A DNA stretch of 64,000 bases from Antedon bifida (lineage: Eukaryota > Echinodermata > Crinoidea > Comatulida > Antedonidae), in the NCBI GenBank assembly GCA_963402885.1, contig OY727102.1:12214001-12278000 (forward strand), read 5' to 3'. Below the pieces are notes generated by a model. That model did no database searches, was not told where the DNA came from, and saw nothing but the letters and a program-made list of their open reading frames with translations. Positions within the stretch are counted from its first letter, which is position 1. Each line of letters opens with the position of its first letter. A program made the position numbers and the translations under genes. Below are positions 1 to 64,000 of this stretch, piece after piece.

Positions 1-591
1 ACAAAACAAGTTCACAAAAAACATTTGGTAAAGCTTGCTAGTGTAGACTAGGCTAATTATCAACCCACCTTGTTGTTTTTGCTTATCTTATCTATGTCAT
101 AATACATTTTGCTAGATAATGTGTACTTTGACCAATGTTTTCAGACATTTTGTTTTTAACTTATATTTTATAACATCAATTACCATAAACCTTTTTCAGA
201 ACAAAAAAAATGTTTTTACTACCAATATCTTAAGAGTGTTTGTAATATACAATACAAACATATTTTGTTTTATAGAGAAATTCCAATTATTTTAAATGGT
301 ACTTGAATTTGTTAAGATAGAAACCAAATACAATATTATACTGTATGTACAGCATGTGTTGCTATTTTTAGCTTGAAAATAACAGCTATATTTTTTAACC
401 TTTTATAATGTAAATACTGTACACTATTATATTTTAGTTAAACTACTATGGTTGGTGAACAACTGTAAAATAAATATTTTAATGTTTGTGCATGATTGTT
501 AATAGTAATACAAATATTTATATTAACCTTTTTTTTAAATGGTATACAGCTTTTTTAGTTTTTCGTGACATTATTTATTAGACATGTGTTT

Positions 592-720
592 AAAGCTCTG
601 TCTCACTTTAAACTTTATGTGATTATGTCATATCACTACCATATTTGAGCATATCACTACCATATTTGGGCACATCACACTTTTTTGTAAAACTAGTTTG
701 ATAGTGTTGACAGAGCTTAA
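592..720. mobile_element. MITE family A, copy 1
   Basis: Short element with terminal inverted repeats, AAGCTCTGTCTCACTTTAAA at the left and TTTGATAGTGTTGACAGAGC at the right. The core carries a doubled motif ATATCACTACCATATTTG. The same termini and core recur at 15.0, 32.05, 32.7, 42.85 and 43.3-43.6 kb. Confidence 0.75.
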
Positions 721-3459
721 CTCTCACATATACCTTGATGAGGATGTCTTCTTTTGAGAATTGAAATTACCTTTACTTTTGAAATGTAATTATTAATATA
801 AATTAAAATGCTAAATGTAACCATATTTATAATAACTCTACTTATTTTCCAACAACGACTGGCAAACAAAAACAAACAAATAGTGTACCCTTTTCTTTCA
901 GATATATGTTGAGATATTTTAAGGTATTTACTGTATTTTTATAACATGTTTTGTATTTTACATTGATTACTTTAGTGTAACATTACTACTGTTGATTTGT
1001 TTTTTAAATAATTTATTCTTTGGTTATATTCTTTAAAATGTAAGAACTGTCTCATACTGAGAGGTTTGGCCTATACGAGTGTACACAATAGTTATACGGA
1101 TAAAAGATACAAACAATTCATAAAAATAATAAATCAAATGATAAATTCTACAGACAATAATAATAAGAAATACATTCTTATTAGGAGTGAAAATGTTTTC
1201 AATGTTAATTATAAAGTGTTAATATTGCACCTTTGTTTAACTGTATTTTGTTTTTTTTTTTGTTTTTTAAATTTGTTAAAGTGTCAATTATCAATAATGT
1301 TACCATCTTTCTTTTTAGGTGGTCTTTATTTAAAAGACGTAGCATTGGATTTTAATAGCGTACAACAAATATTGCTAACTTCATTTTTCATATAAATTTC
1401 TGAGAAGGGATGGATGATGGTGTCCTTAAAGACAGTATTAAGTAAATGAAAGCCAATAACTACTTTCTTTGTTGTTTATCTCATCTATCCTATTTAGGCC
1501 CTGTGGCCCATAAGTTTGTTTATGGTACAAATAAATTACTACATTTGATTTCATAAAACCAAAGATAACGTTTTTATAGTGCAAGCGTATTTTTTATAAG
1601 TATCAATTTTAAATTTTGATAATTGCAACAGTATTAGTTCATAGTATTATTTTAACCAAAGCATGACTTATTCTTAGTTGTATATGCATATTTTAAACAA
1701 AATGTTTAAAATAATATAGGCTTAGTTTTATTTGTTAATGATTTAAATGTGAATAATAAAATAGTTTATAACAGACAATTTGATTCAAACACATTTATTG
1801 CATTGTCTTCAATTTATTTCAATCGTAAAATGCATCTAACAAGGGAAGAGTGACATTCTTTCCTGATCTAACTACACAGACGGTAAAGTAACCTTATCCG
1901 ATTGGACACATCTCATATTCAAGAGACATCCCAACTTACAAAGATGTCCTTAATATGAGCATGGACCTACATATGCGTCCATGATACGAGTTCTATTATT
2001 TAAACACAAACACTCGGATACTTAAATTGTTAATTAAAACATAAAACGAAAATTACATTTATTTATTGCAGTATATTGAAAAACGTTAACAATTTCAAAG
2101 CAATAGCTTTTAATATTAGGTTTTTCCCAGATAGCAACCAGCTTACGCCTCTGATGGAGGCCTACATATCACGTAGTCAGTAGGCGTGGCATCCAAACCA
2201 AGAATTGCAACTCCTTGTCCAAACTACTGACGTATCACAAACGTGTTTCATAGAATGTCAAATAACGCGCCAATTATAACATTTCAGCCTGGAAACAAAC
2301 TTATATAAGGGATACCATGAACGAGCCACGCGTGGCTAACAAAGTTAAAGCTCTTCACTTAAATTATATGATGTATCATATTACGTATTTAGTGGCTATA
2401 CAGTTACTTTAATTGCTTAGTATTTGTTGTTATTATTTAACGTTAACTATTCAATCGAATAGTATATAATTTTACGAGGGTTTGATTTACGTTAGTCTCA
2501 TACTTCAAACACAGATAACTGTCATTAATTTATATATTTTCTTGCGCATAGTAGGTCTAAAATTTAATTGTTAATTTATAAAGCAAAGAAATAATAATGG
2601 TTATGAGTGGTGGTCGACTCTCGTCAGTGAAACATTTATTTTTAATCGCAACGTGTTATCGTAACTTGACAAAGTAAAAAGATATTCGATATTTCGTCAT
2701 AAATGTAATTTTTAAATTCACTGATACGATACCAATCGGACGATGCGCAGGTTAGTACTGAAGAGGTAATAGGGCATATAAAGTAACGTAACGTTACGTC
2801 GACAGAAAAACAGAAAAACTTAATGTGGGCCTCGCTAATGATCAGTTAGAGGCGACTATTATTAAGTTTGGCAGAATTTTCATTGCGATGAACTCATAGA
2901 GATTTTTCCCCAACCTTTCCATGTGCCCAACAAATATATTTTAATTTATTGTTTTAATTAATGATTTATTTTCATTCACTCACATACATATGTCTTTATG
3001 ACACCCTTAACATTCATCCAAATCCACATATAGAATGCTGTGAAGTTCTCCAGCATGAATATAGTAAAGTGTGGAAGGTTCTGGAGGCTAGCCGTTATAG
3101 ATGCAACCACCAGTCGAGGGATAATCAAAAACAAACCTCATGCTTACTGGTATTGTCTTTAAATAGTGTATATAGCCAAGTTATAAATTATGAATAAAAA
3201 ATTTTACATCAAATAATAGAATAAAACAAATTTCTTTGATCTTCTAATCTTATTAGATTAATTAAACGAGGGAATAGTAAGCCTGATTTAATTTTAAAAG
3301 CTCTCACTACTCTTCCCTATTACTCTCTGTTTCTCTCAATTAGTTTACTTTTATTATACGCTTAATAAACACAAAAGAGTCTGAAATCGTTAGTGTATGC
3401 CAACAATTTCCGCTATTCACTATCCGGATTTTATAAAGACACATTAAAATACTATAAAG

Positions 3460-3600
3460 GGCACGTGTAGCCTATGTTTACATCTGACAACGAAAGATGA
3501 TTGGCTAAAAAATTGTCAATGGTTTTGCAATGCTGAAACCTGATTGGTGACGTTCGATGCATGAGTCATCTCAATAGAAGTAGCCAATCAGAAATGAACT
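3460..3600. promoter_or_regulatory. Candidate promoter/enhancer cluster upstream of exon 1a
   Basis: Within about 140 bp there are an E-box CACGTG (about 3463), inverted CCAAT boxes GATTGGCT (about 3499) and GATTGGTG (about 3541), a palindromic AP-1-like ATGAGTCAT (about 3561) and AGCCAATCAG (about 3581). It lies 0.7 kb before the exon 1a ATG. No TATA box stands out. Site matches are seen; promoter function is inference. Confidence 0.35.
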
Positions 3601-4265
3601 AAGAACACATTCCCAGGGGAACCTTTTTTAGCATTGGTCTTATGTCTGTGAATACGACGTATCTGCTATTTTATGATTCCATGGTCAATGGTATTATTTA
3701 CACTTGAATTTAAGGTCTGTAATAATTTAAATATTTCAAATCGATAGTATTGATGTAGATATAGCAAAATGCTTAGTATTTCCACTTGAATTATTTCTGA
3801 TATGTCATAGGTCAGTAATTAATAGTCTGCGCCCAATTAATTAAAACACAGCGCATGCCGTGGATCGCATCACCATCCATCTACACACGACACACCGGTA
3901 GTAAGAATCAATGATAAACACCTTCTTATTTTCCCCATAACGAGAATTACTGCATGAAACAGGTAGAGATGAATAATTTATGTAGATGCTGAACATGTGA
4001 TTATCTATCTTGTATTTTCTGTCATTTACTGTGTAGTATAAGGCCTGGAGTAGTCTAATATTCTAATTTTTCTATGGCATCTTCTACATTTTTTACAGTG
4101 ATATGATTACTTGTTCTGCAGTTGAGTGCACGGTGTGATTGTCTTATTTTATCTGGCTGAAAAAGGGAGGATTGGGATATTGCTGTTGCCTATAATATTA
4201 TAATTATCGTAAGATGGGAACAGTTTAGATTGTGTGAGACTAGCTAAGGCGGTAATTGTCTGGCC

Positions 4266-4407
4266 ATGGCCTACAATTTGACAGAAGAAGAGGAGAAGAA
4301 TCGCGTTCCGATCGTGAAGCTGATGGAACGGCGTGAGAGCCAAGGATATACATCTTGGACGAACACGGCCCCAGATCTCGCCGACAGAGCCGTACTGCGA
4401 ATTGCAG
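4266..4407 (+). CDS. MACF1: Spectraplakin first coding exon 1a
   Basis: It encodes 47 residues plus the first base of an Asp codon, beginning [15 protein letters not shown] and ending in [10 protein letters not shown]. The end resembles the vertebrate MACF1 first-exon ending of the type AERAVVRVA followed by DERD. The ATG lies in a good context (GCCATGG) with an in-frame TAA at 4245. The donor is CAG|GTGAGT, phase 1, joining exon 2 at 20002 to give [13 protein letters not shown]. The intron to exon 2 is 15.6 kb. Confidence 0.9.
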
Positions 4408-7400
4408 GTGAGTTCGTGATATACCCGGCATTTGCTAGGCTAGCTTTGAGAATACAAAATAATATTTATTGCGTAATATATAAGCAACACATATATTCTT
4501 AAGAATGTTTTGTTATGGTTTGTCAAGGTCAAATTCAATCAATTAAGCATTTACTTAATTGAAGGTGTATATTTACTTAATTACTTGTGTCCATTCATTA
4601 AGATTTAGGCCTATGTATTTGCATAGGCCTATATCAAAATTAATCTCTATTCACCATACGTGGAGTAATTTATGTTTGACCCCAACCAGTAGCTATTTAT
4701 TTATCAGATCCCACTTGTTTTACAGCCTAGATTTGTTTAGTCACGTCATTGTGTGAAATATCATAAGCATGATAAAGAAAGATTTTCCAGCCTTTGAAAA
4801 TATACAAAAGGGTCTTGTTAAAATGTAAAAATCAATATTAATTTGTTCATTCTTAACCCACTTTCCTTAGAACCAATTATTACCATGCCTTAACACCTAT
4901 CAGGGTTCCAGGTATATTTTTGATGTTGTAACATTTTTTTTCGCATGATGCCTATCGTGTATACGCTTCTATTGGCTCGGTTTCTTCCTGTTTTCACACG
5001 TATCCACCTGCTAAAATTAATCACCACGATGCATTAATAGACTTCACATTTAGTGGAACCGTTCTAATCTACCTGATTTAGTAACACTGTAGTTCAACCA
5101 TATCCAAGTGGTTTTCAACTGAAAGGTTTTAATAGCGGCCGAGTTATTTTCGGTAAGGCTTCACAGCCTCACATTGATTGTACTAACTAAACCTAGAATG
5201 ACTAACCAGGAAAATGAGCATGGAAAAAGCTATGAAAAAAATCTTCAACAGTGGAAAGGTAGGAAAGGTGTTGTAGTTGTAGAAATTATCTTTTTAGCAT
5301 CGGCGTCAAAATGAATATCATTGTCTGATTATGTACCATTTGTGATACCGTGAATCACTCTTGGCAGGTCGGATGATATAAATTACGAAGCTAGTCGATA
5401 CTTTAAAACTGCATAATGTTGATTGTGTTATGATGATAGATACAGATGGTGGGATATAATTTAAATAGGTTCTCTACACACTGCAATATCATCTACCATG
5501 TGAATTCATTTTTAAACACTTGCAATCCTTATTAGGATTTTTGAGTACAGTATTTGATATTTGATGCATGCATCACTTTTATGGCTTTAACAAACCATGT
5601 AGAATTAGTTTGGATCCGATTAATTACTTGTAGAGCCTGTTTCTAGGGATAAACATAAAATAAGTGATTATCCTTACTTATTATTTGTTTTTAAACAATT
5701 CTTAAAAGAATTAAACAATCAAATTATAGAATAAATATCTGAATAATTCATATAATATATTAGATTATATTGATATAATATAATTCATATATACCCTACA
5801 GTACCTTCCCCCTCCAGAAAACTGCCTCTGTCATGGTAGATTTAACAGATTTTTTTATAATTCATTTAATATATTAAATTATATTGATATACCTTCTCAA
5901 TGGATAACTGTATTTATTCGAATAAACGCCTGGGTCATTTTTTTGGGGGGGTCGTTTAATCAAGGAGGTGTTTATTCGAGGGAAGTGTTTGTTCGGGGAA
6001 GGCGTCTTATGCCTTCATCTTAATATTCTTTGTCAATTTTTCTTACTGGTTTTAGAGACTTGTAGTGAGAAATGACTAAAAATATAATAGTTCTTTTTTG
6101 GTGTCTACAACCCCTCTGTCTGCAAACATTTAGATGGTTGGCCCTAAAGATTTAGAATTTTAGTTTTCTTCCTGTGCAGTTTATTATTAGACCTAGTTTC
6201 TATTTTTTCATTTAAATCCGAACTGAGAGCGGAAAAATATATTATAAAATGTCATTGATCTTATGGTACCTGGTGGTACAAACTGTAGTAATTGCAAATA
6301 GGATAAATATACATATATAGGATAATGTTACCATTCAAGGTACAAAAAATAATTGTTCATATTCTTCAATAGGCTCAATTTTAAACATGGATTCCGACTA
6401 AAGTGTTCCTGACCTGTTTTTATAACTGAGTGTACTGTAGCCTTTCAGATAGTACAAATAAAATGAGTATAATGAAGAATATACATTACAAGTTTATTCA
6501 CTGTTATTTCTATATTCTACTTGTTATCTCAAAGAATAATATTTATTCAAAACCATTATTATTTCTGTGGGAAAAACCTTTCATTCTCATTGTTCCAAAA
6601 GGTTATTATACAGTAGTTTATATAGCCTACCGATTTTGATATATACCCATTATGTTAGAAAATAGATACAGTTTCAAGTTGGCTTGTAACTATATATTCT
6701 CTGTCATTGTTAAATTCAATGCTTTAGTTCCAACTTCTGCACGAGTAACCAAAGTGCAAATAAATAAGTACAGAGTGCTCTTTCAGTTTGTGCATTCATT
6801 TGCGGGATGTGCGTGCACCTTGTTCAGATATGATAGCCAGTGTGTTGTTCATACTTTGGATATTTGCTATTACAGATTCATGTTGTTTTTTCTTGTTTCG
6901 GGGTTGACACACCACAGTTAAAAATATGTCCACACTTATGAACCTTATATTGGGTATTGAAAGTGGCATTGACAAGTCTGTACTTATAAACATAACAACA
7001 ATTTCATCAAAACATAGGAAGATTATTTAAGCGTAATATACTTAATTGTATTGAATGAATCCATTTAACATGCTATATAAATGTTTTAAAATGTGCTTGT
7101 TTGGGGTTGACGTGCCACACAGTAGTCCAAAATTATGCCCATAGTTACAAACCTTATATATTGGGTATTAACAGTGGCATTGACAAATTCTGTATGTACT
7201 TACTGTAATATCATAAACATAACAACAACATAAGTAGGCTATGTCTTTTTTTAAGTATTTTTATTTTTTCAGAAGTAACTAGGTTATTGTTATTTTAAGG
7301 TAAATATAAAATCCCAAATCCCAGGTTTAAAATATTTATTTCATTTCAAGTTATATGTATGATATTTTTACTTTTCATGATTATACATTTAATTATTTTA

Positions 7401-10400
7401 AAAATAATGAAGGGATAATATGTTACTTTTACAATATCAAATTCCAAAACATAGACAAATGTCTTGTTTCAGAGGCCTGGGAATGATGAACAATAATGCC
7501 AGACAATCCTGGACACTGGCTGTAATGATTCACTGACTTTCACATGAAAATCTATTAACTGGCTACTGGCCACTTGATGTAATCCTGTTAATTCTATGCA
7601 ACTTCATACTAATATCGCCAACTGATTATTATTATTAGTAGTATTAAGTTGAGTACTGTATGTTTTTTATTGAAGTGTCGGAAAGACATTTAAAAGACAA
7701 ATAAAACTAAATACAACATGTAGAATCTTGCTGTTTGATAACAAAATTTGAAATGAATTTGGAGATACAGTTTGTGTAATGATAATTAGGCCATTGATCA
7801 GTTATTTAACAATTTTTGATAAAAATCCAGAAAATTTCTAATTTCTAATTTGAGTATTAATCTCATAATTTGGATTGAAATATTAATCTCATAGTTTGGA
7901 TTGAAATATCAATCTCATTATTTGGATTAAAATATCAATCTCATAATTTGGATTAAAATATCAATCTCATAATTTGGATTAAAATATCAATCTCATAATT
8001 TCGATTAAAATATCAATCTCATATTTTGGATTCAAATATCAATCTCATAATTTTTATTCAAATATCAATCTTTTATATATTTTTTTTCCTTATAAGATAT
8101 AAATAATAAATTTTACTTTGATTTTTTTAGTTCCTACCAGATTCCCGTTTTGGCAACTAAAGGATGATTTACACAGACGAGCGATAAACGTAAGCGAAAG
8201 ACCGCATATCTTGTCCTACGTAGTATCTGTATTTATCCTGAGCAGAAACCACCCGTTCACTCAGCTTTTTATGTAAATGGTCATAAGGAATAACATAAAA
8301 CAGATTCTATATATTTATTACCATTACCGCTTGTCTGTGTAAATTGGCTTTAAAACCACATTACACTTTTTTGTTTGAGTCTTGGCCTGATCCTGGTCAT
8401 CCCAAAGCATTCAGAGCATTTAAATTTATTGTTTCCTGACCCAGCTTCTGTTAATAAATAGTCATAATAGTCATAATGAGCTTCAACTTCTAGACGGTAG
8501 ACAAAAGGAAAACGAAATTTTATAAAAAATGTTAATTTGCACATATGTATAACCCCAGTATACTCCATTCCATTCATTATCGGTGGCAAACATTTATTTC
8601 AATTTAAAAACATTACATTCAATTATTACATTAATAATATAATTTTGTTTATGTTTTTTTTGTACACTAGCTAGCTCATGCCTGGGAAACGATAATCAAA
8701 CTAATAGTACTGTAGGCCTATAATAATGTACCAATCAGTAAATTGAGAAAATGTTCTGTAGTGTTACTATAACTCTTGGTATACCCAGTTATTTTTTTAT
8801 TGTCCCGAGGGAGTTTTTCTTTTAATATTTAACATTTTTCAATTTATATGCAAATATGTTTCTTAATCCATTATGAATAACCACGGCTAAATTATTGTTG
8901 TTTTCCTCAAATATTTGAATAAAACGGTAATATTTTTCCATTATCAACAGGGTTGAATTATGACTATTTCAATGCACTTATTATATACTCAGTCAATAAC
9001 CATGTGAATAAATTAGCCCCAATTTCTTGGCACAGGAAACAGGACAAATTTTCAAAAACTTATTAACAGTGGTTTTGAAGAGTCCATAAAAAAATATTTT
9101 TTATTGTATTAGCTTTGTGCTAGTGACCTCTTATCAATTTTTTATTTATGTTATTTAGTACATTATAAAATAAAGTAGGTTGCTGTGTACACACATTTAA
9201 ATTAGTTATCTCTTTGATTTAGATTTTTCTATTTTTCTATGGAGCAAAGGTAGTTGTTGTTTGAATGTCATTTGTGGTTACTGTATGTCATCATTTGCGA
9301 TTTGAACCAATGTCACCACCCAGGTTAAAGACTTGATGAATTTGTCGTACCACAGAGAAAATCTTCGCAACATATCCGATTTAAAAATCGATGTTTAGCT
9401 AGTGTTCAATGTTGGAAAAATTGACCAAATCATACCTATTTCTTGTTCTTGTTCACCAATATACTCGTTTATAACATGTATTTAAGTATATTATTGCAAA
9501 TCAAGCCTGTAGCCCTCTTTTGACTAAAGTGTTCAACCAGAGACCTATAGCAAAAGTAATGGCAAATAGGCCTAACTATAGCCTAGCTTGTGTGGATTTT
9601 GTGTAAGTAAGTCCTGGCTTGCAAATTGATTGCTTAATTTCATATCACATTATGTTGGTTGTTTTGTTACATTCAGTGGTAAAGTTCTGTTGAATGATAT
9701 AACATTAAATTTTTTTCTTTTGCAATAATTTGTATGTTACCCCTGCAGTTGCGTAACGTAGAGACCTGAGGCCTCTGGTTTAGGAAACCTAATTGGCCTT
9801 AGGCTGGAGGCATCGGCCGTTTTTAGCCTTTTCCGACATATTTTGATGCTTATTTTTCCTATGGGCACTGCTCAGGGGCCCTCAAAGGCTCCAGGCCTCT
9901 GGCTTTAGCCATTGAGTCTCATAGCCGATACGCCACTGTACCGCTGGTTCATGCTGTAGTTCTAGTAGTAGTACAGTATCTATGCCATAGATCTATGCCA
10001 TATGTGAATTTATAAACAGATAAACAAAATAGGTAATTGTATGTTCTTATCACTGCACTTTATTATATTTACATAAATTTATACTAACATGATGTACTGT
10101 GTATGAACTTTGTCAATCAAAGTTTGTAAACTTTAGACCCTTTTCTCACTGATAGTGTCCTACAATGCTCAACTAAAACAGTCGATTGAACCATTTTATA
10201 ATGTTAATGTTATATAGCGCTTAACTATCAACAGATAAAATACTGACGTGAAACCTCCTGAACGACGATATTTCCATTGTAATGAAAAGCATTACATCTC
10301 TGTGTCTGAACACCCTTATTTTTTTGTGGTAAATACAAAAGCAGAAATGATAGTAAATCATATAATGCATTAAATAGAAATAATTTCTTGTTTTAAACAT

Positions 10401-13400
10401 TTCTGCTGACAAGAAAAAGAATGATTTTAAAAGCCGCATTTAAGAAATAACCTCTTGATCAACTTTCCAATGTTCAACTGCTTGTTTGAAGATTATTATG
10501 TCACCCTAATTTTTTGTTTGTGGTTTATAATTTTGGACCCATTTCTGCTGTCAAGAAAATAACCTGAAAACTGTATATTCTACCTTATGAAATATGCCCT
10601 TAATCATTGTTTTAATGTTGAACTGCTTGTATGCTTTTGAATGTTGTGTTTCTGTTTTTACAATCATAATCATTAAATTCTCCTCTGTCTGGTTTATAAA
10701 GGTAACGCTGAGTGCTATGTGAAGGTTGCTATGGAAACTGATTATAAAAATGGGTGTCTCATCAAAATATGAGTAACTTATTATACCATGCTCTACGGTT
10801 TGGAAGACCTGTTTGTCAATCCTGCTTAATACTTAACATAATAGCTAATTTTTACAATAAATATGGATTAAATGGGATTAGGTTCATCCTATTATCATTT
10901 TAAAGATTAATGAGATTAACTGACAATGCTAATTAGGTTGATAGCTAATTGGTTGTATCAAATGATTTGTTCACACATTATTCACAGGTTCATTACATGT
11001 ACATGTATTATACCATAGAGATCACTATAATATCTCAATACAAGTTTTTAATGTCATCAATATAATATACATCCACTTTTAGCACAATTGTATGTAAGTA
11101 TGTTTTTCATTTGTCAATTTCTTGATATGGTATAGATACTGTAATATCCAGAATCCATCAGTCTACTTCGTGCATAGCTTACCTGAATAAACCGACAATA
11201 GCCCTTTCTCCTTGAAGAGCGAGATATAACTCGAAATGATGATGGTGGTTGGTGGGGAGGCACCCACCTGAGGGCATAGTTCATGGACTATACTATTTGT
11301 TGAGAGGGGTGTTCAATGAAAATTTATACTCTTCGAGTTATATCTCGCTCTTCGTGGAGAAAGGGCTATTGTCAGTTTATCCAGGTAAGCTAGCACTCAT
11401 GGACTACCACTGGTTTGTGTATTTTGGTCTGCCTTAACTTTCAACCGTCCCCTAATTGAAAAAAAAATATAAATATATAATAAAATATAAATAAAATGTA
11501 TATAATAAAAAAAAAGTCTGCAAAGTGATTTTTGTTTTAATAAATTACTGAAAACCGGTTTCAAAAATAAACCAGCCCTTTTCAAAGGATAAACAGCCCT
11601 ATACACATTTGTATGAAATGAATTTGAACAATCTCTTTACATGCTTCAGCATTCTATTGATTTGAGAAACACCTCTAAAAACACATCTGCTTCACCTTAG
11701 TTCCCTTGTTGATTGTTCGTTTCATACAATCACAATAAGAATAGCGTTACAACTAACACTATCCTCAAGAATACCAATACGTCTGCGTGAATCTGAGCAT
11801 AAAAAATGTGGTAGATGCGACTGGAATAACATTTCTTTCAACCATCATATACACAGTAGACAAAAATATTATAACAAATATTACAAAATTTGAACTTGTA
11901 TAATAAAAGAACCACGAGTGAACGGTTTATTGTGAAAGAATTATTGTTATTAAGATACAGTATATTGTTGAATAGACCATTTTTAATATCACACAATATT
12001 TATTGGAAAAAATTCCAAAAATGCAATTGAAAAAAAAAGTCAACCAGGAGACCATTGCCTGTTTGACAATGGGTTTTTTCTTGTCTTTTTGTAAGTGAAA
12101 TAATTATTTTTATTTGTTTGTTTTTTCAATGGAAATGAATAACTTTACTAAAACCTGTAAACAATTTTCAAATAATAAATGTTATCATAATTAATTATTC
12201 ATTTTCTTATTCCAGGGTTGTAGATTATTGTAAAAGATAATTAAAAAAGCTGGCATTTACAATTTCTACAATAAATATGTTAAAACACTTTTATGCTGAT
12301 ATTAGTTATTTATTAACTGCAATAATTGAAATAAATAGAAAATTAATTTGACCTGAAGGACATTTACTTTTACCCTAAAAATAATGCAAATGTGTTGATT
12401 TAGATATGCATTATAAAAACAAATTTGACCTAGTAATAAATATAAACCCATAGGGCCTGGCTACAAAATCTAGTAAAAATTAAGGTGTGGTAAGATTGAA
12501 AACAACGTCTTCTTTCTGAATTTAACCTAAATTAGAGGGTGGAAATATATTTGAGCGTGTGAATATATTTGCGCGTGAGAATATATTTGCGCGTGGGATT
12601 GTATTCGAACGCGAGAATATATTCAAGCGTGAGATTATGTTAGAGCATCGGATTATATTCGAGCGTGGGATTATATTTGAGTGTGGGATTATATTCGAGT
12701 GTGGGATTATATTCGAGTGTGGGATTATATTCGAGCGTGGGATTATATTCGAGCGTGGGATATATTTGAGCGTGGGATTATATTCGAGCGTGGGATTATA
12801 TTCGAGCGTTGGATTATATTCAAGCGTGGGATTACATTTGAGCATGGGATTGTATTTGAGCGTGGGATTGTATTTGAGCGTGGGATATATTTGAGCGTGG
12901 ATTATATTTGAGCGTGGATTATATTTGAGCGTTGGATTACATTCAAGCGTTGGATTACATTTAAGCGTGGGATTACATTTAAGCGTGGGATTATATTTAA
13001 GCGTGGGATTATATTTGAGCGTGGGATTATATTAGAGCGTGGGATTATATTAGAGTGTGGGATTATATTAGAGCGTGGGATTATATTAGAGCGTGGGATT
13101 ATATTAGAGCGTGGGATTATATTAGAGCGTGGGATTATATTAGAGCGTGGGATTATATTAGAGCGTGGGATTATATTAGAGCGTGGGATTATATTAGAGC
13201 GTGGGATTATATTAGAGAGTGGGATTATATTAGAGAGTGGGATTATATTAGGTCAAAAATGGTAATTACATTACAGCTGAGTAGGGGGTTGCCCTTATGC
13301 ACTGGTTCATCTCAGCTCCTGTTGTTCATCGTAGGTACTGCACTGTGGTTCATGAATGGACCTAACCCAAATTTCCTCAACTTATGAATGAAAAATTATC

Positions 13401-16400
13401 AAATAAAAAAAAACAAATGTACGTCATTATACTTCTTGTAATTATCTTAAATTTGTTAAGCCTATTCAATTTTCTACACAGTCATGCCTTTGAAAAAAAC
13501 AAACATAAATTACAATAAATAGCCAATTTTCATTATGTATAAACAATATCCCATTGTATTCTTCTTAAGTCCATCGCTTCCACTTAGATTTGCCCATTGT
13601 ATGTCATAACCTTTTAAACTTGATGAACTGTATTCCACTAGGAATTTTGTACCCATCAATAATTTATGAGGAAAGTTATAATGTATAACTAATACAAAAA
13701 TAAATTATTAAAAATTTGATGGAAATCATTAAAAAAATTTAAAAATAATTTATGTTGAAACGACAATCCACAAGGAATTATATATCCATTAATAATGTAT
13801 GTGGAAAATTATATTATGTGTAATTCAAAAATAATTGTTTATAGAAATCAATATGAAGATAATTTGTTGATTTATGTTGAAATGATATACAGTTTGAACC
13901 TATATGGATACCTCTCTCATTGAAGCCAAGAAACATTGATATTATTTGTATCTACAATAATCCTTGCATTGCGTACTCTCATCTCATCTGTAGCCATATC
14001 TTGTACGCAAAAACAAACATTTTGATCTCAAATTTAAGATTTTTTTTCTAATTATAATTAGAATACAGTTTTCAGGGCTAAAAAAATCATGTAATATTAA
14101 ATATGAACAAACACAATTGACAGATTGCAATGAAAGTGTAATACATAATTTTGTCTCTATTGGTCAAACCTCCCATCATCAGCCACTCCCTGTAAGTGGA
14201 CACGCCTGCCCGACTCGTGTGTGTTCTTATTTGAGGGTCAACTGTATACAAAAAGCTTAAAACTATTTGCTTTAAATAATAATAATTGGGTACCGTACAT
14301 TTCAAAATGGAAAATTTTGAAAATAAAAAAATATATGTTTATATTTTATATTTGTATGATAGTTGTTTATGAGCTGTTTATTACGAATTGCAGTTCAATT
14401 TAGCATAGTAAGAGATTTAAAGAGGTTCCAAATAGGTTTATACACTTGAATATTTCCAGATATTTATTTTTTTTTCAATTTTGTAAATATTTTTTATTTT
14501 TATATAGTTGTCTGGTATAGTACTAGTACTAGTATAGTATTATGCAGATTCTTAAAAATTATTAAAATCAAAACATCACAAAATCTAAACTCTCTTCAAT
14601 GACTTTATTTTCTGCTGAATTATTATTTTAAAATATCAGAAAATGGATATGATAATTTTAGTAATTGATGAGCTTAGAAGATCCGCTATCTTAACAGAAT
14701 GTCAATCAAACTATCTGTTTAGTCAAATGAAGGTGAATAACATTATGTTGAAAGGCTAAAATATCATCATCTATTGCAATGTTTTGTTGAAATATAATAT
14801 GTTTGGAACAGATCATTTAAATACACTGTAATAATTATGTAACATGATGGAGTAAAAGGTTTTTTTTCTCCCTGTAATAATTATGTAACATGATGGAGTA
14901 AAAGGTTTTTTTTCTCCCACAATTATGTGAAATTAAAAAATGATATCATCTGTAGGTTCACATGCTTCGAAGATAATTGAATAATCAGAAAATCAAATAG
15001 CGTAAATTTTGACAAAAAATGTGATGTGCCCATATATGGACATGATGCTGTACCCATAATGTGGACATGATGATGTCGTATCACTACCATATTTGGCCAT
15101 ATCACTACCATATTTGGGCACATCACATTTCTTTTGTCAAGTTTAATAATAGTGTAGACAAAGCTTATACTGTACCTTTTATTTTTTTGTTAGATTCGCT
15201 CCTAAATATTGATTAATTTCGATATCAGTCTATTTGTAATACCCACTCAAAAATCTAAATTTGGATACTAGAAAGTACTGTTTTTAATTTTCTCCCTCTC
15301 ACAGATAAACTGTTCACACTTCTAGTACATCCTTGTGAATATACAGCAGTTCCCACACTGCAAATTCCTAGCTATTTCTGAACTAGAACATTGAGGTTAC
15401 AGTAAATGGAATCTTTTATAAGGATACAATTGGGACCAGAAAGTGCATTTGGTTTATATATTTCTCAATCGCCAATGTTGTCTCGTTTAATTTGGTGCAT
15501 CATAATTTATTGAAAATATCATATTTTCAATTTAAAAAAGAATCAATTTTTTATTTTGTGGCAAAACCTTATTTAATATGATTATCCATAGGATAAAAAT
15601 GGATAAAACATTGTCCACATATGGGTCAACTTTTTTCAAGATTTTTCTTATTAGATGTATATTCTATCCCTTTACACCCAATATTATAAATGTTTAAAGA
15701 ATTGGTTTTAATTGTACAATGTTCTATTGTATGATAAAGAAGAAATAAACAAAACAAGTACAATAACGACAACCAAGAAGCAACATCATAGATGGACTAG
15801 ACGGTCAACTCCAACACAGCTTGAAAAGCGTTCCACCATGAAGAGACATCGCCCAATATCGGCTACATCAATAGCCAATTGTATGTTCCCGTTTGTCAAG
15901 CCCACTACGTACTCGCACGTAACGCCTGCATTGCATCGTGTTGAGCATATTTATATTATATATAAGTATTCAAGTTATGTGCACTGACTTTTAGCAAGAA
16001 TTGACAGTATTCATTTTATTATTTTATTTTTAACGTTACTAGTTGACTCTCTAGAAGTATATTCTATTTTTTATACTAAAGTGAGGAGAACTCAAAACCC
16101 ATGTGATGGAATAGCTGATCATAACTGTTGTTGCCATTTTAACCTATCTGGCTGTATGATGTAGGTTATCTTTTTTTGGTTGAATGTATAAGCTTTATTT
16201 GAACATGATTTCACTCGTTTCACTCATCAGGTTGTAAACAAAGTCATAATAATGCTATCAAATGTGTGATAAAAATCAAAAGAAGTATTGCACAAATATT
16301 TACTATGCTACATCAAAATAAAAATGAGGGCATGATCCTACTTTGCCTGTATCTTATAGATCTGATAATAATGTAAAGATTATGTTTCATAAATCAACTG

Positions 16401-19400
16401 AAAATACCATTTTCACTGCAAAAACAACTTGCAACCATAGTCTAATTTCTGATAATTTTTTTTCTACTTTTGCCTCCCATACCTAGGCCTATCATACTGT
16501 TGTTTATTAGAACCATGGAGAAATAAGTTATTTCTCCATGTTAGAACATTTCACATAAGTTGAGAATTCCCAGAGGGGCCCTCTAGAGTTCAAGAAAGTT
16601 ACACAGAACATTGTGTGTATATTTTTCCTTCATAATTTTTCACTGTAAATGATTTAACCACTGAATACTTCAAAACAAATTTGAATAAAAGAAAAAAATA
16701 ATATTAGAACGATTAAAGAAAAGCAAAAAAATTCATGTAAACTATTATAGCCAAACATGATAAGGAACTATCTACTATAGATGTTTCAGGACTGCAGCTA
16801 ATCACCAGACCTGCAGATGATCATAATTTATTTTAGTCAACATCCACAAAGACAAGACAAAAAGAGGATTTCTTCAACAATTGTTTATTCAATTAATTCA
16901 TATTTATTCAAAAGTTAATCTTGGACAGTTTTTTTGGCTTTGCCAACACAAAAATAATTGTGTTAAACCGATTTAAGTAAGGCCACATTTGTAGATTTAA
17001 AAAAACTAATCTCTTGGTGTAACTGTTTACTTTCATCTTTTAGTTTGTTTTTTCGTATGTACTGTACACAAATACGAATGATCTGTACCATTGCTTTGGG
17101 CTGTCATTGGTTGCTGGAAATTACCCATTCATTTTATTGGGATTATAGTATGTTGTATAATAGTACATGTTTACACTGGTTATGTAACTCCCGTTTCTTT
17201 AATTACAATAGTGTTGTTAGTACTGCTTAAATACTTCCATTGAACAGGTAGCAATTGTTATGTCCTAATCAATACTGCTAGCAGTTTGTAAGCACTGTGA
17301 TAGTATATTGGTGTTTGTACTTTGTGTTGTGGCTAAAATAATGCAGGTTTTACTTCTGGTCATTGATTTCCACCCGTAACACGGAAGTATGACAAAATGT
17401 TTAGTTACACTTTTCCAAGTACTGTAAACCTCCTCATTATCTGTTTTTACCTATTGCTGGCTACTTCATAGCATTCCATAGCTTTGCATCTAATTGAGGA
17501 CCAAGTTCTTTTTCACTTTGTTGTTTCTGTCTTAAATTTCTAATGTTCTCAATTGCTTTCTAGTACTTATTTACAGTATTTTATAGATTGTTTTTTTCTA
17601 TGGTCCAGTTTTGAAACGCATTACAAACAAAATTATGATTTTACTTTTGAAAAAGACACTGTAATAATTCCATAACAATTCCATATAACAGACAATGGAC
17701 TTCCAGTTAAGTATTTCTTCTCTAAATTACCACTTATTGGGTAAATAATGTTTTCGCCATTTCGTGACATTTAAATGAAAACAAACAAAAATATATTTTA
17801 AAATCATTTTTTCAGGGGGACAATTATCTCCAAAAGTACTTGCTATTTCAACTCTCTTTACTTCTGGATGCAATAAAAAATACAACTTTGCAGCAAAGCC
17901 TTTGATAAACAATAAATTTATTTAAAAAAAAACAAGGTTGCAGTTATAGGCCTTAAAAGGACATCAAACATTTAGGTGAACTCAATCAATGTGTAAATAG
18001 AAGTTTGTGTGTATATCATACTACGTGTAGTAGCGTGGGTGAATCCCTAGTAGGGTATTAACACAGGATCTGATTAGCATCAAGGGTTCACACAAGAAAA
18101 TCAACCGTTGTTTACATTGGTATAAAAGATGCATAGAGTAGACACAGACAGTATGTGACTGGCTTCAAAAGTAAAACATTAGCTATGCATGAATGAACAC
18201 ACCTTTATTGAGTGGCCTATGGTATTATAAGTTTGAATACTTGTGAAGTTTCTTGGCACACACTTGTTTGACTCTTCAAGTCAGAGGGTAGTTTGATATA
18301 CCTAGCTCTCTTTCGGGAGTAGAAAAGGTGATTTCAAATGCAGAAACTTAAAACAAGAGATTTTTGTATGTATTGCTTTGAATTATTATTATTTATTTTA
18401 TTATATTATTTATTTATACTGTGAGACCTCTTCAGTCAAAGACTGGTCTCCCAGTGGCTGTGATGTACTAGAGTACACCTGGTAACCCCATACTTGTCTC
18501 GAAATACTAGGTTCTTTAAAGTGCACATGAGCTAGATGTGTACACTGGACCTACGGTTTATAGTTTTATTTTATTAGAATAGTTAATTTTCCTAAACTCA
18601 AATGATGTTTTTTGTTTAGGCTTAATCAGAATATTTTGTAGAATCACGGAGTAATATTTATTCCATGGTACAATCAGTTGTTCCCTGGTACAATTCAGGT
18701 ACTCAGTCACTATACATTATATTTGTGTAGCAAGTATTTTTATTTTGTGAATTTATAAAGTGCATTTTTATAAAAATTTAGTAGACTGTAGTTATACAGA
18801 ATTATTGGTACCTGTACATAAAGGTCATTGACATCTGTTTTAGGTGGTACGGTACCTAAATTTGATAATAATGGACGCTACTTATTTTCGTAATCCTATA
18901 GATAATGCTTTGCATCATATTAGTTGATTTCATCACTTAATTGAGGATGGCTTAGATATTTATTTAATTTAGTGGTCTGTAAATTTACTTGAGTGTATTC
19001 GTTTATATAGCACTGAATAAGCAGGGAGATGAAACCCTGATACAAGAGAGACATTGTTCACTGTGTGCAATATGTTTGTTGTAAAACGTTTATGTTTTTT
19101 TTTGTTGGTAAAGGTAGGGGCTTGTGAGTTGGAGGTGAGTGGTATTCAGATTCTGATGATGATTAATCTAGTAATCTGTTACATCTGTAGGCCCAACAGA
19201 TACAAAATTGTTAGTGATGCCACTGAATATTGCTATTGTTAATTTCCGGGTGAAATTGTTTTTCTTTTTGTTTTGTATATTTTGTATATAAATGTACTAA
19301 ACTAAAGGAAATGAAATGAATTCGAAAAAAAAGCATTCAGTAGAGATGTTCATAAAACAAAAATTTTTAAAAATTTAGCTTCAAGAAATTTTCTTTTAGC

Positions 19401-22400
19401 TTTTTTTATTTGTATGCATGTAAAGTTGGAAAATGTTGATATTAAAAGGTGTAATTTAATTAGGCTAAGTTGTGTGGAAACACAAAATACATTTGACATA
19501 TGCCTTATGTCTGCAGTTTACTTTATTTTGTCACTGACGAAATATCCAGTAGATACCGCTCACCTTTCCTAAATCCATTCAATACCCAGTTTTACCATTT
19601 AATAATTTCCATAGGTAGGCCTACATCATATGTAGTACAATGACTAGGTAAAAGGGATTGTGCATAAATGTTATTTAGTTTTATATGCACCACACACTGT
19701 ATGAAAAAAAAAAGAAGAATCGCTGGAGCAATAGCCTTCAACTATGAAGTTTTATCCTAAAAGGAAGAAGAAGAAGAAGAAGAAGAAGAAGAAGAAGAAA
19801 AGAAAACAATCTTCTCTGAATGCTATGGAGGGATCTTTGAGAACTTGCTAAAAACAAATTTACAGAGAAACACCTTTGATGTACAGTAACTTGAGACTGA
19901 TCAGAAACTTTAAAAAATGTTTTGTTGATGTTTTTGTATATAAACAAAAATAAGTTTTTTTAATGAACGTTTCTTTTTATAAATGTCTATTTCTTTTCCA
20001 GATGAACGGGATGAAGTTCAGAAAAAGACATTTACCAAATGGGTAAACCAAAACTTGAGAAAGGTTAGTTTTTGAATGAACCCACTTTTTCCTAGTGCAC
20101 TATTCAAACTAGAGACTATCAGCAGTGAAAATGGCTAATACGTAAACCAAGCTGCTTATGACTATTTATTGACTGATCCTACGGAACATTTTATCTACTA
20201 AGCTAGGTCTAAAACAATATTTTCTAATTTTGACCCCTCTCCCCTTTTTTTGGTGTCTAGGCCCACCTACAATCAGGCCTTTCCCATTATTGAAAAAAAA
20301 AAAGAACCCTGGATAAACCAAAGATACCATAATCTTGAATATTTTTCTAACACTATTTGACATTTTACCATGATTTGACAACCAAACTAATACAGGATAC
20401 AATAACTAGATAAAGATCATATACACACTCCCTATCATGTGTCTATCATTGTATGAAAAGGCAGGCTTATTTTAATAGTATTAACAAGGGATTATTAACA
20501 TTTTTTTATGAATTTTGTGGTCAGTTGGTATAAAGAGTCTTTGTTAGTCTTTAAATAAATAATAAATGGAAATTGATTAACATATTTTCATTAAACAAAA
20601 TTTCTTGGAAAGTTTTAATGAGCGGTGCAGTTGAATGAGTGGTGCTGTTGAATGAGCGGTGCTGTTGAATGAGCGGTGCTGTTGAATGAGCGGTGCTGTT
20701 GAATGAGCGGTGCTGTTGAATGAGCGGTGCTGTTGAATGAGCGGTGCTGTTGAATGAGCGGTGCTGTTGAATGAGCGGTGCTGTTGAATGAGCGGTGCTG
20801 TTGAATGAGCGGTGCTGTTGAATGAGCGGTGCTGTTGAATGAGCGGTGCTGTTGAATGAGCGGTGCTGTTGAATGAGCGGTGCTGTTGAATGAGCGGTGC
20901 TGTTGAATGAGCGGTGCTGTTGAATGAGCGGTGCAGTGGTGCATTTGAATAGATGGTGTAAGTTGAATAGGTGGTGTAAATAATTAAGCGGTACAATTAA
21001 ATAAATGGTGTCAGTTGAATAGGCGGTACAGTTAAATAAGAGCTGCAGTTGTGCAGTTGAATGGGCGATGGAGTTAATGGATGGTGCGGTGCATTTATAC
21101 CAACTTGTTATAACCGTTAAAGTACATTTCCATTTCATGGAAGGTGAACTATTATTTGTTTGATTGAACTTTTTACATTTTAACAAAATAGAAAGTAAAT
21201 ACATTGAGCCTTTATCAAACTGTGGTATAAAATGACAAAATATGAACTAAAACATTAAATAGGGCTAAAAATTAAATGGGCCAATTTTAGATGTGGGCAA
21301 ATAACCGATTTACTATGTGTTTCAGGTGCTGAGAGGGGTATGCTCAATTTCCGCATATTGGGTTGAACATTACACTACCGTATATTTCGGTGTATAAGTC
21401 GCACTTTTGATACGCAAATTTGACCTCTAAATTAAGGGTGCGTCTTATAAACCGAACATAAATGCCTCACCACACAGATTGTACATATCGTCACCTTGTT
21501 GGCTAGGCCTAAGTAGGCTTAGCTACAGTGTACTAACGTAACAGCAACCTGCTTCTGCCTAGTTTTCAAGGCATTTTAGCGTGATGTTATACTAAATATG
21601 ATGAAAAGATTTGTTCATTATGGAGCTGTTTCAGGCACTCCGATAAAATTTCATTTTTAAACGTTTACAATTGGAATAGTATTTATTTATAGTTATACGC
21701 ACGATCGCCGACCGCCGTACCCCCAGCGCAAGCCCTTCTTGGCGGCCACATGGTGTACAGTATTCGACTAGTATATTCTCCAGTTGATTATAGCATGGAC
21801 CTAGCGTACACACTTCTCGGATACATAGATAATAACCGAATACGATTGTCTGTGAAATGATCGAGCGAGGCTAGCCCACAAACGTGCGTGTTACACACAC
21901 GGTTATGCACTCGATGTTGCGGGTGCGAAACTCATGAATAACAAGTTAGAAAGAACTTGTTGAGGCTGGGCGCGGCCGAGCCTAGGTAAGGAAAAACCTC
22001 AATAAAGGACGCCGTTGTAGATATAACAAAATATATTATTACAATAATATTGATTACAATTTAAAAAAACATTGTTTTGATGAAATATAAAGTGCGTCTT
22101 ATACATCGACGATATAAAAAATACCGATATTTTACTCTCAGTTAGGGGATGCGTCTTATACACAGGTGCGACTTATACACCGAAATATACGGTATCTATG
22201 ATCACCATGTTCGACGCCCCTGTGCGTTCATTGATAGTTTAAAGGGTGATCGTGTAAAAAAAGTATTAGTGGTATGCTGTAATAAAAAAAAACCTACAAC
22301 ACTCCTTTTCCTTACACATTACCCTCTTTAAACTGCTAATATACATTGAACAAGGCCAACAGTAATTAGCTGTAATGAAATCTCATTTAAGGAAATCTCC

Positions 22401-25400
22401 CATAGGGATCGTTGGTATTGTTCATTGAGTGTTAGCTAACAATGGTGGCTGAGAACTATAAACTCACCTGTTTCAAGGCAATGTGGGGGAATCCATTGTT
22501 TTCCTATTTAAACTCACTTGTTTCAGGGCTGTGTGGGGTTACTCATTGTTTTCATATTTATCTTGTGGTTTCTTAAATGTGCACCTAAAGCTACAATTTA
22601 AATGTTTTTGATTAAATATTTATTTCAAATGATGTTTTTAATTATTTGAATCCAAATTAGATTATTTTAAGATTAAATGTTGTAGTAGTTTATACTGTAC
22701 CTCTACAACATTTTTTCATACATTATATATTTCTGTGAGTGAGCTTACCTGGTGTGCAAGCTGTATTACGTTTAGCAAAGTTAAACAATGTGCCGTATAC
22801 CGACCTTCATCCTATATGTGATACTGTAGTATAGCAAGAGATTATTTAGGATAGGTTAAGTTAATATTAGGAGTTAGATGCTAATGGTATGGACCTGTTG
22901 CTGTCAGTAGATGCGACACTGCAGGATGTATTTAAGATGATTTAAGAAAAAATATTTGAAAAAAACTACAGAAAAAAAATTACCACAATTTGTATTTGAA
23001 ATTAACAAAATCCGACATCATTTCCTTGGCAGTCTGGTAGAGGAAGGTTGATAGAAATGTTTAAAGTGTTTTGATTAGTTGGTAAATACATTCACATTAA
23101 GAAGTATGTTTAAGTGGTTGAAACTAAAGGTAAACAATTGTTTTGCCAGGATGGGTACTCAACACCTGGGTTGTCCTTCAAACATTTGTTATTCAAGCCA
23201 TACAATTAAAAACAAGTAGTATATATTACTATTATTTGTCAAAAAGAACAAAATGATTGCTGTTTTTAAAAGAATATTAAAATAAGAATCAATTAAAAAT
23301 AGCTACAATACATGTTTGTTTCAAATGTAGTTCACTTGTTTGAGGTCGTGCCTATATTTCTTACTGGTAAAGTAAAATTTACGATTCCCATAGGTTGTAT
23401 AGTGGTTGTTGTGATTTTTAAAACATTTTTAATGAGTCTAGATGAATGTTGCTGGGCAACAATAAGTATCTGAACATGGTCATTAAAATATTTACTGAAA
23501 ATGAGATATCATTAATTTAATATCAACCACTAATTTTACTATCATGAAATTTGTTTAAAAAATATATGTTCTTCATATAGTATAAGGTGTATTAAATTAT
23601 ATAATATTTAATAAACAGTACAAACATAATAATATTATTAATAGTAATAAATGGATATTGACTGCAAGTAATAAATATACTTTATTAAATATATAAAAAA
23701 ATATCTACACCCATGCATAACTCCTATGTATATATACATAATTTTTTGGACATGGCATCTATGTCCTTTGAGCCAACCATGATTCAGGTATTTACCATTG
23801 TAATAGAAAGAACAATAAACAAGAAGTGAATTATATAAAGTAAGATAAAACAAACAGTTGATAGGGTTTACATTTGAGTACATTGTATTTTTGTGGATGC
23901 ACTCATAAAGCAATTGGGGCTATGCCCTATCAGTCTAACACTGCCAGTAAAGAAGATCAAATAAAAGTATACATTATATAAAAAAGAAAACCAACCCTTA
24001 ATAGGACCTAGTTGAGTAATTACATTACATTAGCATTTTTTTGTGGACTTAATATTATCATCTTTACACATAAAGCTTGAACCATTGGTTTATGCCTTTT
24101 CAGTCATGCACCGCCAACATCAGAACAAATAAAGTATATAACGTTATATACAGTAAATAAGATAAAACAAACCATTGATGGGGGCCTAGATTAGAATAAT
24201 AACACTACATTATTTTTGTGGACTTAGCTATTACCCATAAATCATAAGCGGGGCTATGCCCTTTCAGTCAAGCCTTGATAGAAAGATAAGTAAAGTATAT
24301 AAAATTTAATATTTAATAAGATAAATTAAACCAATTGAAAGGACCTAAAGATTAGAATATTAAAACTACATTATTTTTGTGGACTTATCTGTACCCATAA
24401 AGCTTAAGCGGGGCTATGCCCTTTCAGTCAAACACCAACGTCAGCTCTTGATAGAAAGATAAATATATAAAATTTGATATATAATAAGATAAATAAACCA
24501 ATTGAAAGGGCCTAGATTAGAAAATAACATTACATTATTTTTGTGGACTTATCTGTACAAAAGCTTAAGTCATTGGGGACTATGCCCTTTCAGTCAACAC
24601 CACCTTAAACTTTACACCATTATATTTGTTGGATATGGGTGCTCTTTTAACACCCACACACAACATAGAAAACAAGCGATTGAAGTGGGTAATTCAGTTG
24701 AATGACCCACTCAAGCAAATATAATTTGTAAAAATTAAAGAAATATTGACATAAAGTATTATATTGTGATATCCATAATGTAGAAACATTTCCACTTGCA
24801 CAGTAATCTGCTATTATTTTTTTCAAAATTAAACCTATTGTTATGATGATTGAAATTTAATGTATTTTAGAGTAATTCGTTGGAATGTACTGTATTTGTG
24901 CTATTTGAACAAAAGTATAGTAATTAAAACATTCTTTTACTGCTGGGAGATTAGTATGTACTGTACTTGCATTTTGTTTTCTTGAGGTACATGTACTTTA
25001 TTTCAAATCAAGTATACAATCGCATTGTTTTACAGTAGGTCCTTTTTTCTGCTGCGAAAAAATAACCGATTATAAACTATAAATTTCTTGGCAGCAAAAA
25101 CATGAAAAATTGTCAATATACTGGCATGGCAGCCTGAAAATAATGGTTAAAATGCCATTTAGCTGGTTATCGCTTTACAACTTTTGACTGCAGCGCAAAG
25201 TAACGGTTATTTGATTTTAATTCAGTCAACTACTATACGACTTTGTATGTTTGATATGTGAGCTCATAGCATTTTGGGTAACTCTCCTAGACTTGCACCC
25301 TCTGATTTTTGGAAGCACAAATTTACTGCAGAAATGAAATTTTATTTATAATTTTTAAATTAATGGTTTAGTCGACGCTATGCAGCAGAAACACACCTTT

Positions 25401-28400
25401 TTATAACATTGCATACATCCAGTTTTAAGAGCCACTGAAATATTTGAGAAAAAGACTGGGTTTTCATTTCGGTTTTGGTTGAAACAAGGATCTAATTTGT
25501 AATTGTTCACAAGGATTTAGATGAAATTTTATTTATTAGTATTTTTATTCATTGTTCTAATGTGTAAAAATGGCAATAGAATTGAGTACACTAAACTCGA
25601 GAATAAAAAAAAATAAAATTGTTTTTATTTGCAATGAAGAATTATGGGAAATGCTATGCTATAATAAAAATAGAACAATAATAGGACTGAATAGCTGTAC
25701 TAATACTCGTTATTGACCATTTAAGTACAATGATGAGGTACTATTAGCAAGTATAGTACCTCATCATTGTACTCGAACTGTAATATTAACTGTTAAGTGT
25801 CTACATAGCCTATAGTATTTGAATTGAAAAGACCTGTGTAACAGTACACTCTAGCCTAGTAGTAGCCCATAGCCAGAGGGGGTTTTTTATGGTTTGGGCA
25901 AACCCCCTTTTACAGAGAAACCAGCCCCTTTAATCTACAGTGGACCTTCCCTTAATCTGCAGCAGAACCCTCCCTTAATCTACAGCAAACCCCAACCCAC
26001 AACATAACCACTACCCCTAAACAAAAATCCATCCATATTATTATTTATAAAGCTCTATAATTTGATGTTCTGTATATGTGTATAATTTAGTAATCATCAC
26101 TTCAATAATTAAAAATTGTTTCGACCTATGCATAAAACAAAACAATCAAATATCCAAAAAACATTAAATGTTGAGATTAGATGCTAGCATACTTAGGATA
26201 AAATCTTACTGGGCAGCATATTGGCCTAGTCGAGCGTAGATTAGTATGACCATGGAAGAAGTAAAGGTTACTAGAATCTAGTTTAATTTCTGGTTGAAAC
26301 ACATTCCATACTCCACTATTGCAGCTTCATTTCCTCCTTTAAACTCTTACTTTTTTCAAACAATGGGAATTCTTTTACTGTAGTGTTTTCACCTGTTCTT
26401 AATCAAGTGCACATCTACTTTCCAAAAGCCCCTTATCATGGGAAGTGTACTTTATAACATTAACCCTTTACCTAATTGTGGGTAGGCCTACTTGTGACAT
26501 TAATAAATAATTTGTTAGCTATGCTAGACAATACAGTTCCATAGAGAGAAGCAAGCTTCCCGGGGTGCATTATACCGGTCTTTTCACCATATTCATTGTT
26601 CAAATTCGAAAGCCATACCTTTATTATACTATGTTATTCCTTATTTATTTTTATCACAATGATGTGGTATACTTCAAACATTAGTTTTACATTGGTATAT
26701 TTGACTAATGGCTGGCTGTAATGGCTGACTGTAAAAGCCTTTAAAAGAAGCAGTGAGTACATAAAACTATGTATAGAAATCCATGAACTTTTTTTGAATG
26801 ATACTGCACTATCTTATATGTTGTTTGTTCATGGCAAGCTTGTTGGCAAAACATGTCCAATACTGTAACCCGTTCAGTACAATTGTACTATATCTCTACC
26901 AACCACACTATTTTTGTTTCATTGCATTCTGAACTTCCACTCTTAATGAACCAGACGTTTCAGTTTATCTTTATTTTTAAGTATAAGGAGTTAGAAATAG
27001 TACATATGTGAAAAGTTTTCTCTGATACTATTGTACTTCTTTAAAAAATGATATAGGATTAATTACATACTTGAACTTCCTGGTTTTTGGTTAGTTACGA
27101 TATCATATGTCTGCAATAAATAGTTTTTGTATGTGTCCATGGTTACAAAGATGACAAACACAAGTGACACCGCTGTGTTCAGACCATTACGTTAGATTCG
27201 CTTATCTGTCAAAAGATTTATATTATCAGCACGGTTAAAATTAAGGGTTTAGACACGATCACCGTTCCTTGTGCTTGATTTCGGGTTTGTTTATGATGCA
27301 TAACGCCGATTCAACCATTTTTATAATCAACTGCATTTTTCATAAATAACCGTAAAATCAGTGAGTGGTCGTCAACAGAAGTCGTTTGCATTACCCAAAA
27401 TGCAATGGACTCTGGTGGTCAGTTCAAACGTTACTACAGTGTAGTTGACTCAAGGTCAGCGGCTGTCAATCAAATAACTATTATTCACAGCACGACCTGT
27501 GGTAGGGAGTTTCCGTCTGAAGTGAGAACAAGCACATGTAGTTGCCCTAAACTTGCACATAGCATCATGTAGAGTTGTTTAAAAGCACAAGCAAAGTAGA
27601 CTATAATGATGCAAAAATAAACTTTATTATTTATTAATAATATTATTTAATTACTTAACAATATTGTTTGTACTCTGGAAAATACATTTTTGTTTATAAA
27701 TCAAAGTGTGCTTCCCATTGTATCTGCCCCACCTATTACACCTCATTACTTGCATTCCTATGTGTAAGCAGAACATCATCGTATACAGTAGAACAGAAAA
27801 TATATTTTGTATTCTTCTTAAAAATCGAATGGAATTGAAATAATGGAATTGGTTGGATTCATTATGTATAGTACAATGTTGCACCAGACAGTTTATATAT
27901 TCATTGACACTAATTACCTAATACATCATCACCTTCAGCAGACAGCCAGCAAAGTGATGCAGATTTAACCTATGACCTCAGAGCACAATCTATATTTCTA
28001 AGCTGTCACTTTAAAACTCAATTCTAATTCAATCTATGTATCATAATGGATCTGATTAATAATACTGCCGGTGAAAATAAGTTTATTATTATAATACATG
28101 TTAATGATTATTTTATCCAGTGCATTCTACTACCCAGATCAGCACGCAAGGAGACGATCCCCTGCTCTTCAAATAGTTCCAAAGCTTTATGTCCCATCCA
28201 TGTCCAAGTGTTCTGTAGTGATTGTAGATTTCTTGACAATTGAACATAATTAATTTTTGTATTAAAAAAATTTATATAAAAAAAGGGTTCCTACTGTAGA
28301 GTAGGTAATCTTTATATATAAACATTTTGTAAATTTAAGTTACTTCCAGCTTTGCGAGGTATCTCCTTTCTCCCAATCCACCTACAAATGTCAGAATGCA

Positions 28401-31400
28401 CTGCTCAAATTTCAAGCAGTTTAACAGAAATTAAAAATCTTTAAACATTAGCTGCAAATTCTGTTGCTTAAAACCATAGTGGTGATGATTTGTTTATTGC
28501 TCACAGCCAAATTTAACAGTTATTACCAATAAACGTATCCATCAATTTGACTTCTTTAATTCCCAGGCTATAATAAATTGATTAAAACTGAAGAAAGGAT
28601 CTAGTTTGTATAGGTATGAGAAATATTTACCTAAATACCTGTACAATAATTCATGATTTAATTGTGTTGATAGAGTAGTCTATTCCTTCTCAGACTAGTT
28701 ATTTAAAATTTAAGCTGTGAATTTTACCAGGAAGTGAAGATATTGTTATTTATAGAGGTGAATAACTTGTATTGTAATCACCCCCTGGCATATATGTTAT
28801 TATTACCCCTTTATGATATAGTTTTTTTTAATTCAGTGTTTGACTTTCTCAGAATAATCTTAAAAGGGTGCGGTAGCAAAAATTGTTCTCCCGACGTCCC
28901 CGGATAACATCGCCATTCCATTAGTTTCTAATGCCCAAATTTAACAGTGTTTTGAAGGCTGGGGGAGGTCGGCGTTGACCTGGTGCTTTGGGATTGTGTA
29001 GTGATCTTTTAGATTTAAACTAAAAAGGATTTTTATCTAACATAGTCTATTTATAAAAGGATAGTTTCTCTGGTGCCAGCAACATGTTTCAAATGTTTAA
29101 CATTGCTGTAAACACGACCACAATTTTGTTTCAAAAATATTAATGTACACAGCATACAATTACAGTGCAAGAAAACTGTACCAGAAAATGATTTAATCTA
29201 AATGGTTGAAACAATTTATAGAATAACAAAAGTCAAAACTGCATTGTACACAGGCATTGACCCTTACGTTTTGCAAAAGCTTTTCTAATATGCACTACTG
29301 CATAAATGTGTACGCTCTTCTGCAACGTGATCGGTAAACGCTTGTCTTTATCTGTAAAATTCATAACGCATGAGCTACCAAAGCCTTGGACTTAAGGTAT
29401 TTCATTCGTGACTGATGCATCGTGTAATTATGTACAAAGTGAAACACTTGCATTGATAATTTCATAAATGGGATGATTGACCTTATTTGGAATGGTATAA
29501 TTATCGTAATTGCTGTTTATGGTAATTAACAATTTCAATTTATTTAAATATTCAAATTAAGTGCATCCATACTAAACATTACTGTCTCACATATCTGCAT
29601 CCTTCTCCTACTACTATTCTAGCAACCCTCACCGTTTCTGAATCTTTCTACTTGCAGCCTTACCTGCAACCCCTAATACCCAAATATTTTGTAGGACTCC
29701 TATCCCCTTATAGGCCTACCATCCCATTCTTGCTACCCATTACCCCCTTTCAGACACTCGATTTCAAGAACCATATCCAAATATTTGTGGGACATCAGAC
29801 ATAATGTACCTACATAATTTACAATTTCCTTTCCGATTTTTATGAATATTTTATGCATAAAAATTGATCAAACATCTAGTAGATTTCCATTTACACACAT
29901 GGGTGACTTGGCAATTATGGAGATTCTGTTTAACTAAATTTGGTGTATTAATTGCCATTTGACTTCTCAATTCATATATGTATTACATAGACGGAAGCAT
30001 ATTATAATATTGTATTGGGCCAATGCCAAAAAATAAAATGCAATTGTACCCTGAATTTTGTAAAATAAATTTAAAAAAAAAATCAAAAGTAGGTGAATGT
30101 TCTCCAAAGAGAGGATAATGCATCCACCATGATTCTTAGTGCACAAACAATGATTTGTCAGAGGAATGAAGATGATCCATGAAAAAAAGATCTGAACAAT
30201 TTATATTTGACCTTCCCATATTGGGTCATTTTAAAAACCTGGATTAAACTACAAACAGAAATAGGACAGTATCGAGTAACTTAGTTGCAAAATTAAGCAG
30301 AGAAACTTATTAGATATTTCAGAAAATCTAAATTCTTGAATATAATGTATATGAAGCAGTATAAAAGCAAAAAATAACAGCAAAATCAACTGATACGCTG
30401 TGCGAGATAGTTTCTCCGATTGCATATACTATATTATGCATTATGGCTATTGATTGCTAGGTCTATTTGTAACATGGAACATGCTACGATGAATCATCAT
30501 TTCATACATTTGATAATGCACAATATTAATGATATATATGATATACAATTATTCTCCCAAAACCACCCTTTCAGTACTCGCAGAATCCAAAAGAAATTGG
30601 TGACCCAGAGATTTTAGTTTACGAATATGTCTTGTAAGATTTGTACTTAGGATTGGCCAGTGTAAATTTTTGGTTACCATGGGCCTCGAGCAACTGATTC
30701 TGTGAGTCGATGTACAAGTATGAATAGCACTCCTAATTTGATAATCGATAATACTTTATACAAGTATTAACTAAATATATGAATACATTTTATTTCGTTT
30801 TTTAATATAGAAATTGTAATTATTTCTTTCAGGTCAACAAGAAAATCAGTGACCTGTACAAAGATTTCCGCGATGGACATAACCTCATCTCGTTATTGGA
30901 AGCATTATCAGGAGAAAAAATTGTAATTATGAATGATACACTTCTATATTTTACCTAATATATTTTTATAATAGAAACATAATCCAGGGAATAAATAAAA
31001 CTGAAGTTGGGTGAGTGGGGTAAAACTGTTTCGGAATTAATAAGGTTTAACCTTCCAATTCGGGGGAGCTTTGTGAGAATACAGGGGGATTTTTGCATCC
31101 ATCTAAATTATTTTAGTGAGGTGAGAGGTCCATTGCTAGGACAGCAGGAGTATGCAATTAACAACAAATTGTAATATAAGCTTGAATGAATTTGACACGG
31201 ATACTGATATTTAAAGAGAAAACAGATCTGTTAATGTTCAATTTCATATGATGCATGTACGCAAAATAGAACACTGATGTAACCCTTTGATGTCATCGAT
31301 ACCAAGAATTTTGGAATTTCCCACATCAGCATCATCATTGTACATAATGTTATGCAAATGAGCTGTTTGTATTTCCACTACCTATTAAGTCGTCTTATTT

Positions 31401-34400
31401 CTACTTTGGAATAGAGGGCAGCAAATAGAAATATAAGCTGTTGTCAAAATATTGCTACAGGATTAAGATACCGTAAAGCTTCTAATAGTATCCCCATGGT
31501 TACTATTCTTTGATTGTATTTTAAGGGTGACACTATTGGAGTAGGGATTACATTTTAGAGTAGAGTTTATTCTATTATTATGCTTAATCTAGGCACTTGA
31601 AATAGTAACCCACCAGACCTCTTCACCCACATGTTGTTCATTTAACTAATTCCATAGAAATGTTAATTCTTGCAGACTTCTTTTAATATCATTTATATTC
31701 TTTTAAACCTTTAATAGTTGGGAGGAGGTGGGTGTTTGTAGGGGTAAAATGATAACAATTTTCACATCTTCATCATATGACAATTACATGTACAGGTATG
31801 CTTTTAAAATAATGTTTCCTGTATATTTTGTTATGATAATGGTCTGTTCAATAACTAAGATTTTTAAAAATCATTTTAGCCTCGAGAACGTGGAAGGCTT
31901 CGTGTCCATCGTCTGCAGAATGTTGGCAACGCACTTAGATTTTTGGAGCAGAAAAAGGTATAATTAGAGAAACTATTATTTTTTAGTACACATCCAACAT
32001 TGCTGTGAGTTACAGAGTCCCGGCCATGCTTATCAAAATAAGTCTTGTATAAAGCTCGGTCTACACTATCAAACTTTATGTGACAAAAAATGTGATGTGT
32101 GCCCATATATGAACATGATGATGTCATATCACTACCATATTTGGGCATATCATTACCATATAAGACAGTGATGTGTTTTGGCCAAGATAAAAATCATGGT
32201 ACTGAGTGAGCAGGGATTAGAACCTGAAGCAGTGTTAACTACCAAGAAACAAGAAACAGTCACTCAATATTGTGTAAAACAAATTGTTTTATAATATATT
32301 TTTATATATATAGAACACTATCAAGGGGATACCCTTAGGACCCAACAAAGTGTACCCTTAATAGAGGTGTCCCCTGAATTGTCTATATTGTTAACACATA
32401 TATCCCTTATTCATTTCACATAAAGTGTCCCCTTAATAATGGTTTCTCTTGGATAGGGGTGTCCCAAAATATGGATTCTACTCTGCTTGTTTTTTGTTTT
32501 CAATCATTTCAAAATTGTTTTTATAGGTTATGTTGGTCAACATACGGAGTGATGAAATCGTCAACGGCAACCCAAAGCTTACTCTAGGCCTAGTTTGGAC
32601 CATCATTCTACACTTCCAAGTAAGTCTTTTGATTGAAAAGAGAAAAACCCAATTTATAAAAAAAAGCGCGTCTTATTTTAAAAATGACCTTTCTAAAGCT
32701 TTGTCTACACTATCAAACTTTATGTGACGAAAAAATGTGATGTGCTATATATATGGACATGATGATGTCATATCACTACCATATTTGAGCATATCACTAC
32801 CATATTTGGACATATCACACTTTTTTTGTTAAACTAGACTGAGCTTATCTCTGAAATACTTCCGATAATAAATTTAGCACATATTTCAAGTTTGAATTCC
32901 ATTCCAATTAATATTATTTGTATGGTTCAAACTCAAATTTACTGGTTAAGAAGGCCTAAAATATACATAAATTGTATCATATTTGTTATTGGATTACTTT
33001 CTTGTTGTTTTAGTATTTCTGTACATATTTATCATTTTTTTGTAAGATGGACAATGGTTCATTCATAAAGTACAAATATGTTTGATTGTTCAAAACAAAT
33101 ACTCTGGATGCTATAAGGCCCTAGTCTTTTTTTCTACTTCAGTATGAACCCACCCTCTTGAACACAAATTGGGTCAAGTGTGTGTTATTCATAGACTTAC
33201 CCAAAGACCATGTTGTATTCTCCCTGAAAAGATCATTTTCAAAACTTACTCAACTCAGTAATTTAGTAATTTATGTATATATATTTATAGCTGACCCACT
33301 AAATGTGTAGGTAAGCCCATCAAAGCGATGGATTTATATCTGAGTTGCTACGAAAGAAATATATTTGCTCAGCCAATAACGTTTTGTCAATGACTGATGG
33401 GCAAAGAATGAAGTTTACCAAGTCTATAATGTCAATATATTATAGTATAAGCTTGTTTTGATAATGATTAACCTTGGTATGTCAAAACTTCATTTGCTAG
33501 ACCCCTATATCAACTATCTAGGTGCTGGGGTTCTTTCCATGCAGTTTCCAGCTAAAACAGCTTGCTCTGGTTCAGTGAGGTCACAAAACCTGGCCTAAGA
33601 TGATTAGTAATATTTGTGTGGTACTATTATTATTTGAAGGTGTATTCTTGAAATGAAACGGCTTAAAATGTGATGGATTATTTAAACATAGATTTGCGGA
33701 TTGATGTAAGTTGGTTTTCAGAAAGATGGAACATTTTTATGTGTATTGATTTATCTAAAATTGTATCTAACTGGGTATTATGGGTTATAAAATCTACGGA
33801 GCTCTTCACTTCATTATCAACACTCCTGGTGATCTTATGGCCATTTGGTAATTGTTAGTTGCGTATACCCACACTGTATACCTATGTTTGCCTTTCCTTG
33901 CTTCACATGTTTTTTGGTAAATTTGTATTTTTTAAATACTACATTGTCTATGTCATATAAACCTAAATGTTTTTGGTACTTTAATACTTTCTGATATTGT
34001 TATGCCTTTGATACAAATATTTTTTGATAATAATTTATTTAAAAAAATGAAATTCATTTTATAGAATTTGATTGCTAAAAAATATTTCTCTTCACATTCA
34101 ATTGAATATAATTCATATGTTTTATGGTATCACTATCTTAGTCATTACAATTGCAAATCAATGTTTTTCTTAATGGAATCGTAATGTTTACAAATTGAAT
34201 AATTATACAGTAGAGATTCTTCCAGTCAATCTACTTTACTGTACATAAAGCTCTCACTACTGATTGGTCGTTTAAAACTGTTAGGTCAACAATGTTGTCC
34301 CTTTGTATATATGCACTCATTAATCACTCTACTTGTTTGTATTGCCATGGTATTCTCCCTCAAAGATGGCCGAAATTATTTTATGGGAAGTTGTAAATAG

Positions 34401-37400
34401 TGATAATGGTGCCAATCAAGTATGATGTTGATGAATTAATATATGGGAAGTTGTAAATAGTGGTAATGGTGCCAATCATGTTTTGATGATGTTGATGGGA
34501 AGTAGTAAATAGTGGTAATGGTGCCAATCAAATGGGAGATTATAAAGACAGACCTTCCTAGTCTTCTGATCTCTCAGAAGTTTCCTGATATTTTGAGTCA
34601 TCCTCGCAAAATTGCAATTTCTTCCAATTGTTTTAGATGGAAAAAACCATCCTGATTTATAAAATAAATAATATAAATTTATTATTTAGGCTCTACTAAC
34701 TATGCTTTAAGCCTAATTAACTACAGATGAACAAACATCATTTTTCACTTTTTGCTGCATTCTGATTGTTTACCAAAATAGATGTGGATGCCTGAAATTT
34801 TGTTTTCTTCTTTTGACAACCTTTCACAAATTCTCCTGATTTTTCTTTTTTTCCAAATTGAGACATATGTAATTATAATTAATACAATCTGACTTACGAT
34901 CCATGACTAATGGTAATTACTACGTCTTACTATGAAAATAAACAATTTATTTAATTTAAATATTAAATGGAATCCAGTTGATTTAGTAGATTCTTCCAAA
35001 AGTTAAATTACAGCAACCTTTTGTAACTTTTAATTTAAAATTAATGCAATGGATTGTCACAACCTAAATTTATAAAATTGTTGTTTCAAATTGTCTCAAA
35101 ACATGGTAATCCTTCTAAATGCAAGAAGTCATTTATTATTATTTCATTCAGCAATAATTTTAGACGTATATTGATATTGAGACTTCTGGGAAATTTGCAG
35201 TGTCCCTACTATTGAACGATAAATTGGTGATATTGATGTTGTGCAGTGAAGCGTGCTAACATGTGACACAATATTAAGGGCAGGGGTCTATTATTTGTAC
35301 TAGAGATGTACTATTCAGTATTGTATTATTTATTACAAAATTATTCCAAAATTGCTCATCACTGAAATTATATTTATCAATATATTATAATTATGTTCAA
35401 TAAATTAAAATTAACTATCTCAGTTAATAAATAAAAATTGTATAATATTGAATTTGGAATAACAAGTTCTCAATTAGCCATTACTTAATTAAATACAATA
35501 TAAATTTATTAATATATAAATGAGATGATGATTACATGATCAAAGTTACTACAATTATGTAAATGTTTTATTTTTTAGCCATATTATTATTATATCAAAA
35601 ACTGCTAGATTATATATGTATTTTATTACTCAAATTGTGATATTTACATATTTGAAAGGCAAGTGTGTCTTATGTTAATCATGTGCTTTGAAGCATGTCG
35701 TCTTTCACCAACATCCTGATTCCCTATTTAATTAAGCCGCAATATTTGATACAGTTTGTATTTCATTTCACGCCGTTGACAAATCATTCTGGTCTCGTGT
35801 TATTGTCTGTGAAGAGTGGACTGCAATTTGTATTTTCCCTGTTACAGTCATAATGAAAAATCAATAAAGATTGTGGTGATACAACAAGGCCTATTAACTA
35901 AATACGCTGCACAGAGTACAGTACAGTGAGCAGTGCATCCTCAACGTGGATACTGTACATCACATCATTAGTCTGGGCTTAGGTTTTCATCAGTTTGATT
36001 TCAATCAGGCCTAGCATCTTCACTAAACCTCATGCTGGGTATAGGCCTGTTTCTGTCATTTATTATCTTTAATCAAGGGGCCTAGGATGGTGAGATATGT
36101 CATCAAGCAGTTGAACGTCTGTGTTTCAAAATCATCTTGTGATATGAATCACTGAAGTAGATTTGTGGAACCGCATCAGTTTTTTTCAGGAAAATAGCTG
36201 GTATTAATAATACATTGATTAATATGAAGAATATTCGATACATGTCAGGATTGTGAAAGCCTTACTGTGGATCTCACTGATAGGCCTGCTTCTTGCCAAA
36301 TCACATTCATTTCGATGACAAGAAATATATTTGCTTATTGTGTATGCTGGTATTATTATTACAACGGTTTAAAATTTCTGGATGTGTTATATGTTGATGG
36401 TGCAGTGTGGATGTCACACTCATTATACTGACACATAAAGACGTAAAGAAAGTCAACAAATACAGACACTGAAAAAAAACCGTTTTGAAACGGTTTTTCA
36501 AAGAAATTTTCTTGATTACCTGACAAAAACAAATGACAAAGTTTTAAAATATCAATTTAAAGGCTTCACAATATAAGCAAAAATTTCAAATTTATACTAA
36601 AGTGATAATAACAGTATCCAGTATCTGAACAGTGTTATTCAAAAGACTTGTTGCCCATGTTTTTTAATGTTGGAATATTATGTTAATGTAGAATAAAACT
36701 GTGATTCACATTTTGCCTCAGGAAACCAAATGACCAAAGTCTTATTAATCTATGTGTGAATTCAGAAAATAATTATGTTAATGAAGACACTTTAATGTTT
36801 TTAATGAGTCTCTTCAGGTGCAATTTCACTTCATACAGTACTTCTTAGAATACGGTTGTTTTAATTTTCAATGGATATCAAATTCTGATTGTCTTCAGAA
36901 ATACGTTACTTACTGAATTATTGTTTACTTATTTGTGGATGCGAAGGGGACTTTGTGATAAATGGTTACGTCGAGATTGGTATCATTGTTGTAATGCATG
37001 TTGCATTTGTTTTTTATCAGCAGATCAGAAGAATTTTTTAATTAAGAAGGTTGTTGGTTTGACATATGCAGAATCTAGCTGTCTGTATTATTATGCTTGA
37101 TCCTGCTTTCCACGTAAGAAAGCAATAATACTACGTACGCTAATTTAATTCATCCACATTTAGAAACTTACTATAGGTATTGTCATCTGCATGTGGATTA
37201 TAATGTCATAATATCTTGTCGTGTGTCTTCATGTTGTTGTTGGTCATCAAAGAAGGTGGCTCGTTTGTGCCTTAATAATAAGACATCTATTAAGAACTAA
37301 ACAGAATCTATATCGTATTATAGTGTTGTATGACGAATATTGAAAGGCAAATCTGTAACAGTGATGTGTTTCCTTCATGAAATTAAAGCATCAATTTGTC

Positions 37401-40400
37401 TGATGTCGTAATTGTCATAGACATTCATTGATTCATTCATTCAGGTTTAAAATCTGTCTATTGTCAAAGGTCAGGCAGCCACGCTCCTTAGTGGGCAGTA
37501 ATTAACTATGAAATAAAGGTGTTTCAAATGATATTTTAATATAATTATTGGAATTATTGCTGATGAACTTGGAATATTTCAAAGAAGAATTCATATATCT
37601 ACATTTTTTGTTTTACATACTTGATATTTACAACAAAGCGAATGCATAATGAAGATGTTTGCGCTTGTTTCAATTATTTGTTGTGTATAGTTCAGGGTAG
37701 CTTTTTCGCTACGTGAATCAAACAAACAACTTCGAAGTCAATACTCGCAAGAGTGTTGTATTTGTCAATCTGGTGAAGAAACCAACAGCGATTTTCTTTT
37801 TTCCTTTTTGATGTGATGAGTTGATTGGAGTTGACTTTCATCTCTCTTGGCATATTGATTTCTCACTTGTTTGTCAAATTCTGTTATAATGCCTACGATT
37901 TGACATTTAAAAGGTAACACCAAAGCATAAATGTTATTGTTGTGAAGAAATGACACATTTACTGTTGAGATATTTCATGAACAGAACTCGGCAAAAATGT
38001 CAGATTTAGATTATGTGTAATCTTTGACATCTTTTTGACATTTTCAATTTTCTTTGAATTGATACACTTTTTGTTTTATGAAATGACTAAACTAAATCAA
38101 GATATGGAATGCTATCTCTGCCTAGAATCATGGACTTACTAATAGCGGATAATACTCCAAGTTTCTGAAGCCTATTATATTTTCTTGTGGAAATATTTAT
38201 GATAAATAAATCGGTATGGGCAATAGAGGAAGTAAACTTAAATGTTGTAGCGGTGCTACCGGGTCCAAAGAAGATCTTTACGCACCTGTCTCGGTTGCAT
38301 CATTGAACGTCATCGATGAAGCACGTCCTTTAAAACGACGTAACAAACGTAGAATTGTGGACTCGCCATTAACACCTCATAATGAGGGTAGAATAAGCGA
38401 GCAAAATTCAGACACAATTAGTGATTGTGAGAGTCGTCATAGTATACAGGTAAGACAAGGTTGTAGTACGACAATGATATACAGTTTGTGTTGGTTCCAC
38501 AGTCTTGTTTGTAGATAAAGAAAAGACGAGGCACTGAATTTTATGCTACTGAATTTCTCTGGGTTGTCGCACATTGTTGCTAGTAGTTTATATAAGGCTT
38601 CTATGATACTTCTTTTGATTTAAGGAACACCATTCTAGGATTTAGGAATATGGTTGACTTAAAAATTGTAAAATGAAGTGCTGAACTAATATCCTATCCT
38701 TTGCATTACATTTTAGAAATTTAGGAAATAAAAAAATAAATTAGTAAGTTCTGGCCAAAGCCCTGGCCAAGCCCTTTGTTGTATTCACCTATGACCACTA
38801 CATCTTAGGCCTACATTTGAGGCTGGTTTCCATAAACGATTAAGTAAACTGCCACTGTTTACAAAATGTCTAAAAATGCATGCAATTGTTGCAAATGAAG
38901 AGCTGTGGTTTGCCACACATCTGTTGCATGCAAACCAGCATTTATAAACATTTGTTTATCAAGTAACATTTGCACATCAAATAATCAACAATAAAGTACA
39001 ATATTTGTTAAGCTGATAATTAAAATATGCATAACAATAGTGTCTATGTGACATAACAACACAGAATTTAAATAATATGCTTGCAGGTGGGTTGCCTTGG
39101 TTTCTCCGTTTTATTGATCATTTGCGGGTGTTTTAATTGTAGGAATGAATTAACAATCTGTTCTTCTCAAACTATATCAGGCTTTTCTTAACACAGTACT
39201 AGAATTCATAGCAAAACCATAGAGCGTTATTATATTTAGGCCTAGCGAGTTTTGAGTTTGTGTGTTATACCAAAGAAGAGTGGAATAAATGGATTATACC
39301 TTCGTGAGTTATTCATATAAACATGTAAGGTGCTTTTAATTGTTTTTTTTAAAGGAGCATTGATTTTATTAGCTTATTAATAGTTTTTCATTGAGGCTAG
39401 CAAATGGCAACAGTTAGGCTACTACACTACTACTATAAATAGTGTTTGGTGTATATGTCATATAAATAATATAAATTTAGAACTTCAACAATTATATTAT
39501 AATATGATTGCCATGGGATTTGTAGAATTCTGTAGAATTGGACAGCAACTGTTATCTAATTTTAGGTGCTATAATCTTAGCATTACCTTAATTTAGAAAC
39601 ATGAATTAATCTATTCTTATATATAGAGTTTAATACATAATTCATATTATAATGTAAAATGTTTTTTCTAGTAATAGAATAATACGTAATTGTGTATTTA
39701 TAAAAAGTTATTAAGTACACGTAGAGTCAATTTAAAGAATATTTATATTATACCATCGAATGGAATTAATATGAACCATCATTTTATTTTGTTTTAACTC
39801 AAGAACTTGTAATTGCATACAGTAGTTGGAAGGGTATACAATAATAAACATAAAATAACAATATATATAAAATACAATATTGATTTTTGATAAAAAATGT
39901 TCAGAATTAAAATTTGTATAACTCACTTTAATCATTCATGCAGTACGAGAATTACCATTTTAGTGATACCCGACTCATTGGATCTCCTAATGATGCCTCC
40001 TTAATGACAGTTGCTAAGATACAGTACACCTGCTAGACTCCCTGCAGAGTGTCATGACATTAAGCTAGTCTCCCTACAGATTGTTTGATGACACAAGTTC
40101 ATTCCTTTCTTAACCTTTAGCTTTGTGACGTTCACTAGATCTTTATATGAAAATCTTTATGATATTCTTATAAAACAAAATATTAGGTTGATGAACTTGG
40201 TTTTCAAATATATTTTTGAGCAAAATTGTGAAAAATCATTAATGTATTACATGTAACTATCATTAATATATGTAGTGAGGTAGCAAAAATAATAATAATA
40301 ATATGTCAAAAACAATAACAATACAGATATTAAATTGGAATGATGCAGAATCATTGTATTAATTTCTGTACATAGTTGCAATACCGCCATGTTTTTGTTA

Positions 40401-43400
40401 GAATACAGTTATGTTTTATCTCTTTCTGTTTTAATTGAAATAATTAAAATTTAAATTCAACCTAATGTTTATTTACTATTTTACTTTTTAGATCTCTGAC
40501 ATTGTTGTCGAGAGCCATGTGGGTGAACAGGTCCAAGCTAAGGATGGTTTAATGTTTTGGGCCAAATGTGTGACAGAGGGCTACCCTGGAGTGACCATTA
40601 ATAACTTTGGACAAAGTTGGCGAGATGGGTTAGCATTCAATGCAGTCCTTCACAGAAACAGGTAAAATGTATATTTTCTTCTTATTCTTCACACACACAC
40701 ACAGCTTTTAATGATTCAGAAACTTAAGGTAGAAAGGTATAAAGTAAAGGTATTTATTCTGGTCCTCAAGATTATGAGAGTAAAACATCTTGCCTAAGGA
40801 TGTAATCAGTATGGTACAGGCTTGAATCCGATATTATCATAACACCATAACTCCAGAATGTTTTCTGGAAATTCAGAAAATATCCATTTTAAAGAATAGG
40901 ACAATTTGGTAAATTGACTAATAATGAATAATATGTCCAGTGTAGCACAATTCCTGTTTTTAGGCATCTCGTTTTTCGATATTTACTACAACTACAACCA
41001 AAAAACAGAACAAACAAAAACCTGGACCATATTGTAAAAAATAAAGTTTACTGAAGCAGTGACATAAGAATTTGTTACTTTTACTTTACAGACCAGATCT
41101 GATAGATTTCAAAAGCCTCAATCCAAGGAATCATCGTGGTAACTTGGAAAATGCCTTTGCTGTGGCTGAATCAGTCGGTGTACCTCGCTTGCTTGATCCA
41201 GAAGGTATGTAACATAAACAAGATTTTTTCTGATCAGAATTGTTCATTCAATCAACAATTATTGTAGTCAGCAATCGATTTTTCTTCATTAATTTTCTGT
41301 TTATAGGTTGGTATAAGACAAGTTCTTTTACTTCTAATTTCAATCCCTGAATTGCTTGTTATTTTTGGACTGTTTCAAATAAATGTGAATGAAAACAAAA
41401 TGTATTTTGCTGATCTTTAAATAAATCACGAGATTATTGCTGTCGACGACAGTAGACCCACTGCATACTTATAAAACAAATAGATAGGTGCTAGATATGA
41501 TTGATACAGAAAATACAATGGCTTATCCTCACTCTTTCCAACATCTTCTCTAACATGTATAAAGTGTCATTTTAATCCATTATGTTGTTTCCGAGTCATT
41601 GGCAATAGCATAATATAATAATCAAGATAGATATAATATTAGTACTTTTTGTTTCATTTCCTCCAGATGTGGATGTTGCCAGTCCAGATGAGAAATCAAT
41701 ATTGATGTATGTATCGTCCCTCTACGATGTCTTCCCAAAAGTGCCAGCACCTCCAGTGCAACAGGCAACTGTCACAATGCACAAGTCCTCAGTACAGCAT
41801 TCATCTGTTGTAGTTAGTGTAAGTATAGGCATTTATTCTCCACACATATAATTTATCACTGGATTTTAAGATTAAGATTAATTTTTAAAATTTACAGATT
41901 AGGACAGGCCGATTCAGGATTAAGGAGTGTGGCCTAAAAATGAAGTGTTGGACATAACCTAATTTCCTATCTTTTGCATTGTAATTAGGAGGCAAGCACC
42001 AGCCCTGGGATCCACCTCTAACAAAAGTATTTATGATCCATCTTGTATAGAGACTTTTAGTCTGAATGCAATTTCCTGCCTAGCTTACTTGGATAAACCA
42101 AACAATGTTGTGTGGATACAGACTTGTATTCCTATAGCTTTATTCTGAAATAAGTTCTGCGCTATAAGTGGTGATATGTTGTTGATGTTACTTTTTATTT
42201 GCTATTCTTTTCAGTCGTCAGAGCCAGTATGGGAGGCCTACCAACAGGAAGCCAGATCATTAATGGACTGGATTCAACAGACTACCATTAAAATGGATGA
42301 CAGAAACTTTGATCAACATGCTGATATAAAGGTCTGTTTAAATTATCATTTTTGCATAGCATTGTCAAAATGTTAATTGGCAACCTTAATAGTTAATTAT
42401 AGTTTTGAATGTCTTGATAACATTTCAAATGTATAGAAAATTATATTTTAATTTTAGGTATTAGTTGTATTAACCCCAATACATTAAAAAGTGTTTCTTG
42501 ATGTATGTCAGCCAATCTGTTTATTCAGTTAATATTTTCTGCATCCCTATCAAGTTGTTTTTTTATATCACCATTTAGAAGCTGCAATCAGAACTTACGC
42601 ACTTACGCTCGCAGGATGTCCCCACCAAGCTAGCTGATTTGCGAAAGACTGTTGCCAAGTACCACAAACTGAACACAGAGCTCCACAAAACAGGGCAGAT
42701 GCGTCCCCCATCTGTCGTGCATGCACGTGAGCTAGAATCAGCGTGGGAAAAACTCATCACAGCAGAACAACAACGAGAGAATGCATTACAAGCACTTTTA
42801 TCAAGGTATAATGACAAATATTTAGTTTTGTGTCTAACATTCATCAGGTACAACTCTGCTCTTTCTACACTATCAACACTAGTGACAAATATGGTAGTGA
42901 TATGACATTATCATGTCCATTATTATTTATCCAATTGATTTGGCTACTAAAACATTTGTTTGAAATTAAAGTTTAGCTCCATTGTGGAATATGCAACTTA
43001 TATTTTTCTGGGTGTTTTTTTTTCAGGAATCGTCATTTATCAGAGCTTGGTCAGAAGATACTGGACCAGATAGAGTCTGTGAACTTGGATCTTGACAGCG
43101 TTGAAAGTCAGATAAAGGAAGTTGAAGGAAGTTCAGGTCGTTTGACTGGGGCTGACATCAAGCGCACTATTGAGGTGATTGAAGGAAATATAATGGTAAC
43201 TAAACACAATTCTCTTATATTTCTCAATTTTTGTAATAATTTTCTTCCATTTATTATTCCCAATCTTTACTCATATAATAATAATACATAAAGAAAGGAA
43301 TTGGCAACCAAAACATTTACAAACTTTAAGCCCTGTGTAAACTATCAAACTATAAAGTCCTGTCATATGTCAGGATTTTTTCTCATGACAATTTGCAACT

Positions 43401-46400
43401 CCACTCCTAAAGACTTGTAATAAGTCTTTGTTTATGTAGAGCATCTTGTGTATATGTTTGTCATGTGAACAGGAGAGCCACCTTTGAAAGAAGGACAGTG
43501 ATTGAGTTCACTTGTGGTTATCCTTGGCAATTTGCCTAAAATTGAATAAAAAAAAAAAAAAAAATATGGTAGTGATATGACATTTGTTTTGTCACATAAA
43601 CTGAATAATCAATAATGAAAAGGTATTTGTGATTAATCTGTCATTTTTCTTTTTATACAGACTTGTAAAAATAATATACGGACTTTGTTTAGCAATGTAC
43701 AACAACTAAAGGAAGGGCAATTTGAAGGATGGAAAGACCTATTAAAAAAGTAAAAATTCAAATTTTATTCCCTTATGATTTACATGTATTTACATGTATG
43801 CATGATATTGATGTGGTTGACAGATGATGAGCTTTCAACGACCTAGGAACAAGTCATGTTAATTAATTGTGCGCAGGGACATTGTTCCTCACTATTCTCT
43901 CTCTCTATTCTGATCGTGACACAGTTTTTGTTGTTCAGATGATGACCAACAATGCATGAATGTGTAGGTCATAAGTGGTCGGCTCAATTCTAAGTATTTA
44001 AGCACCGTAATAGAAAGCATGGCTTTTAATTTTTAAATTTTTAAAAACAATTTTTGTTATGTTCCTGCAGAGTTGAAGCTCTTGACAAGCGTGCGTCTTC
44101 CATCGAATCCTACAAAATAACAGTGAAGCCAATGGTGTCACCAAAACCAGCAGCTGTGCAACTTGACCCCAAGCTACTAGCATCAATCAATGAACACATC
44201 ACCTGGGTTGAGAATAAATCGGTGAGTCTTTTTTCTATCACAGAGGGAAATTGAAAGTTTAAAAAGGTATGTCATAACAACAACATAGGCGAACATTTTG
44301 GTTCCCTGAAAACACAGATAATCTACAGTGGTACCATATTTACAGATACCCTTTCCTTTCTGTCATAAAGTACCACTTAGAAAGTTCTTTAAATCGTTTT
44401 CTCTGAGTGTCTGAAAACTGTCAAATTCAAAAAATTTACTTAAGATAGAACGCAGCATAGTAAAACAAAAATTGCATTAATGCTTATTACAGTATTTAAT
44501 GTTCAAATGTATGTTCAATCTGTAATTTATATCTCTTCTTTAAACAGGTTGAAATTTCAAACACCTCGTATGGAACAGACTTGGCAAGCATTCAAAATGC
44601 AGTATCCAAGGCTCGATTTGATGAGAAATCTATCCAGGCTTACAAAAACAACATTGATCGTTGCCGGCAAACTCACAAAAAGTTAATGGGAGATGAACGC
44701 GAGCACTACGGAAAACTTCTTGCAAAACTTGATGAAGGTTTCAATCATCTGAAGGATATGGCCAGTAAACGCATCGGTGACTCAGATGTGTTATTGAGGT
44801 TTGTCCAAGAAGCTACAGAAGAACTGATGTGGTTGGATGAGAAGGAGGAACAAGAGTCTGCACGTGATTGGAGCGCTAAAAACTTAGACATAGAGGAATT
44901 GGAGAGACACCACATGGTGAGTTGAAACAGTATTCTAGGTAAAACTTTCAAGGTAGAAGAAATATATATGCAAGAACATTTTTATTTAAGAAACAGCCTA
45001 ATTTTGAACAAACCTTTTTTTGACTAAATAGATACTATAGCCAAACCCAGACCAACACATTATTAATTTTATTAAATGTTTATTTCAGAGTCTACTCCAA
45101 GAAATTGAAGCAAGAGAGAAGCCATTTAATACAATTCTTGAAAGAGGTCAACAGTATGTACTACAGCACCATCCAGGATCTGAAACCATTAGGGTAAGAC
45201 TGCATGTCAACATGCAATATTAAATCTCTTGGATCTAAATGAATTATTAAAACAATTTGTAGTTATTCTTGAAAAGAAAACACCAGATTTAAGGTCTAGA
45301 TTTTCATTTTTTCTTGCTGTACTAGACACAGATATTGTGAATAAGAACATCCATCGCATATACATATTTGGAAACCCCAAAAATTTAAGATTTCAAAATA
45401 CACATTTATACTCTTTATCTTCTAGGCCTATATGACAACAATGCAGTCCCAGTGGGCGTGGTTGATTCAGCTCTCAGCATCCATGGAAACTCAATTAAAA
45501 TATGCTGCCGAATATCATCAGGTAACCCTAGGCTTAGCTCACAAAATTACCCACATTTCTTTGAGGTCACATGGGTATTAAACTATTCTGAAACAGTATA
45601 TATTCTTATGTTTTACCTAATATTGATTTATGTCTATATTTCTTGAATTCAATATTTACACACATTCACGAACAAAATACTAAGAAAAAATTACAAAATT
45701 TGTCATAAGTTTATTTTCATGTACTCTAGTTGATCCCTCCAGTTTCCTTAATATTCCCCTGGAATGTGATTTCATCAATAATAACACAACCAAATTATTA
45801 TAAATAAATCCATATTTTGTTTTTCATCACAATTCATGCATATTTATAACTTTGTTTTGCAATTTTAATTTTGATTGCTATTATGTCATGTTCAACTAAT
45901 ATCATTTACATTAGGCATTCGTTCTATTTCATATGTTCATGTATGTCATTGCATTGTACTGTTTCTGTTAGTCCGCTATGTTTTGCCATGTGGCTAATTT
46001 TTGTAATGCATGATTTATTAATTTGCATGGTCATTAGAATGAAGTAGATTGGTTTCTGGTTTGTTTATGCTAATAACTTGCATGTGGCCAAAATTGTGCA
46101 TGTTTATCATTTTTATTACATTATATTAAACAGAGACAATCGTTAAACCATCACACTAAACACATACTGTACCTAAACACAAACTTACTGTACATATGAG
46201 CAACAACTGTACATATATACTGTGTCAAACTGTACATATATACTGTGTCATACTATACACATACTGGGCAATACTGTACATATACTGGGAAATATTTTAC
46301 ATATACTGGGCAATACTGTACATATACTGTGTCAAACTGTACATATACTGTGTCATATACTGTGTCATATACTGTGTCATATACTTTACATATACTGTGT

Positions 46401-49400
46401 CATATACTTTACATATACTGTGTCATATACTGGGAAATACTGTACATATACTTTGTCATACTGTACATTTACTGTGCAATGAGTATATTGCTTATAATAT
46501 ACATTAAAACTAATTAAAGATAAACACAATTCAAACAGTTTTAGTTTTGATATATTACTCAAATACTTATGTTTTATATTTAAAATCATATTTTTTTAAA
46601 CATTCAAAATATCTAGTGCATACATTTTTTAAACAGTTCATTCAAATGTGTTTTGATAGTGTTTATAACTATTGAGCTTTGCTAAATCTAGCCAGCTATT
46701 CAAACTTAGGGATTTTTGTTTATTTATTGTGGTGGGTTGTATTCAACATATTTGTATCACACCATACAGTATTTCTGGTCTCACTACATCATTTTTATTT
46801 TTTGTTTTCTTGTTGCTATGTCTGGTGGCGTTTGTCTTATCGGCATGCTTTAAACAAATTAACATGAAAGGCACTAAATGACGAATGATGACGCATTTTA
46901 GAGCTAGAAATAAGGTATCGAACAGCATGCTTGAAAAAGCTAGAAATTAAATTTGTATACAGAAATTCCAAATGCATACAAAGGCATAAAAATCATTAGT
47001 GTATGCATAAACAGTTTACGATAGAAAATACCTTCTTTGAGGTCAGAGGTAAGGTTTGTTGACCCGCGTTGTCAACTGTCATCATCGCGATACATCTTTT
47101 GAATCCGCGTTTTTCCCATCTGCACATAAGTTAAGTTCCTTCAAGGTTTTCAACTCATAGGTAAGTTTTTTTTTCTTTTGTATTACTGTTATTTATTTTT
47201 CATAAATGTCATAGCTCTGTATAGTGAACATTATTCAGCATTTGATTTCTATACTAATTTCTCATGTATCATGCTAATAAATTCTTTTTTTCAATAACTT
47301 ATGTTATGTTGTTTGGTTAATGCATGTTTGGTTTTGAATAATAACTCCTTATGTATGTTTTTTTACACTTATTAATGTGTTGTTTCCTTCCCTCCGCTTA
47401 GTTTTTTAATGATGCAAGAAATTGTGAGCAAAGAATGGTGCAATATATACAGGAATTAAATTCCCAATACAACCCAGTAGACTCAACAGAACAGCAATTA
47501 GATGACCTTATCATTGCAATGGAAGTAGGTCAAATCTTTTTCTTTATTTATTTTAAACTTTTATATCATTGATACAAATGATGCATTACAATTACAATTC
47601 TGATTTTTTGCGACAACCGTACAAAAAAAAAGTTTCATCTACATGACTTTGATATCTGAATCCCAAGGGCCTAGAATCAACCCACTTTCCAAACCAAACT
47701 CAATGATGTATGCGAATAGTACATTTATTTGATGTCATGAGTGCTAGGTCAAAGGTCGTCCAAAATCAAAAGATTCCTTTTAATGCCCAATTAGTATTCT
47801 TTCTACAAAATCAAACACAAAAACATTCTTAACATTTTTATTATCGTTTTCAGCTTTTTGCTTGTAAGCTATCATTATACTTTATCGTAACAAAATCTTT
47901 ATTTTTTAGAAAATGAAAGAGAATATTTTAAAACTGCAACCCGTCCTTTTAGAATTAAATAAGATAAGCCAACAGGTAGTGCCATTAAAGCAACGCAGAC
48001 AACCTCTTAATGGACGTATCGCAGTGTACGCGGTTTGCAGTTACTCTGGTATTGATGTAAGTATCATTCTTATAAAATTACTCTGTCAACCATGTTAAGC
48101 AAGCACTATATTGTTAAGTTACACTCCACATAAAGGTGTCCAAAAAGCTCCATGAGTACATTGGGTGGAGAAGTGTGCATTACAAATTCTGTTCAGAATT
48201 ATAACAGTGACTAGTTTTATTCATAAACCTTATTCCCTTAAACAAAAGGAGCTTAACATTTTAAAATACATAAAATTGTTTTTGACAGATATCTGTTTCA
48301 AGAGGTGAGAAGTGTGTTCTTCTAGACAATTCAGACAGACTGAAATGGAAGGTGATAAACACAGTAGGACGTGAGGGTACAGTCCCTGGCATTGTGTTCA
48401 TGATTCCGCCTCCATATGATGGAGCCATTCAGTTAGCAAAACAGTAAGTTCTCCATTCCAATATGGAAGGAAACAACTTCTGGCCTAATTAGACTATTAT
48501 TATGGAAACTGTTAATTGGTATATATACGTATGTATGTTTTGTTTATGTATTAATTCATATTGTTAATACATTCTACCTAAGGGACGTCCAAGCGATTAA
48601 AACAGCCCAAGCTGTGCATATGTATACACATGTTTGAGTGACTGCCATCAACATTTTTATTACTTAAAAAAAATTTTTTTTTTTTAACTTTTTTAAATCT
48701 TGACAGACTTGAGGTGAAATTTCAAGAATGCTTAACATTTTGGAGTACTACTTACACCAAGCTGATGCAGCGACGCCTTGAATTGACTGATTCTGCACAA
48801 GGCTCTATCACAACAACTGAAGAGAGGACTGTGAGAACAGTTAATGGTGAGTATAGAATTACTTGCGTTTACTTACTGTACTGTAGGACTATAATCTGTA
48901 TTCTAATGTGTGTGGAGATTGGCTGACCCCATAGATATAAGAAGTAGATGGTCAAATCTAACATAGTCCTGGCGCTGTGGGCATGACTTTGCTGTCATTC
49001 AATTGGCTTTCTTGTGAAACAAATTTCATTTTAGTGCATCCAAGTGTTATATCTAATAAATAATAGTACTTTTCACAATAGGTTGATAGGCTAATTTTTT
49101 TTTTTATTTTTTTTATTTTCTTGTAGAACAAACCATCACAATGTCTACTGTTACAGTTGAGCATAGCTCAGTCCCATCTATGCAAAAAGACACAGGTAAA
49201 TAATAAACACTCTTAAATCCCATATAACATAAACAAACTTGTATTATTACCCAACACAACCATTCTTTTTGTGGTCTATTTTTTATATTGTAAACAAATA
49301 TCGAACTCTATGAACACCGATAACTTTAAAAGAATAAGGATTTTCCAAATTTTCAAAAGTTATCAAATTTGTTAATTGAAATTGTATTATGAAAAGCAAA

Positions 49401-52400
49401 CTTTCTAAAAACAATTTGGCCAACTAAAAGGTGAACAGTAATAGAAACAGGTGACGGTGTATGAAACGAATCTTTTCTTATAACTGCCACCAAAAAATAT
49501 AAACAAATGAATATGTATATCTGAAAGACATCACCTGTCTTGTCATCAAGATCTACATTTTCAGTTCTACGTAAACAGGAAAGCAGGCCAGACTTTGTAG
49601 TTTTGTTACTATTATAATAACTATTAATATTATTAACTTTATTGTTGAATATTGTAACTTTGTTGTGGCTTATAATTTGATAACTATACTATGCCTGCAA
49701 TTTATAACAACATAATTCAAATGTATGCATGTTTGTATGGAAGTGAAGAAATAGAAGTTCAATAGTACCTTGCTTATGTTTGTTGATTCCTGATTTAATC
49801 ATCTCTTTAGAACATTGCTGTTTTCTTATTTATAAAAAGTCATAATTTTAGTTTTTGCTTTTTCGCTGAACCTTTTATTTTCCCCGCTTCCTTCAGTTTT
49901 GTTTCAAGGTACATGGACCCATACGTCCGATACGAAATCTAATATGGCCGACACTGTCAGGCTTTCCAATGGTTCCCTTGATCTTTGTGATCAAGAGGTG
50001 CAAGCTATTACAGCCCGCATTCAAGGTAACTCCCCTCCTGAAATATTGGAACGTTCCTTTGGGTTAAAGATTATACTACTATTTATTGCTTGTTAATCAT
50101 TTCTTGTTTGGTATTCTTTATTTTATATATTTCATTTGTCTATTTAATTATACACCTTTACAATTTGACTTTTTTGTTTCCTTTTTACTGTATATAAGTC
50201 TTTGTATGCTACTAATTTATCTATAACTATTAATTAATTATATTAATCTAATTATTTATGCATAATTAATACTGATTGGCATGCTTTGGATAGACCATTT
50301 TTACACAATTGAACAAGGATTATTATTTGGCTGATGTTGCTTTTTTGGCAAAGATTTTAAAAATAAAGTCAATGCAAAATTAGCACAGAAATATAATTCA
50401 AAAGGATTTCATTCAGTTTTGAATGATTTTTACTGTTAACATTTCAAAAATTTAAAAGTATACATATAAAAATGGTCTAGCCTAAATAATATTTTGTATT
50501 GTTTATCAGCTTATTTGTATTGCATGTTTGTAGGAGATGACCATGATTCAAAAATAACCTTTAACCTGGAAGTACTTGGTATTGACCTCAAAAGTGAGCT
50601 TGATAGTCTCAGTCACCTGCTCGATTCCATGTGTTCAGAAGGTACAACATCATTACTAATCACAACGTCTGATTCCATAAAATTACTGATTTGAAAATAC
50701 CCTATAAACATGGGAACAATCAGCAAATATAAAAAAGCTATTTTCTACAGTATGTTTCGGTTTGCATTTTCTGCTGTTCTTTGATCAGTTTGGAAAAGAG
50801 CTACAAAGTGTAATAATTACAATACATTTTTTGGCCTTACTATACAGCATAATGATAATCTGGCTAAAGCTGTATGATCCATGTCAAAGGTCAACATTTT
50901 TGTATAGATTGAGAACTTTGATTCTGTCCTACATTACAGAGTCTTTTAATTTTTTTTTGTACCTAATTTGACAAACTCATTTGCATTTTGGGCATGTGTT
51001 CTTTCTATTACTTTATTGTGTATTGCATCACTTTCATTGGATTGCATTTACCATAAACAGTTTTTTTAAAGAAATTTTTAGCTAATTAATATAATATTTT
51101 TAAATTAGTAAATTAAATTTTGCTTACATACAATATTATTAAGTGAATATGCACTTTCCCTACCAGAAAATGTATAGATATTCATAATTTATTGTTAATT
51201 GAAATAGTTAAATACTGTACAGTATATACAAACAACTCACTGACTCAAAAGTTGTTTTTGATTCCAATTAATTATGTGGTTTTCTTTATTTGTTCTACAA
51301 ATGAATATTTTGTAGGTGATAAAAGTGCAGTGCCTAGTAATCTAAGTGAGGATATTAGTAAATTCTTGAAGATATTACAAGATCTTCAGGAGAAGCTATG
51401 TCAACAACTGCAAATGGTGAAGTTGCCAGCTGATAAGGAGACCATTACAGGTCTACAAGATACAATAACGGTATGTTATATTATACAGTATTATTATCAC
51501 CTTTTTAACATGCATTCAGTAGCAGATTGATTCATTTGCTTCTCCATGTTCTTTGGCAATTTGCGTATATTACTTTCAACTAATTTATTTTATTCATTTA
51601 TTTTATTTTATTATTTTATTTTATTATTTTCTAGACATTCCATACCCATCTTACCACTTTACAACCACGATATGACCAATTACGGCAAAATTTGGAAAAT
51701 GCTCTTAAAAAGGAAGACCGACCAGAATTAAGAAAGGAACTTGGACTTCTTTTAGATACTTGGGATAAACTCTACAATATGTCTAGTGCTGTTGCAGAAA
51801 GGTGAGTGTTTCTGAAAAATTACTTCATTGTTTAATGCCCATGCACCTGATACCAAATCCAATATGGCTGACACTGTGGTTGAAACTATTTGGTATTTTG
51901 GTTTGTTTCTTTCAGAATCTGTGAGATCAATGTGGTACAGTCAACTCTAGAACGTGCACGAGATGTGGTTGAAAGTAGCGAGCGTTCTCTATTGGATCAA
52001 GATGGTATGTCAGCTGACCTGGATAAAATACAAGTTCAATATGACACACTACAGGTATGTACAAGTAATATTAATATGTCATTGTTATATAGCGCCTAAT
52101 TCTCAAAGTCCTTTTTAAATCAAACATGTAAGGAAACATCCATAATGTTGCAGCTAGTTATCAGCGCAGTTTGTGCTTTTTCCTTTACATTACATTGAGT
52201 AGTAATTCATTTTTCTGGTGAGACTGTCTAGGGATTTTTTACATATACAGGTGGTGTAGCCAAAAAATAAATATCTATCAATAGACAGACCAAATACTGT
52301 TTTATTTCGCTGGATGGTACTGTATTTAAAACATCATTAATCAAGCACACAGGAATATACATAATGGAAATTTTCCAGTAAGCTTTGTAGACCACATTCA

Positions 52401-55400
52401 TTATTTTTTGAGATTGTTTTTTATCAAAAATATTTACTTTTTAAGGAGCTACAAAGAACTCTGCCACCATTCCAGACCGTCATTGACAAACTTGTGAAGA
52501 GTGCCATTATGGTGAAAAAGTTATCCCAGAAGGCACCGTTGCCAGATGACCATATTCTACAGAAGGATGTTAATGAGATTAACAATCGTTGGGACAATGT
52601 TTGTGTTCAGACCCACGAAAGGTAAGTACAGGCGGCAAAGAGTATTTACCTGTATAGGCTGCCTCTCTCATAGATTTTATGTGTCATGTGTTTGTTAAGA
52701 AATGTTATTAGGATACAAATATCAACAAAACTTAGTCTGGGACATACCCAAACTTATATGACTAGATTCCTCCAGTTCATCTCTCTGCATACAAGTATCC
52801 ATCTGTAGTACATCAATGTATGCGAGTGCTGGTCTTCCTTCAAAGAAGGATTAGAGCAGAATAAAACCTTTCTCTTGTTTCTCTATCTTGAGCATCCCTT
52901 TTCTTGTACCATATCTTGTCCATATGTCAATATTTCATATAAATTGTGGAATCTGTATATAACATATCCTTGTCTTAAGAAATTAGTAGATAATGCTTTT
53001 TAAAAAATTTGTTGAAGAAGTATTTATGTATTTTGAAAAATGAATTCAAATAAAACAAAATAATATTTCATTTAATAAAAAAGGTTAATGAGGCTAGACA
53101 TAGCAAGTGATAAACTACAAGAATTGGATGAATTGTTAACAAGAGAAAATAACTGGATATCAGAAGCAGCCGTTACTCTACTTAAATTTGAAATCATCGG
53201 CCATGATATGATGTCCGTACAGCAACAATACCAGGCTGCAAGAGTCTTTAATTCAGAGGTTGAAAACCGCAGACCAAAGATTGAGGATGTGCTACTTAAA
53301 GGCAGAGAATTTATTGAACAAGTAAAGGTAACTGAACTCGAATTCACTTATTAAAATAAGTTTTTAATTAGTTGACAATAATACATTGAAACATATCTGG
53401 TGTATAATGTGTAAAGCCTTTATGCACTTTACATTAAAAAAACAAAAAAAGAGAGAGCTTTTTCTGTAAAATTCAAACTGAAAAGACTAAAATTTTATTT
53501 AGTTAATGTATGTCAACCAATCAAAACCAATTTTTGTATTTTATGTGATTGGGATTTTTTACCCATTGGTTTCCTTGCAATAAATGAAATAAGAAAATTA
53601 ATGTTGGTTCTACAACTAGGTTTATGATGCAGCACAGGAGAACTACATGAAACAAGTTGACGAATATCATGACATGTCTACCTCAAAACGCCCTCGTCTC
53701 GAATCTGGAGCAGAAATAATCCAAAAAGAACTTGAAACATTCAAGACACGGTACGAGGAACTGTCAATGAATGTGACTGACAGAATTGAAGTCATTGGTT
53801 CGGTTGGAAAACAACTAAATGTAAGTTGTACATTGGTTCTTTTAGTTGTCTTTGCAAGAATATTCTTGTTAAAACATGAAGTTTTGATTATTCTCACAGG
53901 TATCAATCATAAGTGTTTTAAAGAGCCTAATTCTCTATAAAATGAATCTGAAAAGTCATTCTTTGTCTAAATATTCTATGCTTAAAAGAATTTGAATACT
54001 GGATAATATACATGCTTACCTACATGATTGGTTGTTGTAAGAAAAAATAATGTTTTGGGATGATACAATTTGATAAAAATGTTTTTACATGAAAAAGAAA
54101 GAGAAATATTACACTCATTGGTGGTGATTTAACTACACTACCTTCTAATGTGATGTATATTACAATACATATTGTAGTATACAGTGTTATGTATAATATT
54201 ATATACTACAATATGTTGATAACCACACAGAGTCATGTATATTATCTTCAGTGTTTGAATTACTAATTGACAATGTCACTGTAAGTAATAACAATACCCG
54301 CACCCACTTCAGTGTCTACTGCTTATTGCTACTATGGGTAAATCAATTGCCTGTGGTAGCAGACAGTGCCACTACATGATATGAACTTTCATGTTTAACA
54401 GCTACATAATAATATGCTATTGATGTTTTACCAAAAATACTAGTAGAATTAACAGCTTTTAATAGTATAGTCTTATGCTATTGGTGTTTTACAATTGTGT
54501 CCACAGGCATCTTAAAATTATCTTATTCTTGTGTTGGAGAAAGTATATGTACTAAATAGTATCTTTACAATAATGAGTAATACAGTGAACTCAAAACAAA
54601 ATCTTCTTCAGCAGCCAAATAATTCTCTGTTTGTTAAAATGCATTAATTTATGAGCCAACCCAAGTTTGTCTGGAGAAACTGTACTTTATTATTTAACAA
54701 TAACACATGCAATATATGTATCACCAATATTATACTTTATTACAGTTATAAATAATATATATCATCACATATTATTATTATTAACGTTCCATTTAAGTTA
54801 CATTTTCTGCATGGACATCTGAAAAACCTACACAAATTATTGTAATTTATTTGATCTCAAAATGCAATATTTGCTGCTATGATTTATGATTTAAATTTCT
54901 CATTGCAGAAAATGTTTCTTAATAATAATTGATCATTTTAACTATATCACCACAACAATCTGTAGAAATTAACTTTTATTCAATAATTTCATGAGTATAC
55001 ACATCCAAGAAGTATAGAAAAGTTTGCTGTTTTCTCTGGGGTATTTTTCTTTTACAGCTTTACGTTATTTTCTAATGGCAATACAGAATGATTCCATCCT
55101 CATTTTTAGTTGTTAGGTTTGCTATCATCTGTTTAATAATATACTTTAGAATTTAAATATTGTCTGCCTTGCTGATACCTCATTAGCATGTATGATATTT
55201 GAATATCAATTCCACCAAAATCAAAATGGCTTCCTGTCTGCCCAACGGAGAGCATGTGCAGAAGTGTCATTTTATGATGTTGGCAAACCTTTTTCCTGAT
55301 TGGCTAATTAAGTTTTGTTTTTCCTGATTTTATAAGGTAAGTGGTATGCTTGAATTGCTGTTCATTTTTCTATTTACCCTCCCTCTGCATGCCATAACAA

Positions 55401-58400
55401 TTCTATAGTATTGGATGTTTTAGTGATCATAAATTACTTGTAGCATGGTAAATAACTTCTTAAACATCCTGTAGCATGGAAAAGGCTAACTAATATTTCG
55501 CATGAAACAAGTATGTTTCATTAAGGTGTAAGATTTTTACATAAATACCTTTCTTGTTTTCTGTGCACAAAATGTTAGTACTTAACTATAAACTGTGGTA
55601 TATCTTGTTTCTGCACATTTTGCTATTGAAAAATGTTTTCCTTATACATTTTGTGTAACGGTGGTTGTAATAATCATTGAAACTTGTACTTTATTTGTGG
55701 TTTGGTAAACGATGTAATTTCTAACCTGTAATAAACTTGTGTGTATTCATTTCTTGTCCTTAATCTGGTTTGCAATGCAAAGAACTTTTTTTATTTATTT
55801 TTAAATGGTTAATGATTTGAGGTAGTTTCTTAATATATGTTTTAAATTGATTGTAGAAAATTGAGTTGAATGTAGAAATGATTAATTTAGATTGTAATTA
55901 ACTAATTTGATTTATATTTGTAGAATTATATAAAATACACATCCAATAAAAATGCAATTACCTTTTTTGATGAAGCTTTTTTCATTTTCCACAGATTGAT
56001 GTTGCAAATTTAAATCCGTTGGAAATCTCCTCTTTGTCTCCTATCCAAGTTGAGATGATACATAGAAGATTAATTCTTCATCAACCATCAATTAAACAAT
56101 TCATTGAATATCAAACTTATCCAAGAGGTTCACAATATCAATCAGGAACAAGTTGTCCTGAGACGATCTTACCAGCTTTATCACATGACACCAGGGTAGT
56201 AAGACCGAAGGAGAGACATCCTCCAGTTGGTCAGTTAAAGAAGCAGAAGTCACCATCAGTGATTAAAAAAAATGTTTCTTTTCCTGAAGTCCCAGTAATG
56301 GAAGAATTAGTGATAAGTACTCAAGAATGCAATGTGGATAGTATGGAGGTTCATCTATCACCAGCAATAGAATGCGTGGAGACTGTAAAAGGAAAGAAAC
56401 CCAAGAAAATCTCAAAAGACAACCAACCTTCGACCTCAGAAAAAAGTTCTTTGTTGTCAACTATCTCTAAGTGGTGGAAGTCATTAGATTCTGGGAATGA
56501 GCCTTCTTCTCCAACTGATGAATATGTGGTAATAACTACTCCAGTTGCTAATGAAGATACATTTCAATATCAATTGGACACTGTGAATGAAAATGTAAAT
56601 CGTCCTTCAGAATTAAAAATAACTAGAACAGAACTATCAAGAAAAGAGCAGATTTCTTCATCGGGTGATGAAGTAGCACTGAAGCCCAATTTGACACATT
56701 CAGAAGTTCATAAGACATCTTATTCCACTGACAGCAGCTCAGCAATAGAAGATTCACCAAAAACCAATTTAAAACCAAAAGTATCAACACAATTGAATGT
56801 TTCAAATAACAATCCAGAGCAGAATAAACAGAACCTAGATGTTACTTTGAAAGGTACACTTCACCAACATAGTAAAGGATTAATTTCTAAAGGGAAAGAT
56901 GATAAAAAACCTAAAAAGTCACCCATCAAAAAAGCTTCAAAAAGTGATACTGGAAAAGTAACAAAGAAAATGTTACCAAATAAACCAACTAAGAAAGAAA
57001 CTAAAATAAACACCACTGGTAAAGATATTGAAAACATACCAGTAGTAAAATCAATCACTCAAGTTGAAAATGAGCCATCATTGAAAATGTCAAGAAAGAA
57101 ACTTCCTGAGATAAAGAAATCTAATGATGACACAAAAGAAAAGAAAGTTTTAAAACATGTTAAAAAAGACTCATCCTTATTTACAAAAGGAAAGAAAGAG
57201 AAACAACTAAGTAAAGAAAAGCAGCCTGACAAAAATCCCAAGATAAAAAAAAAAGAAAGCTCAATAATGGCTTCATTCACAAGATTATTGGCACCATCAA
57301 AAGATGGTTCTTTAAAAGTGGATACCTCTGAGGATGAAAAAAGTATTCATAAAAAAGATGGTGGTGATTCCTTGATAACTATTGAAAACATAACAATAAG
57401 CCAAAATGGTCACACAGAAATTAATGGAAATAATGAACCAAGTATCCAAGAAATTCAATTAAAAGATACAAAACTAGACCAACAGGTATTTCCGAAAGAA
57501 TTTAAAGAAGAAGGAACAAATTCATCTTTAAACAATTCCAATATATTTGGTATTACATCAGTAGCAATCAGTGTCTCTGGTGGATCAAATAAACCTGTTG
57601 AAATTCCAGATAATATGGAACACCAGGTTGTATCAACAACGTACAAGATGACAAGTTCTACAATTCGTCCAATTGAGGAACATGAACAAGAAAATATGTT
57701 GTCAAGTTTCACACCTGGTTTAATATTGAATCCAAGACCTTCTGAATTGGAAAGCGGAACTCTTGTGCCACCAGTAACAACAGTGGAGAAACCATTGTTA
57801 GCATTAAACGTTTCTGGTGTTTCTGTATCTGCACAAGAGGAAACAACAAAAAAGAAAAAAGGAAAATATAGAATGGTTATCGAGAGTTCATCTATCATGA
57901 CAAAAGAGATTATCAGTGAACCATTTCATCCATCCACTGAATCCATTACTTCGTTAGGAAAACGATCAAATGATGTACATGGATCTCCTCAGGATATTGA
58001 GGAACACATTTCTTTCAAAGCTGTTCCCACTGAAAATGTTTCACCAGAAGTCATACCTGTTGTGCATGCGTGTATTGAGAATAAAAAGAAAGAGAACACT
58101 TCTTTGGAATTTCAAATTCCGTCAATAACGTCTGAGAGTGATCACCAGATAATTAAAGAAGAGACTATAGTTCCATCTACAAAGACTTCAGTTGAGTTCA
58201 AGATGCCACAAATTACTAAGGTTAATGAAAATATGATCATGCAAAGAAAGTTAATAATAAGTGTAGATGATATAATCCAAATTCCAAGAAAATCTGTAGA
58301 GGATATTTCTAGTGAATATTGTGATGACATCCAAAAACTTCTTGCACTTGAAGAAGGAGATCATGTTCCTACACCAGAAACTGGTAATGTTATAATTGAC

Positions 58401-61400
58401 GAAACAATCCAGAGTAGGGCTGTATCACCTATTTCTTTTGATGTGAAATTTCCCCTTTCTGATAATACTGCTGAGAGTATCACTGAAGATGTATGTGATC
58501 AGACAGAAGTGTTACCATCTGAACTAAATATTGACTTGTCAGTGTTTATTGAGTCACCATCAATTAATCCAACAACAAATGAGCAAAATGTGGATCAGTT
58601 GGCAGTTTATGGAGAATCAGAAGATGTGATATCTGTAAAAATTGATGGATCAGATTTAAATTCCAGAAATGAAACACCTGTTCTTTCTGATACTGAAATT
58701 GATGCCCACCCATGTCATGATTCTCTACAACAAGTACAAGAAGAATCTTGTAGTCAAATAATAAATTCCAGTAGAAGTAACTTACAATTGCTTGAAGGTT
58801 TCAGTAAACTGGAACCTAACCTAGCACCTGACACTGAAACCAATCAAGAAAACAGTTTTGAAGATAATGCCACCGAATATGTCATAATAGATTCTGATGA
58901 TAAGAATGTTTCAGGCATACCCAAAGAAACCATATACAACCAAGATAGAGATGGTACTAGTAATAGTCTACCAACCATGATTGGAACTTTTATGAAAGAT
59001 AATATTGGTAAATTCTTTAAAGACTTTCCAAGTCTTTCAGATGAAGGTACAGCTTCTCCACAAGATCTTTCAACAGAAGAGTTACACATTTCTGAGGAAA
59101 GTATTACTGAAAAACTTAAGTCACCAACGGCTGAATTTAATCTTAAAGATAAACTGTATCGGTCAACATCACTGCAACATCAACCAGATCAGAAGATTGA
59201 GTCAGATGGGCATAAACATGACCAGGTGGATAGTGATCATGAGAATGTTAAGATTAAAAGTGAACATTATGAAAAGAAGTCAAAAAGTGTAGAAGAAAAG
59301 TTTTCCTTTTATCAAAAAGCGCTTGGCGTATTTTCTATGTTTAAAGAGGAAAAACAAGATGAGCAACCAGAACAAATTCCGTCTTCTCCAAAAGAACCAA
59401 AACATAAACAAAATGTGGAAAAAGATGTTGTGTTTGAAAAGGAACCAAAGGAAAAAGAATTAAATATACCACAAAAAGCAATTGACTTGTTTTCAATATT
59501 CAAAGGTGTAAAGCAATTTGTTACAAAAGAACCAGGAGAACATAGCAAAAAGGAGGAACCAAAACATGTTAGTATGAGGGAAGAAGAACATTCCAAACAA
59601 GAAACAAAACCAGAGCAAACATATGTTGAGAGCATCCAATTCACTGAACTTACAGCAGAACAAGAACATGTTATGAAGGAACTTATAAATGATCAAAAGA
59701 TTCCACCAAGTGTCAAAAATATTCAAGAAAATCTAATTGATGAATTTGTAATAGATCCTAAAGTTGTGGAACCAGTTTTTCAAACCCCTGTATTCCAGAA
59801 GTCTGAACTAGTTATGAAAGACCCAGAATATTCACATCATGTTGAAGAGGGACTGAGACATCAAAAAGAACCTCTGGAAGAAAATACTCTACTAAGTGTA
59901 GGAAACTTTAGAGAAAATCCAATTGATAAATTGGTAATAGATCCTAAAGTTGTGGAACCAGTTTTTGAAGCCCCTGTATTCCAGAAATCTGAACATGTTA
60001 TGAAAGAACCAAATCATGTGGAAGAGAGACTGGACGATGGAAAAGAACCTCTGGGCGAAAAGATTCCACTAACTGTAGGAAACATTGAAGAAAGTCCTAT
60101 TGATGAATTTGTAATAGATTCTAAAGTTGTGGAACCAGTTTCTGAAACACCTGTACTCCAGATGTATGATCAGGTGATTCATTCAGTCTCAATTGAAGAT
60201 AAGTATGTATTCACCAGCAAACCTGGTCAAGCTGATTCTGTATTTGTTGATCCATATTGGAAAATGGTAAGTTGTGGTCTAGAATGAAAGCCAATTTGTT
60301 TGTGTTCTTTTGTATATACCTATGTTAAAAATAGACATTTTATTACACTTCTCTTTTTCTAAAATGTTACTGAGAAAAAGTTACTGTTAATGATACATTT
60401 TTACTGCAGTAAAAGTTTAATGTTGCAGGTCAAGACAGAAATGGCTCTATATGCTAATTATTTTCTCAATGAGAATTGTTAATCTTTTTCTTTAGTAGCA
60501 AAAATAGTAAGTAAAAATAGAGGAAATGCTGATTATGTTTTATTACCATTTTATGGTGCAAATTTCAGTGTATTGTAATTAAACCTATTTAACTTGGTAT
60601 ATCAGGCAACCACTACATTAGGTGAGAATTAGGCAGTGGAATTTATTTACATATTGACAAGGCGATGCTTTGTGAGTTGAATCTCAGAATTCTTGGATTA
60701 AGTGTGTGAAGCCAAGGCTTGTTAATAGTTATATAGTTGATGTAATATGAATTTATTTGAATAAATGTTTTAATGGTTGTATTATTTGATCTCTTTAGAG
60801 ATTGCTTGTGTTGTTTTTCTTATTTGCTTTAAACTATTCATTACAAATAATACTAGACAACATTTTACATAAAACATTTTAGCTATTTCTAAACAATACA
60901 AAATAAAAAATAAAAACATGAAATAACATTATTCTTTTAGATTCCTACCAAAAAAAACCCAGAAACCAATTGTATTTTGTTCTCATTTATTGAATGTTGC
61001 ATTTTGTAAACATTTTCATCCATTTGTAAAGTTTTAATTAAGGTAAAGGTAGATGGTTTTTTGAACATTTTTACGATTTTATTGGCTTGAATTTTCTAGG
61101 CGGAGTATGATCGTGAATACCGTGTTGTATGTCAGGTTGTCAGTGACCAGTTTTATTGGGTGACAATTACGTTACAAAAGCTGAAAAATCTTGAACCAAT
61201 CAGTAATGATTTGCAAACTTTAACATTCCAAAAAGATAAAATTAAGGTTGGTTTTTTCAAAATTTATATTAATCAACATAATTTATATTAATCTAAACGA
61301 TCAATTTCATTAGCCATCTTCAAGCAAAATACAAAAAATATTAGCAACTGTGAAAGGTGAAATATTTATGTTTTTTTTTCTTTTTAGATATATATTATTT

Positions 61401-63880
61401 TTATCCATTTTGTTATAATTACTTAAATTACTTTCTTAGAGGTCATTTTCATCCATTTTTAACAACTTATTGTCCAAGAACATTCCAATATCCCATATAT
61501 TCACTGTTATTATTTTCACTATCATTTATAATTTGACTTTTTATAATATATTTTTTAGTCTTTCATTGAGGATATCTCATACCATGAAGTGCCAATATCA
61601 GAGACTACTGCAAGGGTTGAGACGTTTATTGAATTGAACAAAGAAAAACATATGAAGCCCGAGCAACAACAAGATCTAAAGGGAAAGGTCAAGGAATTAC
61701 AGACTGGATACCGTGAGGTCGTAACCATAGCGAACAACAGAATGCGAAGTATTGATGAAAACCATCAGCAGCTTATGATTGAAAAGAAGGAATTGGTAAG
61801 TTGTGAATCAATTGACCAATCAAAGAGCTGGATGGCTCAATGCCAGGAATCTACTGGTATTTGAAAATGAGACAAAACGTCCGATGGAAAGTTAGACTTG
61901 AAGATCCCGCTACCAAGATAAAATTGTTTTATCTTTTATTAATATTGGTTATTGGAATTGAATTCAATGTTAATAATTCTTTAAAATGTTTTTGTAGAAC
62001 TTAATTGATAAGAACTTCCAAGACGTTTATTCTAATGGACAACTACTACTCAAATGGCTGTCAGACACAGAACATGCAATGGGATCATCACAGCCTCAGA
62101 GTGAACAGGTTCAGCCTCTTAATGAACAGCTCAACAAAATGAAGGTGATGTCTTATTATCTTCGAGTTACTCTCAGTATTACCATCATTTTCATTAGTAC
62201 AGAAAAAAAGGAATATAATCTCTATAATCTGATATTGTATCTTTTAAAACCACCATGCTTATAATGAATACAAATAATAGATTGGGGGAATACAGTACTT
62301 CTGAAACAAATCATCCTTTTAAGTTAAAATCATCTTGTTAGGTTAGAAATATTTTGTTACTTTTTGCATGTGCCTTCTGAACTAAAAATATTTAACTTTT
62401 TGTATTAATCCTAGGCTTTGAGAGATGACATTAATGCTCATGAACAGCCACTAAAAACCACAGTTGAAAACATCCAAAAGTTTGTGAACACCAGCGGTGA
62501 TAAACTAGCGCAGCCAAATCATGCCACACTACAGGATATACAGAAAAAACTATACAGTCGTTTTGACTTGCTTCAGAACCAAGCAGATGAACGTGTCAAT
62601 CACCTCACCTCTGCTTTAGACTACCTCCACAACTTTGAGCATGACCTTGCAAAGTTCGAGCACTGGCTTGGAAAGACGATGCACGATATCGATGGATTGC
62701 TCAGCGATCCTGGTCGTGATGTAAGCATTTTGAAACGACAACAGATGCAACTTCAAGGGATCTCTTCCGATATGAATGTACGCAAGTCACATTTGGCAAT
62801 GGTGCAAGATAGTGGACAGCGGTATATTGAAGATGCAAAGGTTAGCAGAGATGTTTAATTGTCTGGCTTCCTCATGTTCTAATTAGTGATTGTCTTCATG
62901 GAGATGTTTATATGTTTTATCTTCTAATTTAACTTCATCATTCTATATTTTTAGGTCTACAAACAAATGCTACACGAATTTCGCCAAACCGCCCTCCCAA
63001 GTCAGTTCAACCGAGTGTTTAGCGAGGCACCAGATTCAACTGGAATCCAAGATCGTCTGCTTCATCTAAATGAAGAATTTGAACACTTGGAACACAAGTG
63101 TGACAGTGCTGGCAAGAGGTTGGAAGTTCTTATTAAGAAACATTTGCATTACAACAAAGGTCTTGCATCTGTGACAAACTGGTTAGATACAACAGAGAAA
63201 GCAATGGCAAAACTCATGCAAGAACCTATTGCAGCAGAGACATCAACTGTCCAAGAACAGGCAGAGAAATTTAAGGTTTTTGTTTTTTTAAAAAGATTGT
63301 AATACAAATTTATTGTAGCAGAAACAAAAGTAGTTCATCATTCTATTTAGCTGTCAAAAGAGCAATTGTAATTGGAATAGTCTGCTATGATGTTGTAAGT
63401 TACTTTAGTTTGATATTTGATAAATCTTAACATTAATCTTTACAGGCATTCAATGATGATGTAATCAAACACTCCAAAGATGTTGAAGACTTGAAATATA
63501 CAGGAAGAGAGCTGACTGATGCCCAGCCAGAGGTTAAACCTGATGTCCAAAGGACCATTGGTAAGTTTCTTGTTCAATTCTTTTTTTTTTTACCGATTGG
63601 ATGTGGAATATTGATATATATATAATATTTGGATAAAATTGTTTATGATCAATATATAATTGTAGATGATGTTAGTGAGCGTTACAACAGACTTGAACGT
63701 TTACTGACGGAGAGAAGCAGTACTTTGCATCGAACCCTTATGAACTCTCGTAGCCTTCAGGACAGCCTTAACAGCCTCATCATATGGTTGGAAGAGAAAG
63801 AGGATGCATTTGATAAGCTGGACTCTGCAAAGGTACTAGTTAAGCGTGACAACTTACAAGAACAAGTGCAATATCACAAG
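4266..63880 (+). CDS. MACF1: Spectraplakin (MACF1/dystonin/Shot family), 5' part; gene continues beyond the window
   Basis: The protein is a giant cytolinker. CH1 and CH2 at the N-terminus bind F-actin, the plakin domain binds membrane and junction partners, a spectrin-repeat rod follows, and the family's EF-hand and GAS2 microtubule-binding end would lie beyond the window. I joined 37 exons from first exon 1a into one continuous frame of 3352 codons. All introns used are GT/AG and every phase matches. Approximate residues: unique N-terminus 1-47, CH1 48-155, CH2 156-265, plakin domain 300-1390 with SH3 near 815-880, low-complexity insert 1393-2816, rod from 2817. Landmark strings include [38 protein letters not shown] and [16 protein letters not shown]. 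Vertebrates have two paralogs (MACF1, DST); this looks like the single pre-duplication gene, so the symbol is a family label. Family is certain; exact ortholog naming is inference. Confidence 0.95.
5198..5258 (+). CDS. MACF1: Alternative first coding exon (YExxLxxWK type) of the spectraplakin
   Basis: The ATG at 5198 (A at -3, in-frame TGA at 5120) opens a 20-residue frame ending [10 protein letters not shown] plus one base, then GTAGGA. Phase 1 matches exon 2 exactly and would give [20 protein letters not shown]. Vertebrate dystonin isoform 1 and fly Shot have an N-terminus of the form YE..L..YKDERD at this junction, so the spacing and Lys-Asp join look conserved. It lies only 0.8 kb downstream of exon 1a. 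There is no transcript evidence here; the donor is acceptable, not perfect. Confidence 0.65.
5912..6012. repeat. Dispersed-repeat fragment with TTTATTCGAATAAACGCC words
   Basis: It contains TTATTCGAATAAACGCC, GGTGTTTATTCGAGG and a poly-G run in an otherwise AT-rich intron. The short inverted and direct echoes of ATTCGA and AAACGCC look like the end of a decayed DNA transposon. No complete element is seen. Confidence 0.35.
6896..7229. repeat. Diverged direct duplication, about 205-bp spacing
   Basis: A block starting GGGGTTGACACACCACA (about 6900) and containing ACCTTATATTGGGTATTGA, AGTGGCATTGACAA and AACATAACAACAA recurs in the same order from about 7103. The two copies have diverged by small indels. 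Noncoding. Confidence 0.7.
7850..8072. repeat. 26-bp tandem repeat, about 8-9 units
   Basis: The unit is AATATCAATCTCATAATTTG followed by GATTAA, repeated with few changes. Intronic and AT-rich. Confidence 0.85.
8167..8344. mobile_element. Small TIR element (MITE), about 180 bp
   Basis: The left end ATTTACACAGACGAGCGATA is mirrored at the right end, where the reverse complement reads ATTTACACAGACAAGCGGTA (18 of 20). The interior is GC-richer than the intron around it. No open frame and no clear target-site duplication. Confidence 0.65.
9746..9938. mobile_element. hAT-like MITE, 193 bp, with 8-bp target duplication
   Basis: The left end CAGTTGCGTAACG pairs with the right end, whose reverse complement is CAGTGGCGTATCG (11 of 13). 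The flanks are TACCCCTG (9738-9745) and TACCGCTG (9939-9946), an 8-bp duplication with one mismatch. CAGTGGCG-type ends and 8-bp duplications are typical of the hAT superfamily. It is non-autonomous; no transposase is visible. Confidence 0.7.
11172..11394. mobile_element. Foldback element with 64-bp inverted arms
   Basis: The left arm (11172-11235) and right arm (11332-11394) are near-perfect inverted copies sharing GAGCGAGATATAACTCGAA and AGCCCTTTCTCC, around a spacer of about 96 bp. RNA across it would form a long hairpin. It is probably a MITE in intron 1; no clear target duplication. Confidence 0.8.
12541..13252. repeat. 18-bp minisatellite, about 39 units
   Basis: The unit is GAGCGTGGGATTATATTC with variants. 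The array has blocks: irregular units with TTTGCGCG at the start, a TTCGAG block near 12650-12800, TTTGAG/TTTAAG units, then a homogeneous TTAGAG block near 13030-13250. Because 18 is divisible by 3, several frames stay open on both strands; these repetitive frames (IRAWDY-like) are not genes. Confidence 0.95.
14826..14917. repeat. Perfect 46-bp tandem duplication
   Basis: CTGTAATAATTATGTAACAT through TTTTTTTTCTCC occurs twice in a row without visible change, so it is probably recent or polymorphic. Confidence 0.9.
15002..15166. mobile_element. MITE family A, copy 2
   Basis: The left end TTTTGACAAAAAATGTGATG, the core ATATCACTACCATATTTGGG and the right end AATAGTGTAGACAAAGCTTA match the other copies. 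The extreme left TIR is eroded. Confidence 0.75.
15838..15880 (+). CDS. Weak candidate third first exon joining exon 2
   Basis: An ATG in a strong context (CCACCATGA) opens [14 protein letters not shown] plus one base, followed by GTATGT. Phase 1 fits exon 2 and the join codon would be TAT (Tyr), giving YERDEVQ. The surrounding 150 bp is richer in G+C and the frame stays open upstream to about 15712. I recognise no homologous N-terminus, so this may be coincidence. Confidence 0.22.
18415..18565. repeat. Probable dispersed repeat (SINE-like segment)
   Basis: It contains GTGAGACCTCTTCAGTCAAA, GGTTCTTTAAAGTGCACATG and ACACTGGACCTACGGTTTA, a composition unlike the flanking intron and resembling repeats common in marine invertebrate genomes. 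No termini could be defined. Confidence 0.4.
19764..19803. repeat. (GAA)n microsatellite
   Basis: About 12 uninterrupted GAA units. The poly-Leu reading on the minus strand is an artefact of the repeat. Confidence 0.95.
20002..20063 (+). CDS. MACF1: Spectraplakin exon 2, start of CH1
   Basis: It encodes (D)[20 protein letters not shown], the first helix and first actin-binding segment of CH1. The acceptor is TTTTCCAG and the donor AAG|GTTAGT. It enters in phase 1 and leaves in phase 0. It is the common target of the upstream first exons. Confidence 0.97.
20618..21093. repeat. 17-bp minisatellite, about 19 near-identical units plus a degenerate tail
   Basis: The unit is GAGCGGTGCTGTTGAAT, almost invariant from 20640 to 20937, then decaying copies (GGTGGTGTAAGTTGAATA and similar) to about 21093. 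Since 17 is not divisible by 3 and the unit has no stops on the minus strand, all three minus frames read the same 17-residue period. These are not genes. Confidence 0.95.
21378..22192. mobile_element. 815-bp TIR element with perfect 27-bp ends, flanked by TA
   Basis: The left end CCGTATATTTCGGTGTATAA continues to 27 bp and is matched exactly by the right end at 22166-22192. TA flanks both sides (21376-21377 and 22193-22194), as in Tc1/mariner-type insertion. The inner sequence TGCGTCTTATA recurs near 21440, 22091 and 22150. G+C is above the intron average. No transposase frame, so non-autonomous. Confidence 0.8.
23800..24600. repeat. Satellite-like tandem array, five units of about 165 bp
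   Basis: The anchor GGGGCTATGCCCTTTCAGTC, or its variants, recurs at about 23916, 24087, 24250, 24410 and 24575 (spacing 171, 163, 160, 165). Between anchors come AGATAAA, CCAATTGAAAGG, CCTAGATTAGAA and TTTTTGTGGACTTA in constant order. Noncoding. Confidence 0.8.
25040..25300. repeat. Dispersed repeat, inverted relative of the 27.3-27.5 kb segment
   Basis: It contains GTTATTTGATT, AGTCAACTACTA and GCATTTTGGGTAA. Their reverse complements (TAGTTGACT, TCAAATAAC, TTACCCAAAATGC) occur at 27393-27485. The order and spacing are only partly kept. Confidence 0.4.
25926..25990. repeat. Short tandem repeat, three units of about 24 bp
   Basis: Units of the form CCCTTAATCTACAGTGGACC repeat three times with changes, in a C-rich patch unusual for this intron. 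Confidence 0.6.
27330..27490. repeat. Dispersed repeat, inverted relative of the 25.04-25.3 kb segment
   Basis: It contains ATAACCGTAAAATCAG, TTACCCAAAATGCAATGG and TAGTTGACTCAAGG, then TCAAATAAC, which match the reverse complement of the 25.1-25.3 kb block. Ends were not resolved. Confidence 0.4.
30833..30922 (+). CDS. MACF1: Spectraplakin exon 3, CH1
   Basis: Thirty codons, phase 0 to 0, including [20 protein letters not shown], the CH1 signature helix. The acceptor is TTTCTTTCAG; the donor GTAATT is somewhat weak. Confidence 0.97.
30923..31879 (+). other. Intron 3, no feature
   Basis: AT-rich intron of 957 bp. I see nothing beyond splice sites. Confidence 0.7.
31880..31957 (+). CDS. MACF1: Spectraplakin exon 4, CH1
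   Basis: Twenty-six codons, phase 0 to 0. It encodes [20 protein letters not shown] and FLEQKK, matching the family pattern PREKGRMRFHRLQNV. Acceptor CATTTTAG, donor AAG|GTATAA. Confidence 0.97.
32050..32162. mobile_element. MITE family A, copy 3 (right end lost)
   Basis: The intact left end AAAGCTCGGTCTACACTATC runs into AAACTTTATGTGAC and the core ATATCACTACCATATTTGGG. The right terminal repeat is missing, cut where a SINE-like tail begins. Confidence 0.8.
32166..32255. repeat. SINE-like tail remnant
   Basis: TTTTGGCCAAGATAAAAATC, ATGGTACTGAGTGAGC and AGGGATTAGAACCTG resemble the tRNA-related end segments of SINEs in marine invertebrates. A similar GCCTAAGGATGTAA...ATGGTACAGGCTTGAATCC stretch occurs near 40790. 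It is too decayed to assign a family. Confidence 0.35.
32527..32619 (+). CDS. MACF1: Spectraplakin exon 5, end of CH1
   Basis: Thirty-one codons, phase 0 to 0, containing [20 protein letters not shown] and ending WTIILHFQ, the last CH1 helix that joins CH2. Donor CAA|GTAAGT. Confidence 0.98.
32694..32847. mobile_element. MITE family A, copy 4 (near full length)
   Basis: The left end AAAGCTTTGTCTACACTATC, two copies of the ATATCACTACCATATTTG core and the right end AAACTAGACTGAGCTTA. It inserted 75 bp after exon 5 and is in the same orientation as copy 3. Confidence 0.8.
34384..34532. repeat. Three-unit tandem repeat, about 55 bp
   Basis: GGGAAGTTGTAAATAGTGAT followed by AATGGTGCCAATCA occurs three times with slightly different spacers (about 34384, 34443, 34497). 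Confidence 0.8.
38216..38449 (+). CDS. MACF1: Alternative first exon 1b, acylated N-terminus, CH2-only isoform
   Basis: Seventy-eight codons, starting [13 protein letters not shown] and ending DCESRHSIQ. Gly2, Ser6 and Lys7 fit an N-myristoylation signal and Cys10-Cys11 a palmitoylation site. A basic patch LKRRNKRR near residues 39-46 is followed by SPLTP, a possible proline-directed phosphosite. An in-frame TAA ends three codons before the ATG, so this is a true start. The donor CAG|GTAAGA is phase 0 and joins exon 6 at 40492, skipping all CH1 exons. Vertebrate dystonin isoform 3 has the same design: a MGN-type acylated first exon and CH2 without CH1. Predicted role: a membrane-anchored form with reduced actin binding. 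Homology is inferred from architecture. Confidence 0.88.
38450..40491 (+). other. Intron between exon 1b and CH2, no feature
   Basis: AT-rich 2.0-kb intron. I see no exon, element or tandem repeat. Confidence 0.7.
40492..40661 (+). CDS. MACF1: Spectraplakin exon 6, start of CH2
   Basis: It encodes [31 protein letters not shown], then [31 protein letters not shown] is the CH2 signature. Phase 0 in, phase 2 out. It is the shared splice target of exon 5 and exon 1b. Confidence 0.98.
40780..40835. repeat. SINE-like tail remnant
   Basis: CATCTTGCCTAAGGATGTAA, then ATGGTACAGGCTTGAATCCG, resembles SINE 3' segments with a decayed B-box-like GAATCC. It is intronic and has no body. Confidence 0.35.
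41092..41204 (+). CDS. MACF1: Spectraplakin exon 7, CH2
   Basis: It encodes [20 protein letters not shown] and [17 protein letters not shown], the middle of CH2. Phase 2 in, phase 1 out. Confidence 0.98.
41667..41818 (+). CDS. MACF1: Spectraplakin exon 8, end of CH2 and linker
   Basis: It encodes [20 protein letters not shown] and DVFPKVP, the last CH2 helix, then a Ser/Val/Gln linker to the plakin domain. Phase 1 in, phase 0 out. Confidence 0.97.
42215..42331 (+). CDS. MACF1: Spectraplakin exon 9, start of plakin domain
   Basis: Thirty-nine codons, including [20 protein letters not shown], the first spectrin-like helix. The donor GTCTGT is weak but the frame and phase fit. Confidence 0.94.
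42579..42805 (+). CDS. MACF1: Spectraplakin exon 10, plakin domain spectrin helices
   Basis: It encodes a helical segment with [20 protein letters not shown] and [19 protein letters not shown], typical spectrin helix pattern (W in helix A). Leaves in phase 2. A MITE copy starts 46 bp after the donor. Confidence 0.97.
42852..42925. mobile_element. MITE family A, half copy 5
   Basis: CTCTTTCTACACTATCAACA, then AATATGGTAGTGATATGACA, are the left end and inverted core of the family. It lies directly behind exon 10. Confidence 0.6.
43027..43195 (+). CDS. MACF1: Spectraplakin exon 11, plakin domain
   Basis: Fifty-six codons of helical sequence, including [20 protein letters not shown] and [11 protein letters not shown]. 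Acceptor TTTTTTTCAG. Confidence 0.96.
43328..43603. mobile_element. MITE family A, degenerate copy 6
   Basis: The left end is AAGCCCTGTGTAAACTATCA. About 200 bp on comes the inverted core ATGGTAGTGATATGACA, then GTTTTGTCACATAA. The interior has unrelated sequence and a poly-A run, so this may be an element with an insertion. Confidence 0.5.
43661..43749 (+). CDS. MACF1: Spectraplakin exon 12, plakin domain
   Basis: It encodes [20 protein letters not shown] then FEGWKDLLK. Phase 0 in, phase 2 out, completed by the A at 44071. Confidence 0.95.
44071..44221 (+). CDS. MACF1: Spectraplakin exon 13, plakin domain
   Basis: It encodes [20 protein letters not shown] and a linker, ending [16 protein letters not shown]. 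Phase 0 out, donor TCG|GTGAGT. Confidence 0.96.
44548..44916 (+). CDS. MACF1: Spectraplakin exon 14, plakin domain core
   Basis: One hundred twenty-three codons, the largest plakin-domain exon, with [20 protein letters not shown] and [17 protein letters not shown]. This string is one of the most conserved in plakins. Confidence 0.98.
45089..45193 (+). CDS. MACF1: Spectraplakin exon 15, plakin domain
   Basis: Thirty-five codons, [20 protein letters not shown] then [15 protein letters not shown], a continuous spectrin helix B/C. Phase 0 on both sides. Confidence 0.97.
45426..45521 (+). CDS. MACF1: Spectraplakin exon 16, plakin domain
   Basis: Thirty-two codons, [20 protein letters not shown] then [16 protein letters not shown] is the helix A pattern of the SH3-bearing repeat. 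Confidence 0.97.
45522..47401 (+). other. Intron 16
   Basis: A 1.9-kb intron holding the minisatellite above. A G+C-richer stretch near 47040-47160 contains no convincing exon. Confidence 0.65.
46205..46475. repeat. Minisatellite of TACTGTGTCATA / CTGTACATATACT words
   Basis: Alternating words such as CTGTACATATACTGTGTCA and CATATACTGGGAAATACT fill about 270 bp of the 1.9-kb intron between exons 16 and 17. Open frames across it are artefacts. Confidence 0.9.
47402..47524 (+). CDS. MACF1: Spectraplakin exon 17, plakin domain
   Basis: Forty-one codons, [20 protein letters not shown] onward, helix ahead of the SH3 domain. Acceptor CCTCCGCTTAG. Confidence 0.95.
47910..48056 (+). CDS. MACF1: Spectraplakin exon 18, helix and first half of SH3
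   Basis: Forty-nine codons. After [11 protein letters not shown] the SH3 fold starts: [16 protein letters not shown]. The usual ALYDY motif reads AVCSY, as in plakins, whose SH3 lacks the normal polyproline pocket. Confidence 0.97.
48289..48443 (+). CDS. MACF1: Spectraplakin exon 19, second half of SH3
   Basis: It encodes [40 protein letters not shown] and the return to helix. KWKV and VP...F.IPPP match the plakin SH3. Leaves in phase 2. Confidence 0.98.
48707..48846 (+). CDS. MACF1: Spectraplakin exon 20, helix after SH3
   Basis: It encodes [20 protein letters not shown] and [11 protein letters not shown], completing the repeat that hosts the SH3, then a Thr-rich tail. Phase 1 out; this starts the run of phase-1 exons. 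Confidence 0.96.
49127..49195 (+). CDS. MACF1: Spectraplakin exon 21, small phase 1-1 cassette
   Basis: Sixty-nine nt, (E)[19 protein letters not shown] then KDT, Ser/Thr/Val-rich and without helix pattern. Both junctions are phase 1, so skipping keeps frame. Confidence 0.88.
49897..50025 (+). CDS. MACF1: Spectraplakin exon 22, phase 1-1 cassette
   Basis: One hundred twenty-nine nt, containing [20 protein letters not shown] and [15 protein letters not shown]. Acceptor CCCCGCTTCCTTCAG is strong. A 42-bp part (49917-49958) has a diverged copy in the intron at 51837-51878. Phase 1 on both sides, so optional use is possible. Confidence 0.85.
50534..50641 (+). CDS. MACF1: Spectraplakin exon 23, phase 1-1 cassette
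   Basis: One hundred eight nt, [20 protein letters not shown] then [15 protein letters not shown], acidic start then a helix. Also phase 1 on both sides. The 674-bp intron after it shows nothing. Confidence 0.88.
51316..51470 (+). CDS. MACF1: Spectraplakin exon 24, plakin domain helices
   Basis: It encodes [20 protein letters not shown] and [16 protein letters not shown]. Phase 1 in, phase 0 out. Confidence 0.94.
51635..51801 (+). CDS. MACF1: Spectraplakin exon 25, plakin domain
   Basis: It encodes [20 protein letters not shown] and [20 protein letters not shown], a spectrin helix with the typical W. Phase 2 out. Confidence 0.96.
51916..52054 (+). CDS. MACF1: Spectraplakin exon 26, plakin domain
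   Basis: It encodes [20 protein letters not shown] and [13 protein letters not shown]. The 114-bp intron before it is the shortest in the gene and carries the exon 22-like segment. Confidence 0.95.
52060..52260. repeat. Probable dispersed repeat with TTATATAGCGCCTAA
   Basis: GTTATATAGCGCCTAATTCTC and CTCAAAGTCC resemble a repeat start seen also at about 10211 (TTATATAGCGCTTAAC). Ends undefined. Confidence 0.35.
52446..52621 (+). CDS. MACF1: Spectraplakin exon 27, end of plakin domain
   Basis: It encodes [20 protein letters not shown] and [15 protein letters not shown], a spectrin helix B with the RWDNVC pattern. Phase 2 out. Confidence 0.96.
53084..53327 (+). CDS. MACF1: Spectraplakin exon 28
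   Basis: Eighty-one codons, [39 protein letters not shown] and a second helix. Acceptor (AATAAAAAAG) has a poor pyrimidine tract, but phase and continuity with exon 27 are exact. Confidence 0.92.
53620..53820 (+). CDS. MACF1: Spectraplakin exon 29
   Basis: Sixty-seven codons, [20 protein letters not shown], a basic KRPR and a helix [19 protein letters not shown]. Phase 0 out, so it can join either exon 30 or exon 31. Confidence 0.93.
53821..55994 (+). other. Intron before the giant exon (2.2 kb)
   Basis: AT-rich with short palindromes near 54150-54220. A G+C-richer patch near 55220-55345 ends in a GTAAGT but has a stop in the ATG frame, so I do not call an exon. Confidence 0.6.
55995..60266 (+). 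CDS. MACF1: Spectraplakin exon 30, giant 1424-codon optional exon
   Basis: A single open frame of 4272 nt between a good acceptor (TTTTCCACAG at 55994) and donor ATG|GTAAGT. Phase 0 on both sides; skipping it joins exon 29 to 31 in frame. It begins [20 protein letters not shown], then is rich in Lys, Glu, Ser, Pro, Thr and Ile. Basic stretches rich in KK lie in exon residues 290-420. Few aromatic clusters break the disorder: [32 protein letters not shown] and two QKA..FS.FK segments. Near the end, three copies of a ~60-residue unit with [10 protein letters not shown] start at about residues 1249, 1311 and 1370. No plakin repeats or coiled coil seen. Vertebrate MACF1b and dystonin-b place plakin repeats between the plakin domain and rod, so the position is similar but the content is not. 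Coding status is certain; function unknown. Confidence 0.92.
59640..60170 (+). repeat. Three tandem ~60-residue units inside exon 30
   Basis: [16 protein letters not shown] strings begin at 59739, 59925 and 60102 (periods 186 and 177 nt). The nucleotides around AAAGTTGTGGAACCAGTTTT are almost identical in copies 1 and 2, which suggests recent duplication. Each unit also has PVFQKSE.VMK or a variant. Confidence 0.9.
60267..61099 (+). other. Intron after the giant exon, no feature
   Basis: AT-rich 833-bp intron; nothing beyond splice sites. Confidence 0.7.
61100..61246 (+). CDS. MACF1: Spectraplakin exon 31, start of the rod
   Basis: Forty-nine codons, [20 protein letters not shown] then [20 protein letters not shown]. 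The acceptor TTTTCTAG is phase 0 and so accepts exon 29 or 30. Confidence 0.93.
61559..61795 (+). CDS. MACF1: Spectraplakin exon 32
   Basis: Seventy-nine codons, including [20 protein letters not shown] and [16 protein letters not shown], a spectrin-type helix pair. Phase 0 both sides. Confidence 0.95.
61998..62144 (+). CDS. MACF1: Spectraplakin exon 33
   Basis: Forty-nine codons, [32 protein letters not shown]. The LLKWL.DTE pattern is the start of a spectrin repeat. Confidence 0.95.
62415..62840 (+). CDS. MACF1: Spectraplakin exon 34, spectrin repeats
   Basis: One hundred forty-two codons, with [20 protein letters not shown] and [20 protein letters not shown]. Helix A with W, heptad spacing. 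Phase 0 both sides. Confidence 0.97.
62955..63275 (+). CDS. MACF1: Spectraplakin exon 35, spectrin repeat
   Basis: One hundred seven codons, [20 protein letters not shown] and [20 protein letters not shown], one complete repeat unit. Donor AAG|GTTTTT is weak. Confidence 0.96.
63446..63560 (+). CDS. MACF1: Spectraplakin exon 36, spectrin repeat
   Basis: It encodes [20 protein letters not shown] and [18 protein letters not shown], then phase 1. Confidence 0.96.
63666..63880 (+). CDS. MACF1: Spectraplakin exon 37, last exon seen; rod continues
   Basis: It encodes [20 protein letters not shown] and [20 protein letters not shown], spectrin helices B/C and a new helix A. Donor AAG|GTATGT, phase 0. 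The remaining rod and the C-terminal domains are outside the window. Confidence 0.96.
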
Positions 63881-64000
63881 GTATGTTAGGATGAAAAAAT
63901 GTTAATGGTTTAATTTGAATTGAAGAACTGAAACCATCACTTAACAAATTGATTGATCACCCATTGTTGTTCCTTGCTTTTTATTCACTCATTTGTTTTT

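Follow-up and report, generated by a model that had tools for sequence, protein, structure and literature searches.

The spectraplakin gene of Antedon bifida in the window (the whole stretch of 64,000 nucleotides that was analysed) raises the question of what a giant exon is doing between the plakin domain and the spectrin-repeat rod, at or near the place where plakin repeats are found in other animals. The plakin repeat region of neuronal Short stop (Shot) is called functionally unexplored, and its mammalian counterparts little known (PMC9320987). A gene that keeps this slot without detected plakin repeats, in an assembly that yielded a lamin-like intermediate-filament gene only, makes the role of the slot separable from the role of the repeats, and offers a natural test of the dependence of plakin repeats on cytoplasmic intermediate filaments.

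A coding exon of a spectraplakin gene

The giant exon (Table 1) is a real coding exon of a spectraplakin gene, the one such gene found here. By homology, this gene has a tandem CH actin-binding region (tblastn matches at 19995-41746 to the N-terminal part of spectraplakins), a plakin domain with SH3 (PF17902, 53 bits at 48286-48408 and 21 bits, just under the cut-off, at 47982-48065), a spectrin-repeat rod, and EF-hands and GAS2/GAR (C-terminal-region matches at approximately 149.0-150.6 kb, coordinates continued from the window, with up to 82.6% identity). Further PF17902 matches were found in the assembly (C16, C1, C12 and C9); the one on C9 belongs to an open frame of 3586 residues, presumably a beta-heavy spectrin, of which the 1046 residues inspected contain spectrin-like repeats and SH3. 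Rfam gave no matches on the whole window.

Table 1. Features of the spectraplakin gene, in coordinates of the window.
Feature	Position	Strand	Basis
First half of actin-binding region (presumably CH1), four matched stretches	19995..32634	+	tblastn
Second half of actin-binding region (presumably CH2), three matched stretches	40447..41746	+	tblastn
Plakin-domain spectrin-repeat exon	44521..44913	+	tblastn
Plakin-domain SH3, split across two exons	47913..48444	+	PF17902
Upstream exon, last plakin-domain-proximal segment, protein ending GKQLN, phase 0 end, donor aat/gtaagt	53620..53820	+	HMM
Giant exon, 1424 codons, S/E/K/P-rich, low-complexity, no plakin repeats detected	55995..60266	+	open frame, splice sites, HMMs
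Lys-rich basic block, residues 283-432, net +27 in 150 residues	56841..57290	+	shuffles
Acidic block, residues 768-917, net -30 in 150 residues	58296..58745	+	shuffles
In-frame tandem repeat within giant exon, period 177 bp (59 residues), 2.6 copies	59695..60162	+	Tandem Repeats Finder
In-frame stop 18 bases beyond giant-exon donor	60285..60287	+	sequence
Downstream exon, first rod exon past giant exon, protein ending KDKIK, phase 0 start	61100..61246	+	alignment
Rod exon type j, 237 nt, phase 0 to 0	61559..61795	+	exon scan
Rod exon type k, 147 nt, phase 0 to 0	61998..62144	+	exon scan
Rod exon type a, 426 nt, begins copy 1 of nine-fold unit	62415..62840	+	exon scan
Rod exon type b, 321 nt, copy 1	62955..63275	+	exon scan gave shorter 62955-63118
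Rod exon type d, 215 nt, copy 1	63666..63880	+	exon scan

The first-pass annotation had described an unbroken 4.3-kb frame of 1424 residues with phase-0 flanks, and its coordinates, length and phase proved exact: all 1424 codons are sense codons, in phase 0 at both ends, between an acceptor tttcattttccacag/att at 55995 and a donor aaaatg/gtaagt at 60266. The acceptor scores 4.12 and the donor 4.08, each the best of six compared, and none of the 213 GT and 331 AG sites inside the exon matches the scores of its own donor and acceptor. Among 200 composition-matched first-order Markov sequences no open frame exceeded 198 codons, so a frame of this length is not due to chance. GC content by codon position is 0.475, 0.324 and 0.225; synonymous codon usage correlates with that of the spectrin exons (r = 0.70 over 57 codons), and the gap in GC3 (0.225 versus 0.399 in the spectrin exons) implies that the two usages are akin without being the same. 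Both neighbours fit this frame, the upstream exon closing in phase 0 at 53820 and the downstream one opening in phase 0 at 61100. Such symmetry is unremarkable, for the three rod exons that follow (61100 to type k) likewise run from phase 0 to phase 0.

A low-complexity exon without known domains or relatives might be suspected of deriving from a transposable element by exonisation, or of belonging to an unrelated gene trapped in the intron; this explanation is hardly credible, given that phase 0 fits both neighbours, that codon usage correlates with the spectrin exons, and that the sole match in the assembly, among four candidates scored, was the giant exon itself. Read-through of the donor would append six residues and then terminate the protein, as it would if a shorter isoform ended in the intron with the giant exon as its last exon, for which BPAG1e is a precedent. 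The donor is the top-scoring one of the six and the rod carries on in frame, making a terminal exon decidedly improbable in spite of the nearby stop codon.

The slot and its plakin repeats

The giant exon follows the last exon of the plakin domain and precedes the rod, a placement by the first-pass annotation that is borne out by an HMM on one side and an alignment on the other. The upstream exon scores 34.9 bits with an HMM of the corresponding segment from four vertebrate proteins and one Daphnia protein, compared with a maximum of 7.6 bits in 486 scoring shuffles and with 5.3 bits at the best place in the rod model of the gene, and is thus a homologue of the segment that precedes the slot. 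The downstream exon was matched to Daphnia and vertebrates by alignment alone. No tblastn match at E <= 1e-3 to the giant exon or its two immediate neighbours was obtained with 80 fetched spectraplakin queries.

Thus placed, the giant exon has the position of a plakin repeat region, but tandem plakin/plectin repeats (PF00681) were not found in it. Their absence, also noted in the first pass, withstood a scan with two plakin-repeat HMMs, whose best scores of -2.8 and -3.6 bits fell short of the medians for those shuffles that scored (-2.1, 79 of 100 scored; -2.0, 93 of 100 scored), versus 133.8 and 114.1 bits for a Daphnia positive control. Across the 315.6-Mb assembly, neither PF00681 nor a mollusc plakin-repeat sequence had any match, the controls run with the same tool being other than plakin repeats; this tool did recover the plakin SH3 and a lamin-like gene. 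A plakin-repeat region degraded past profile recognition would share the slot, and weak repeats are many in insect and mollusc proteins and score just 16.4 to 26.5 bits in the dystonin insert of Gouania. Such degradation is nevertheless improbable here, because the giant exon falls under the medians of the shuffles and its own tandem unit has 59 residues as against 39 positions in the Pfam plectin-repeat model.

In Gouania, Sus and Odocoileus (dystonin), in Mustelus (MACF1) and in Daphnia, an insert at or close to the slot is one of the features by which paired isoforms differ. Vertebrate MACF1b and dystonin-b have plakin repeats at about this position, as the first-pass annotation states; a long disorder-prone stretch is also present in pig dystonin, and so is not unique to the crinoid. 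The pig insert has 2069 residues, its plakin-repeat matches stop about 380 residues in, and beyond residue 550 (an arbitrary cut) its composition resembles that of the giant exon. Of the six proteins from arthropods and molluscs that were fetched and examined, five bear plakin repeats: Hermetia, Bactrocera, Mizuhopecten and Biomphalaria show 25 to 31 stretches each, and Daphnia shows one, located in the slot, while a Potamilus prediction of 4830 residues shows none. An invertebrate-specific replacement, as once proposed for the giant exon, is therefore the wrong reading, and the disorder-prone pig insert also speaks against it. The other proposal, a lineage-specific module free of plakin repeats in the plakin-repeat slot, is plausible. 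To the first-pass annotation the protein seemed previously undescribed; no orthologue of the giant exon was found among the candidates searched: its protein had no match at E <= 10 among 7989 candidates scored, 783-2492 amino acids in length, and searches with the neighbouring parts covered 2749-8748 amino acids, a range below the predicted full length of approximately 12,000 for orthologues.

Composition and predicted role of the giant exon

The low-complexity, K/E/S/P-rich character reported initially is reflected in the residue composition (S 11.2%, E 11.0%, K 10.7%, P 7.0%), and Pfam found no families in the protein at E <= 10. The net charge of the basic block was reached in none of 2000 shuffles. 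That of the acidic block was matched by 26 of 2000 shuffles with a window of 150 residues, 187 of 2000 with 100 and 1328 of 2000 with 50, and is significant only with the longest window tried, 150 residues. Copies of the 59-residue repeat have dN/dS of 1.30, 0.84 and 1.83 (42 to 59 codons compared, with few sites), so they do not indicate that the sequence is constrained, and purifying selection is not shown by them. Recurrent amphipathic mini-helices, a by-eye impression, were rejected (eight hydrophobic clusters versus a shuffle mean of 9.95, with equal or greater numbers in 427 of 500 shuffles), as was a short recurring motif (three occurrences versus 1.48, equally high in 104 of 500 shuffles). 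A single SxIP-type motif is approximately the expectation from composition by our own estimate.

The product is probably disordered, judging from its sequence and from AlphaFold2 run without an alignment, which in two runs gave mean pLDDT of 30.9 and 36.4 and in neither a usable model; the TOP-IDP mean (0.199 versus 0.116 for a folded plakin-domain control) and the charge-hydropathy plot both separate the exon from the folded control weakly.

Daphnia has plakin repeats in the slot itself and vertebrates have them close to it; the crinoid fills the slot without detectable ones. With the exon included, a probably flexible, charge-patterned chain of 1424 residues would separate the N-terminal actin/plakin head from the spectrin rod; with the exon skipped, the head would join the rod in frame (53820 to 61100). 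As a flexible hinge and docking segment, the chain may uncouple head from rod and make weak electrostatic contacts, and the basic block is the best candidate for a microtubule-binding part. That the giant exon represents the slot of the plakin repeats but lacks the repeats themselves, functioning as such a linker and docking segment, is given somewhat better than an even chance. Optional inclusion is plausible by analogy with the isoform pairs of other animals that differ in or near the slot. The strong splice sites, which outscore the neighbours compared, suit constitutive inclusion equally well, with the exon in every transcript as a permanent head-rod linker; those isoform pairs, and the preservation of the frame upon skipping, make a constitutive exon rather unlikely.

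Nine-fold rod, possible loss of repeats and known systems

The nine-fold rod is more striking than the giant exon itself. The first rod unit, of 11 exons and approximately 849 residues, was traced past the window in nine tandem occurrences, whereas 11 other proteins tested show a single strong match each; in the crinoid the unit has apparently been duplicated in tandem to give the nine copies. The spectraplakin is estimated at approximately 12,000 residues, a length given roughly because tiny exons at 112-125 kb of the exon chain are regarded as spurious. The rod is a second extreme, bearing on the possible length of a cytoskeletal cross-linker and the steps toward it.

One intermediate-filament gene stands above the Pfam cut-off in the assembly, and its tail makes it look like the lamin type. 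Tentatively, and at slightly less than even chances, the crinoid lineage may have lost plakin repeats in parallel with its lack of detectable cytoplasmic intermediate filaments, the vacated exon becoming a giant disordered linker and the 11-exon unit of the rod being duplicated ninefold, in a protein of approximately 12,000 residues rebuilt for length and flexibility, not for intermediate-filament binding. The honey bee is a counter-case to a dependence of plakin repeats on such filaments: its plakin repeats are reportedly kept in a phylum without cytoplasmic intermediate filaments (PMC9145010). A non-bilaterian origin, with plakin repeats never gained, was ruled out by the mitochondrial contig, which points to a crinoid.

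Isoform PH of Drosophila Shot, and no other isoform, likewise carries a large insert in its centre, with the plakin domain on one side and the spectrin rod on the other; unlike the crinoid exon, in which no plakin repeat was detected, this insert is a plakin repeat region (PMC9320987). The Drosophila isoform with the slot filled has been proposed there to support microtubule bundles without actin (PMC9320987). The long isoform of Daphnia pulex has a disorder-prone and plakin-repeat segment directly after its homologue of the upstream exon and before the stretch aligned with the downstream exon, but of just about 250 residues with one plakin-repeat stretch, versus 1424 residues in the crinoid, and the isoform difference also includes the homologue of the upstream exon. 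Vertebrate inserts of the dystonin-b/MACF1b type are isoform-specific and of about 1750 to 2070 residues, and the part of pig dystonin without plakin-repeat matches shares the composition of the giant exon; unlike the latter, these inserts open with plakin repeats, which in the isoform of the fish Gouania are weak, and they are placed one spectrin repeat further on in the alignment; by tblastn these proteins gave no match to the giant exon. Giant nesprins also have very long spectrin-repeat rods but are nuclear-envelope anchors without a plakin domain or GAR domain, unlike the spectraplakin described here.

The giant exon and its position in the gene

The gene combines actin-binding exons, a plakin SH3 domain, a rod and, at about 149.0-150.6 kb on continued coordinates (window numbering carried on downstream along the same contig), matches to the EF-hand and GAR regions; it is a spectraplakin. 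Positions 55995-60266 form one open frame of 1424 codons (the giant exon) with a strong acceptor, a strong donor and phase 0 at both ends, and its two neighbours, one upstream at 53620-53820 and one downstream starting at 61100, are likewise in phase 0 where they join it, so that the frame is kept whether the giant exon is included or skipped. The unbroken frame and symmetric flanks described in the first-pass annotation are thereby borne out. In 200 Markov sequences of the same composition the longest open frame was at most 198 codons. By a generic, self-written score that compared six acceptors and six donors, the acceptor of the giant exon reached 4.12 versus -0.80 to 0.59 in the five others, its donor reached 4.08 versus 1.46 to 3.03, and no site inside the exon (213 GT, 331 AG) attained the exon's own scores, which supports a genuine exon and has no bearing on optional use. 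Synonymous codon usage resembles that of the spectrin exons (r = 0.70), but GC3 is lower (0.225, versus 0.399 in the spectrin exons), which counts against this reading.

A tblastn search with 80 spectraplakins left the giant exon and both immediate neighbours without a match at E ≤ 1e-3, and the upstream exon was therefore examined with a profile HMM of the segment that precedes the slot (the place between plakin domain and rod where other spectraplakins insert plakin repeats) in pig, Gouania, Mustelus, Heptranchias and Daphnia. Exon 53620-53820 scored 34.9 bits, the shuffles that scored (486 of 500) at most 7.6, and the gene's own rod model peaked at 5.3. This agrees with the earlier placement of the giant exon between plakin domain and rod. 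In Daphnia, a disorder-prone segment with plakin repeats, cut by eye, lies after the homologue of exon 53620-53820 and before the stretch that aligns with exon 61100; the homologue, too, is missing from the short isoform of Daphnia. In Gouania, Sus, Odocoileus, Mustelus and Daphnia, an insert of this kind is one of several differences between paired isoforms. By alignment the vertebrate inserts sit one spectrin repeat further on than the giant exon; as one spectrin repeat resembles another and this gene is a repeat short at that place, the vertebrate position corresponds only approximately.

Plakin repeats, disorder and intermediate filaments

Pfam assigned no family to the giant exon at E ≤ 10. 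Two plakin-repeat HMMs, built from the repeats of fetched spectraplakins, gave it -2.8 and -3.6 bits, below the medians of the shuffles that scored (-2.1 for 79 of 100 and -2.0 for 93 of 100), and gave the controls 133.8 and 114.1 (Daphnia) and 16.4 and 26.5 (Gouania insert); the absence of plakin repeats first read from the sequence withstands the profile scan. At least one plakin-repeat stretch occurs in 11 of 12 proteins chosen from the 80 fetched spectraplakins to span taxa, the one negative being a prediction from the bivalve Potamilus. Over the whole 315.6-Mb assembly, neither PF00681 (E ≤ 10) nor a mollusc plakin-repeat sequence gave a match, an empty answer of this search tool counting only beside a genome known to match; the same tool recovered the plakin SH3 of the spectraplakin gene (53 bits) and an intermediate-filament gene.

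Serine, glutamate and lysine make up a third of the residues. A basic block (residues 283-432) carries a net charge of +27 in 150 residues, which none of 2000 shuffles reached. An acidic block (residues 768-917) carries -30, reached by 26 of 2000 shuffles at a window of 150, 187 at 100 residues and 1328 at 50; since the acidic extreme depends on the window, the basic block alone is firm. Near the exon's end lies an in-frame tandem repeat of 59 residues, the copies of which show dN/dS of 1.30, 0.84 and 1.83 (42 to 59 codons) and thus no visible constraint on the letters. Two AlphaFold2 runs without an alignment gave mean pLDDT of 30.9 and 36.4, and 50 was reached by 38 of 712 residues in the first half (mainly the first 27) and by none in the second. 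Shuffled sequences contain hydrophobic clusters at least as often as the exon does, and on the TOP-IDP scale a folded plakin-domain control was only moderately lower (0.116) than the giant exon (0.199). The product is likely to be disordered, as judged from sequence-based prediction. The pig dystonin insert, in which plakin-repeat hits stop after about 380 residues, behaves like the giant exon from there on.

For INTERMEDIATE filaments, PF00038 gives four matches at E ≤ 0.01 in the assembly, three on one locus of contig C15 (two above cut-off) and one, weak, on C12. The open frame that follows the C15 locus on the same strand is probably a lamin tail, so that at this threshold the search detected no cytoplasmic intermediate filament. 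The plakin repeat is held to have arisen as an intermediate-filament contact in early Bilateria, and arthropods, which have no cytoplasmic intermediate filaments, can keep plakin repeats (PMC9145010); a tie between the lack of plakin repeats and the lack of such filaments is therefore no more than suggestive.

The multiplied rod

The contig was followed downstream of the window for 80 kb and then 50 kb. The first rod unit (11 exons, about 849 residues) is present in nine tandem copies, which share roughly 25-45% of their protein sequence and have kept exon lengths and phases, and equivalent open frames downstream fall into families of 17, 10, 4, 3, 2 and 2 members at about 5-kb spacing. At E ≤ 1e-6 a single 61-bp pair is the only DNA similarity among the copies; they are thus old, and misassembly does not explain them. 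A scan by length and phase for the 11-exon signature (426, 321, 115, 218, 318, 167, 160, 205, 236, 234 and 147 nt) found 91 exons on the gene's strand, mostly in repeating order, versus two on the reverse strand; its settings had been tuned on the gene itself, and some of the exons are fused, missed or mistyped. Exons 67680-68297, 69614-70146, 73882-74631, 84905-85340 and 99909-100344 (coordinates continued from the window) are fused or split, the forms seen being 426 split as 141+285 and fusions of exon types d+e, a+b and b+c; intron gains and losses after the duplication are suggested.

Searched with a model of exon types a and b from all nine copies, 11 selected spectraplakins each contain a single strong match (95.7 to 162.8 bits), the next-best matches scoring 33.0 to 49.0. 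In a 20-row tree one branch, with support of 83/85 (below the program's star level), separates the nine copies from arthropods plus molluscs and from vertebrates. A rough exon chain from 61100 to 151028 predicts 9521 residues; adding the giant exon and the roughly 1400 residues estimated to precede it would bring the whole protein to about 12,000 residues.

Protein searches covered lengths of 783-2492 with the giant exon and 2749-8748 with the rod and plakin-domain stretches, an orthologue of full predicted length lying outside both ranges. At 2749-8748, the 80 matches of the rod stretch are by name arthropods, molluscs and vertebrates, with no echinoderms, and the plakin-domain stretch gave none; statements of lineage restriction rest on these length-limited searches. 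The titles and abstract openings of a partial library describe no echinoderm spectraplakin, plakin-repeat-free slot exon or multiplied rod.

Coordinates of repeated and filament features
Feature	Position	Detail
Rod-unit array	C15:12276415-12322659	nine copies
Rod-unit copy starts (continued from the window)	62415, 67680, 73882, 79160, 84329, 89023, 94498, 99257, 104085	gene's strand
Minisatellite	12531-13249	18-bp unit x40.2
Minisatellite	20617-20934	17-bp unit x18.7
Minisatellite	46206-46474	units ~21 bp x10
Sole intermediate-filament gene above Pfam cut-off	C15:15823800-15833200	PF00038 + lamin-like tail

Other loci and comparison with known spectraplakins

A PF17902 match at C9:2065500-2065637 lies inside a reported open frame of 3586 residues, of which the 1046 seen are spectrin-like repeats and an SH3; we take this frame to be probably a beta-heavy spectrin in a giant exon. 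Contig C27 (15,844 bp) is the mitochondrial genome, with gene names assigned by eye and 26 tRNA genes predicted by ARAGORN, none of them Phe. Its cox1 reads with asparagine at AAA at sites of conserved asparagines, an echinoderm-like code. Nad4L, as read by eye, is placed between nad4 and nad5 and apart from cox1; the title of a paper cited in PMC8820819 names a unique rearrangement of nad4L within crinoids. Crinoid mitochondrial gene order is described as varied (PMC7947835). On the cox1 strand C27 has 26.4% A, 11.4% C, 15.4% G and 46.8% T, nearly equal to the crinoid Comaster schlegelii (26.73/11.38/15.89/46.00; PMC8820819). From these features the contig is taken to come from a crinoid.

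The rod would join the spectraplakin head (actin, adhesion) to the tail (microtubule). Next to a rod that, judged by its length, has perhaps 90 spectrin repeats, a disordered chain of 1424 residues placed between rod and head would contribute little reach; it would allow the head to swivel, and the lysine-rich block presented by the giant exon could touch microtubules. Between the CH1 and CH2 exons, positions 38216-38449 are a possible alternative first exon with donor gtaaga and a myristoylation/palmitoylation-like start. An isoform starting there would be without CH1, like Shot-PC (PMC9320987). For the Drosophila isoform with an insert corresponding to the giant exon, an actin-independent support of microtubule bundles has been proposed (PMC9320987).
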